From assembly GCF_041381155.1 (NCBI RefSeq), contig NC_091146.1, forward strand, positions 3,145,733 to 3,209,732: a stretch of 64,000 bases of DNA, read 5' to 3'. The translations under genes were made by a program, and so were the position numbers. Below are positions 1 through 64,000 of the stretch, one piece after another (position 1 is the stretch's first letter; each line of letters begins with the position of its first letter). The DNA comes from Argopecten irradians (lineage: Eukaryota > Mollusca > Bivalvia > Pectinida > Pectinidae). A model generated the notes under the pieces. That model was not told the origin of the DNA and ran no database searches. It was given only the letters and a program-made list of their open reading frames with translations.

Positions 1-3000
1 TCGTTGTCCATTGTATCATAATCCGTTCGTTGTCCATTGTATCATAATCCGTTCGTTGTCCATTGTATCATAATCCGTTCGTTGTCCATTATATCATAAT
101 CCGTTCGTTGTCCATTGTATCATAATCCGTTCGTTGTCCATTGTATCATAATCCGTTCGTTGTCCATGTATCATAATCGTTCGTTGTCCATGTATCATAA
201 TCCGTTCGTTGTCCATTGTATCATAATCCGTTCGTTGTCCATTGTATCATAATCCGTTCGTTGTCCATTATATCATAATCCGTTCGTTGTCCATTTTATC
301 ATAATCCGTTCGTTGTCCATTATATCATAATCCGTTCGTTGTCCATTGTATCATAATCCGTTCGTTGTCCATTATATCATAATCCGTTCGTTGTCCATTG
401 TATCATAATCCGTTGTTGTCCATTATATCATAATTCGTTCGTTGTCCATTATATCATAATCCGTTCGTTGTCCATTGTATCATAATCCGTTCGTTGTCCA
501 TTATATCATAATCCGTTCGTTGTCCATTATATCATAATCGTTCGTTGTCCATTATATCATAATCCGTTCGTTGTCCATTATATCATAATCCGTTCGTTGT
601 CCATTGTATCATAATCCGTTCGTTGTCCATGTATCATAATCCGTTCGTTGTCCATTATATCATAATCCGTTCGTTGTCCATTATATCATAATCCGTTCGT
701 TGTCCATTATATCATAATCCGTTCGTTGTCCATTGTATCATAATCCGTTCGTTGTCCATTGTATCATAATCCGTTCGTTGTCCATTGTATCATAATCCGT
801 TCGTTGTCCATTATATCATAATCCGTTCGTTGTCCATTATATCATAATCCGTTCGTTGTCCATTATATCATAATCCGTTCGTTGTCCATTATATCATAAT
901 TCGTTCGTTGTCCATTGTATCATAATCCGTTCGTTGTCCATTATATCATAATTCGTTCGTTGTCCATTATATCATAATTCGTTCGTTGTCCATTATATCA
1001 TAATCCGTTCGTTGTCCATTATATCATAATCCGTTCGTTGTCCATTTATCATAATCGTTCGTTGTCCATTATCATAATCCGTTCGTTGTCCATTATATCA
1101 TAATCGTTCGTTGTCCATTGTATCATAATCCGTTCGTTGTCCATTATATCATAATCCGTTCGTTGTCCATTATATCATAATCCGTTCGTTGTCCATTTTA
1201 TCATAATCCGTTCGTTGTCCATTATATCATAATCCGTTCGTTGTCCATTATATCATAATCCGTTCGTTGTCCATTATATCATAATCCGTTCGTTGTCCAT
1301 TATATCATAATTCGTTCGTTGTCCATTGTATCATAATCCGTTCGTTGTCCATTATATCATAATCCGTTCGTTGTCCATATCATAATCCGTTCGTTGTCCA
1401 TATCATAATCCGTTCGTTGTCCATTATATCATAATCCGTTCGTTGTCCATTGTATCATAATCCGTTCGTTGTCCATTATATCATAATCGTCGTTCGTTGT
1501 CCATTATATCATAATCCGTTCGTTGTCCATTATATCATAATCCGTTCGTTGTCCATTATATCATAATCCGTTCGTTGTCCATTGTATCATAATCCGTTCG
1601 TTGTCCATTGTATCATAATCCGTTCGTTGTCCATTGTATCATAATCGTTCGTTGTCCATTATATCATAATCCGTTCGTTGTCCATTGTATCATAATCCGT
1701 TCGTTGTCCATTATATCATAATCCGTTCGTTGTCCATTATATCATAATCCGTTCGTTGTCCATTATATCATAATCCGTTCGTTGTCCATTGTATCATAAT
1801 CCGTTCGTTGTCCATTGTATCATAATCCGTTCGTTGTCCATTATATCATAATCCGTTCGTTGTCCATTATATCATAATCCGTTCGTTGTCCATTATATCA
1901 TAATCCGTTCGTTGTCCATTATATCATAATCCGTTCGTTGTCCATTGTATCATAATCCGTTCGTTGTCCATTGTATCATAATCCGTTCGTTGTCCATTGT
2001 ATCATAATCCGTTCGTTGTCCATTATATCATAATCCGTTCGTTGTCCATTGTATCATAATCCGTTCGTTGTCCATTGTATCATAAATCCGTTCGTTGTCC
2101 ATTATATCATAATCCGTTCGTTGTCCATTGTATCATAATCCGTTCGTTGTCCAATGTATCATAATCCGTTCGTTGTCCATTGTATCATAATCCGTTCGTT
2201 GTCCATTGTATCATAATCCGTTCGTTGTCCATTGTATCATAATCCGTTCGTTGTCCATTATATCATAATCCGTTCGTTGTCCATTATATCATAATCCGTT
2301 CGTTGTCCATTATATCATAATCCGTTCGTTGTCCATTGTATCATAATCGTTCGTTGTCCAATATCATAATCCGTTCGTTGTCCATTGTATCATAATCCGT
2401 TCGTTGTCCATTGTATCATAATCCGTTCGTTGTCCATTATATCATAATCCATATCATAATCCGTTCGTTGTCCATTATATCATAATCCGTTCGTTGTCCA
2501 TTATATCATAATTCGTTCGTTGTCCATTTATCATAATCCGTTCGTTGTCCAATGTATCATAATCCGTTCGTTGTCCATTATATCATAATCCGTTCGTTGT
2601 CCATTATATCATAATCCGTTCGTTGTCCATTATATCATAATCCGTTCGTTGTCCATTGTATCATAATCCGTTCGTTGTCCATTGTATCATAATCCGTTCG
2701 TTGTCCATTATATCATAATCCGTTCGTTGTCCATTATATCATAATCCGTTCGTTGTCCAATATCATAATCCGTTCGTTGTCCATTATATCATAATCCGTT
2801 CGTTGTCCATTATATCATAATTCGTTCGTTGTCCATTATATCATAATCCGTTCGTTGTCCATTATATCATAATTCGTTCGTTGTCCATTGTATCATAATC
2901 CGTTCGTTGTCCATTATATCATAATCCGTTCGTTGTCCATTATATCATAATCCGTTCGTTGTCCATTATATCATAATCCGTTCGTTGTCCATTATATCAT

Positions 3001-3850
3001 AATCCGTTCGTTGTCCATTGTATCATAATCCGTTCGTTGTCCATTATATCATAATCCGTTCGTTGTCCATTATATCATAATCCGTTCGTTGTCCATTATA
3101 TCATAATCCGTTCGTTGTCCATTATATCATAATCCGTTCGTTGTCCATTATATCATAATTCGTTCGTTGTCCATTATATCATAATCCGTTCGTTGTCCAT
3201 TATATCATAATTCGTTCGTTGTCCATTATATCATAATTCGTTCGTTGTCCATTGTATCATAATCCGTTCGTTGTCCATTGTATCATAATCCGTTCGTTGT
3301 CCATTGTATCATAATCCGTTCGTTGTCCAATGTATCATAATCCGTTCGTTGTCCATTGTATCATAATCCGTTCGTTGTCCATTGTATCATAATCCGTTCG
3401 TTGTCCATTATATCATAATCCGTTCGTTGTCCATTATATCATAATCCGTTCGTTGTCCATTATATCATAATTCCGTTCGTTGTCCATTATATCATAATTC
3501 GTTCGTTGTCCATTATATCATAATCCGTTCGTTGTCCATTATATCATAATCCGTTCGTTGTCCATTGTATCATAATCCGTTCGTTGTCCATTGTATCATA
3601 ATCCGTTCGTTGTCCATTATATCATAATCCGTTCGTTGTTATATCATAATCCGTTCGTTGTCCATTATTGTATATAATCATAATAATCCGTTCGTTGTCC
3701 ATTGTATCATAATCCGTTCGTGTCGTAATGTCCATTGTATCATAATCCATCCGTTCGTTGTCCATTGTATCATAATCCAGTGTGGTCCATTTGTTTCATA
3801 ATCCGTTCGATGTATTGTTTCATAATGCGTTCGTTGTGCCATTATAAACA
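1..3850. repeat. 26-bp tandem satellite array
   Basis: Head-to-tail copies of a 26-bp unit whose core is ttcgttgtccatt followed by gtatcataatcc or atatcataatcc. About 145 copies by length. The array runs off the left edge of the window, so its true size is unknown. Two main variants (ttGtatc and ttAtatc) are mixed in short runs, and single-base deletions give occasional 22-25-bp units. The last 200 bp (3660-3850) are more broken, with partial and rearranged units. Readable frames here are by-products of the repeat and are not genes. Confidence 0.97.
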
Positions 3851-5660
3851 TACATCCCAAGGAAAGACAATAAATTCTGGACGTTATTGTGACTTATTAC
3901 TGAATTGTTAAATAGATATTACTGACGATCCAAGAGAAACAATACATCTGGACGTTAATTATGACTTTATTACTGATTGTTAATCAAATATTACTGACGA
4001 TCCAAGGAGACAATAAATTCTGGAGACGATTCAATTATGATATTACTTTATTACTGATTGTTTAATTAATTATTACTGGACGAGCCAGGGAACAATAAAT
4101 CTGGCGTTAATTATACTTTCTTACTAATTGTTAATTAAATATTACTGACGGATCAAGGGAACAATAATCTGTACGTTAATTATACTTATTACTGATTGTT
4201 AAATAAATAATTACTCACGTTCCAAGAGAATAATAAAATCTAGGACCGTTAATTATGACTTATTACTGATATGTTTTAAATATATATTAACTGATGATCA
4301 AAAAAACAAGAGAACAATAAATCTGGACGTTAAGTATAACTTTATGTACTGATAGTTTAATTAAATAATACTGAACGATCCAAGTGAACTATAAATCTGG
4401 ACGTTAATTATGACTTTATAACTGATCATTTAAGTTAAAATATTACTGACGATCCAAGGGAACAATCAAGTCTGGACGTTAAATATTAGCTTTTACTACT
4501 GATTGTTAATTAAATAATTACTGATGATCCAAGATAAGCAATAAATCTGGACCTGTAAGTATGAGACTTAACAACTGATTGTAAATAAATCTATTACTGA
4601 CGAACCAAGGGAACAATAAAGTCTGTACGTTAATTATGACACTTTACTACTGATTGTTAATTATAAGTATTACTGACGATCAAAGGGAACAATAATAAAT
4701 CATGGACGTTCTAATTATGACTTTTTTTACTGATTGTTTAACTAAATATTAACTTGCCGATCAAAGGGAACAATAAATCTGAAGTTAATTAAGACTTTTA
4801 CTCTACTGATTGTTAATTAAAGTATTACTGACGAATCAAAGGCGAGACAATAAATATCCGGACGTTAATTTGTGACTTTTTTACTGATTGTTTAATTAAA
4901 TATTACTGACGATCAAAGGGAACAATAAATCTGACGTTAATTATGACTTTATTCCTGATAGTTAATTAGAGATAGGGTTAACTGACGATCCAAAGGAACA
5001 ATAAAATCTGACGTTAATTTATGACTTATATTTACTGATTAGTTAGAATTAAATATTACTGACGATCCAGAGGGAACACTAAATTCTGGACGTTTAATTA
5101 ATGACTTATTTAACTGATTGATAATCAAATATTACTGACGATCCCAAGGGAACAAAAAAATCCTGGACGATTAATTATGACTTTTATTACTGATTCTGTT
5201 AATTAAATATTACTGACCCAGATCAACATGGTAGAACAAACAATCTGGAGCGTTTTACTAATGACACTATTACTGATTGTTATTGTAAAAATATTACTGA
5301 CGGATCCTAAGAGAACAATAAAATCTGGACGTTAATTTATACTTTATTCACTGATTGTTATAATTAAATATTACTGACAGATCTAAGAGAACAATAAATC
5401 TGTACGTTTAATTATGACTTTACTACTCGATAGTTAATTACATATTACTGACGATCAAAGAACAATAAATCCTGGTACGTAGATAATGACTTATACTACT
5501 GAAGAGTTAATGTGAAATATTAGCCCTATACGATTGGGCTAGGGAACATAATATGGACGTTTTATCATGACTTTAGCTTTTCCTTTACTGATTGTTAATT
5601 CATAAATATGGGTTACTGACGATCCAAGGGAACAATGTCAGTAATCTGGACGTTAATTAT
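3851..5660. repeat. Degenerate, indel-rich part of the 71-bp satellite
   Basis: The same 71-bp unit as the clean array at 6234-8291 (tactgacgatccaaggg, then aataaatctggacgtt). Almost every copy here carries several one-base insertions or deletions, with far fewer substitutions. The indel-dominated damage looks like unpolished long-read consensus more than evolutionary decay, but decay at an array edge is possible. About 25 units by length. Confidence 0.85.
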
Positions 5661-6233
5661 GACTTGGATGGCATTTTTGGATCTTGATGCAGATCAAGTT
5701 AAGAGTAATGGGACTTCGCAGTGGCAAAATGTCAATTATAATTGTTATACTCATGACTTATATTCCAGAATAACCATATGTAAAGTTTATATTTATGAGA
5801 TCCATTTATAACTTCGATTTCGACGCCTGCGTGCTTTTTTATATTCTGACTGCAGGGCTATCTGGACAGTTAATTACAACAATTTTGACCTAAAGATTAA
5901 TGACTGATGTTAATAATGATAAACTGATCGTAAAAATTTCAAAGAGAACAATAAATCTGGACGTTTTAAGTATGCTAACTTTTTTACTGAGGATGACTTT
6001 AAGTTAATATATTCTGTTACTAAACATTATTCTACGAGAAGGATATAATTTATTTTACAGTATAGGAACATCGAATGTATTATCTGTCAATTAATACAAA
6101 TTACTACGATACTTACAATTAATCCTTCTCTCCATTACACCCACAAAAAAATTTACCCCTTAATATATCAAACAGACTTGATAGAGAGAAAATAAACCGT
6201 CGAGTTGTCCCCCCTGTGTAAACTACTGACTAA
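5661..6233. other. Interruption between two blocks of the 71-bp satellite
   Basis: Mostly non-repetitive AT-rich sequence with scraps of the 71-bp unit (for example around 5935-5970). No coding exon, RNA gene or transposon end was recognised. It may be a collapsed or poorly resolved part of the array. Confidence 0.6.
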
Positions 6234-8291
6234 TTAAATATTACTGACGATCCAAGGGAACAATAAATCTGGACGTTAATTATGACTTTACTACTGATTG
6301 TTAATTAAATATTACTGACGATCAAAGGGAACAATAAATCTGGACGTTAATTATGACTTTTTTACTGATTGTTAATTAAATATTACTGACGATCAAAGGG
6401 AACAATAAATCTGGACGTTAATTATGACTTTATTACTGATTGTTAATTAAATATTACTGACGATCAAAGGGAACAATAAATCTGGACGTTAATTATGACT
6501 TTATTACTGATAGTTAATTAAATATTACTGACGATCCAAAGGAACAATAAATCTGGACGTTAATTATGACTTTATTACTGATAGTTAATTAAATATTACT
6601 GACGATCCAAGGGAACAATAAATCTGGACGTTAATTATGACTTTACTACTGATTGTTAATTAAATATTACTGACGATCCAAGGGAACAATAAATCTGGAC
6701 GTTAATTATGACTTTATTACTGATTGTTAATTAAATATTACTGACGATCAAAGGGAACAATAAATCTGGACGTTAATTATGACTCTATTACTGATTGTTA
6801 ATTAAATATTACTGACGATCTAAGAGAACAATAAATCTGGACGTTAATTATGACTTTATTACTGATTGTTAATTAAATATTACTGACGATCTAAGAGAAC
6901 AATAAATCTGGACGTTAATTATGACTTTACTACTGATAGTTAATTAAATATTACTGACGATCCAAAGGGAACAATAAATCTGGACGTTAATTATGACTTT
7001 ATTACTGATTGTTAATTAAATATTACTGACGATCCAAGGGAACAATAAATCTGGACGTTAATTATGACTTTATTACTGATTGTTAATTAAATATTACTGA
7101 CGATCTAAGAGAACAATAAATCTGGACGTTAATTATGACTTTATTACTGATAGTTAATTAAATATTACTGACGATCAAAGGGAACAATAAATCTGGACGT
7201 TAACTATGACTTTATTACTGATTGTTATTTAAATATTACTGACGATCCAAGGGAACAATAAATCTGGACGTTAATTATGACTTTATTACTGATTGTTAAT
7301 TAAATATTACTGACGATCTAAGAGAACAATAAATCTGGACGTTAATTATGACTTTATTACTGATTGTTAATTAAATATTACTGACGATTCAAGGGATCAA
7401 TAAATCTGGACGTTAATTATGACTTATTACTGATTGTTAATTAAATATTACTGACGATCCAAGAGAACAATAAATCTGGACGTTAATTATGACTTTATTA
7501 CTGATTGTTAATTAAATATTACTGACGATCCAAGAGAACAATAAATCTGGACGTTAATTATGACTTTACTACTGATAGTTAATTAAATATTACTGACGAT
7601 CCAAGAGAACAATAAATCTGGACGTTAATTATGACTTTATTACTGATAGTTAATTAAATATTACTGATGATCCAAGAGAACAATAAATCTGGACGTTAAT
7701 TATGACTTTATTACTGATAGTTAATTAAATATTACTGACGATCCAAGAGAACAATAAATCTGGACGTTAATTATGACTTTATTACTGATAGTTAATTAAA
7801 TATTACTGACGATCCAAGAGAACAATAAATCTGGACGTTAATTATGACTTTATTACTGATTGTTAATTAAATATTACTGACGATCCAAGGGAACAATAAA
7901 TCTGGACGTTAATTATGACTTTATTACTGATAGTTAATTAAATATTACTGACGATCCAAGAGAACAATAAATCTGGACGTTAATTATGACTTTACTACTG
8001 ATTGTTAATTAAATATTACTGACGATCCAAGGGAACAATAAATCTGGACGTTAATTATGACTTTACTACTGATAGTTAATTAAATATTACTGATGATCCA
8101 AGAGAACAATAAATCTGGACGTTAATTATGACTTTACTACTGATAGTTAATTAAATATTACTGATGATCCAAGAGAACAATAAATCTGGACGTTAATTAT
8201 GACTTTACTACTGATAGTTAATTAAATATTACTGACGATCCAAGAGAACAATAAATCTGGACGTTAATTATGACTTTACTACTGATTGTTT
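6234..8291. repeat. Clean 71-bp tandem satellite array
   Basis: About 29 near-identical 71-bp units. Variation is concentrated at a few sites: gattgtt or gatagtt, ccaaggg or ccaagag or ctaagag, and tttatta or tttacta. It lies downstream of the stop codon of gene 1 and ends abruptly at 8291, where single-copy sequence begins. Confidence 0.97.
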
Positions 8292-8477
8292 ATTGTAAGG
8301 CAGCCCAGATCTTCATATACAAGAAAACGAAGCCATTGTATTGACTGTACAATGTCTTATAATCAAAAGTGAAAGATTTGGGTACTGAAACATAATAACT
8401 TTGTATATATACTTATTATTTAAGAATGGTAGGCTTTTATTGAATCTGAAGTCAATCAATGAATAGGAATATGATAG

Positions 8478-8762
8478 ACATATATTAATGTTGTATTTAA
8501 AATTATAGTATATGATATATAACATATACATATGTGTATTTCAAATTATAGTGTATGATATATAACATATACATATGTGTATTTAAAATTATAGTGTATG
8601 ATATATAACATATACATATGTGTATGTATAATTATAGTATATGATATATAGCATATACATATGTGTATTTAAAATTATAGTATATGATATATAGCATATA
8701 CATATGTGTATTTAAAATTATAGTGTATGATATATAGCATATACATATGTGTATTTATAATT
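8478..8762. repeat. 43-bp AT-rich tandem repeat
   Basis: About 6.5 copies of a 43-bp unit containing acatatacatatgtgtat, itself nearly palindromic. It sits 140-425 bp beyond the stop codon of gene 1, where a 3' UTR or polyadenylation region would be expected. No convincing polyadenylation signal was found on the minus strand here. Confidence 0.9.
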
Positions 8763-8901
8763 GCAAAAAATGATTACATGTCTTTTTGTATGATCATCAT
8801 CTTCAGCACGTGCTATCATTAGGATACATCCATATTTTTCAAAAATACATTCATAATTGAAAATTAAAACCCACACATCAGAACATACGCGTCGTATTGC
8901 A

Positions 8902-8960
8902 TCACGTGATGTCGTTGTACGCTTCGTTTCCTGTGGTCATTTTCAGGTCTGCGTCGGTGT
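8902..8960 (-). CDS. Gene 1 exon 16: terminal tail exon ending in a tyrosine motif
   Basis: The acceptor tttgtag is followed by a phase-1 entry and 18 codons: TDADLKMTTGNEAYNDIT, then TGA at 8904-8902. The protein therefore ends with a tyrosine in the context EAYNDIT, a YxxI motif at the extreme C-terminus. The phase matches the donors of all upstream tail exons. It is too short to be found by length alone; support comes from the acceptor, the phase and the tyrosine motif shared in style with the cassettes upstream. Confidence 0.65.
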
Positions 8961-8998
8961 CTACAAATTAAAACAAGTAAAATAAAACATGAATCACC

Positions 8999-9187
8999 TA
9001 TTCCGAATTTGCATATTACAGAGTTATCTGCCCTTGCGGGTAGGTATTGATTGTGACGTCATATGTTTGGGAGAGTAACGTCATACGTTTCGGAGAAAAC
9101 GACGTGAATTGCGCTCACAAAATAATGACGTTACAATCTATACCTACCCGCAAGGGAGCTTACTCTGTAATATGCAAAGACGGAATA
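8999..9187. mobile_element. MITE family A, copy 1 (complete)
   Basis: Long terminal inverted repeats: tttgcatattacagag on the left is mirrored by ctctgtaatatgcaaa on the right, and the symmetry continues inward through cccttgcgggtaggtat and its complement. About 189 bp, with no coding capacity. Related copies lie at 13906-14070, 59318-59483 and 62801-62855, so this is a dispersed non-autonomous DNA transposon. This copy sits directly upstream of the terminal exon of gene 1, inside the last intron. Confidence 0.85.
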
Positions 9188-9267
9188 TTCGTTTTTCAGT
9201 AAGTCTACATAGACACGCGATAGGTGGTTATGTCATATGATGAATTAATCTAAAACAGACTAATATC

Positions 9268-9345
9268 ATTTGGGTAATCGGGTGGTGTAGTGGTTAAGCC
9301 GCTCGCCTTTCACTTAATTCCAGGTTAGAGCCTTTCACCTTACAT
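9268..9345 (+). mobile_element. Possible tRNA-derived SINE head fragment
   Basis: The stretch ggtggtgtagtggttaagcc resembles a tRNA A box, and ccaggttagagcc about 35 bp later resembles a degraded B box. No full tRNA fold or SINE tail is visible. Most likely an eroded SINE head. Confidence 0.4.
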
Positions 9346-9793
9346 AATTCCTGTCATAAACACTGAAACAATTATCTCCTATTGTTTTAAAGAGAACGAA
9401 GGAGTGTTTTCATTTAAATGACTCCTTCATGCAATACTGTTCTATCGTTTAAACGTTTCTGTCTAAATCTGAGCACGTTGGTTATTTCTAAATGTCATTA
9501 TACTTACATTTCAACTTTCCAAAGATCATTGATTTTTATCATATAAGTGTTCAGGGTCTAAAACATAATTTTAATATTTGATTTAAACATATACAGTGAT
9601 ATAAAAAAATTGTGATTTTATTTGACCACACTTAATAGGTTAACAAAACATTATTAAAACTTGGTGGTATGTATTATATATACTTGAAAGAAATAAAGAA
9701 GACAGACAGAAAGAAATCAACTAAAACCAATTCCTAAAATTCAGTAACCAAATATAGCATTACTATTATGAATTAAACAAACCCTATATGTAC

Positions 9794-9853
9794 CTGTGGT
9801 TTGATACAGATCCTGATACTTCCGGCCATCTTCTGTTGTATTCTCATCACCGA
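9794..9853 (-). CDS. Gene 1 exon 15: tyrosine cassette C4 (YQDL)
   Basis: A 60-bp cassette in phase 1 at both ends, acceptor acacaag and donor G|gtacat. It encodes GDENTTEDGRKYQDLYQTT. The YQDLYQTT end aligns with YLELYQSA of cassette C1 (13778-13837), and the overall layout matches C2 and C3. YQDL is a YxxL motif; the residue two before the tyrosine is Arg, so it is not a strict ITIM. A second tyrosine follows at +4. Likely cytoplasmic. Confidence 0.72.
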
Positions 9854-10039
9854 CTTGTGTATAAAAAGGATAACATACTAAATATATATTTCTCCAAATC
9901 AGTAAGTTATAATACTATAAATAACATCATTTAATCATGTAAATGACGATCATCTTCATTGGCTTAAATCAATGTTATCATTATATAATTATTATAGTCT
10001 AAATTAACGACGCCATTTGAAGCGTCGACTTTGATGGGT

Positions 10040-10212
10040 TTGATTCACCATGTTTGATGATAGAGGAAAACCGCAGTACCCGGAGAAAAACCACAGACCA
10101 GCTTTCGTTACCTGGCAACTGCCCTACATGGGATTCAAACTAGCGACACAAAGGTGAAAGGATTGTGGTAATATGTCGGGACATCTTAACCACTCGGCCA
10201 CCATGGCCCCTG
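10040..10212 (-). mobile_element. tRNA-derived SINE, family 1 (minus strand)
   Basis: On the minus strand the element begins with a class II tRNA-like head: A box tggccgagtggttaag, then B box agtttgaatcc. The body follows with gggcagttgccaggta and a tttctccgggta region. The same body is seen at 50975-51172 and 52146-52356. It lacks the 3' tail seen in the 52-kb copy, so it is truncated. It lies in the intron between cassettes C3 and C4. Confidence 0.8.
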
Positions 10213-10329
10213 ATAGAGACTAGAACACTGACACACCAGAAAGTGTCCCGCTCAATGTGCCTTATGGTTAGAAAAATAATATCTTCATAATGAAGTTAAA
10301 GAGGTTCACTTGATGACAAATCTTGAAAG

Positions 10330-10810
10330 TAACTGATGACTGTATAGTACTAGAGGTCCCTGTGCGATATTGGCACCTACCAACGATCTACATTTGTTTG
10401 TCTAAAAATGGAAAGAGGGATGCTTTTTGTGCTTACAAAACTTTAAATATCAAAATCCAATATGACTGCCTGTTGGCTATTATGATGATGGATCGGTCTC
10501 AAAATGCAATATGCACAACTAAGGTCCTAGGGGGACCTACAATTACAACTTGTGAAAGATGCCTTCAGTACTTTATGAGAAACAGCGGCTACAAACTTCA
10601 ACTATCAAAATCCAAGATGGCTGACTGGTGTTCATCTTGCTAACCAATCAGTAACAGACTTTAGCCGTTCGATTATGTTGTTGACCGATCCGTCACAAAA
10701 TGTAATATGCACAACTAGAGCCTAGGGGAACCTTATATATGGAATTCGAGGCAAATACTTGCAGTACTATCTGAGAAATCGTAGTAACAAGAAAACGGAC
10801 AGACGGACAA
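10330..10810. repeat. Two diverged copies of a ~190-bp module
   Basis: Two segments, beginning near 10481 and 10674, share the order: tatgatgatg-like lead, aatatgcacaact, a cctaggggaacct-like block, then cagtactttatgagaaa-like sequence. The open frame at 10323-10643 falls mostly on the first module and has no recognisable domain, so I do not call it a gene. The unit looks like a fragment of a repetitive element of unknown class. Confidence 0.55.
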
Positions 10811-10954
10811 TCGACATTGCGCAAAACCAATATTAATCTTAGTATAATTCATGAGCAACTGAAACATGTTCAGTAGTTTCATTGAATCAAATTAAGATGG
10901 AGACTTGAATATTAGGATATTAAAGTAAACCAGTGAGCATTCAAAAACGGAGAG

Positions 10955-11180
10955 AGAAAAATAAGTTAAAGTGATACCATCTCGATATTCGTGAGTTTAC
11001 GACCACAGTCGTTATATCCACCTCTGGACTACGCCATAGAAAAACTGAATGTTATACGCGACAACAGGGTGCGACTAATATTAGAATCGGAAATGACAAC
11101 AAAGCGAAATACATAGAATGGGTGTAGGATTACAGATACACAACAAATATCATGGACAATGCCGTAGTGCACATGATGGG
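10955..11180 (+). repeat. Dispersed repeat R2, copy 1
   Basis: Aligns by eye, with gaps, to 22275-22427 and 23175-23420. The shared order is tctcgatattc, a ctcctgga or ctctggacta block, a catagaaaaact-like block, acaacagg, actaatattagaa, then cggaaa. Diverged but collinear over more than 150 bp. Probably an old transposon family; no ends or coding region were recognised. Confidence 0.6.
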
Positions 11181-11492
11181 AACACTGACCGATCACAGGC
11201 ATTCAAATATGAACCAAGGTTTTCTTATATTTTTGTATTAGAAGTCATATATAGGCTATAAGGCATCGGTTTCTAATGGCAAGCAAATTGCCTCATCTAA
11301 ATTAAGATCAAACCAATCTATTTCACGTCGCCTAGGTAACATTTTAGATTAAGGAATGTTCTTTTTAAACATGTTAAGTTTATCAAAAAAAAGAAGTTTT
11401 GATAATGTTGATAAAACCCGGCAACATTATCAATCTCATTTTAATTGGAATGTTTTGTGTAGTATTATCCCTTTAATAAGACTGATATATAG

Positions 11493-11642
11493 AGAATACA
11501 TGGTTAGTATCTTACAATACAAGGTTTATTTTGGTGCGAGACTTAGGAAAGCCGAGATGACGAGGCTTTGCCGAGTCATCTTGGCTTTCCGTGTCGAGCA
11601 CCAAAATAAAACTTGTATTGTAAGATACTAACCGTGTATTCT
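11493..11642. mobile_element. Fold-back element 1 (long palindrome)
   Basis: Nearly perfect inverted repeat of about 70 bp per arm: gttagtatcttacaatacaa at the left is mirrored by ttgtattgtaagatactaac at the right, with a short loop at gaggctttgcc. Transcribed, it would form one long hairpin. Arm mismatches are few, so it is probably young. Typical of fold-back MITEs; a hairpin small-RNA source is a weaker alternative. Confidence 0.85.
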
Positions 11643-12158
11643 GTTTATCCTGCAACAATTATGGCATTCAAAACGAAAGCAAATTGACAGTTCCTTACTT
11701 TGTTTCGCTCGAAGCGAGACGCTTCTTTGATGCGGAGGTAAAGATTCATTCACTTAACCGAATGAGAGTGTACTCCTTTTTACTGCCGTGTGGGAAATAA
11801 ATAAGCGCATTCACAAACAGTAACCGTAATTCTATTCAGTGAATATACTCAAATAACAATAAATACCCATTAAAGAATTACTTAACAATACATACCTTTG
11901 TCATGAGCCAAGAAAAAGACGACACAGCCATACGAGATTTTCGATATCTTAAAAATGACGTCATTTCGGTGAATGTGACGTCACGTTTTAGCGGACGACT
12001 GAATGACGTTTCATTCACCGGAAGGTTCAAGTTCAGGGTCAAGTTAGAAAAGTTCCGTCAGATATGGAACAAATTCACGTGATCGTATTGACGGATAAAG
12101 CACAAGTTTATCTGGCAGTAGTTATCGGTCAGTATGTGGGACAGTTGCAGGATAAATA
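11643..12158. mobile_element. Possible non-autonomous element with 13-bp inverted ends
   Basis: tttatcctgcaac near 11645 is mirrored by gttgcaggataaa near 12146. The interior has no recognised coding sequence and contains several gacgtcat palindromes. The left end directly abuts fold-back element 1. Whether the two belong to one composite element is unclear. Confidence 0.45.
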
Positions 12159-12159
12159 T

Positions 12160-12190
12160 ATATATACCTGTGGATTCATATCTATAATAA
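12160..12190 (-). pseudogene. Remnant of a fifth tyrosine cassette
   Basis: On the minus strand gatatgaatccacag|gtatat matches the 3' end and donor of cassettes C2 and C3 (DMNQS followed by G|gtatat). The 5' part of the exon and its acceptor are missing. Fold-back element 2 lies between this remnant and the intact cassette at 12339-12398. It records a further duplication in the tail-exon series, now broken. Confidence 0.55.
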
Positions 12191-12214
12191 AACGTCGAGG
12201 TATGAAACAAATAT

Positions 12215-12326
12215 ACTCTTTCATAAGTGGATATGAAGGATAAGGATATTATACCCTCGGGATCACAAAATGTAGTAAAACCTCGGGTAGTATATCCCTA
12301 TCCGTCATATCCACGCATGAAAGAGT
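12215..12326. mobile_element. Fold-back element 2
   Basis: Inverted arms actctttcat...gtggatatga...ggata mirrored by tatcc...tcatatccac...atgaaagagt, with a loop of about 20 bp centred near 12270. Arms are imperfect (several mismatches). It lies 12 bp from the donor side of cassette C3. Confidence 0.8.
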
Positions 12327-12338
12327 CTTACAATATAC

Positions 12339-12398
12339 CTGTGGATTGATTCATATCCATGTATTCCTGGTCATCCCCAGTTGCATTCACAGCTGCAC
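12339..12398 (-). CDS. Gene 1 exon 14: tyrosine cassette C3 (YMDM)
   Basis: 60-bp cassette, acceptor attag and donor G|gtatat, phase 1 at both ends. It encodes AAVNATGDDQEYMDMNQST. YMDM is a close match to the YxxM motif that binds the SH2 domains of the PI3-kinase p85 subunit in known receptors. Nearly the same motif and flank (YMDMNQSK) occur in the next cassette upstream, so the two are recent sister duplicates. Confidence 0.75.
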
Positions 12399-12770
12399 CT
12401 AATACATAAACAAATGGCTAGAATGTAGAGCTATGATAAGCGTTGTGGTGAAACTAACAACGCAGACATCATTTATTTTTGTATAACACAAGCAAAGAAA
12501 TGAATCGATCACTTTTTAAAAAATCTCAAACGCCGCAATTTATTACGCCGATTCTGATTAACCTATGCAATGGCGTTAAGATTTCTGAGAAAAACAACAT
12601 AACGTTATTTTAACATGTTTAGTGTTTTTTATGCCATTGATAACAAGTCAATACTTGTTATAAAAACGTTTTTCTTCAAGAAATTGTCTGCTTTTGCGCG
12701 GTGTTTTTTTCTTCTAATTCATTAATAATGACATGTACTTAATATTGATAGTATGAATCAAACAAACTAT

Positions 12771-13197
12771 ATAGGGAACAACCATCTAAATAAAAAAGAC
12801 CTTCGAAATGGCCCCTGTGTATATAAGATTGAGCCCAGGATAGAATTTTAACCCGGCCGCTGATTGACTGGCTAATTATGAATTTCAAAAGTAAATATGT
12901 TTTGTGACAGGTAATTATTCCTAGGTAGCCATGATATGAATTTGGAAATTCATTTTGAAATTTAAGGATTTGTTAGTGCAAAATGCACCTGATTTCAAAA
13001 TACCTACCCTGGTTGGAGTTTGAGCAGAAGGACCCAAATTTTTTTTCTATCTAGTGTTATATGAGAACCTACATGTAGACTTTAATTATAGAACACAATA
13101 GCCAACTAATATTCCTTTGTCTTAATAATACAGTACAAAACTTTAACAAAGTTTAACACTGTGGTCTATGTAAAATTATGATGTGGTTGTTCCCTAT
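12771..13197. mobile_element. MITE family C, copy 1
   Basis: Terminal inverted repeats tagggaacaacca (left) and tggttgttccctat (right), about 427 bp apart. No coding capacity. A collinear fragment of the interior (ctaccctggttgga, aggacc, atctatctagtg) occurs at 27330-27465, so this is a dispersed family. It fills most of the intron between cassettes C2 and C3. Confidence 0.75.
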
Positions 13198-13226
13198 AGG
13201 GCAAAGAACAAACCATACATATATAC

Positions 13227-13283
13227 CTTTAGATTGATTCATATCCATGTACCCGTTATCTTGTATCGTATTATCAGTGGTAC
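13227..13283 (-). CDS. Gene 1 exon 13: tyrosine cassette C2 (YMDM)
   Basis: 57-bp cassette, one codon shorter than its sisters; acceptor cattag and donor G|gtatat, phase 1 both sides. It encodes TTDNTIQDNGYMDMNQSK. The YxxM motif is intact. A one-codon length difference with preserved frame argues for selection on coding content. Confidence 0.75.
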
Positions 13284-13777
13284 CTAATGTGTAGATAAAG
13301 ACTCACACGTTAAGGTATATTCTCTCTAGAGGTCTGTGATAGAACTAGAATAAAGTAGATTTCGGTTGAACGTATTATGTATACAATTACAAATTCAGAA
13401 AAGAATATCCAGAAAGCATTACATCATCAAAATGTCCGAATTTTACATATTTTTATATCTTTCATTGTCACTGAATTATGTCCCTTGGCCTATGGCGGTA
13501 CAGTTGCATATATGTCAATATTTACATTTTGACAGTTTTATTTTACCGGAACATTAAGTTAAAAATAAAAAGTCATTTGGAATATGCAATTGACACACCA
13601 GTAAACAACAACAAATTAAAGTTTTTCCTTAAGCATTCCCTACGTATTCCGTGTGTTGTTGATTACCGATCATTGAATGAAATAATCCAACTGATATTCA
13701 TACTTAAACATACATAACTACTGTTGGATTCATGAGCCTTTAACACTATTAGTATGAGCCAAATTAACCATATATAC

Positions 13778-13837
13778 CTGCGGATTGATACAACTCTAGA
13801 TACTCCCGGTCATCTTTGTTAGCGTTCTCAGTGGCAC
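13778..13837 (-). CDS. Gene 1 exon 12: tyrosine cassette C1 (YLEL)
   Basis: 60-bp cassette, acceptor gcattag and donor G|gtatat, phase 1 both sides. It encodes ATENANKDDREYLELYQSA. YLEL is a YxxL motif and a second tyrosine follows four residues later, as in C4. It is the first of four C cassettes, and lies downstream of an intron of about 7 kb that consists almost wholly of satellite. Confidence 0.75.
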
Positions 13838-13905
13838 CTAATGCATAGAAAATGTTGAAAGTACTGCAACACGAACAAACTTAATTTTGTTGTGCTAATT
13901 ATAAA

Positions 13906-14070
13906 TTTGTATAATTCAGAGTTATGTGCGTTAATGGGTAGGTATTTATTGTAACGTTTCAAAGTTCAGGGCGTAAGGTTTTACTTTAAGAGAATATAAT
14001 GCGAGTTTCACTCACAGACTTATGACGTTTCAATGGATACCTCCCCGCATGGGAGGTAACTCTGTAATGT
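13906..14070. mobile_element. MITE family A, copy 2
   Basis: Same ends and layout as 8999-9187 (cagagttatgtgcg ... gggtaggtat ... ggatacctccccgcatggg ... taactctgtaatg), but more diverged. It lies between cassette C1 and the 55-bp satellite. Confidence 0.75.
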
Positions 14071-14174
14071 CTACTTGGAGTTCACTGATAAACTTTAAAT
14101 GTTATTCTTCTTTTTATGTTTCCATCGGCAGACTTCAAACATTTATTTTGATTTAGATTTTTGAATAAGAAATT

Positions 14175-16830
14175 AAAATATTACTCATCGCCCTTAACAC
14201 AAACAATATATTTTGTTACAACATTGGTATATACTTCATCGCTCTTAACAAAAATTTATCACCAGCAACCAGTGGATTCATTGGTATATGACTCATCGCT
14301 CTTAACAAAACAGAGTTACAACATTGGTATATACTCATCGCTCTTAACAAAACAATATTTCACAGCAACCAGTTACAACATTGGTATATTTCGCTCTTAA
14401 CAAAAAAATTTCACAGCAACATTGGTAGTTATCGCTCTTAACAAAAATATGGTATTAACAACACAGCTTACAATATTGGTATATACTCATCGCTCTTAAC
14501 AAAAATATATCACAGCAAACCAGTTACAACATTGGTATATACTCATCGCTCTTAACAAAAATATATCACAGCAACCAGTTACAACATTGGTATATACTCA
14601 TCGCTCTTAACAAAAAATATATATCACAGCAACCAGTTACAACATTGGTATATACTCATCGCTCTTAACAAAAAATATATCACAGCAAACCAGTTACAAC
14701 ATTGGTATATACTCATCGCTTCTTAACAAAAAATATATCACGCTCTTAACATCACAGCAACAGTTACAACATTGGTATATACTCATCGCTCTTAACAAAA
14801 ATATATCACAGCAACCAGTTACAACATTGGTATATACTCATCGCTCTTAACAAAAAATATATCACAGCAACCAGTTACAACATTGGTATATACTCATCGC
14901 TCTTAACAAAAATATATCACAGCAACCAGTTACAACATTGGTATATACTCATCGCTCTTAACAAAACAATATATCACAGCAACCAGTTACAACATTGGTA
15001 TATACTCATCGCTCTTAACAAAAATATATCACAGCAACCAGTTACAACATTGGTATATACTCATCGCTCTTAACAAAAATATATCACAGCAACCAGTATA
15101 TAACACAACCAGTTACAACATTGGTATATACTCATCGCTCTTAACAAAACAATATATCACAGCAACCAGTTACAACATTGGTATATACTCATCGCTCTTA
15201 ACAAAAAATATATCACAGCAACCAGTTACAACATTGGTATATACTCATCGCTCTTAACAAAAAAATATATCACAGCAACCAGTTACAACATTGGTATATA
15301 CTCATCGCTCTTAACAAAACAATATATCACAGCAACCAGTTACAACATTGGTATATACTCATCATCGCTCTTAACAAAAATATATCACAGCAACCAGTTA
15401 CAACATTGGTATATACTCATCGCTCTTAACAAAAATATATCACAGCAACCAGTTACAACATTGGTATATACTCATCGCTCTTAACAAAACAATATATCAC
15501 AGCAACCAGTTACAACATTGGTATATACTCATCGCTCTTAACAAAACAATATATCACAGCAACCAGTTACAACATTGGTATATACTCATCGCTCTTAACA
15601 AAAAAATATATCACAGCAACCAGTTACAACATTGGTATATACTCATCGCTCTTAACAAAAATATATCACAGCAACCAGTTACAACATTGGTATATACTCA
15701 TCGCTCTTAACAAAAAATATATCACAGCAACCAGTTACAACATTGGTATATAATCATCGCTCTTAACAAAACAATATATCACAGCAACCAGTTACAACAT
15801 TGGTATATACTCATCGCTCTTAACAAAACAATATATCACAGCAACCAGTTACAACATTGGTATATACTCATATCGCTCTTTACAAAAACAATATATTCCA
15901 CAGCTAACCAGTTACAACATTTGTATTTACCCATTCGCTCTTATTAACAAAACAATATATCCACAGCATCAAGTTACAACATTGGTATATACTCATCGCT
16001 CTTAACAAAACAATATATCACAGCAACAGTTACAACATTGGTATATACTACATCGATCTTAACAATAACAATATATCACAGCAACCAGTTACAACATTGG
16101 TATATATATCGTTCTTAACAAAAACAATATATCACAGCAAACCAGTTACAACATTTGTATATACTCATCGCTCTTAACATAAAAACAATATATCACAGCA
16201 ACCAGTTACAACAATTTGCGTTTTATATCATCGCTCTTAACAAAACAATATATCACAGCAACCAGTTACAACATTTGTGTTTTATATACTCATAGGCCTT
16301 AACAAAAAAATTTAATCACAGCATACCAGTTACAACCTTTTGGGTATATATCATCGCTCTTAACAAAAAATATATCACAGCAACCCAGTTACAACATTGG
16401 TATATACTCATCGCTCTTAACAAAAAAAAAAATATAACAAAAATTGGTTTACAATATATCACTCAGCTTTCTTAACAAAATATATACAGCACAGTTACAA
16501 CATGGTCATATACTATCGCTCTTAACAAAACAATATATCACAGCAACCAGTTACAATAATTGGTATATACTCATCGCTCTTAACAAAAATATATCACAGC
16601 AACCAGTTACAACATTGGTATATACTCATCGCTCTTAACAAAAAATATATCACAGCAACCAGTTACAACATTGGTATATACTCATCGCTCTTAACAAAAA
16701 ATATATCACAGCAACAGTTACAACATTGGTATATACTCATCGCCTTAACAAAAATAAATCACAGCAACCAGTTACAATATTGGTATATATTCTCATGAAA
16801 GAAAACGGATTTCCATTAACAAAACAATAT
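14175..16830. repeat. 55-57-bp tandem satellite array
   Basis: About 47 copies of a unit containing cagttacaacattggtat then actcatcgctcttaac. The unit ends in an A-run of variable length, which gives 55-57 bp. Both edges (14175-14460 and 15880-16560) are rich in indels and partial units; the middle is clean. It lies wholly within the intron between exons 11 and 12 of gene 1. Confidence 0.96.
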
Positions 16831-16949
16831 ATCACAGTACTAAGAGAGAAAGAGAGGGAGAGTTACAAACAACGTCCTTGTAGTCTATAAATCACGATAT
16901 TCAGAAGCGTTTTACATCAACATCTATATAGTGTTACTAAAATATAGGA

Positions 16950-19900
16950 GATTGAATAATATTAAAGGAAGTTATAGGTACATCATAAACATTAGTAGTG
17001 ACATTAACATTATAGGAATTTATAGGACATTCATAAAAACATAATATGACATTATAGGACATTGACATTATAGGGACATTATAGGACATTATAGGACATC
17101 TTATAGGACATTGATATTATAGGACACATTATAAGGACATCATATGACATTATAGACATTATAGGACATTGACATTATAGGGCATTATAGGACATAAGAC
17201 AGCATTATAGGACATTATAGGACATTATAGTACAGGAACATCATAAGACCATTATAGGACATTAACGACATTATAGGACATTCATATGACATTATAGGAC
17301 ATTATACGGACAGTCAACTAGGACATTATAGGGATCATTATAGGACATCAAAACATTATAGGACATTATTAGACATTATAGGACATTAGACATTATAGTA
17401 CACATAAGACATTATGAGGACATTAACATTATAGGACATTATAGGACACCATAAGACATTATAGGACATTTAACATTATAGGGACATTATAGGACATTAA
17501 CATTATAGGACATTATAGGACATTATTGGACATTATAGGGACATTATAGGACATTAACATTATAGGACATTATAGGACATTATAGGACATTAACATTATA
17601 GGACATTATAGTACATTAACATATAGGACATTATAGGACATTTATAGGACATTAACATTATAGGACATTATAGGACATCATAAGACATTATAGGACATAA
17701 TAGGAACACCATAAGACATTATAGGGACATTATAGGACATTAACATATAGGACATTTATAGGACATATAACATTATAGGACATTATAGGACATCATAAGA
17801 CATTATAGGACATTATAGGACATCATAAGACATTATAGGACATTATAGGACATCATAAGACATTATAGGACATTATATGACATTAGGACATTTTAAGACA
17901 TTATAGGACATTAACATTATAGGACATTATAGGAACATTAACATTATAGGACATTATAGGACATTAACATTATAGGACATTATAGGACATTTAAGGACAT
18001 TATAAGACATTATAGGACATCATAAGACATTATAGGACATTATAGGACATCATAAGACATTATAGGACATCATAAGACATTATAGGACATTATAGGACAT
18101 CATAAGACATTATAGGACATCATTAGACATTATAGGACATCATAAGACATTATAGGACATTATAGGACATCATAAGACATTATAGGACATTATAGGACAT
18201 CATAAGACATTATAGGACATCATAAGACATTATAGGACATTATAGGACATCATAAGACATTATAGGACATCATAAGACATTATAGGACATTATAGGACAT
18301 CATAAGACATTATAGGACATCATAAGACATTATTAGGACATTAAACATTATAGGACATTATAGGACACCATAAGACATTATAGGACATAACATTATAGAC
18401 ATTATATAGTAGGACAATATGGACATTATAGGACATTATAGGACATCATAAGACATTATAGGACATCATTAGACATTATAGGACATCATTAGACATTATA
18501 GGACATCATAAAGACATTATAGGACATCATTAGACATTATAGGACATTCATATAGACATTATAGGACATCATTAGACATTATAGGACATCATTAGACATT
18601 ATAGGACATCATTAGACATTATAGGACATCATAAGACATTATAGGACATCATAAGACATTATAGGACATCATAAGACATTATAGGACATTATAGGACATC
18701 ATAAGACATTATAGGACATCATAAGACATTATAGGACATTATAGGACATCATAAGACATTATAGGACATCATAAGACATTATAGGACATTATAGGACATC
18801 ATTAGACATTATAGGACATCATTAGACATTATAGGACATCATTAGGACATTATAGGACATCATTAAGACATTATAGGACATCATTAGACATTATAGGACA
18901 TCATTAGACATTATAGGACATCATTAGACATTATAGGACATCATTATAGACATCATAGACATTATAGGACATCATTAGACATTATAGGACATCATTAGAC
19001 ATTATAGGACATCATTAGACATTATAGGACATCATTAGACATTATAGGACATCATAGACATTATAGGACATCATTAGACATTATAGGACATCATTAGACA
19101 TTATAGGACATCATTAGACATTATAGGACATCATTAGACATTATAGGACATCATTAGACATTATAGGACATCATTAGACATTATAGGACATCATTAGACA
19201 TTATAGGACATCATATAGGACATTATAGGACATTATAGGACATTATAGGACATCATAAGACATTATAGGACATCATAAGACATTATAGGACATTATAGGA
19301 CATCATAAGACATCATAAGACATTATAGGACATCATAAGACATTATAGGACATCATAAGACATTATAGGACATTATAGGACATCATAGGACATCATAAGA
19401 CATTATAGGACATCATAAGACATTATAGGACATTATAGGACATCATAAGACATTATAGGACATCATAAGACATTATAGGACATCATAAGACATTATAGGA
19501 CATTATAGGACATTATAGGACATCATTAGACATTATAGGACATCATTAGACATTATAGGACATCATTAGACATTATAGGACATCATTAGACATTATAGGA
19601 CATCATTAAGACATTATAGGACAATCATTATAGGACATCATTAAGGACATCATTAGACATTATAGGACATCATATAGGACATATAAGACATCATAAGACA
19701 TTATAGGACATCATAAGACATTATAGGACATTATAGGACATCATAAGACATTATAGGACATTATAGGACATCATTAGACATTATAGGACATTATAGGACA
19801 CATAAGAACATTATAGGACATCATTAGGACATTATAGGACATCATAAGACATTATAGGACATCATTAGACATTATAGGACATCATTAGACATTATAGGAC

Positions 19901-20716
19901 ATCATTAGACATTATAGGACATCATAAGACATTATAGGACATCATAAGACATCATAAGACATTATAGGACATCATAAGACATCATAAGACATTATAGGAC
20001 ATTATTAGACATTATAGGACATCATTAGACATTATAGGACATCATCATTAGACATTATAGGACATCATAAGACATTATAGGACATCATTAGACATTATAG
20101 GACATCATTAGACATTATAGGACATCCAAGACATTATAGGACACATTAGACATTATAGGACATCATAAGACATTATAGGACATCATTAGACATTATAGGA
20201 CATCATATAGGACACATATAATATAGGACATAACATTATAGGACATTATAGGACATCATTATAGGACATTATAGGACATCATTAGACATTATAGGACATC
20301 ATTAGACATTATAGGACATCATTAGACATTATAGGACATCATTAGACATTATAGGACATCATTAGACATTATAGGACATCATTAGACATTATAGGACATC
20401 ATTAGACATTATAGGACATCATTAGACATTATAGGACATCATAAGACATTATAGGACATCATAAGACATTATAGGACATCATAAGACATCATAAGACATT
20501 ATAGGACATCATAAGACATTATAGGACATCATAGGACATTATAGGACATCATAAGACATTATAGGACATCATAAGACATTATAGGACATCATTAGACATT
20601 ATAGGACATCATAAGACATTATAGGACATCATAAGACATTATAGGACATCATAGGACATCATAAGACATCATAAGACATTATAGGACATCATAAGACATC
20701 ATAAGACATTATAGGA
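16950..20716. repeat. 10/20-bp tandem satellite (gacattatag family)
   Basis: The basic unit is the decamer gacattatag. Most of the array is a 20-bp dimer made of that decamer plus gacatcataa or gacatcatta. The left 1 kb is dominated by monomers and irregular spacing, the right by dimers. catcataa and catcatta variants occur in separate runs (for example catcatta at roughly 18430-19200), showing local homogenisation. It lies in the same gene 1 intron as the 55-bp satellite. Confidence 0.96.
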
Positions 20717-20911
20717 CAGTTAGCTCCATTACAATCTTTTCCATTTTTTGCTATCAATATATTTTTTTATATTCATAGTCCAGCAAGATTACTTTAAAAG
20801 AGAAAACAAATATAAAGGGAAAAATTCACTAAAATGTTGATATTCACTGCAATAAATAATGATATAAAAGAAGCATTACAAAATTAAATGAAATAATAGT
20901 AATAAACTCAC

Positions 20912-21010
20912 GTTCGTCGCTCCCCGTTTGAGGTGCATGTTTTGATACTGTAGTTGGAACATTCTCCCTCCTCACCTCTCCGTCCGCTGAAGCATACACG
21001 TGGTAAGGAT
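20912..21010 (-). CDS. Gene 1 exon 11: tail exon B2
   Basis: 99-bp exon, acceptor atttacag, donor C|gtgagt, phase 1 both sides. It begins (D)PYHVYASADGEVRR and continues polar to GSDE. It is clearly homologous to exon 9 (24422-24517, PYHLYASAEVRR), and the flanking introns are also alike. The conserved feature is PYH(V/L)YAS with two tyrosines three residues apart. No named domain is recognised; a cytoplasmic linker with phosphorylatable tyrosines is inferred. Confidence 0.75.
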
Positions 21011-21329
21011 CTGTAAATATGACAAGACATCTTTAGTTGTCGTATTGTTTAGTACCTACACATGATTTTATTTTCTCCAGATAATTTACTATCATATAAT
21101 TTTCCCATCAAAGCTATTAATTTATTTCAGATATTTTCTTTCAAATTATTAAAATATACGTATGATTATCGTAGTCTTAGACTTTTCAAAAATATTTAAA
21201 AACGATTCAATTTGAAAACAAAACAAGGAATTGCTATTTTTTATTAAAAATAAAAGATGATTAAAAAAACAAGATGTAAGAAAAAAGTTAGCGTTGGTGA
21301 CTAGATATCTAAAACAAAAGATAATATGC

Positions 21330-21407
21330 CCTTCACATCTTGTGAATTAGTAATGTCTTTGAGTTCGTGGGTTCTGGCAGTGATTGTATTTTCACTATTT
21401 TTCTGTT
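21330..21407 (-). CDS. Gene 1 exon 10: tail exon A2, followed by a GC donor
   Basis: 78-bp exon with acceptor atttaacag. It encodes QKNSENTITARTHELKD followed by ITNSQDVK, and aligns with exon 8 (24893-24970) over its whole length without gaps. The donor reads AAGG|gcatat where exon 8 has AAGG|gtaaat. This is a GC donor without the strong flanking consensus usual for GC-AG introns, so splicing here may be weak, regulated or lost. The exon contains no tyrosine. Confidence 0.65.
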
Positions 21408-21729
21408 CTGTTAAATATATTGCAAAATTATATTATATCATAAACTTAAATGTATATATTTTTATTGCTTTTAAAATCTCGCCATTGATGGGCTGATTAA
21501 CGGCGTAACGATTTTGAAAAAGGTGTATTTCAGGCAAATTGAAATTTCACATTATAGAATTAAATAAATTGAATAAAAAATGTACATTTGTATGGATGAT
21601 CTTTAACACAAATAGCAACAATAATGTTAACAGCGATACTCTCTTTTTGGCACATTACAAAATAATCTTGAGAATAATTATCGATTGAAATGCCAATGTC
21701 TTTATGCAAACATTCCGTTATTTTTCTAT

Positions 21730-22068
21730 TTAAAGATATGACCTTTATATTTAAAAACGATTCAATTTGCCATTAAAAGTTGCAAAAGTTATTAACTATC
21801 CATCCTCATCATAAAAAGAAATAATTAAAATACATTAAATGTTAATTTTCATAACGCGGATCGTCCTAAATATCGCGCGTTAGTTGACTATCACTCCGCC
21901 AGACGGCAAAAGAGCGAAATAATTTCAGTAGTTATCATATATGACGCAGGAAATCTTGAATTTGTTCGGTGTTGTTACCTCATCTTAGGCTATAAATATG
22001 CATTTTATGATATTATTAATGTTTTTATGAAACCTTTAACTTTTACTAATTTGGTAGTAGGCCTTTAA
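21730..22068. mobile_element. MITE family B, copy 1 (TTAA-flanked)
   Basis: Begins ttaaagatatgaccttta and ends ggtagtaggcctttaa. TTAA at both ends suggests piggyBac-type target use. The interior contains agacggcaaaa next to tagttgactatcac, shared with the copies at 28643-29012 (opposite orientation) and 63598-64000. No coding capacity. Confidence 0.75.
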
Positions 22069-22429
22069 CGCCATAATTGCATCACTAATACCTTTAATGT
22101 TGAGATATGGTGCATACAAAGGAACAAATACTTTACTGGTGTATTGTTTAAGATTCACCGTATGTCATGAAAGATTTTCGTCCTTTTTATTATCCAAAAT
22201 CAATTAATTCCTGTCTTATAAGTTTTCAGTACGCAGCTTTGGGACGATTGCATAGAATGTTTTAAAAATAAATCAATAAAGCAGAAAAATAAAATGTTTA
22301 AAGTGAAAGTTATCTCGATATTCCAGAGTTAATATTTATGTCTTTTAATTCACTCCTGGATTATGTTATAGGGAAACCAAAACTTAAGATTTTCTGTAAC
22401 AACAGGACTAGTATTAGAACCGGAAAGGA
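22033..22429. repeat. Left copy of a ~395-bp local duplication
   Basis: From near gctaatttggtagtag to attagaaccggaaagg this segment recurs almost unchanged 898 bp downstream (22931-23327). The copies differ at only a few positions near the start (for example attgcatca/attgaatca and atgttgag/atgcagag). The left copy runs straight into satellite at ggacattatagg; the right copy continues into single-copy sequence (ggagaacaaattc). Confidence 0.9.
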
Positions 22430-22931
22430 CATTATAGGACATCATAAGACATTATAGGACATCATAAGACATTATAGGACATCATATGACATTATAGGAC
22501 ATCATGACATTATAGGACATTATAGGACATCATAAGACATTATAGGACATTATAGGACATTATAGGACATCATAAGACATTATAGGACATCATAAGACAT
22601 TATAGGACATCATTAGACATTATAGGACATCATTAGACATTATAGGACATCATTAGACATTATAGGACATCATAAGACATTATAGGACATCATTAGACAT
22701 TATAGGACATCATTAGACATTATAGGACATCATTAGACATTATAGGACATCATTAGACATTATAGGACATCCTAAGACATTATAGGACATCATAAGATAG
22801 GACATCATAAGACATTATAGGACATTATAAGACATTATAGGACATTATAGGACATCATAAGACATTATAGGACATTATAGGACATCATAAGACATTATAG
22901 GACATTAACATTATAGGACATTATAGGACAT
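22427..22931. repeat. Island of the 10/20-bp satellite inside the local duplication
   Basis: About 500 bp of the same gacattatag/gacatcataa satellite as 16950-20716, separated from it by 1.7 kb that includes two exons. It lies exactly between the two ~395-bp duplicate segments. Confidence 0.93.
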
Positions 22932-23327
22932 CTAAAACTTTTGCTAATTTGGTAGTAGGCCTTTAACGCCATAATTGAATCACTAATACCTTTAATGCAG
23001 AGATATGGTGCATACAAAGGAACAAATACTTTACTGGTGTATTGTTTAAGATTCACCGTATGTCATGAAAGATTTTCGTCCTTTTTATTATCCAAAATCA
23101 ATTAATTCCTGTCTTATAAGTTTTCAGTACGCAGCTTTGGGACGATTGCATAGAATGTTTTAAAAATAAATCAATAAAGCAGAAAAATAAAATGTTTAAA
23201 GTGAAAGTTATCTCGATATTCCAGAGTTAATATTTATGTCTTTTAATTCACTCCTGGATTATGTTATAGGGAAACCAAAACTTAAGATTTTCTGTAACAA
23301 CAGGACTAGTATTAGAACCGGAAAGGA
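22931..23327. repeat. Right copy of the ~395-bp local duplication
   Basis: Near-identical to 22033-22429. It includes the right end of MITE B and a copy of repeat R2 (from about 23175), which continues to about 23500 in this copy only. Confidence 0.9.
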
Positions 23328-24421
23328 GAACAAATTCGGATCAGAATATATTAAATGAATGTAGGATAAAAAATACATAAAAACCATGCTACACAATCGA
23401 TTATGTCGTAGTGCTCCATCCCCGATACTCCAGGGGTTACTATCATTGATATTATATTCACCCCTGGACTATATCATAGTAAAACTGGAGGCAACAAAAC
23501 AGTACGGGTAATTTAGTGATTTGGTGTATTAAAAGAACCGTATAACGGTACGCTGTGGTTGACTGTGTACTTTAAGATAGGCGTGGATCTCTCTGTAGTC
23601 TTAAAAGGAAATCTTTGAACACCTTTGATTGGTTCAGATTTTTTTCTTCAGGGTTGCCCTCAGTTTTACTATGAGATAGTCCAGGGGTAGACATACCGTC
23701 AACGTTAGTAACCTCTGGAGTTTTGAGGACGTCATTCAGCCAGAAATCTCTTAAGTAAAAAATAAAGTTTCGGTATTCATAATTTACCAGATGTAGGGGG
23801 TACCGGCAGAAATCGCTTGTACGAGGGTTGAATCGCTTTTTACGAGGGGCATGGGGGAGGGGGTTGACACAGAGAGGAGAATTATCGCATTTCAAAACGG
23901 AAACATCAGCAGAATTTGGCTGATATCTTGTGCCGAGGAACGTAGAACGTAAATGTATTTTTCGGAATCATGGACATCGTAATTATCCATCCATACCCGG
24001 CTCAATTAATTTAAAAGACAGAAAATGTTAAAACTGATTCTCCGATAACGAGGGTAGGGAGTGGAGGTCGCTTGCAATTATAGTATTATGAGGGGGGAGG
24101 CTCGCTTCAACCTACCAGTAGAAGATGTTTCAGCACCCAACATTAACGACTTTGAACAGGGGCTGTATAATAATTTGAAGCATCAGGATATATTATTTAA
24201 CTATAAGGCTATTGCACCACAACTAGAACATGGACTTTAACCATTATAAGTATACTTTATGAGTCCGGTGAAGAGAAACTATATAGTTCATGTACATGGA
24301 TTTCTTTATAATTTATATTTGACAGAAAAGTTTCTGCTGAATGTAATGTGACATTCACTGCAATAATATATTGTATATGGGAAGCATTCAACAATTGATG
24401 AAATAATAGTAATTAACTCAC
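23328..24421. other. Intron without recognised genes
   Basis: Contains the continuation of repeat R2 (to about 23500) and otherwise unremarkable sequence. A 107-codon open frame on the minus strand (23572-23895) has no recognisable domain, no splice context fitting gene 1, and an unusual number of basic and proline residues. I do not call it a gene. Confidence 0.5.
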
Positions 24422-24517
24422 GTTTGTCGGTCTCCGTATGAGGTCCCTGTTTTGCTACTGTAGTAATTAAAACACTCCCCCTCCTTACCTCTGCTGAAGC
24501 ATACAAGTGGTATGGAT
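24422..24517 (-). CDS. Gene 1 exon 9: tail exon B1
   Basis: 96-bp exon, acceptor atttacag, donor C|gtgagt, phase 1 both sides. It begins (D)PYHLYASAEVRRG and ends HTETDK. Homologous to exon 11 (PYHVYASADGEVRR), one codon shorter. The two exons also share their 3' intron sequence (gaaataatagtaa then aactcacgtt on the plus strand), which shows duplication of a genomic segment, not of the exon alone. Confidence 0.75.
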
Positions 24518-24892
24518 CTGTAAATATGATTATTTATATTAGATACATTAAGGTTCTTCTAAATCAGAGACTAAATCAATTCACCAGGGAATGTTAGGGG
24601 AGATTACATAATCATCATCCAATTGACCTTCGGACCGTTTCCGAATACAATTGTTTTTCATATCATATATTATGGTTATAATGTCTTATTATAATATAAG
24701 TACTTTAAATATTTAAAGTAGCATGCATAATAATTTTTCATTTTTGATCATATAGCAACATTTCTTTATCAAAAGCTACGAAAAAATAAAATAAGAAAAC
24801 ACCATGATTTAAAAAAAAGTAATTTGAAAACAACAAAATGCAAGCAAAAAATAGTATTAGTTAATATATATTCAAAACCGAAGATAATTTAC

Positions 24893-24970
24893 CCTTCATA
24901 TCTTCAGGACTAGCATTGTCTTGGAGTTTTCGGTTTCTGGCAGAAATTGCAGTTAGACCATTTTGCTGTC
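24893..24970 (-). CDS. Gene 1 exon 8: tail exon A1
   Basis: 78-bp exon, acceptor atttaacag, donor G|gtaaat, phase 1 both sides. It encodes QQNGLTAISARNRKLQD then NASPEDMK. Homologous in length and sequence to exon 10. It directly follows the transmembrane exon, so it is the juxtamembrane part of the tail. Polar, no tyrosine; function unknown. Confidence 0.75.
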
Positions 24971-25024
24971 CTGTTAAATGTATTGTGATATTAATAATAC
25001 AATTTAACAAAGGATGACAATTTA

Positions 25025-25130
25025 TTGATTATTACTCGTGCACTACCCGGGGCTCGATCTCACGATCTACAGCACCCAATCTCCTAGTCAAACATACCCG
25101 GGCCTTTTACCACCGCGCCACATCCACTTC
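25025..25130 (-). mobile_element. tRNA-derived SINE fragment
   Basis: On the minus strand, tggcgcggtggtaaaaggc (A box-like) is followed by gagatcgagccccgg (B box-like) at tRNA spacing. Flanks show no long SINE body. A different head from families 1 and 2. Probably a SINE remnant rather than a tRNA gene, since no full cloverleaf is evident. Confidence 0.6.
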
Positions 25131-25405
25131 CCCCAAAAAGGACGTTTCAATGATAACTTGATAGTCGGTTCGACATGCTGACATGATCATGGGTTCGTGT
25201 CTTCTGATTAGCTAATGAATTTATGATAATTAATATATAAGAGAAAAGAGTGCGAATATTATTTAATTTTGTCTGGGAAGATTCTATTGTAAGGAATTCA
25301 AACAATGCCTGAAACGGGGTAGAAAAACAACAACAACAACAGGAAATGAAAGAAAAACATAATAAGACATTTTGCATCATGTTACGAACATGTGTTTGTT
25401 TTTAC

Positions 25406-25496
25406 CTTCACCAGTGCGCTGTCTTCTGATTACTAAGAAAAGGCCAATAATCGTCAAAGTCAGAATACCAACAACACAGCCAGACATGCAGATATC
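25406..25496 (-). CDS. Gene 1 exon 7: transmembrane segment
   Basis: Reading back from the donor GAAG|gtaaaa, the frame gives SGCVVGILTLTIIGLFLVI followed by RRQRTGE: one hydrophobic span then a basic stop-transfer stretch, as in type I receptors. Phase 1 at the 3' end fits exon 8. The 5' end is uncertain. The plus strand has no CT (hence the minus strand has no AG acceptor) from here to about 25774, because the five 50-bp repeats lie immediately upstream. The reading frame itself meets a stop inside the repeats. Either the acceptor was lost in the repeat expansion, or the assembly is wrong here, or the intron end is non-canonical. The start given is the last codon I trust. Confidence 0.65.
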
Positions 25497-25733
25497 AATA
25501 CATAGATACATCACAGGTGTACATTTCGGTTCGACATGCAGATATCAATACATAGATACATCACAGGTGTACATTTCGGTTCGACATGCAGATATCAATA
25601 CATAGATACATCACAGGTGTACATTTCGGTTCGACATGCAGATATCAATACATAGATACATCACAGGTGTACATTTCGGTTCGACATGCAGATATCAATA
25701 CATAGATACATCACAGGTGTACATTTAGATAGG
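25484..25733. repeat. Five tandem 50-bp repeats at the edge of the transmembrane exon
   Basis: Copies start at 25484, 25534, 25584, 25634 and 25684, and are essentially identical (acatgcagatatcaatacat, then agatacatcacaggtg). The first copy overlaps the start of the transmembrane coding frame. Identity implies a very recent expansion or an assembly duplication. Confidence 0.95.
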
Positions 25734-25924
25734 TCACCGTAAAGTTACAAATAAACAAACATTATGCATGTAAATCTTCACCTAGGATAACCCTTCAAAG
25801 CCCCATATAAGAAGTTTATGAATAATTATAAAATTAACTGATCACACACTTATAACATAGGTCATAATATGTTTTATATGACAATGAACAATATTAAAAA
25901 AACATGCTTAGCCTTTACACTTGT

Positions 25925-27125
25925 CTATAGGACATTGGATAAATAAAAATTACACATATTCCCTCCTATATTGTTCTTTAGAAATATCATGAAAATGTTT
26001 TTGACAAGACCTTTAAAAGGATGGTTGTAATTCTCTCGTTGTATATCGTCATGGAGATTATTCCAGTCTTTTGCAGCACTATGAAAGAAAGTGAGGGATT
26101 CTGGTCCTTTGCCAATGAGTGTAAAGGATTCTTTTAGATAAAAAGGATACTGATTTTTGAAAATATTAAACAAATGATAGAGTTTCAGCTGTTTAACTCT
26201 AAATGTTACATTAAGCATATTGAGTTGTTCAATTTCAACATGGGTAATTCGTGTTCTAGGTTCAAGCTCTGATATAATAATTTGTAGTTTTTGTTTGAGA
26301 CCTTTTGTAAGCCCTTCAAATCAGGATGTACATTCACATGCATAGTCAAAGCGGCATTAAATGCTGTTCCTATACAAAACAAATCAGCTGCTGGTTTACT
26401 TTCAGGATAATGTTATTCACAGTTTGTTCTCCAAATAAATCTAAAACCACACGGAGATATTTTACTTTGGATCTATAGTAAACTACAGACTACAGCAAGG
26501 GTGATATCAGGGAGGATTGTCATTTTCCCTTGAGGTCCAAAAAGGATACTCTCCGTTTTACCCAAGTGAAGGGATAATTTATTGTCTACGAGCAAATCCT
26601 TACAAGAATATAACACTTTAGATAATATTTGAGATATAACTAGAGGATCTCTGTGTGAAAATATTATTGCACAATCATCGACATATAAAAAAAACTTGCA
26701 TTCCGAATTTATACTAACTGGCACATTATAAACATTGATAAGGAATACTAGAGGTCCCAGTAAACTCCCTTGGGGTAACATGGTTAGCCTCAAAGTTTGT
26801 TCCATTTACGTTGACTATTTGCTTTCTGTTTTTTAAAATAGGAATTGAACCACCCAACCGATTCAATCCCTATCATTTCGAGTTTTTCCACACATGATAT
26901 CATGGTCAACGTTGTCAAATGTTTGGGACCTTCTGTGGTCAACCAGGTGAATGAGACATGAATCGGTAGAGAACGAATTTTGGAAGCCTGATTGAAGCTC
27001 ATATAAAATATTGTTTGATTTCAAATATGTTTCCAGTTGCTTATATACAAATCTCTCTAAAATTTTGGAAACTGTATTAAGAATGCTAACTGGTCTGTAG
27101 TTATCTGCGTTCAACCTATCTTTCT
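25925..27125 (-). mobile_element. Dead non-LTR retrotransposon, reverse transcriptase and C-terminal region
   Basis: On the minus strand, pieces of a reverse transcriptase occur in order but in different frames. First NYRPVSILNTVSKILERF (about 27100-27040), then a finger region with LYELQSGF, then LPQGSLLGPLVFLI and the catalytic YVDD box (about 26690, normally YADD), then a C-terminal part with FFHSAAKDWNNLHDDI (about 26070). These are hallmarks of jockey/CR1-type LINE polymerases. Frameshifts and stops between the pieces make it inactive. No endonuclease domain was seen, so it is 5'-truncated. It lies in the gene 1 intron between exons 6 and 7, same orientation as the gene. Confidence 0.85.
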
Positions 27126-27329
27126 TTTTGACAAGTGGTTTAACTTTCGCAAATAAGAAGATAAAGACGGTTTATTCTCTTATATTTTCCATGTATGAAC
27201 GCAGCATATAAATTACTGAAGATTGTACCCTGGATATTTTTTCTCTGTCTAACAGGATTGCTGCTTGATTATGGATTTAAAAACAAAATTGTCTGACAGA
27301 TAATGATCCCATGGTAACAATGATATGAC

Positions 27330-27465
27330 TGCCGATTGAAATTTCAGTAAAAAATGGACGTTATTTCAAAATGGCTACCCTGGTTGGACCTGAAGGACCA
27401 CATTTTATCTATCTAGTGATACATGTGAATCTTTAGTTTTAACTAGTTATTGAACATGATGTTAT
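27330..27465. mobile_element. MITE family C, internal fragment
   Basis: Collinear with the middle of 12771-13197: atttcaaaat, ctaccctggttgga, gaaggacc, tctatctagtg. Ends were not found, so it is a truncated copy. Confidence 0.6.
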
Positions 27466-27522
27466 ATGACTTTTCGATTGATGATTAAACCAAACCGATG
27501 CTGCTTAACAGATATTTTTTAC

Positions 27523-27804
27523 CTTCTGTGCGAATTTTGAATGTGACGGTCAGCATCTTCCCTACGCCGTTACTGATGTTAACGTGACTGTGGATGTATC
27601 CCTCCGCGGACGTGATCAGGACGGATCCCTGGACAGTATATGTATAGCTGTTATTCTGTACTATAGACGTATCCATCACACCAGTAGACCATCGTATAGT
27701 GGGTGACGGGTTCGCAATCACAATTGCATCAAGTGGAATTGCCTGGCCTCTCTTTCCCGTCAATCTAATTATACTGTCACACGAATACCTTCTGCGGGGT
27801 GTAC
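27523..27804 (-). CDS. Gene 1 exon 6: Ig-like domain 4 (membrane-proximal)
   Basis: 282-bp exon, acceptor catcttcag, donor GAAG|gtaaaa, phase 1 both sides, 93 full codons. Ig-like features include NPSPTIRWSTG (strand B-C region with the core Trp) and a HVNISNGVG turn followed by a terminal strand KMLTVTFKI. The usual disulphide pair is not present; the only visible Cys is near the start (RRYSC). Similar in layout to membrane-proximal domains of Ig adhesion proteins. NNS and NIS are possible N-glycosylation sites. Confidence 0.8.
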
Positions 27805-28045
27805 CTGAAGATGTAAAACATAAATATTCTTATTATTGTTTTGTTTCAATAAACTATTTTCAATTGATTATTATCCCCCCATTCTATTCTTATTCTATTA
27901 TGGTACATTTCAAATCTAATAGCATTGAATATATGTTAATGATTTATATCTTGGTAAAGTTTATTTCAAACCGATTCAGTAAAGAACATATTTTCTAAAT
28001 TTCTAAATTTCAGTTCGTCTATTAAATTATGTATTTTAGACTTAC

Positions 28046-28363
28046 ATGTGACCTGAAGTCCAAACCGTATCTCGGAAGGATTCTGAGTGACTGCATTGCT
28101 CGCTATGACGTCATAGGTCCCTGTGTCGTCACACTGGAGATTGTCTAATACCAAGTCATATCCTCCAGTAACACCATTGATATCTGTCCACGTGATCACG
28201 TGATTGTGACGTATTAGGGTGACGTTAGGATTTGGGTTACTGTCTACCTCAACATTGAGTACCAGACTATCAGCCTCATGGAGTCTGATGACGTCATTAG
28301 GGATGACAGGGCGCAGTTCCTCAGTTTCATTTTGGTACCTTAGTTTTGTGATTCGGGCAGGAA
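28046..28363 (-). CDS. Gene 1 exon 5: Ig-like domain 3, disulphide residues replaced
   Basis: 318-bp exon, donor ACAT|gtaagt, phase 1 both sides, 105 codons. I-set-like pattern: SLVLNVEVDSNPNPNVTL around strands B-C, WTDINGV, then LQCDDTGTYDVIASNAV, which is the DxGxYxCxAxN motif with Val where Cys normally sits. The B-strand position is also not Cys (LNV). Loss at both positions fits a stable, selected disulphide-free fold rather than random decay. Two NVT/NET-type glycosylation sites are visible. Confidence 0.85.
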
Positions 28364-28394
28364 CTTGGAGAACATAGATTGGATACATGAATGG

Positions 28395-28612
28395 TTTTCA
28401 ACATTAACGATATGAAATACAGACATGTATTATGTAAGGCAATTGTCAGATAACCAGTGAATGTTTCACGTGTGGAATACATGGTTTGGATACATCAGTG
28501 GTTTACAACATTAACGATATGAAATACAGAAATGTTTTATGTTAGGCAGTTGTCAGATAACCAGTGAATGTTTCACGTGTGGAATACATGGTTTGGATAC
28601 ATAAATGATGTA
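28395..28612. repeat. Two-copy 107-bp tandem duplication
   Basis: acattaacgatatgaaatac recurs at an offset of 107 bp (28401 and 28508), together with gataaccagtgaatgtttca downstream of each. The copies differ at a few sites. It begins about 30 bp upstream of exon 5 on the coding strand, that is, in the branch-point region of that intron. Confidence 0.9.
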
Positions 28613-28642
28613 CCGTATAAACGTCCTAAATTGTGATAAGCA

Positions 28643-29012
28643 TTAAAGGTCCAGTACCTTTAAATCAAAAGTTTCTTAAAAACATAACAATAAAGTAAGA
28701 AGACATCTATCGTTGGCCTATGATGATGTTACAACTCAAAACAAAAACAATATCCTGTGTAGTCTATGTTACCAGAACGCTATTTTGCCGTCTGGCGCAG
28801 AGATAGTCTACTAACGGCTTTAATTAGGACGATGGCGGGAACATAAGACGACCCGCATTATGAAAATCAACATCTAATCTATTTTAAAGTCAAATTAGTT
28901 GTCCATCAGGTGTTGATTAGTGTATTATCAACGCAATTTTACCTTATCAACCTCGTTATATATACCTGTTTTTAGAACTGAAAACCGTTTTTGGAAGGTA
29001 GTAGGCCTTTAA
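28643..29012. mobile_element. MITE family B, copy 2 (TTAA-flanked, inverted)
   Basis: Ends ttaaaggtccagtacctt and aaggtagtaggcctttaa are inverted repeats of each other, with TTAA at both borders. The interior ttttgccgtctggcgcaga, then tagtctacta, is the reverse complement of the core of the other two copies. Confidence 0.85.
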
Positions 29013-29259
29013 CTAAGGAATTTGTGATATTTCCAGTAAATGAGTTATTTCGGCCTCATTACAAAGTTAATAGTGTTGTATGATCAGCATTGCCATCAAT
29101 AAAGCCGTGATACGTTTTTTTTACGTTGACAATTGATATCAATAGTCATTTTTTTCTTTATAAAATAAATATACATGCATCAATGTATTCCATTGAGTAA
29201 GAAATATGTCTTTGCACTATATAACGTTTCAAAACATTCTGCAAAAATACCATACTCAC

Positions 29260-29574
29260 AGCGAGGTTTTAGAACGAACTCGGCACTGTCCTCTGAGGGT
29301 GGCCCGCTGTACCCTTCTGTCGCCTCTCTCGTCTGACAGGTAAACATGTTGTACCTGTCCCTCATAAGTACTGGAGTGATAACGAGGCTTGTGTCCTTGA
29401 CATTAAACCTAGTGTCGGTAATAGAACTTCCGTTAAGTTTCCATGTGGACGTCATCCTCAAGCCGTGGTTGTCCGGCTTACTTCGTGATACTGACGATGC
29501 ACACTCTAGATCTACAGTCTCGTTAACAAGAGGCAAAGTCTCGGAGGATGTAATTGTCGGCACTGTCGGTGTGT
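29260..29574 (-). CDS. Gene 1 exon 4: Ig domain 2 (canonical)
   Basis: 315-bp exon, acceptor attttcag, donor CGCT|gtgagt, phase 1 both sides, 104 codons. Canonical Ig landmarks: VDLECASSVS (B-strand Cys), TSTWKLNGS (core Trp), SLVITPVLMRDRYNMFTCQT (F-strand Cys), and a G strand AEFVLKP. NES/NGS-type glycosylation sites are present. It is the domain with the clearest match to gene 2 (62033-62683): RSKPDNHGLRM against QSKPINHGLEM, and WKLNGS against WTLNGS. Confidence 0.9.
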
Positions 29575-29599
29575 CTGAAAATCAAGTCAATATATACTA

Positions 29600-31039
29600 T
29601 ATAACACGAAGTCTCCGTTTAGTTTATTTTTTGGTGTTTTCGTAATTGCTATATATGGAAGCAGATATATAAAAAGCATCAGCAATAGGAAATAATCTAG
29701 AACCTCCCTCAGAGTAACGAGCGCTAAAAACCAAAGGTGAGACGGCGTTAAGCATTACACATTGATGGCAAAAGCACACAAGCTTATCAGTAGGTTAATG
29801 GCAATAGCTAGAGCTTAGTTACTCCAACAATGTTAGAGGTATAGCACGACGAGATACTTTTGGAACATTACGTCGTATCTAAACTCTAACTTCCGACAGA
29901 CCATTTACCCGAATGTTTGGATTGTGACATTATAAAACGTTTCAATCATATTTAAATAGTCGTCAATGTCAAATACCTACCTCTTTTTCATAGATTAACA
30001 TGTATTTTAACAAAATCAATCTCCTATCGTAAATTTTCATGACCCAGACAAACTTCATGTTGATAGCAATCCGGCCGGTGAAAAGAAAACACGATTTGCA
30101 AAGTCCATAAATCGCTTGATTTGCCTTTACCTTTACTTGTATTCTGCCCGCTTGAATTAACGTTCCGTTTTTTGTAGTAACCAGCCGCCATATTTAAAAC
30201 TAGGTCAAAATGTTACGGAGAGGATTAATCATATCTAATACGCTAAAATGCTATTTCACGAGACCCAAGTTATGGTTTTACTAGATAAATGGGATAATTA
30301 ATACCTAAACTGTAAGTACACATCAATGTTATCACCGTTAGAACATTAAATATTGATTTTATTGCATTTTCCTTCCGCCTTTATCCGACATCGGAAGCTG
30401 CATCAAAGAAATATGCCTTTAATGGAGCGGATAAGGTCATTTTTTATATAATCGTTCAAAGTTTGAAGAAAGAATGAAATTTTGCATATCGTATCTTTAG
30501 GACATAAGGTTTCAGGAAAAAGATGGACCCAAAAAATCACGGCCCCTGGCGGCCGCCATATTGGTTTTCAAAATAGCCGTCACAAACCACCTTCTGCGAC
30601 CCATATCTCACGTTCTATACCAGCTAGGCCTAAATTCTAAACGTCTACACCCATATTGACAATTAGGAACATCCTGTGAATCTTAAACTTCATGTAGAAG
30701 GACCGCCATTTTGTATTTCAAGATGGCTGCCAACTTTGCGAGCTATATCTGTATATAATACATCTAATGGCTAATTTAACTTTAACCAAATAAACACATT
30801 CAAATGTAGTGAGAGTATTTATAATTTTGTAGTGTTTGATACATCAATAGTTTTATTGTTATTTAAACTTCAAAATGACCACCATTTAAAAATCCAAAAT
30901 GGACGTTTGAATTAAAGTTGTCTCAGTAAGTAAAAGTTAAAATGTTGATACATATGAGATGCCTTGAATGAACTTGGAATAAATCCCTAAATTGCAACTC
31001 TATAGGCGTCAACAAATTATCATTTTTCGTGTGCTTCAT
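29600..31039. other. Intron without recognised genes
   Basis: No exon, RNA gene or full transposon was recognised. Around 30550-30740 there are cggccgccatattgg and aagatggctgcc motifs of the kind found in repetitive elements of many invertebrates, but no ends could be placed. Confidence 0.45.
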
Positions 31040-31590
31040 CAAGTCCTCAATTGGAGGGAGGGCGTTATAATTGTACCTGCTGCCCCTATTGTACGAGCGT
31101 AAAAGGCGACTAAATTTAGGATCTTATATTTTCTGTTCTTCCTAAATGACTTTATGGTTCCTAATGCCTCCCTTGGCACCGCCTCACTTTTGACCTTGAG
31201 TTGAGCGTTCGCCCTTGTAAGGAAGGATCTGGGTTCTGTCAACTGGCCGAGACACACCAAAGTCTATAAAAGTGGTAGTTTCTGCTCCGACTTAGCGCTC
31301 AGCAAACAAGGAGTGGGACGACTGGTTCGTCGTTGTCAGTATAAAGTGACCGGATGGGATGTGTTGCTTGGTGTCTTCGGCGGCATGCTTCAGTAATATA
31401 GCACTATAAAAAGGGCAACAGTTCCACTATACAAGAGGACACAACACGAACATACCGTAGTCTCTAAAACACGCACCTAACACTTCACACACGCCACACA
31501 CTAAATATATGGAAGGCTTTCCTTAAATGACCCTGGCTGCTAATAGGACGTTAAAATAATCAAACAAACAAACAAACAAACAAACGTCAA
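31040..31590 (+). mobile_element. Composite SINE, family 2, with shared 3' tail
   Basis: The element contains gtaaaaggcgactaaattt, then gtttctgctccgacttagcg, tgggacgactggttcg, ggcggcatgcttcagtaat and agcactataaaaagggcaac. It ends in aatgaccctggctgctaat, aggacgtt, and a (caaa)n run near 31560-31585. The same ending, in reverse complement, closes the family 1 SINE at 52146-52356. A reverse fragment of the middle lies at 54855-54990. It resembles a widespread bivalve repeat as I remember it; no search was possible. Confidence 0.75.
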
Positions 31591-31899
31591 TTGGAACATC
31601 TTCAAAGTAACAAATCAGCAGTGATTGGCCGAAACTCTCTCCATCTGTGGATTACACCCAGCTCTTACCTTGTCGCTTCTACTGCGATCAGTCGGGCGCC
31701 TTCTCTCCTGTTTTGATAGTACATCTACAGCTGATTACTGTCACTGCGCATTCCTTTTAATGTTGGAAATAGCTTTTAAGTTGAACATGCAGGAAACAGG
31801 AACACCATCTCCGACATTCTAGGGTACTGATATTTTCTACCAATCCTTTATACTTCGGCTTCCTACTTTCAAATCCCTCCTCAAAGTTTAAGTTATCCA

Positions 31900-32885
31900 T
31901 AACTACGGCAAGAGTTGATGATTTAGATCCCCAAAAGCATATGTCGGCCTATAAGAGAGCCGAAATCTAGGGATCGTATATTCCTGGTTTTGAATAAAGC
32001 GCCTGCAATCACCGCCATGCTCAGTGACTTCGGGTTTTGTCGGATTCTTAATCGTATCACGGGGCTGACGTTCGACACGACCTGCACGTGGTGAGCCAGG
32101 TAAGTAACGTAGGCGCACATGTGTTTGTTTATGTTTTACTTCTGGCTAATATGAGCAAATCATGCTGGTATATTTCCACAGATTGAGTATTAGAAACATC
32201 CAATTTACACATTGCCGTAAAATATTGTGTATCAAATATTGTAATGTGGGAGCATTATTTTCTTTGTAGATAGAGTCTTCTAAGGTCGAACACATCTTTT
32301 GTTTAATATGAAAAATTGTTGAGATTTTCTCTTGGTTTCATAACTCTCGTTTTACTTCGAGATTGTCGCGACGATGTTCGGAAGAGTTCGGAATGACTCG
32401 GCATCTTTCGAACCTAATTTTTACGTGTACATATACTCCCATGGCTATCTTCGCAAGGACGTGTTTGTGGTTAATTTCTAGGGCCGCTACTGTCAAATTA
32501 ATAAACGTACCACAAGGTATCATGTCAGAACCGGTAGACATTCAAGATTTTCTCCGATTATTATAGAGGGAATATCTTCCCTTGAATCCACAAAATTTCT
32601 GAGGACGCGGTTGACGGCCGGACATGAACGTAGTTATGTAATATGAGTGCGGCCATCTCATCCATGAAGCCTTCTTTGGTAGACGAATCCCAAATGACTC
32701 TGCATTTAGTATTTTTGTTTGCAGGCCTGATATTAAGGTGAATCTCCATTCTAATTTTAAATGATTCAAACCATATAGAAAAACGAAACAATATTAAGAT
32801 GAGGTCAGTCAATACGGTTTTTAGGTTTAAGGTTAATTCTATTGATATATTCTCAATATCCACATGATTTGATTTTGCCTTCAAT
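31900..32885. other. Intron segment with unassigned open frames
   Basis: Overlapping frames exist on both strands (for example minus-strand 32561-32884 and 32338-32541). The minus-strand stretch VIWDSSTKEGFMDEM looks protein-like, but no family is recognised. None has splice sites fitting gene 1. They may be remnants of a transposon gene. Not called as genes. Confidence 0.3.
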
Positions 32886-32894
32886 TGTACTTAC

Positions 32895-33179
32895 CAGTAA
32901 CGACTATAAGAGTCCCTCCCAGTACAATATCTCCAGATATTATTTTAGTGTAGTAATACCCAGCATGTGTCACGTGTGTACTGTCTATCTCCAGTTCAGC
33001 GTACTCTGATGCGAGACGGACACTTACACCGTCCTCCGTGGTATTGTCTCCGTCAATTTCTCCGTAAAGGAATTGGTAAAGGGTCCTTGTGTTAAGGGCA
33101 ACGACAGATATTGCCGTGTTGGGTGGCTTAGGCAGCATTAACCTCGTAATATCACCTTCACTTATGTAAGTAGCAGGAT
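32895..33179 (-). CDS. Gene 1 exon 3: V-like Ig domain without cysteines
   Basis: 285-bp exon, acceptor acaatag, donor ACTG|gtaagt, phase 1 both sides, 94 codons. The end pattern DSTHVTHAGYYYTKI is the Ig DxGxYxC signature with Tyr replacing Cys; it is followed by a G strand GTLIVVTG. There is no cysteine in the domain. The gene 2 counterpart (61071-61373) has the same replacement (TTRDAGYYYIER) and ends LLVVTG. The shared loss shows the disulphide-free state predates the duplication of the two genes. Confidence 0.85.
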
Positions 33180-33537
33180 CTATTGTAAACAATTTTAAAA
33201 TCATTAAAAATAAAAAAAAAATGTCAAAAATAAAAATGCATGGCAAATCTTTTACCAGAGTGCAAAGACATGCTGTATCAGTATTAAAAATATAAGGTTT
33301 TAAAACCGAAAAAAAAATCCGCTGAGAATCATAGTCGTTACATTTATTCGAAAATATACCAATATCCTTTGTAAAGCAATGTATGATTTTAAAAAAAAAA
33401 AAAGAAGTCAAAGAAATTAATATAAAAAAGTCTTCATTCTGTTATAAGACATTCTTAAATGTGACAATATTATGTAATGTTATGTTTCAAAGAAAGTAAG
33501 AAAATGATATTAAAACTGTTGACTTTTGTAGACTTAC

Positions 33538-33816
33538 CCGTGGTTATATTTACCATGACTGAGCCACTGACTATGCCATTAATCAGTGTTGATACTTTGA
33601 TCGTGTAGGCCGTGTCTGGTTTGATATCGCTGAATCTATACACATATATATCTGGTGACAGATAGTCGAAATCCGTAGATTTTCCTGCTTCAGTAACCAT
33701 GACAAAGTACTGAGAAATCCGCAGTCCGGGTAAAACATCGGGACTGTCCCATGTTACTATGATGGTACCGTCCGCTATGTATACCGCCGACAGGTCAACC
33801 GGAGGAACGGATTGTT
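33538..33816 (-). CDS. Gene 1 exon 2: N-terminal fibronectin type III domain
   Basis: 279-bp exon, acceptor tttgccag, donor ACGG|gtaagt, phase 1 both sides, 92 codons. FN3 landmarks: PPVDLSAVYIADGTIIVTW (A-B strands with core Trp), RISQYFVMV (strand C), and IKPDTAYTIKVSTLI (E-F strands with the conserved Leu/Tyr-type corner). It directly follows the signal peptide, so it would be the outermost domain. Closely parallel to gene 2 exon 2 (VNLTAEYIANGSIRVTW). Confidence 0.9.
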
Positions 33817-34289
33817 CTGGCAAATACAAAATCATGATAAAACCTATTTTTTTATTTATGCATTGAATGTCTTTCGGTTGGTATGCATAGCTAATATGAA
33901 TTCCAACTTATCAAAAGCATATTCCATGAAGCGCGCTGGCGGTTCATTTTTAATATACATATGTGAAGTTTGATTACCAGTTTATGATGAAATCGTAAAG
34001 ACATTGCATATATTACTGCCGTTGAACCCTATCTGTGAACGCCGAAAGTGTAATACAATTACGACAAGTATCAATAGTACATAATCAAATACAAGTATTC
34101 CGCGGCGTCGAGAATCAAAATGTTTTCTCATTGGATGGTTCGTTAACAAGGTGGGCGAGGCCCAATAAGACATGAAGGGCACGTGGCTTTATAAATGTAT
34201 CAGCGAGGACCGATGATATGTCAACATAAACAATTATAATATTCTAAAATTGATCAAATTATCGCTGGTGTTATTTTCTTTATTTAAGC

Positions 34290-34442
34290 AATAAACTGTT
34301 ACCAGATTGGGCATACAGTTAATATGAAGCCCATCCGGAAGGAAGATAAATAGAATGGCGCCCGTTAGGGCGCCATGGATATTTATCTTTCGGACGGATG
34401 GGCTTCATATCAACTGTATGTCCAATCTGGTAACAGTTTATT
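34290..34442. mobile_element. Fold-back element 3
   Basis: Long imperfect palindrome: aataaactgttaccagattg at the left is mirrored by caatctggtaacagtttatt at the right. The arms continue through gaagcccatccg and cggatgggcttc to a centre at ggcgcccgttagggcgcc near 34365. In the first intron of gene 1. Confidence 0.85.
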
Positions 34443-35255
34443 ACTTATATTTCCATTACGATCATTCAAATTTAAAACTATACATGTATATCTTTTGAAT
34501 TTCCCGTTTGTGCTAGTGTTGACGTCACCAAGTTCAATAAACGGAACAGCCATAGCATCAGCTTCTGAATATAGTTCAACACAAAACGGTTTGAAACAAG
34601 CGAACAAATGAAAATTATGCGATAATATTTTTTTATACATGCTATTTTGTCAACACGATAATACCATTAGATTTCATAGACCGCACAACTTTAAAACCTC
34701 TTTTAAAAATATTTGACCGTTATGTATAGGCGTAAGTATACAGTGTATACATTGTCAGTGACGCGGCGGAAACGTCAAATGTTCATACGCTTGACCAGAT
34801 TGGAGTTCATAGCCAGATATTGCCCATCTGGTTTAACATAGATTAAACGGGAAACTGAAAGTAGAATGGAAATATTAATTAGTACCCGGCTTAGTTTTCA
34901 TTATCGACAATATGAATTCGGGAAGGTTAGGAAACTAATGATCTATATATAAAACTTACGCTACCCTGCATGCAGTTCAAGTTTGGAGATACACACATGC
35001 AATGTACGTCTCGTAGTACTGTACGTACATGTAGAAATCTTCATCTTGCATCTTTGGTATTTTTGGTATATTTTGCCTATCATATTCATATCAAATCTAG
35101 GAAAATGTTGTTTTTTTTTAGCAAATGGGGCTGGTTAGTCTTAGTGACGGGACTTTGTATCTGGATGATTTTGAAAGGAATATTATCGCTCTATCCAGCG
35201 GATGTAGCCGTTTTTAGGAAGATATTCTAGAAATATGTTTTTATATAAGTTAAAG

Positions 35256-35408
35256 ACAGAGCATAAATGATTCCCATCATTTGAGCAATAATTGGTGTTT
35301 AATCGTATATATATATGTCTAGTTAACACAAAAAGTAATTTTAAATAATTTATTTAGTTTTTGGTGCATGCACAATCAGTACTGCATTCCATCTAGGACA
35401 TAACTACC
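35256..35408 (+). repeat. Dispersed repeat R1, copy 1
   Basis: Shares, collinearly and in the same plus orientation, caataattggtgtttaatcg, atatatatgtct, ttaacacaaaa, tttggtgcatg and caatcagtact with 54446-54600. Because the two genes run in opposite directions, the shared orientation argues for a mobile repeat rather than a shared ancestral intron. Confidence 0.75.
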
Positions 35409-35559
35409 TAATGTGTGTTATTAAACATATCTGTACAAAACATGCAGCTTTCAAACCAGTACACAACAACCAATAAAAATCATTCCGTAAATATGCACAA
35501 TTCACGTAATTTCATAAAACAATATCTTAATATGCGATATATTCCAACCATTTAGGATG

Positions 35560-35830
35560 TTGTATCATGAGTATCGGGAACAGGAAGGAGACGTTAAATC
35601 GCCATTGTGTAACAGGAGAGGGAGAAAATGTAGCGGCCAGACCGGGATTCGCACCCAGGACCCTCCGAACACTAGTCGAGTGGTCTACCGACTGAGCTAC
35701 ATGGCCACCGACGATCGACCCAGTCCAATCCCGTTACTTTAATATAGAAGAGCAGGGAAAATACACATACCTTCGGGCGCCCCGACCAGGAATCGAACTC
35801 GACTCGCTCCTTTTACAATTATATGTGAAT
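35560..35830 (-). mobile_element. SINE with two tRNA-like heads
   Basis: On the minus strand a tRNA-like 3' half (gagttcgattcctggtcggg, near 35780-35820) is followed about 90 bp later by a nearly full tRNA-like unit (35634-35710). That unit has ggccatgtagctcagtcgg (A box), a ctagtgt anticodon-like loop and tcctgggtgcgaatcccgg (B box and T arm). D-arm and anticodon-stem mismatches argue against a working tRNA. The body continues past ccgctacattttc. Dimeric tRNA-derived SINE most likely. Confidence 0.7.
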
Positions 35831-36504
35831 CAGATGATCGTGCATGACATTAATTTCCAAGCTTGAACAGTCAGTTAGTCATAGGTATTTAATAGTGTAT
35901 GTGAAATTTTCCATCTTGCATTTGATAGCCAAAACATTTTATGTCGATGGATTCTTTGCGAGTAGATATAGACATATCCCTGCAATCCGGCCGTTTTTGA
36001 AGCCTACAGAAATACACTCTATAGCTGCTTACTTTCGCCAGAAATAAAATTGCGCTGTTAACTTTACCGTTTTGAATACTCGAGAAGAAAAATTAAGTTA
36101 TGGGACAAATTGCATGGCGTTTCAATGTAAGACAATGCGCGAACAATTCTCTCCCCGAATTACTGTTAATCGAATACCCGCAATGTAAAGTAATTGAATG
36201 TTAAATAGCTTGCATGGATTTTCACCGTAAGAATTTGGAATTTGAACTTGCTAAAATGGCCTAAAATGGGGGTTTAAAATCCTTTGTCTCCCTCTAAAAT
36301 AGGGAGGGTTTGCAAGAATGGTACGCACAATAGCGATTTTTAATTGTAGGTCTTCAAATTAAATCGTCGGTAAGAAAGCACGTAAATAAATTATCGTGGA
36401 GACATAGTATCTCAACAAATCAATCCAATCAGATTAGTATGACAAATACTTCAAGCTTGTACACAAAATCTTAATAAACATTTCCTTAAGGTTGATTATC
36501 CTAC

Positions 36505-36562
36505 CTTGACATGACGTCGTACAAACAAGCATAAATGACAGCAGGACCTTGAAGGCCGCCAT
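36505..36562 (-). CDS. Gene 1 exon 1: start codon and signal peptide
   Basis: ATG at 36562-36560 in the context catcATGG (strong), coding MAAFKVLLSFMLVCTTSCQ, then donor G|gtagga in phase 1. It has the hydrophobic core and small residues of a signal peptide. Gene 2 exon 1 (53258-53315) is exactly the same length, 58 bp, with the same phase. The 5' leader contains upstream ATGs (near 36726-36721) that open a 76-codon frame running past the start, which could reduce translation. Confidence 0.85.
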
Positions 36563-36756
36563 GATGAAATGGACTTTACAGTGGTAGATGCAATGCAGTC
36601 TCTTTTTTTAGCCAGGAAAAATATATTTCCTAGAAGAGGTCGAAGTTCGTTTCCTTTGATTGATACCGTTTTATAACTGTTGAGGTGGTGATTTATGTCC
36701 GTCAGAGTGAGTGCTTGACACATCATTTTACATCCGTTGTAACTTCACTTCTATCT

Positions 36757-36764
36757 CTATATAG
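36757..36764 (-). promoter_or_regulatory. TATA-like box of gene 1
   Basis: ctatatag, palindromic, lies 195 bp upstream of the start codon and about 30 bp from the first satellite unit. Position is plausible for a core promoter with a 5' leader of roughly 165 nt. No other core elements were verified. Confidence 0.45.
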
Positions 36765-36792
36765 CGACAATTCCATCCGCACACTAATCATC

Positions 36793-39700
36793 CTTATCAT
36801 AACCTAATCTGTTCACATCATCTATATCCACATCATTCATAACCTAAACTGTTCACATCATCTATATCCATATCATTCATAACCTAAACTGTTCACATCA
36901 TCTATATCCACATCATTCATAACCTAAACTGTTCACATCATCTACATCCATATCATTCATAACCTAAACTGTTCACATCATCTATATCCACATCATTATC
37001 ATAACCTAAACTGTTCACATCATCTATATCCACATCATTCATAACCTAAACTGTTCACATCATCTATATCCACATCATTATCATAACCTAAACTGTTCAC
37101 ATCATCTATATCCACATCATTATCATAACCTAAACTGTTCACATCATCTATATCCACATCATTCATAACCTAAACTGTTCACATCATCTATATCCACATC
37201 ATTATCATAACCTAAACTGTTCACATCATCTATATCCACATCATTCATAACCTAAACTGTTCACATCATCTATATCCACATCATTATCATAACCTAAACT
37301 GTTCACATCATCTATATCCACATCATTATCATAACCTAAACTGTTCACATCATCTATATCCACATCATTCATAACCTAAACTGTTCACATCATCTATATC
37401 TACATCATTATCATAACCTAAACTGTTCACATCATCTATATCCACATCATTCATAACCTAAACTGTTCACATCATCTATATCCACATCATTCATAACCTA
37501 AACTGTTCACATCATCTATATCTACATCATTATCATAACCTAAACTGTTCACATCATCTATATCCACATCATTATCATAACCTAAACTGTTCACATCATC
37601 TATATCCACATCATTATCATAACCTAAACTGTTCACATCATCTATATCCACATCATTATCATAACCTAAACTGTTCACATCATCTATATCCACATCATTA
37701 TCATAACCTAAACTGTTCACATCATCTATATCCACATCATTCATAACCTAAACTGTTCACATCATCTATATCCACATCATTATCATAACCTAAACTGTTC
37801 ACATCATCTATATCTACATCATTCATAACCTAAACTGTTCACATCATCTATATCCCACATCATTATCATAACCTAAACTGTTTCATCAATCATCTATATC
37901 TGTTCCATCATCATCCAATCATATCATAACCTAAACTGTTCACATCATCTATATCCACATCATTATCATAACCTAAACTGTTCACATCATCTATATCCAC
38001 ATCATTATCATAACCTAAACTGTTCACATCATCTATATCCACATCATTATCATAACCTAAACTGTTCACATCATCTATATCCACATCATTATCATAACCT
38101 AAACTGTTCACATCATCTATATCCACATCATTATCATAACCTAAACTGTTCACATCATCTATATCCACATCATTCATAACCTAAACTGTTCACATCATCT
38201 ATATCATCATTCATCACTGTTCACATCAATCATTCATAACCTAAACTGTTCACATCATCTATATCCACATCATTATCATAACCTAAACTGTTCACATCAT
38301 CTATATCTAACTGTTCACTCATATCATAACCTAAACTGTTCACATCATCTATATCCACATCATTATCATAACCTAAACTGTTCACATCATCTATATCCAC
38401 ATCATTATCATAACCTAAACTGTTCACATCATCTATATCCACATCATATCATAACCTAAAACTGTTCACATCATCTATATCCACATCATTATCATAACCT
38501 AAACTGTTCACATCATCTATATCCACATCATTATCATAACCTAAACTGTTCACATCATCTATATCCACATCATTATCATAACCTAAACTGTTCACATCAT
38601 CTATATCCACATCATTATCATAACCTAAACTGTTCACACATCATTCATCTATCCATCACATCATTATCATAACCTAAACTGTTCACATCATCTATATCCA
38701 CATCATTCATAACCTAAACTGTTCACATCATCTATATCCACATCATTATCATAACCTAAACTGTTCACATCATCTATATCCACATCATTATCATAACCTA
38801 AACTGTTCACATCATCTATATCCACATCATTATCATAACCTAAACTGTTCACATCATCTATATCCACATCATTATCATAACCTAAACTGTTCACATCATC
38901 TATATCCACATCATTATCATAACCTAAACTGTTCACATCATCTATATCCACATCATTATCATAACCTAAACTGTTCACATCATCTATATCCACATCATTC
39001 ATAACCTAAACTGTTCACATCATCTATATCCACATCATTCATAACCTAAACTGTTCACATCATCTATATCCACATCATTATCATAACCTAAACTGTTCAC
39101 ATCATCTATATCCACATCATTATCATAACCTAAACTGTTCACATCATCTATATCCACATCATTATCATAACCTAAACTGTTCACATCATCTATATCCACA
39201 TCATTCATAACCTAAACTGTTCACATCATCTATATCCACATCATTATCATAACCTAAACTGTTCACATCATCTATATCCACATCATTATCATAACCTAAA
39301 CTGTTCACATCATCTATATCCACATCATTCATAACCTAAACTGTTCACATCATCTATATCCACATCATTATCATAACCTAAACTGTTCACATCATCTATA
39401 TCCACATCATTATCATAACCTAAACTGTTCACATCATCTATATCCACATCATTATCATAACCTAAACTGTTCACATCATCTATATCCACATCATTATCAT
39501 AACCTAAACTGTTCACATCATCTATATCCACATCATTATCATAACCTAAACTGTTCACATCATCTATATCCACATCATTATCATAACCTAAACTGTTCAC
39601 ATCATCTATATCTACATCATTATCATAACCTAAACTGTTCACATCATCTATATCCACATCATTATCATAACCTAAACTGTTCACATCATCTATATCACAT

Positions 39701-41090
39701 CATTATCATAACCTAAACTGTTCACATCATCTATATCCACATCATTATCATAACCTAAACTGTTCACATCATCTATATCCACATCATTATCATAACCTAA
39801 ACTGTTTCACTATCATCTATATCCACATCATTATCATAACCTAAACTGTTCACATCATCTATATCCACATCATTATCATAACCTAAACTGTTCACATCAT
39901 CTATATCCACATCATTATCATAACCTAAACTGTTCACATCATCTATATCCACATCATTATCATAACCTAAACTGTTCACATCATCTATATCCACATCATT
40001 ATCATAACCTAAACTGTTCACATCATCTATATCCACATCATTCATAACCTAAACTGTTCACATCATCTATATCCACATCATTATCATAACCTAAACTGTT
40101 CACATCATCTATATCCACATCATTATCATAACCTAAACTGTTCACATCATCTATATCACATCATTATCATAACCTAAACTGTTCACATCATCTATATCCA
40201 CATCATTATCATAACCTAAACTGTTCACATCATCTATATCCACATCATTATCATAACCTAAACTGTTCACATCATCTATATCCACATCATTATCATAACC
40301 TAAACTGTTCACATCATCTATATCCACATCATTATCATAACCTAAACTGTTCACATCATCTATATCCACATCATTATCATAACCTAAACTGTTCACATCA
40401 TCTATATCCACATCATTATCATAACCTAAACTGTTCACATCATCTATATCCACATCATTATCATAACCTAAACTGTTCACATCATCTATATCCACATCAT
40501 TATCATAACCTAAACTGTTCACATCATCTATATCCACATCATTATCATAACCTAAACTGTTCACATCATCTATATCCACATCATTATCATAACCTAAACT
40601 GTTCACATCATCTATATCCACATCATTATCATAACCTAAACTGTTCACATCATCTATATCCACATCATTATCATAACCTAAACTGTTCACATCATCTATA
40701 TCCACATCATTCATAACCTAAACTGTTCACATCATCTATATCATCATTCATCATCATCTATATCCACATCATTCATAACCTAAACTGTTCACATCATCTA
40801 TATCCACATCATATCATAACCTAAACTGTTCACATCATCTATATCCACATCATATCATAACCTAAACTGTTCACATCATCTATATCCACATCATTCATAA
40901 CCTAAACTGTTCACATCATCTATATCCACATCATTATCATAACCTAAACTGTTCACATCATCTATATCCACATCATTATCGATAACCTAAACTGTTCACA
41001 TCATCTATATCCACATCATTATCATAACCTAAACTGTTCACATCATCTATATCCACATCATTATCATAACCTAAACTGTTCACATCATCT
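36793..41090. repeat. 42/40-bp satellite, left block
   Basis: Copies of a unit containing cataacctaaactgttcaca followed by tcatctatatccacatcatt. Two length forms alternate: 42 bp (cattatcataacc) and 40 bp (cattcataacc). The minus strand of 42-bp runs reads as a 14-residue repeat (DNDVDIDDVNSLGY), but every 40-bp unit shifts the frame, so it is not a coding gene. About 100 copies in this block. It occupies the space upstream of both divergent genes. Confidence 0.97.
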
Positions 41091-43310
41091 GGAAATGATG
41101 AGTGTGAATATGATGGTTGATGTTAAGTTTGGGGGATATGATGAGTGTGAATGATGGTGATGTTAAGTTTAGGGGATATGATTATGGAAATTGATGTTGA
41201 TGTTAGAGTTTAGTGGGAATTGGTTGAATGTGATGGTTATGTTTTATGGTGATGGAGTGATGTTAAGTTTTAAGGGGGATATGATGAGGTGAATATGATG
41301 TATGTTAAGTTAGGGGATATGATGAGTGTGAGTATGATGGATGTTAAGTTTATTTATTTATGAGTGTGAGTATGATGGATGTTAAGTTTATGGGATATGA
41401 TGAGTTGAATATGATATATGTTAAGTTTAGGGATATGATAGAGTGAATATGATTTATGATAAGTTTAGGGGATAAGTTGATGAGTTTGATTATGTGAATA
41501 AGGATTGTGCAATATTAAATTTTAAGTGGTGATATTATGAGTTGAATTAATTATGTTTATGGTGTTATATTTAGTGTTTAAGATGGTGATTTTAAGTTTT
41601 AGGGGTTATGATGAGTGATGGATGTTCAAGTTTGAGTTTAGTGTGATTATGATGTATAAGTTTGATGGGGATAATGATATGTGTTAATAATGATGGCTGT
41701 GTTTTGAAGATATGATTTTGAATTATGTTAAAAGTTTATCGGGAGATTGTAGGATAAAAATGTTGATCATTTAAGTAATATTAGGTGATAGATAATGATT
41801 GTTAAGATGATGTATTTAGGGGCTATGTGAGTGTGATTATGATGGTGCATGTTAATATGGGGATATTATGTTGCGTAAATGTTCGATTTTAAGGGGATAT
41901 TATATGATGAAGTTATAATATGATGTGATGTTAAGTTTATATGATAGGGATGATTAAAAGTTTATGGGGATTACTGGATATTACATAGTGTGAAAATGAC
42001 TGGTTAAAATTGATAATGATGAATATATTATGTGAATATGTGGGATGTTTAAGTTTAGGTGTTATAACTGGGATGATGATGAAATGATTGGTGATGTTAA
42101 GTATTAGGTGTGGATAATATGATGGTAAGAAAAATATGATGATTATATTTAAAGTTTAGGGGATATGATGAGTGTAATAGTGAGTATTAAGGGGGAATCT
42201 TGATTAGTATTATGGGTTAGTTCAAGTTCTGATGTGACATCATGTGAGTTATGAAACTTGTTTAATCGTTTATCGGCGATATGATGGTGTGAATATGTTT
42301 AAGTTAAAGTATGGTATTAAGTGATAACAATATGTGATTATGTTATGTTAGGGTAAAAACTGTGAATATAATGTATCCCCCGTTATTTATGGGATTGCAT
42401 GTAGCTGAGTATGAATGATATGGTGATCGTTACGTTTAGGGGGGAACCTATATGTTTATGCGCGTCTACATGTTTTAATATTTCATGGATCCGTTAAATG
42501 TTTAGGGGATCATTATATTGAGTGGGAGAATATGATGTATGATGTTGATGTTAACATCATTAAGGGGATACTGATGGGATATTTATGAACCTAAGTTGTA
42601 TGTTAATCATCTTTAGATGATGAATGTTAACCTAATCTGTATGGTGATGTTACAGTTTTCGGTGATATGATGAGTGTGAAAACGCCTATGTGGTGATGTT
42701 TAATAACCTAAACCGTTTAGGGGGATGCTGATGATAATGAAACGTGTGAATATGATGGTGATGTTAAGTTTTAGGGGATATGATGAGTGTGAATATGATG
42801 GTTATGTTAAGTTTAGGGGATATGATGATAATTTGAGTGGTGATATATATGAGTGTGATGGTGATGTTAAGTTTAGGGGATAATGATATGATGTAGTTAA
42901 GTGATATATGATGAGTGTGATATGATGGTGATGTTTAAGTTTAGGGGATATGATGAGTGTGAATATTATGTATGATTAAGTTTAGGGGATATGATGATGT
43001 TATAAGTTAAGTTTAGGGGATCATGATGTCATATACCTAAACTGTGTCACATCAATCTAGGTATCCCAATGAGTTCATAACCTATGTTAAACATTTATCC
43101 AGGGGATAAATGATGTGAAACTGTGGAACATGGTGATGTTAAGTATATCCATATGATTCCATAACCTGATGTTAACAGGGGGATATGTATGACATGTTAA
43201 ATGCCTATGTTAAAGTGTTATGATGCAGTTATATGATGGATCATTATGTAACCTAAATGAGTGTTCATGATGGATGTTAAGTTTAGTCTATATGCACATA
43301 ATGAACCTAA
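41091..43310. repeat. Diverged, inverted block within the 42-bp satellite
   Basis: The period is still 42 bp, but the plus strand now reads gtgaatatgatggtgatgtt, aagtttagggg. This aligns imperfectly (around 70% by eye) with the reverse complement of the main unit, sharing agtttagg and the gatatgatga region. Copies are irregular. From about 42540 pieces of both orientations are intermixed (aacctaa scraps within aagttta context). Either an old inverted segment or a consensus built from mis-oriented reads. Confidence 0.75.
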
Positions 43311-46300
43311 AAACTGTTCACATCATCTATATCCACATCATTCATAACCTAAACTGTTCACATCATCTATATCCACATCATTATCATAACCTAAACTGTT
43401 CACATCATCTATATCCACATCATTATCATAACCTAAACTGTTCACATCATCTATATCCACATCATTATCATAACCTAAACTGTTCACATCATCTATATCC
43501 ACATCATTATCATAACCTAAACTGTTCACATCATCTATATCCACATCATTATCATAACCTAAACTGTTCACATCATCTATATCCACATCATATCATAACC
43601 TAAACTGTTCACATCATCTATATCCACATCATATCATAACCTAAACTGTTCACATCATCTATATCCACATCATTCATAACCTAAACTGTTCACATCATCT
43701 ATATCCACATCATTCATAACCTAAACTGTTCACATCATCTATATCCTACATCATTATCATAACCTAAACTGTTCACATCATCTATATCCACATCATTCAT
43801 AACCTAAACTGTTCACATCATCTATATCCACATCATTATCATAACCTAAACTGTTCACATCATCTATATCCACATCATTATCATAACCTAAACTGTTCAC
43901 ATCATCTATATCCATATCATTATCATAACCTAAACTGTTCACATCATCTATATCCACATCATTATCATAACCTAAACTGTTCACATCATCTATATCCACA
44001 TCATTCATCATAACCTAAACTGTTCACATCATCTACTAAGTTCACACATCATTCATAACCTAAACTGTTCACATCATCTATATCCACATCATTCATAACC
44101 TAAACTGTTCACATCATCTATATCCACATCATTATCATAACCTAAACTGTTCACATCATCTATATCCACATCATTCATAACCTAAACTGTTCACATCATC
44201 TATATCCACATCATTATCATAACCTAAACTGTTCACATCATCTATATCCACATCATATCATAACCTAAACTGTTCACATCATCTATATATCCACATCATT
44301 ATCATAACCTAAACTGTTCACATCATCTATATCCACATCATTATCATAACCTAAACTGTTCACATCATCTATATCCACATCATTATCATAACCTAAACTG
44401 TTCACATCATCTATATCCACATCATATCATAACCTAAACTGTTCACATCATCTATATCCACATCATATCATAACCTAAACTGTTCACATCATCTATATCC
44501 ACATCATTATCATAACCTAAACTGTTCACATCATCTATATCCACATCATTATCATAACCTAAACTGTTCACATCATCTAATCACCACATCATATCATAAC
44601 CTAAATGTTCACATCATCTATATCTACATCATTATCATAACCTAAACTGTTCACATCATCTATATCCACATCATTATCATAACCTAAACTGTTCACATCA
44701 TCTATATCCACATCATTATCATAACCTAAACTGTTCACATCATCTATATCCACATCATTTCATAACCTAAACTGTTCACATCATCTATATCCACATCATA
44801 TCATAACCTAAACTGTTCACATCATCTATATCCACATCATTCATAACCTAAAACTGTTCACATCATCTATATCTACATCATTATCATAACCTAAACTGTT
44901 CACATCATCTATATCCACATCATTATCATAACCTAAACTGTTCACATCATCTATATCTACATCATTATCATAACCTAAACTGTTCACATCATCTATATCC
45001 ACATCATTATCATAACCTAAACTGTTCACATCATCTATATCCACATCATTCATAACCTAAACATGTTCACATCATCTATATCTACATCATATCATAAACC
45101 TAAACTGTTCACATCATCTATAATACTATCATTATCATAACCTAAACTGTTCACATCATCTATATCCACATCATTATCATAACCTAAACTGTTCACATCA
45201 TCTATATCCACATCATTCATAACCTAAACTGTTCACATCATCTATATCCACATCATTATCATAACCTAAACTGTTCACATCATCTATATCCACATCATTA
45301 TCATAACCTAAACTGTTCACATCATCTATATCCACATCATATCATAACCTAAACTGTTCACATCATCTATATCCACATCATATCATAACCTAAACTGTTC
45401 ACATCATCATTATCATTATAACCTAAAACTGTTCACATCATCTATATCCACATCATTCATAACCTAAACTGTTCACATCATCTATATCCACATCATTCAT
45501 AACCTAAACTGTTCACATCATCTATATCCACATCATTATCATAACCTAAACTGTTCACATCATCTATATCCACATCATTATCATAACCTAAACTGTTCAC
45601 ATCATCTATATCCACATCATTATCATAACCTAAACTGTTCACATCATCTATATCCACATCATTATCATAACCTAAACTGTTCACATCATCTACATCCACA
45701 TCATTATCATAACCTAAACTGTTCACATCATCTATATCCACATCATTATCATAACCTAAACTGTTCACATCATCTATATCCACATCATTATCATAACCTA
45801 AACTGTTCACATCATCTATATCCACATCATTCATAACCTAAACTGTTCACATCATCTATATCTACATCATTATCATAACCTAAACTGTTCACATCATCTA
45901 TATCCACATCATTCATAACCTAAACTGTTCACATCATCTATATCCACATCATTATCATAACCTAAACTGTTCACATCATCTATATCCACATCATCATAAC
46001 CTAAACTGTTCACATCATCTATATCCACATCATTATCATAACCTAAAACTGTTCACATCATCTATATCCACATCATATCATAACCTAAACTGTTCACATC
46101 ATCTATATCCACATCATTCATAACCTAAACTGTTCACATCATCTATATCCACATCATTATCATAACCTAAACTGTTCACATCATCTATATCTACATCATT
46201 ATCATAACCTAAACTGTTCACATCATCTATATCCACATCATTATCATAACCTAAACTGTTCACATCATCTATATCCACATCATTATCATAACCTAAACTG

Positions 46301-49300
46301 TTCACATCATCTATATCTCATCATCATTCATAACCTAAACTGTTCACATCATCTATATCCACATCATTATCATAACCTAAACTGTTCACATCATCTATAT
46401 CCACATCATTCATAACCTAAACTGTTCACAACATCTATATCCACATCATTATCATAACCTAAACTGTTCACATCATCTATATCCACATCATTTCATAACC
46501 TAAACTGTTCACATCATCTATATCCACATCATTATCATAACCTAAACTGTTCACATCATCTATATCCACATCATTATCATAACCTAAACTGTTCACATCA
46601 TCTATATCCACATCATTATCATAACCTAAACTGTTCACATCATCTATATCCACATCATTATCATAACCTAAACTGTTCACATCATCTATATCCACATCAT
46701 TCATAACCTAAACTGTTCACATCATCTATATCTACATCATTATCATAACCTAAACTGTTCACATCATCTATATCCACATCATTATCATAACCTAAACTGT
46801 TCACATCATCTATATCCACATCATTATCATAACCTAAACTGTTCACATCATCTATATCCACATCATTATCATAACCTAAACTGTTCACATCATCTATATC
46901 CACATCATTCATAACCTAAACTGTTCACATCATCTATATCCTACATCATTCATAACCTAAACTGTCACATCATCACATCATCATATACTGTCACATCATC
47001 ATACTTTATCATAACCTAAACTGTTCACATCATCTATATCTACATCATTATCATAACCTAAACTGTTCACATCATCTATATCTACATCATTATCATAACC
47101 TAAACTGTTCACATCATCTATATCCACATCATTATCATAACCTAAACTGTTCACATCATCTATATCCACATCATTATCATAACCTAAACTGTTCACATCA
47201 TCTATATCCACATCATTATCATAACCTAAACTGTTCACATCATCTATATCCACATCATTATCATAACCTAAACTGTTCACATCATCTATATCTACATCAT
47301 TATCATAACCTAAACTGTTCACATCATCTATATCCACATCATCATAACCTAAACTGTTCACATCATCTATATCACATCATTATCATAACCTAAACTGTTC
47401 ACATCATCTATATCCACATCATATCATAACCTAAACTGTTCACATCATCTATATCCACATCATTATCATAACCTAAACTGTTCACATCATCTATATCTAC
47501 ATCATTATCATACCTAAACTGTTCACATATCATCTATATTACATCTTTCATAACCTAAACTGTTCACATCATCTATATCTACATCATTATCATAACCTAA
47601 ACTGTTCACATCATCTATATCCACATCATTATCATAACCTAAACTGTTCACATCATCTATATCCACATCATTATCATAACCTAAACTGTTCACATCATCT
47701 ATATCCACATCATTATCATAACCTAAACTGTTCACATCATCTATATCTACATCATTATCATAACCTAAACTGTTCACATCATCTATATCCACATCATTAT
47801 CATAACCTAAACTGTTCACATCATCTATATCCACATCATTATCATAACCTAAACTGTTCACATCATCTATATCCACATCATTATCATAACCTAAACTGTT
47901 CACATCATCTATATCCACATCATTCATAACCTAAACTGTTCACATCATCTATATCTACATCATTATCATAACCTAAACTGTTCACATCATCTATATCCAC
48001 ATCATTCATAACCTAAACTGTTCACATCATCTATATCCACATCATTATCATAACCTAAACTGTTCACATCATCTATATCCACATCATTATCATAACCTAA
48101 ACTGTTCACATCATCTATATCACATCATCATCATAACCTAAACTGTTCACATCATCTATATCCACATCATTATCATAACCTAAACATGTTATATCTACAC
48201 ATCATACATAACCTAAACTGTTTCATCTACATCCACATCATTCATAACCTAAACTGTTCACATCATCTATATCCACATCATTATCATAACCTAAACTGTT
48301 CACATCATCTATATCCACATCATTATCATAACCTAAACTGTTCACATCATCTATATCCACATCATATCATAACCTAAACTGTTCACATCATCTATATACC
48401 ACATCATTCATAACCTAAACTGTTCACATCATCTATATCCACATCATTATCATAACCTAAACTGTTCACATCATCTAATCCACATCATTATCATAACCTA
48501 AACTGTTCACATCATCTAATCCATCTCATCACATCATTATCATAACCTAAACTGTTCACATCATCTATATCTACATCATTATCATAACCTAAACTGTTCA
48601 CATCATCTATATCTACATCATTCATAACCTAAACTGTTCACATCATCTATATCCACATCATTATCATAACCTAAACTGTTCACATCATCTATATCCACAT
48701 CATTATCATAACCTAAACTGTTCACATCATCTATATCTACATCATTATCATAACCTAAACTGTTCACATCATCTATATCTACATCATTATCATAACCTAA
48801 ACTGTTCACATCATCTATATCCACATCATTATCATAACCTAAACTGTTCACATCATCTATATCCACATCATTATCATAACCTAAACTGTTCACATCATCT
48901 ATATCTACATCATTATCATAACCTAAACTGTTCACATCATCTATATCTACATCATTATCATAACCTAAACTGTTCACATCATCTACATCCATATCATTAT
49001 CATAACCTAAACTGTTCACATCATCTATATCTACATCATTATCATAACCTAAACTGTTTCACATCATCTATATCTACATCATCATATTATCATAACCTAA
49101 ACTGTTCACATCATCTATATCTACATCATTTCATAACCTAAACTGTTCACATCATCTATATCCACATCATTATCATAACCTAAACTGTTCACATCATCTA
49201 TATCCACATCATTATCATAACCTAAACTGTTCACATCATCTATATCTACATCATTATAACATCATCTATATCCACATCATTCATAACCTAAACTGTTCAC

Positions 49301-50353
49301 ATCATCTATATCTACATCATTCATAACCTAAACTGTTCACATCATCTATATCCACATCATTCATAACCTAAACTGTTCACATCATCTATATCTACATCAT
49401 TCATAACCTAAACTGTTCACATCATCTATATCCACATCATTATCATAACCTAAACTGTTCACATCATCTATATCCACATCATTACATAACCTAAACTGTT
49501 CACATCATCTATATCCACATCATTCATAACCTAAACTGTTCACATCATCTATATCCACATCATTATCATAACCTAAACTGTTCACATCATCTATATCCAC
49601 ATCATTCATAACCTAAACTGTTCACATCATCTATATCCACATCATTCATAACCTAAACTGTTCACATCATCTATATCCACATCATTCATAACCTAAACTG
49701 TTCACATCATCTATATCCACATCATTCATAACCTAAACTGTTCACATCATCTATATCCACATCATTCATAACCTAAACTGTTCACATCATCTATATCCAC
49801 ATCATTCATAACCTAAACTGTTCACATCATCTATATCCACATCATCATAACTAAACTGTTCACACCATCTATATCCACATCATTCATAACCTAAACTGTT
49901 CACATCATCATATCACATCTCAACTAAACTTCACCCATCTATATCCACATCATTCATAACCTAAACTGTTCACATCATACATTCATCATTATAACCTAAA
50001 CTGTTCACACATCTATTCACATCATTCATAACCTAAACTGTTCACATCATCTATATCCACATCATTCATAACCTAAACTGTTCACATCATCTATATCCAC
50101 ATCATACATAACCTAAACTGTTCACATCATCTATATCCACATCATTCATAACCTAAACTGTTCACATCATCTATATCCACATCATTCATAACCTAAACTG
50201 TTCACATCATCTATATCCACATCATTCATAACCTAAACTGTTCACATCATCTATATCCACATCATTCATAACCTAAACTGTTCACATCATCTATATCTAC
50301 ATCATTCATAACCTAAACTGTTCACATCATCTACATTCATATCATTCATAACC
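43311..50353. repeat. 42/40-bp satellite, right block
   Basis: The same unit and orientation as 36793-41090, about 170 copies. 42-bp units dominate the middle. The right end (about 49490-50340) is an almost pure run of 40-bp units. atatctaca and atatccaca variants come in clusters. It ends at 50353, and an ATC microsatellite starts about 80 bp later. Confidence 0.97.
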
Positions 50354-50431
50354 AGTCATCAGTATCCGCAGAAGTTAAAACCATTTATTGCCATTCTCAT
50401 CTATATAACCCAGTCCGTATCAAACAAAGCC

Positions 50432-50478
50432 CGTCACCATCGTCATCATCATCATCGTCGTCATAATCATTATCATCG

Positions 50479-50516
<38 letters not shown>

Positions 50517-50675
50517 GTCAATATCATCATCATCATCATCGTCATCATCATCACCAGCATCATCGTCATCATCATCATCAATCATCATCATCATCGTCAT
50601 TATCATCATCACCATCATCATCGTCATCATCATCATCAATCATCATCATCATCATCAGCAGCATCATCACCATCA
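50432..50675. repeat. ATC/CAT trinucleotide microsatellite
   Basis: Imperfect (atc)n with cgtc, aatc and cagc interruptions over about 240 bp. The minus strand reads as a run of Asp codons, which is a by-product. Confidence 0.97.
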
Positions 50676-50974
50676 TGTCCGAATAAGAAGAATTGGCGAT
50701 CTTTTTATAAAATTTAGAAGATGTGTGTAAGATAGTAGGCCAGTCTATATAAATGTAGTATGACTTTTTGGTATTATTTTAAAATGTAACATTTTAACTT
50801 TAAAATTAAAAGCATCACTGTTGAGATATATTGACATATTATTTTGATTATTTTTTTAATCACGAAGAATTTCTATGTATTTTTCTATATGTTGGTCTAG
50901 AATGGTGCTTCAGAATACCGTTTGTTAGCTTACGTCTAGTTAACTCTTTCCGTACCGTTGTCGTATACAGACGA

Positions 50975-51172
50975 CAGAAAACGTGACAGTGTCATGTAAG
51001 GACGTGGCAGGTTTGATGGTGGAGGAAAACTGGAGAATCCGGAGAAAAGCCATCTACCATCGATTAGTAGCTGTCAGCTGGCCCATATGCGATTCGAACT
51101 CGCTACCCAGAGGTAGAGGACTTGTGGTAATTTGTCGGAACATCCTAACCACCACTGCCCCCACCTAAATAC
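50975..51172 (-). mobile_element. tRNA-derived SINE, family 1
   Basis: Minus strand: gtggtggttaggatgttccg (degraded A box), ggtagcgagttcgaatcgca (B box), then gggccagctgacagcta, ggcttttctccgga, and a 3' part ccacgtccttacatgacac. Body as in the 52146-52356 copy. Confidence 0.8.
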
Positions 51173-51179
51173 CTACGTC

Positions 51180-52145
51180 CAAATTAAAACATAGAGGGTC
51201 ACTAAGGACACACTTCTAGAATCGTGCGGTAAACAGGGAAAACCTATAAAACAGGTCATAATATGTTTCTATGAGTTGATATACTCTGTCGGCCTATATA
51301 ATTCGCCGATCAAGCTGTAAATTACAACTACGGAAATCAAACTTAGTGTTATAAAGTACATCCCATCACGGCATTTTCCTAACGACATACGATTTTGTAA
51401 GCATTAGCAGGTCGTACACAATGTATAATATGATAAACAATCTACATGTATACGTGATAGTGTGTTAATGCGTTAGAAATACATCCAAATAGAAATCAGT
51501 TAAACCAGTAGTCTTATACAATTACTAATGGACCGCATTTGACAACCACCCCCTCCCCCATTTCATGTTAGCGCGCAAACGCTTTGTGATAAGAGATCTT
51601 GTACATTTTGCGTTTTTAATGTTTCATTGCGATTAAGTAATATCTGTATAATATACAAACGAAAGCTGATTTTTTTTCTTTTTTATTTATCTTAATTTTA
51701 AATGTGAAACGATCGATTTACGTACCTTATGCCATTACTGAAACGGTACTGTAAATAACACATCTGTTTGACTTCAAAATAATAAAAAAAATTCAAACTG
51801 CAGTGACATTTTTAGAAAATCCAATTTAGCTAAGGAACATTTCGCGTTATGGCAACATGCGAACATCAATTTGGTGTTACCAGTTGTTATAGTCTTCGTA
51901 GCAACTTTTGAAGCAAAACGTCTACCTTGCGCACAGAACTAAATTATTTCCCATAGGCGACAATGTTAACATTTGCCACTGTCCAGGTTAAATGAAGTTT
52001 TGAAGTCTTATCACTCATCACAAATTTTGAATTTTGAGGAAGGTCATATGACACACCTGTGGATAAAATTTGTTTTAGGTGCGCTGCTATCTTAAAAATG
52101 GTAATGAACTAATTAGCTAATATTTTATCACTGTCATCGGGTAGA
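51180..52145. other. Intergenic stretch without recognised features
   Basis: AT-rich, no exon, tandem repeat or transposon end recognised. It lies upstream of gene 2 and could contain its distal regulatory sequence. Confidence 0.4.
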
Positions 52146-52356
52146 CGTTTTGTTTTGTTTTTCGTCCTATTAACAGTCAGGGTCATGTAAGGTCGTGCCA
52201 GGTTTGTCTGTGGAGGAAAGCCGGAGAAAAACCACCGACTAGCGATCAGTACTTGGCAACTGCCCCACATGGGATCCGAACTCGCGACCAAGAGATGGAG
52301 GGCTTGTGGTAACATGTCGAGACTATTTAGCCACTAGGCAACTCCGTCGCCCATCG
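52146..52356 (-). mobile_element. tRNA-derived SINE, family 1, full-length copy
   Basis: The most complete copy. Minus strand: gagttgcctagtggctaaat (A box-like), cttggtcgcgagttcggatc (B box), tggggcagttgccaagta, ggtttttctccggctt, and a 3' tail taatgaccctgac-type sequence, taataggacg, then an (aaaac)n-like run. The tail matches the end of family 2 at 31540-31585. Confidence 0.85.
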
Positions 52357-53257
52357 GATACACGCCTACAACATTCGTAACATCATTGAAATAAAAAAAT
52401 GTAATACAAATATAAAATATTATTAAGTTATCTCAAAATGTGCATTTATGGCAAAATTGTTTAGATGACTATATTTAACAATATCCACATCAAACGTTGT
52501 ACATTATTTCATCAAATACATCGCTAAAATAGACATAGGTATCTGCAAGCAGATTTGAGGTTATGGAGGCTCAAAGTTTGTTTCATAGCTGCAATTTACT
52601 TATGAAGATATTTCAGCAATATTGCCTACCCGTATAAGGCTATAATTGACTTGCGTTTTAAGTGCATCTCTGTGTACACGACAATGTTTAGATACTACAC
52701 ACGAAAAACTTAATGAAGGAAAATACGGAGACACCTTAAATCAATACTTTTCTTTATTTCAATAAAGTTATAAAAGTTGTTGGCGTGTTTCCGCGTAGTG
52801 ATAAATTGTTAGTTAATTAGTTAGTAATAAATCTTTGTAACATCGTACATATATTATTATTTTGTTTTTGTGTTTGTTTAGTTTTTCATTTTCCCATTTG
52901 TTTTGTTTGGGTTTTTTTCTTTTGTTTTTCCCCCTTTTTTCTCTCTACTTTTTATTAACTGAACCAAACCATATAACTGGTTATATTTGTACATATTTTC
53001 TATTACATTTTTGCATTTACTGGACATTAAAATGGTAGCGAAACTTTTATCCGCGAATCTTTCAAATTACTCGTTTTTAATTAAATGTTTAAAATGTGTA
53101 CCCCCTGTAAATAGCCAGCTATACAGTGAATGGAAGTTGACTACTCCAGACGTAGCGTTAGTTCAATTGTCTGTTCATGGGTGATTGGATTAACCTACTT
53201 CCTTGTCCCTATTGTTCTTCCCAATATTTTATTTAAATCAATACTACGACATTAGAT

Positions 53258-53315
53258 ATGGCGGATGGCTGGAAAATTGTGGTGTTTGTGATTATTTCTT
53301 TACCAACAAGCCTTG
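53258..53315 (+). CDS. Gene 2 exon 1: start codon and signal peptide
   Basis: ATG in the context gatATGG, coding MADGWKIVVFVIISLPTSL, then donor G|gtatgt in phase 1. 58 bp, the same length and phase as gene 1 exon 1, with a hydrophobic core VVFVIISL. The next coding exon (59648) continues in frame with an FN3 domain, as in gene 1. No clear core promoter was identified upstream. Confidence 0.8.
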
Positions 53316-53394
53316 GTATGTATGTGTTCTTACCATCCCAACTTTCATGTGTCTACTTTCCTTTTGTTGTTATTTCACTTTCTATTTTTACTGA

Positions 53395-53660
53395 CTATCC
53401 AAGTTACACTTGCATGTATGGGTATATATGCAGTTATACAAAACACAATTTTTACTTATATAATTCCGTTCTGTTTTATATCATTTTAGGTTTTTTTACT
53501 TACTATCAAAGCTACTCTCTATGTATGGGTATATATGCAGCCTTACAAAAACAATTTTCACTTATGAAATTTCGTTCTTTTTTTATATCATTTTAGATTT
53601 TTTTTACTTACTAGCAAAGCTACTATATGTATGTATGGGTATATGTAACATTACAAATAT
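53395..53660. repeat. Three diverged ~107-110-bp tandem units
   Basis: tatgggtatatatgcag recurs at 53417, 53524 and (as tatgggtatatgtaac) 53634, each preceded by ttttacttactat-like and ccgttctgttttatatcat-like sequence. In the first intron of gene 2, starting 80 bp after its donor. Confidence 0.85.
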
Positions 53661-54445
53661 AATTTCCCTTTCCCAAATGTATTCTGTTGTTATATCACTT
53701 TCTATTTTCACTTCATATCAAAGCCACTATGTACCATTATATATTCATGCTTAAGTGACAAACATCACTGAATAACACCGACTAAGATAATGTATTTTTA
53801 ACCTTTTTACCAATTGCTATTTACAATTATTCGCGGAAATGTTATTTTAATTCTGTAGCATAACGTTGTCGGGGTACACAATAAAGATGGCTTGCAGGCT
53901 AACGTGTCACATGGGTTTATCACTAACTATTCACCTGGGGGTTGGAACCCCAGATGGGACAACTTTTGCCAGCTAGATTCCAATGATAATAAGGTCGATG
54001 TTTTTTTCTACGGGTATTCCAGTGTTCCTTCAAAACATGATAATATTCGTGGATCAAAATTTCCGCGATTTTACAAAAAAATGATTTATTTTTTATGAGG
54101 CGATTTAACTCAGACCAATAGTTTTTTTTGACAGAATATGCAGACCTTCACTATCACTAAAGCAAGTATAAAGAATAATTAACTAAAGGAACACTGACAT
54201 GAAACCTCGAGAACACCTCAGATATATGTATATTAGTTTTTTAATTGGCAAATCACGTCACTTTAACAGTTTTAGTGTTGCCTTTGGTTTTCATGGTTTC
54301 ATTGTAAGTTTCTCATTTTTTTAGAACAAAATAACCTTCACATTCAATCAATGCATTATACCTCTATTAATACTGTGTTCTAGAACCTTTGATTTCTGAT
54401 AAAATATTATAATATACATGTAATATATTAAATATGCTCCACCGC

Positions 54446-54600
54446 CGACATAACATAAATGATGTCAATCATTTGAACAATAATTGGTGTTTAATCGTCT
54501 ATATATATGTCTAATTAACACAAAATATGATATAAAATAATTAATTTCGTCTTTGGTGCATGTGCAATCAGTACTTCATTCCATATAGGATATAGTGTCA
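54446..54600 (+). repeat. Dispersed repeat R1, copy 2
   Basis: Collinear with 35256-35408 (caataattggtgtttaatcg, atatatatgtct, tttggtgcatg, caatcagtact), roughly 80% alike by eye. Class unknown. Confidence 0.75.
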
Positions 54601-54854
54601 TGGAATTTTTCGGGATGCAATTAATTATTTTTTCATATTTTTAACTTAAAGTAAAATTAGAAGCTCAAACTTTTCAATGGTGGTAATGGTGTAAAGTAAG
54701 TCACTTTTGTAACTGGAGAAATATACTAAATCGTCTGCTCCTGTTATTTATAGTGAAAAAATACCATTTTTCAGCGGTGGAGCATCTTTAATTACAATAT
54801 AAATATAATTAAATATAAAAATAATAAATAAAAACATAACATTTTATAGTGCTC

Positions 54855-54990
54855 TCTCACTGAAACATGCGGCAGACGCACTGAACATGCACAGAGTAGC
54901 CGGTCCCATTATACTGAAAAAGGGCGAACCAATCGTCCCACTCCCCTCATGTTGAACACTAAGCACGAGCAGAAACTAAATTATGACGTG
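54855..54990 (-). mobile_element. SINE family 2 fragment (reverse)
   Basis: Reverse complement of the middle of 31040-31590: ggcgaaccaatcgtcccac mirrors tgggacgactggttcg, and aagcacgagcagaaac mirrors gtttctgctccgactt. Diverged and truncated at both ends. Confidence 0.7.
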
Positions 54991-55658
54991 TCTCGCCAAT
55001 GGAATACAACCACTTGCGTTTCGATGTTAGAATGCAATTTTCATACAAACCAAGTGGACTGCGTCAAATAATTTGTTTTAGTATTTTTAAAGTTAATTTT
55101 TGATGCAGGTGTCTGAATATACTATTGTTTGTATGATAAACATGTAGTTCGCTACTACAAGATTCTTGAGTTATGAAATAAAAAATCATTCTGCCATTCC
55201 CATATTTGTCGCACCTCAGAATGGGAAATCTTAAATGATAGTCTTTGCTAGATTTTCTATCTCGTGCTATCTGGCTGGTACCTTTACGTGATTTTTGGCG
55301 GAATTCTACCCCATCCATGTAACAGTCCGCGCATAGACGTCATAATCTCGATTATGATTAGTGACGTCACACGCTTCAAAAAACCAATATTATTAGATAT
55401 ATGTGCATTCAGTTATTTACCATGCATTGTTTGGTTTTTCCTGTGTTGTTTTTAATTATAGAAACATTATATGCCGATTGTTCATCGGTTTCCTTTGATA
55501 TAACCCAACTATATTTTACGCGAAATGACTGAGTTCGAAGCGCAGATGAAATGGTTAGGTGGCTTTGAACCATAAGGCCCAAGACAGGATAACATTATGC
55601 TCTGAACACGTATAGATGTGTTTTGTTATATTTAAAGAGGCGCGAGAAAAAACAGTTT

Positions 55659-55768
55659 TTACTTGTAAGTGATCGAGATCGGGTTATCTCAGTCGGGGGT
55701 TAAGATTTTGTAACATAATCCCAACCGAGGCATAAGCCCTGGTTGGGATGTCAATCACTTACAAGTAA
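55659..55768. mobile_element. Short inverted-repeat element
   Basis: ttacttgtaagtgat at the left is mirrored by atcacttacaagtaa at the right, about 110 bp apart; internal ggttgggat and aatcccaacc also pair. Probably a small MITE or fold-back. In the first intron of gene 2. Confidence 0.7.
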
Positions 55769-56227
55769 CAGATTTTATTAGTTACATACATCCATTTGCG
55801 ATACGTAAAGCCAAATATAAAAAAATCAAGTTCGCCAAACTCGGGCTCAGTAAGCTGTCGAGCCGCTTAACCCAAATATTTAGCTAATATAATATCCCTT
55901 AGTTCAAATATTCAGCTTCTCCAACTAACCTCGAATAAATACCTTTCTCGAGGTCAATTTACTTGAATATTTAGTTTCCCAGATCTCCTCTAATTCTCGA
56001 GTTCACAAACCCATATCACTGTACTGTAGACGTAAACATAATGATTTTGGCAGTACATATACAGTCAAAATTCATTTCCAGTTCCTATTTGTACTTGTAA
56101 CATAAAGACTTAAACATTGTAAGCATTGTAATTCTATACCTGTTAGTAATTTTTGATAAGATATTCAAGCTTCTTTGAAAACGAAATTGAAAAAAAAAGT
56201 ATTGAATATAATGCCTGTAATTTAATT

Positions 56228-56512
56228 AACTCATTCAGGTACTAAGTAGACATTCAGGTACTAAGTAGACATTCAGGTACTAAGTAGACATTCAGGTACT
56301 AATTAGACATTCAGGTACTAATTAGACATTCAGGTACTAAGTAGACATTCAGGTACTAAGTAGACATTCAGGTACTAAGTAGACATTCAGGTACTAAGTA
56401 GACATTCAGGTACTAAATAGACATTCAGGTACTAAGTAGACATTCAGGTACTAAGTAGACATTCAGTAGACATTCAGGTACTAAGTAGACATTCAGGTAC
56501 TAAGTAGACAAA
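56228..56512. repeat. 19-bp tandem repeat
   Basis: About 15 copies of acattcaggtactaagtag, with ataa/atta variants and one partial unit near 56466. Intronic in gene 2. Confidence 0.96.
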
Positions 56513-57738
56513 TATTTCCATGATTTTCCTTATTTTTACAATGAAACAAACTGAGTTCTGGCGCATTGAATTCTCAGTTATGATCTTAGTATGGACAATG
56601 TCTATACCGCTTTAAAATATCTCGCGAAATCATTATGTATGTATGACGTCATACTACTTTCGGTATGTGGAAAAATAACCTCAAAGATCTAACCAATAGA
56701 AGTTGGTGTAACAACTGAAATAACTTTTTAATGAAATTGCCACAAGGATTACTTCAAATAATTAGCCAAGGTTTTACTGAATATTTTAGTGCACTCAAAC
56801 GGGAAGTGAAAGGATCGCATAACAGGGTTCAACAATGTTTTTTAAATGTAGCGGCAATTTTATTTGTTACTTTGTACCTTTGGTTTGCAAAATTATCACG
56901 ATATATTCATCTATTGAGAAAATTACATAGCTTGGCGTCATAAAACATTATTTTGATACCGTTATGGATAAAAATGAGTCCTTTCAAACACATCTGCTGA
57001 ACAATTTTACTAAGGCTGAGCAATTTTACTGAAGTCAGTAATACGACCATTGTACAGAACCAGGATACCTTTTTAATTTTATAAACGTATTTTAATGGCT
57101 GACTTTAATGGTACTGCATATAACTGCTATTCTGGTGTATTGTTTTAGATTGAAAACTGATAACGTACCGAAAGTGACTGATGTGCTTGTGAGTAAGGAA
57201 GTTTTTCCTTGTGTTTTCCCTACTGTAAGGACTTTGGTACAGACCATCAATGGCTACATCCGTAGAGTACTTCAGCTCTCGTGTGACTGCGGTCACTAAA
57301 TTATCACTCAACACTTCAATTATATAGAAATATGGGTCAATACAATATTACCATGTGTGGATACTTGTCTTTGTTGATTCCCGTACCTGCGCACTATAGA
57401 TGTAAACAAACATGTAGACGAACACGTTGTGTTAGTGTTATTTTGGTCTGAAGAAGTGGCAGCACATATATTCCATAGAATTTTTTTTGGATTGTACTTT
57501 GAAATTATTTTGGCCTTTTATTTCGGATTACTAATACACTAGCTTTATACCGTTTTTACCACATGTTGTTTTGTCCTTTAGTACATGTCGACAGAAATAG
57601 GCCTAAGATGATCAAATTATAGTGCCCTATATCAGCTTTAACGCTGTCGTCACTGTTTTTCACCAAAACATAAATCTTCATTGACGGCTTGTAATTGGTG
57701 ATGTGATGACATGATCCAATGCTGAATAGACAAGGATA

Positions 57739-58395
57739 ATATTTTCATATCAGACTTTCGCATACTCACAACAATTCTTTCCAGCACCGTACAATCAAAA
57801 AGGTTTTATTCCAGACATTACCAAAATACTTAAGAAATACAACTTATATGAATATGTCTTAAAATTTTTCGATGATGGATCTTTTCCTTCAAGATATTGT
57901 TGGAAGGCATTAGTCCACAAATCTATAACTATGTATGAAACAAATGCCTGGAAATTGAGAATGTCAAATGACGCAGAATTCACACGATTCTTATCATTAC
58001 ATGATTGTTTAAAACCCCATTACCTTTGGAAACTAGCTCTACGTCATCCAAATTGCCTTGAAAATGTAAGATATATTATGAAAATGATTGTGTCTGTACG
58101 TCTAGAAAATTCTGTAATATTATGTCACTATTGCGGAGATTTTTACACTGATATTGTTAGTCATATTGTTTTGAATTGTTCATAAACTGAACAAATAAGA
58201 AATTATTTCATATGTTCAATTGTATCAATCACAAATGTAGATTTTATTTCATATTTATACTCCCTCTCAGATTTTGAGCTAATACATGTATTATTAGGAG
58301 GTCCCTTGGACTATACATTGGAATGTTATGATATAGAACAATTCAGATTGACATGCGCGTACAATTTTAGAAAAATGTTCAATTCGTATATGTAA
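57739..58395 (+). mobile_element. Non-LTR retrotransposon C-terminal remnant with zinc finger
   Basis: An open frame begins upstream of FFPAPYNQKGFIPDI and runs through to ILCHYCGDFYTDIVSHIVLNC, a CxxC-x(n)-HxxxxC zinc finger of the type found at the C-terminus of many LINE reverse transcriptases. One in-frame TAA (58183-58185) follows; beyond it the same frame continues through VLLGGPLDYTLECYDIEQ to a second stop near 58395. A single stop in an otherwise open frame suggests a fairly recent 5'-truncated copy. A different family from the one at 25925-27125. Confidence 0.75.
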
Positions 58396-59317
58396 CTGAT
58401 TAAAACTTACTAGTTTATGAATATATATAAATATTGAAAATAATATGATAAAGAAATATCCGAGAGAATTGTGCCCTCTTCTCTTTTTCCCTGATTTATA
58501 ATAACCATGTTGTGTATTTTCCCCTATTCTCTCTCTAATTTTGTACATATTATCTCATGCTGTTATCATATGTTGTTTTTTTCATATACATTTGTAGTAT
58601 CATTATATACTCTTCATTTTGGAGGAAATAAAGATAATGATAATCATCAATGTATCCATATATCATTTAAGTATTATTTAACAATTTGCATTGATATATT
58701 TTTCACATAACAAGAAAATAAGGTCTTTATAAAATTGACCTATTTTTATCATCGCGTTTAACAAAATCTTGTAAATAAAACATCAAGGTTGTTAAACAGA
58801 AACGACAACATTATTTATTTTATCATATTACCGTTTTAATATCGTTTCCCGCAAACCCATTATTCCTTGAAGTACTTTATCTTTTCAATAAATCTGTCAT
58901 TGTTTTGTATATATATACCATCAAATATTTTCATTATATAAACGTTTAACTTTTATTTTCATACTTGATTTTTCTTTTTTTTCTTCTTTTTATAACGGAG
59001 ATGGCTATATCAATGTATATTAAACACCAATGCACGTAAAAATATGACAACCGATGCTTCAATATACATTCACTAAAATTTCGAAATACATAAGAAAACA
59101 GACAAAGCGGTTTATGAGTAGCTTTTCTGTAAGTCAACTAATTGTTGCGATGACTTCTTTCGTGTTTTTCTGCCGATTGCGTTATCCCGACGATATAATA
59201 TCGCAATATAGACTGATTCTACTGGACCCTTCGCGGAAGTTTGTTTTCTCGACTTCCCATTGTCCGCGAATAACGTAAATATTACTCCTAGTACTTTGAA
59301 GTTTTCTGGATTTTTTA
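58396..59317. other. Intron without recognised features
   Basis: AT-rich sequence following the LINE remnant, perhaps including its 3' UTR. No exon, tandem repeat or transposon end recognised. Confidence 0.4.
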
Positions 59318-59483
59318 ATATTACATAATTGTCTGCCCTTGCGTGTAGATATTGATTGTGATGTTGTGTGTTTCAGTAGTTAACGTCATTCATTTCAGAG
59401 AACACGACGTGAGTTGCGTTCATAATACAATGACGTCACAATGGATGTCTACCTGAGAGGGAGGTAACTCTGCATTTAATATG
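59318..59483. mobile_element. MITE family A, copy 3
   Basis: atattacataattgtctgcc at the left and gaggtaactctgcatttaat at the right, with the internal tgtagatattgattgtgatg and acaatggatgtctacctg pairing. Diverged from copy 1 but same layout. It lies about 160 bp upstream of gene 2 exon 2. Confidence 0.75.
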
Positions 59484-59647
59484 AAAACACGGAATTCGCT
59501 ATCCACAACTACTTTTATCATATAGCACAAGGAATTTTAACGAATTTATCAAATAGCCCTTACCTTTAAATGCCAGTATAATGGTGTTTTTTTATTCAAT
59601 AAATGTTAAAATTAGATGTTTATTATTGATTTATTAATTTGTTACAG

Positions 59648-59905
59648 GAGATGGACTTGCTCCAGTAAACCTAACCGCTGAGTACATTGCTAATGGTTCC
59701 ATTCGAGTCACGTGGTGTGACCATCCAGACACGAAAATCCACCAGTACTTTGTGAACATCCTAGACATCAGGCATTTTTACCTGCCAAACGATACTCATC
59801 AGTACGTACTGGCCAGGACAACACCAAACACAGTCTACACAATAAAGGTCTCGTCAACGTCCATCACGTCTGTACTTGGTACATCGGAGACATCCATCAC
59901 TACAC
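59648..59905 (+). CDS. Gene 2 exon 2: N-terminal FN3 domain
   Basis: 258-bp exon, acceptor tgttacag, donor ACAC|gtacgt, phase 1 both sides, 85 codons. FN3 landmarks: APVNLTAEYIANGSIRVTW, then IHQYFVNIL, then TTPNTVYTIKVSSTSI. It aligns with gene 1 exon 2 over its whole length; gene 1 has seven more residues, mainly in the C-C' region. An NGS site (glycosylation) is present. Phase joins cleanly to exon 1. Confidence 0.88.
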
Positions 59906-60605
59906 GTACGTCGCTACGACTTTAAATCTAAATAGAGAATTTCGCAATTGTAGTGCCACGGACATTTATATATATTTAAGTTTAAGGAGGTTTTTGTTCA
60001 CTGGCTTATGAACGATCTTGTTTGACAGATATTTCCAATGGCACACGACATTGTACAACAAATCATAACATTTGTGTCTTACATGTAAATTTCGACAGGT
60101 TTTTCGTGACAATACTTTCGGTCATAAGGATATGTTTATGTGACACCATTCTGATGAAACAGCCCATGCCAAGAACTGATTAAATAATGTAACAGTCTAC
60201 CCAGCATTCTGTGTTGTTTTCAGGAGCGCAACAAAACCAAAATGACATCATATTTTTATTCGGCATCTATAAGATATTTATTATAATTAATATTTCTTTG
60301 TTTGCAATAAAAGTTGTTTGCAAACTTTTGTGAGAATCTGGATTCAAACAGATCAAACTTTTTTTTTTCATACCCCTATCAAATTACAAAAGAAATTGGT
60401 ATCAATGCTTAAATTAATTACATCTGTTGTATTTGGGTATGGACTATTTACAAGGTCTGAAATTATGCCATACATGGTATGTATTTGCTTGCTCGTCAGA
60501 TTAATGTTCATACTGAACTGAACGTTAAATTTCGTTGGACGCCAATAATAAAGCGCTCATATATCGAAAATGTAAATATAACGTAGACTTTTTTAAGCAA
60601 ACTAT

Positions 60606-60715
60606 AGTTCATATGCCTGCATCATGTACACGAGTTATCTGATACGGATTATACATATAGTTCATATGCCTGCATCATGTACACGAGTTATCTGATACGG
60701 ATTATACATGTAGTT
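60606..60715. repeat. Two-copy 53-bp tandem duplication
   Basis: agttcatatgcctgcatcat recurs at 53 bp (60606 and 60659), followed in each by gttatctgatacggattata. Nearly identical copies. Intronic. Confidence 0.93.
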
Positions 60716-61070
60716 TGGACTCCCTACACAGGCAATACATTTTTGACTGTTTTCACAGGAAAATAGAAATATACATTTCCTCAGAAACGATTGTCCACTC
60801 AATAATATGACTGTTGCCCGGCGAGGAATTTGTGCATGCGCTTAATTGTTTACGTCATAAATACCGGCGCCATCGGCCTCGAGAAACAGTTTCTAGGGTT
60901 GGTCCCAAAACCCCGGGAAAAGAGTTTTGACTGTTGACTGATAAGGCAAGAAACATCTGTATAATGTGATTTTCACGTGAAACGGGGCAAAAATCAACTG
61001 CATGTTCTTCATATCAACTGTGACACAAATCTACTTTTCATGAAAATTCTTCTTTCTCGCCAAGGGTCAG

Positions 61071-61373
61071 GTGTAAATAAGTCTGGTGGTTATTCCTTTA
61101 CAGCGACAGCCATGTACAGACCGGTAGATGGCGCTGCAGAATTCAGCCTTCCCCTGCCCTCTGTTGGTTATGTGATCCTTAAAGTCAGTAAAAGACAAGT
61201 TTTGTCTTTTTATTATGGAAAACTTAGCCAAACACCCATCCCTGGTCTATCGGTCTATGTTAATGACACGGTGACGTTGACATTTAACCGCCTGACAACA
61301 AGAGACGCTGGCTACTACTACATAGAACGTAACCTGGAACCGATGACTCCAGGCCACCTGCTGGTAGTTACCG
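61071..61373 (+). CDS. Gene 2 exon 3: V-like Ig domain without cysteines
   Basis: 303-bp exon, acceptor agggtcag after a pyrimidine-rich stretch, donor ACCG|gtgagt, phase 1 both sides, 100 codons. It contains FSLPLPSVGYVILKV, then NDTVTLTFNRLTTRDAGYYY, with Tyr in place of the F-strand Cys, and ends HLLVVTG. There is no cysteine. Homologous to gene 1 exon 3 (THAGYYY and LIVVTG). An upstream frame reads open to 60977, but the acceptor and phase fix the exon start here. Confidence 0.85.
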
Positions 61374-62032
61374 GTGAGTCTTTTTTTGTTTTATATTTTG
61401 AGGCACTAGTAATAATGATTTTTTTAAAATACAAATTTATCGATCTATTTTATTGATCTGATTTTATAAATAAGATGTTACTATATTACGACTGATAATA
61501 CAGACTTTTAAGTAAAATGTAATATAAATGTAAACATTACACGTAATTACGTGAGATAATATTGAATGTATTATATTTCTTTGATATTTTGTTTCTGTTG
61601 GCACATGTAAACATAACTTTTTGTATATGAGTATTAGTTCATGCATATATACATATGCCATCATGCATCTGATAAACGTATCATTTTTTATTACTTGTTT
61701 AATTTATATCACTATCAACCACCATGTTTTTTTCTTGATTAATAGTTAATTATTCTTATTACTATAATTTAATTAACTGATGATGAATTTACTTTATCCT
61801 CAGGTGATATTGTGCAGTTTGTACTTGTATTTTGATACTTAAATCTATTAAGTATTATTATCATCTAATCTTCAAGATGGATGCTAATGAAGAAATAATA
61901 ATATACTGAGACCAATATATAAGACACAAAAGGGTGTTTCCTGTAGTTTGAAGTATGCTGATGTCAATGAAATGTTTAATCATTTATTTTTCTTTTGCAA
62001 TCGTCGTAATATTAAGAAGAGTATTTTTTCAG

Positions 62033-62229
62033 ACGCACCGGCGACACCATTGATTACGTCATCAAACCAATCACCTAACCTTGACTCGTTTGTGACCTTG
62101 AATTGTCAATCTGAATCCCAAAGTAAGCCGATCAACCACGGATTGGAAATGACTTACTCCTGGACACTCAACGGAAGTCGGTCAGACAGTAGTCGATTCG
62201 TCGTTAACGGATCCAACCTGATGATTTAA
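62033..62229 (+). pseudogene. Gene 2 exon 4, 5' half of an Ig domain ending at a stop
   Basis: Acceptor tttttcag, phase-1 entry, then Ig landmarks FVTLNCQSES (B-strand Cys), QSKPINHGLEMTYSWTLNGS (Trp) and SRFVVNGSNLMI, followed by TAA (62227-62229). Gene 1 exon 4 continues past this point with ITPVLMRDRY and the F-strand Cys. Here homology stops, and resumes at 62596. Confidence 0.8.
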
Positions 62230-62230
62230 C

Positions 62231-62595
62231 AGGTATATAGAGTTATCTTCTCCTAACCAACACTAGGGGTTGCGTGGTATATAGTTAGCTGGGGTTATAG
62301 TGGGTATGGTTACAGTCTCTCCCAGAGTGCATTAGACAAAAGCGCCCACATACCCAAACTTCGTCTGTATATAATTTAATTTTGTTTGTAACTACCATTT
62401 TCATTGGCTTTAACATTTACTTCATCAGCCCATAAAAGGAAAAATGGCGTCGCCGTTTGTAACGTTGCTTCTGATTGGCTGAGATAAAGACGCACATTAA
62501 TTAGTTAAATGAATGATAACGATAACTTGCCGTAGCATTTATTTCTAACGACTTATATCATATCAGGTCACCAAAATGTTTAAAATTAAAATGCT
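62231..62595. mobile_element. 365-bp insertion splitting the Ig exon
   Basis: aggtat occurs at both borders (62231-62236 and 62596-62601), as a 6-bp target duplication would. The insert also starts cag|gtatat and ends ctag|g, so it has the form of a GT-AG intron inserted at an AGGT site. No terminal inverted repeats or coding sequence were found. Either a small transposon or a newly gained intron; the TAA just before it would remain in the message either way. Confidence 0.55.
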
Positions 62596-62683
62596 AGGTA
62601 TGCCTGTGTTGCCTACGAGGGTGGCCAGAGAACGCTCAAGTCCTCTTCTCTCATTAGTCTACCATTCCTGCTGACGCCGCTTG
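62596..62683 (+). pseudogene. Gene 2 exon 4, displaced 3' half of the Ig domain
   Basis: AGG TAT GCC TGT begins RYACVAYEGGQRTLKSSS and continues to ISLPFLLTPL, then G|gttcgt in phase 1. This fits the F-G strand end of gene 1 exon 4 (RYNMFTCQT ... AEFVLKP then T|gtgagt), including the exon-end phase. Against the 5' half the frame is shifted and about seven codons (TPVLMRD in gene 1) are missing, so a small deletion accompanied the insertion. Confidence 0.65.
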
Positions 62684-63597
62684 GTTCGTACATTTTTTTT
62701 ATTTAAACACATTTTACTGTAGATTAGCTATTTTTCGTGTAAACTTAATTTCGCTTTTTCTTTAATCCGCGATCTGAAATTCTAGAGTCCTATTTCACGC
62801 AGACGCTTCATAATCAATACCTACCAACAAGGGCAGATAACTCTGTAATATGCGAACACAAGAAAATGTAAAAAAAATAATAATATCATTAAGCAAGTTT
62901 GTGGATTTTTTTACGATTTTTGTGATTTTTCTTAGATTTGTTTACGTTTTAATACCATTGAAACATTCAAATGTTGTTTTATATATAATGTAATTTAAGT
63001 CTTTTTGTGAGCACAATGCATGAGATATTCAATAAATATGTGTTTCTTTCTGTATTGTATATTTTATTACGAATGATAAGTTTTATATAATGATTAAAGC
63101 TTTGAAAAATTCATGGCGTTGGAAATATTACAAAATATATATATATATAACGTTGAGAATGTCTACTTTCACTTTATGTTAAAATATGTGAATGCGGCTA
63201 TAACATATATTTGAACGTCCGTCGAGAGGCGGGAAATTTTAAATTGGTAGTGTCTCATAAAACGGCTCTTAAGTAAAGCTTTAGGACAAAATGTGAATGT
63301 AAGATTCATTTAACAATTACATTTAAAGGTTTGTCTTTCACTTATCCTTTCATTATGATTTTTTTAAAAGTGTATATTTTGTAAGCATGCGTTAATATGA
63401 CTTTGAATATAGTCGTGGTCAACACTAGGTTTTGTTTTGAATTCCGGTTTTCGGTTAATGAGACATTTTTTCATCTCTACATATACAGATGAATTACATA
63501 AATTAACGTAACTCAAGCACTTCTATCAAAAGCGTTTGATTGGCAAGATGTTCTTTCTATATCCTGTGTACTTGATATGATATTTTCATGTAGAAAT
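62684..63597. other. Stretch right of gene 2 exon 4
   Basis: No further Ig, transmembrane or tail exon was recognised. It contains the half MITE A copy at 62801-62855 and otherwise AT-rich sequence. Confidence 0.45.
62801..62855. mobile_element. MITE family A, half copy
   Basis: taatcaatacctaccaacaa, gggcagataactctgtaata, tgcg: the right half of the family A element as in 8999-9187, with the left half missing. Confidence 0.7.
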
Positions 63598-64000
63598 TTA
63601 AAGGGCCACTACCTTTCCGAAACGGCTTTTATTTTTTTAAATAGGAATGTAAAACGAGATAATAATTTTGTAGAGTCGCAGAAGTTATTAACTATACGTA
63701 TACTAGGACACTTATCATCACCTCCAGAACTGTTTAATTAGAATAAATAAAATGTTAATTTTCATAAAGCGGGTCGTTTTATGTTTCCCGCTGTCGTCCT
63801 AAATGCCGCGCGGTAGTTGACTATCACTGCGCCAGACGGCAAAACAGCGAAATGAATCTCCATTTTTATCGTACATTAGACAGGAAATCTTGCATATGTT
63901 TGGTGTTGTAACCTCATCTTAAGCCATTGATATATATTTTCTTTTGTTATTAATGTTTTTAAGAAACCTTTAAATTTTGCTTCGGAAAGGTATAGGGCCT
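63598..64000. mobile_element. MITE family B, copy 3 (cut by the window end)
   Basis: Begins tttaaagggccactacctt and reaches ttcggaaaggtatagggcct at the last base, the mirrored end. The interior gcgccagacggcaaaacagc and tagttgactatcac match 21730-22068. The final TTAA lies outside the window. Confidence 0.85.

Follow-up and report, generated by a model that had tools for sequence, protein, structure and literature searches.

Gene 1, on the minus strand of the window (the whole stretch of 64,000 nucleotides of Argopecten irradians DNA that was analysed), runs from a signal peptide through an FN3 exon and four Ig exons to a series of small tail exons. We put roughly even weight on the reading that it is a member of a cassette-tail receptor family which, in this copy, has been split by a tandem array into a secreted ectodomain and a separate tail transcript. 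The observations behind this reading are the exon anatomy, a missing splice acceptor, and the exact match of both halves to NCBI proteins.

The ectodomain and the interrupted transmembrane exon

The ectodomain exons, all on the minus strand, encode a signal peptide (exon 1, phase 0-1, 36505..36562), an FN3 domain (33538..33816; 24.4 bits against Pfam fn3, slightly below the cut-off of 25) and four Ig-like domains (32895..33179, 29260..29574, 28046..28363 and 27523..27804), the third of which is recognised by Pfam (I-set/Ig_3). Each is reproduced exactly in the NCBI protein P0002, in which Ig-like exon 4 is spliced to an annotated alternative terminal exon whose coding part (25298..25308) encodes GIV*, also exactly and as the sole match on the minus strand of the window. 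P0002, rebuilt exactly from window exons, is a tail-less ectodomain. In a protein search whose scoring was limited to the 7999 candidates with the most words in common, 9 of the 10 matches listed were scallop proteins with E values of 3.4e-80 or better, P0002 being identical. Gene 1 shares a homologous Ig/FN3 ectodomain with the family comprising P0001, P0003, P0004, P0005 and P0007, and Ig-like exon 1 has relatives in P0001, P0003 and P0008; we take gene 1 to be a probable member of this scallop family of FN3/Ig cell-surface receptors. The neighbouring gene 2 has a stop in an Ig4 exon.

The original prediction placed a transmembrane exon upstream of the tail, and here it did not hold: what is present is the surviving 3′ part of such an exon (SGCVVGILTLTIIGLFLVIRRQRTGE; 25406..25484, minus strand), which has a GT donor but, within the frame that stays open as far back as the stop at 25544, no AG that could serve as acceptor. 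No transmembrane segment is thus joined in frame to the ectodomain in this copy, and the ectodomain ends in GIV* in P0002. Similarity to the transmembrane exon of a paralogue, gene P, ends at 25484, and the place of the acceptor and the first third of the exon is occupied by a 50-bp tandem array (25483..25726, minus strand; 4.9 copies with 100% matches in TRF, 4 of them full and identical). In the assembled copy the array may have displaced those parts of the exon. Because it replaces the acceptor, the ectodomain would, under GT-AG splicing, end in GIV* and be secreted, and the tail would be made only via a separate transcript. The idea that the array unit is a diverged start of the transmembrane exon, plausible by eye, was rejected, since 446 of 500 shuffles scored as high against the intact exon start. 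Satellite arrays are also found by TRF in the introns of gene 1. In the relative P0003 a 72-bp array of 100 copies is built from an exon end and its donor, which suggests that arrays of that kind recur in the scallop receptor family.

Tail exons and their tyrosine motifs

Nine exon-like tail units lie on the minus strand where they had been predicted, open in frame and all phase 1, with AG acceptors in 9 of 9 and GT donors in 7 of the 8 that are non-terminal. A separately annotated NCBI protein of 156 residues, P0011, can be rebuilt exactly from the end of A1 (24893..24970), B1 (DPYHLYASA; 24422..24517), B2 (20912..21010), C1 (13778..13837), C2 (13227..13283), C3 (12339..12398), C4 (9794..9853) and the coding part of a terminal exon, T′ (DPEHLYDKNQ*; 9526..9557). 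This letter-for-letter match to 6 of the 9 named tail exons and the end of A1 confirms that the cassettes, as well as being frame-neutral, are coding. P0011 is translated from an ATG within A1 (24899), although a join to the transmembrane exon would give an earlier in-frame ATG, which argues for a split gene.

Two of the proposed units fared less well. The terminal exon T (YNDI*; 8902..8960) is open and has an AG acceptor, as described, but P0011 uses the overlooked T′ in its stead; T is also unmatched in gene P's stretch, where T′ has a counterpart (DPEHLYGF*) at the corresponding place, and we rejected T as a supported exon. A2 (21330..21407) has an AG acceptor, is phase 1 and is a duplicate of A1, but it has a GC donor (G/GCATAT) rather than a GT and is skipped in P0011, so that it too was set aside. 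Apart from A2, all internal tail exons (seven), both terminal candidates (T and T′) and the six ectodomain exons have open frames, AG acceptors and, where needed, GT donors. A possible degraded copy of C, noticed only by eye near 12165-12200, was dropped.

Because phase-1 pieces bounded by AG and GT and carrying Yxx(L/M/I/V) number 95 in the region on the gene's own strand, 68 on the opposite one and 37-69 in ten shuffles, that signature is insufficient alone. The tail units exceed chance because A and B are duplicated, because gene P holds counterparts of A, B, C and C4, and because six of the nine, with the end of A1, are present letter for letter in P0011. The resemblance of A1 to A2 and of B1 to B2 extends into the flanks and the A-B intron, and the whole tail comprises the A-B pair twice plus four C-type exons. 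The flanks of the C exons resemble one another only slightly less than the exons do, which counts against our reading, whereas pN/pS values of 0.39-0.62 for C1/C2, C1/C3, C2/C3 and C4 against its gene P relative (PC4) count for it. Constraint on the tail appears weak, since pN/pS is 1.85 for C2 against gene P's C (PC), about 0.97 for C2/C4 and mostly 0.76-0.93 for the A and B pairs, all with small numbers of sites, and these values again count against our reading; the value for A2 against gene P's A is 0.77, and that for A1 against A2 is 1.8, over only 15 synonymous sites.

The tyrosine motifs of the C exons and T are as predicted (YLEL in C1, YMDM in C2 and C3, YQDL in C4, YNDI in T), and B1 (PYHLYASA) and B2 (PYHVYASA), which had been left out, contain tyrosines as well. 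Gene 1 therefore has the tyrosine-motif tail of its family, of the YxxM and YxxL/I types, but annotated as a separate protein. The strict ITIM pattern (I/V/L/S)xYxx(L/V/I) occurs twice in the tail of the relative P0003 and 0 times in the gene 1 tail or in P0011. An ITAM consists of two YxxL/I motifs spaced 6-12 residues apart; in P0011, read by eye, consecutive C motifs are 15-16 residues apart, and a strict ITIM or ITAM tail was accordingly rejected for gene 1. Phosphorylated YxxM binds the SH2 domains of p85, which makes the YMDM motifs of C2 and C3, judged from sequence, candidate PI3K docking sites. In intact family members the tail may act as a phosphotyrosine scaffold whose cassettes are phosphorylated by kinases, with the YMDM cassettes docking PI3K-type SH2 domains and the YxxL/I cassettes docking others. 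The tail probably grew through duplication of small phase-1 tyrosine exons, and such duplication would therefore have added docking sites.

A paralogue and the competing explanations

Gene P, found via a weak match (E 4.26), lies at 18.80 Mb on C13 (C13:18,801,188-18,824,833), more than 100 kb away from the window. It has the same family of ectodomain and, in the same order and all in phase 1, A, B, C, C4 and T′ exons; it differs in having an intact transmembrane exon with a normal acceptor (cttcatctgcag), only one A, one B and two C-type exons, and an extra exon, X (QHYSYAYFRDQRQTTLN), giving a tail of A-B-X-C-C4-T′. Its annotated protein, P0001, combines ectodomain, transmembrane segment and cassette tail.

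Gene P thus lends weight to the original prediction, which sees gene 1 as an intact receptor in the membrane, with alternative splicing of the cassettes deciding how many SH2 sites, and of which kinds, the tail carries; the acceptor loss would then be a haplotype or assembly fault, as the array indeed could be. The cassettes are frame-neutral and coding, and alternative splicing of the tail is hinted at by the skipping of A2 and by the name of P0011, "isoform X1"; among the 10 scallop proteins of the family that were recovered, 5 (P0001, P0003, P0004, P0007 and P0011) bear an isoform label, which is a label only. Moreover, P0002 and P0011 look like computed predictions, and a model builder would split even a real receptor if the reference had no acceptor, which counts against a true split. 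However, none of the proteins returned by our protein searches joins the gene 1 ectodomain to the gene 1 tail; with the acceptor missing and the two halves annotated as two proteins, a tail on one receptor is unsupported for the copy as assembled; the skipping of A2, with no GT donor, resembles exon death rather than regulation; and phase 1, although true throughout the tail, holds at 15 of 15 introns of the gene 1 model, ectodomain included, and was rejected as a special mark of cassette design. We regard an intact, alternatively spliced receptor as possible but somewhat doubtful.

Gene 1 might instead be a decaying duplicate that has already lost its transmembrane exon and A2 and is heading toward a pseudogene. 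The broken transmembrane exon, the lost A2 donor, the A1/A2 pN/pS, the intronic satellites and the stop in gene 2 would all suit such decay, which is nevertheless improbable given that every other exon is open with proper splice sites and that both halves exist as NCBI proteins. Also quite improbable is the bolder combination in which a minisatellite seeded at the exon edge split the gene into a secreted ectodomain and a phosphotyrosine tail that is transcribed on its own, lies free of the membrane and still differs in its count of docking sites according to which cassettes are included. That P0011, as a separate protein with 4 YxxM/YxxL motifs, works as a cytosolic phosphotyrosine scaffold or as a decoy competing for SH2 proteins is very unlikely, since the protein is known as an annotation whose start, lying within A1, may be no more than the remnant of a 5′-truncated model.

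Returning to the split cassette-tail receptor, the locus is a clear case for testing whether a membrane receptor can be made secreted by a tandem array. Whole-exon duplication appears to be the way in which the tails of scallop receptors acquire tyrosine docking sites, and it makes the evolution of signalling strength through exon count tractable.

Comparison with known modular tails

Spliced, modular tails have precedents, and the statement that no modular intracellular signalling tail of this kind is known is contradicted by shrimp Dscam and by PECAM-1. Penaeus monodon Dscam is reported to have 7 cytoplasmic exons that can be skipped and no fewer than 384 forms of the tail, with predicted SH2-binding and ITAM motifs, and in Daphnia Dscam an ITIM or ITAM can be in or out (PMC6851185); in the Drosophila endodomain the exons concerned are 19 and 23 (PMC3364881). 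From these accounts, arthropod Dscam resembles gene 1 as an Ig/FN3 receptor with several includable or skippable cytoplasmic exons bearing such motifs, and a tail-less form also occurs in crustaceans. Gene 1 is not a Dscam, with one FN3-like and four Ig-like exons as opposed to 10 Ig and 6 FN3 domains, and whereas exon inclusion in Dscam is seen in transcripts, gene 1 is known from the genome and annotated proteins. PECAM-1 (CD31), likened here by description and not by sequence kinship, has eight tail exons that a review describes as undergoing alternative splicing, and its forms lacking exon 14 fail to bind SHP-2 (PMC5664058); it has two ITIMs, unlike gene 1. Closer in taxonomy, the oyster CgIgIT2 is described as an Ig receptor of a bivalve, found mainly in haemolymph, whose tail bears a tyrosine motif (PMC11999971); as described, and unlike gene 1, it has five Ig domains and a single classic ITAM with no cassette array. 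What sets the gene 1 tail apart from that of Dscam is that its motif exons are duplicated from one another.

Exon model and annotated products of gene 1

Reading splice sites from the sequence, we model gene 1, the minus-strand FN3/Ig receptor gene, as one signal and one FN3 exon, four Ig-like exons, one transmembrane exon and the tail exons A1-B1-A2-B2-C1-C2-C3-C4-T. Its Ig domains exceed the Pfam cut-off, and FN3 falls just under it (24.4 vs 25 bits). The nine tail exons are all phase 1, as originally predicted, but so are all 15 introns of the model, in which the start of the transmembrane exon is hypothetical. AG acceptors are present in 14 of the 15 introns, the exception being that of the transmembrane exon, and GT donors likewise in 14, the exception being A2, which has GC.

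Exons of the window (C13:3145733-3209732) reproduce two annotated proteins of Argopecten irradians exactly, which identifies the DNA as bay scallop (Pectinidae). One of them, P0011 (isoform X1 by name, 156 aa), consists of A1 from an ATG at 24899, followed by B1, B2, C1, C2, C3, C4 and an alternative end, T′ (9526-9557), rather than T; A2 is absent. T′ occupies the same position in the paralogue, gene P. An earlier in-frame ATG would be open to P0011 if the transmembrane exon were spliced to A1. P0002 (515 aa) comprises the six ectodomain exons plus GIV* at 25298-25308, the sole fitting site on the window's minus strand, and has neither transmembrane exon nor tail. Downstream of its stop lie ATTAAA (at 29 bases) and AATAAA (at 270 bases), which could be signals for a short secreted transcript, although such motifs are weak in AT-rich sequence. 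Protein searches, covering word-sharing proteins of 0.55-1.75 times the query length, returned none joining the gene 1 ectodomain to the gene 1 tail.

The transmembrane exon and neighboring arrays

The original prediction placed the tail on one membrane receptor, a link that is broken in this copy of gene 1: the transmembrane exon lacks an AG acceptor, P0002 and P0011 are annotated separately and, judging by the assembled sequence, ordinary splicing cannot join ectodomain to tail in this assembly. Similarity to gene P, the P0001 locus (C13 at 18.80 Mb, minus strand), is clear from 25484 (86% over 86 bases) and ends at the start of a 50-bp tandem array (25483-25726; 4.9 copies, zero mismatches). 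The transmembrane exon of gene P is ~117 bases long with a normal acceptor, so ~38 bases, about a third of it, are missing from gene 1. The best 19-residue hydropathy is 2.75 in the gene P exon vs 2.51 in the surviving gene 1 part; if used, that exon could therefore still yield a short transmembrane segment. The gene 1 frame is open back to 25544 only, with no AG within. Kinship of the array unit to the start of the intact exon plus 63 intron bases was rejected, as 446 of 500 shuffles scored equally high. The array may reflect variation between haplotypes or faulty assembly.

Large satellite arrays occupy introns and flanks (1-3668, 3867-8292, 14431-16789, 17007-20718, 22426-22931 and 36789-50353), the longest in the window having a 42-bp unit over 13.5 kb. 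The 22426-22931 array is flanked by copies at 21991-22425 and 22931-23335 that agree at 388 of 393 aligned positions. Another repeat, dispersed, up to ~190 bp long and matching itself in both orientations (8999-9196, 13906-14068, 59318-59495, 62808-62870), is shared with the gene P locus (L018), and one copy adjoins exon T. Elsewhere on C13, a 72-bp tandem array of at least 100 copies reaches the edge of the stretch L041 (C13:36461073-36468263). It lies at and past the FN3 exon end of P0003, a relative from the same receptor family; its unit joins that exon end to the splice donor (the junction pattern matched 98 times), and the array seems to be a run of decoy donors grown from the exon edge.

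Kinship of the tail cassettes

Exon-like pieces are cheap by chance: gene 1's strand of the region holds 95, the opposite strand 68 and ten 2-mer shuffles 37-69. It is kinship, not signature, that makes the tail exons real. A1/A2 match at 57 of 78 positions and B1/B2 at 79 of 93. Because their 100-base flanks are also 68-80% alike (background 56%, SD 6%) and the aligned A-B introns share 57% identity vs 47-51% in eight controls, the A-B pair was probably duplicated as one unit. The six pairs of C exons are 63-73% identical and their flanks nearly as alike (53-71%), making their kinship weaker on DNA alone; at the protein level, all of C1-C4 and gene P's two C-type exons carry Y-x-(D/E)-(L/M). 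The tail cassettes are real duplicated exons.

The exons of gene P, again all phase 1, run TM-A-B-X-C-C4-T′ in the order of gene 1, and P0001 unites this transmembrane segment and tail with an ectodomain. Its extra exon X (C13:18802882-18802932) has three tyrosines (QHYSYAYFRDQRQTTLN); pieces of its peptide found no match in the window. Searching the 846-Mb assembly with the gene 1 tail produced nine in-window matches and a single outside match, to gene P. With P0001 as query, at least 64 matches reached E ≤10, 65 of the 76 candidates having been scored: ectodomain-exon matches lie on C13 (3.17, 3.21, 5.56-5.65, 18.80 and 36.47-36.49 Mb), C16 (4.70 Mb) and C316, with weak matches (E >0.02) on C3, C11, C135 and C303. 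Among these, only gene P and gene 1 have tail cassettes of this kind, a lower bound since 20-residue exons are easily missed. Gene 2 (53258-64000, on to C13:3210825) lies on the plus strand in head-to-head orientation to gene 1 and belongs to the same family. An in-frame stop interrupts its Ig4-like exon (in L029), and a search of 114 kb at E 1 revealed no related tail cassette.

With few sites per pN/pS comparison, constraint on the tail exons is weak at best. Values are 0.39-0.62 for C1/C2, C1/C3, C2/C3 and C4/PC4 (P marking gene P exons); 0.51, 0.77 and 1.85 for C3/PC, C1/PC and C2/PC; about 0.62, 0.67 and 0.97 for C4 vs C1, C3 and C2; 0.76-0.93 for B pairs; 1.80, 0.82 and 0.77 for A1/A2, A1/PA and A2/PA; and 0.76 for the transmembrane exon.

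Tyrosine motifs and known modular tails

One tyrosine motif per C cassette, as predicted, is borne out by P0011 (YLEL, two YMDM, YQDL), but the added motif assigned to exon T, YNDI, is not in that protein. None of these is a strict ITIM. YxxM is a PI3K p85 site; our literature search gave no paper on it as such. Tails of scallop relatives repeat tyrosine motifs of different sequence: YAIVDE in Mizuhopecten P0004, YAVV in P0003, YIPMS in Pecten P0005, P0007 and P0009, and YTALSE in P0009.

A limited search of open-licence literature found no paper on the scallop FN3/Ig family or a bivalve cassette tail; CgIgIT2 is a bivalve Ig receptor with a tyrosine motif (PMC11999971). The earlier claim that no modular intracellular tail of this kind was known does not stand. 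Penaeus monodon Dscam has 7 non-constitutive tail exons, at least 384 tail forms plus a tail-less form, and predicted SH2-binding and ITAM motifs, and Daphnia Dscam tails are stated to include or exclude ITIM/ITAM (PMC6851185); Drosophila Dscam has tail exons 19 and 23 (PMC3364881, PMC5465998), and the PECAM-1 tail is spliced (PMC5664058). The gene 1 cassettes, for which combinatorial splicing is a prediction, are a variant of these already known modular tails.
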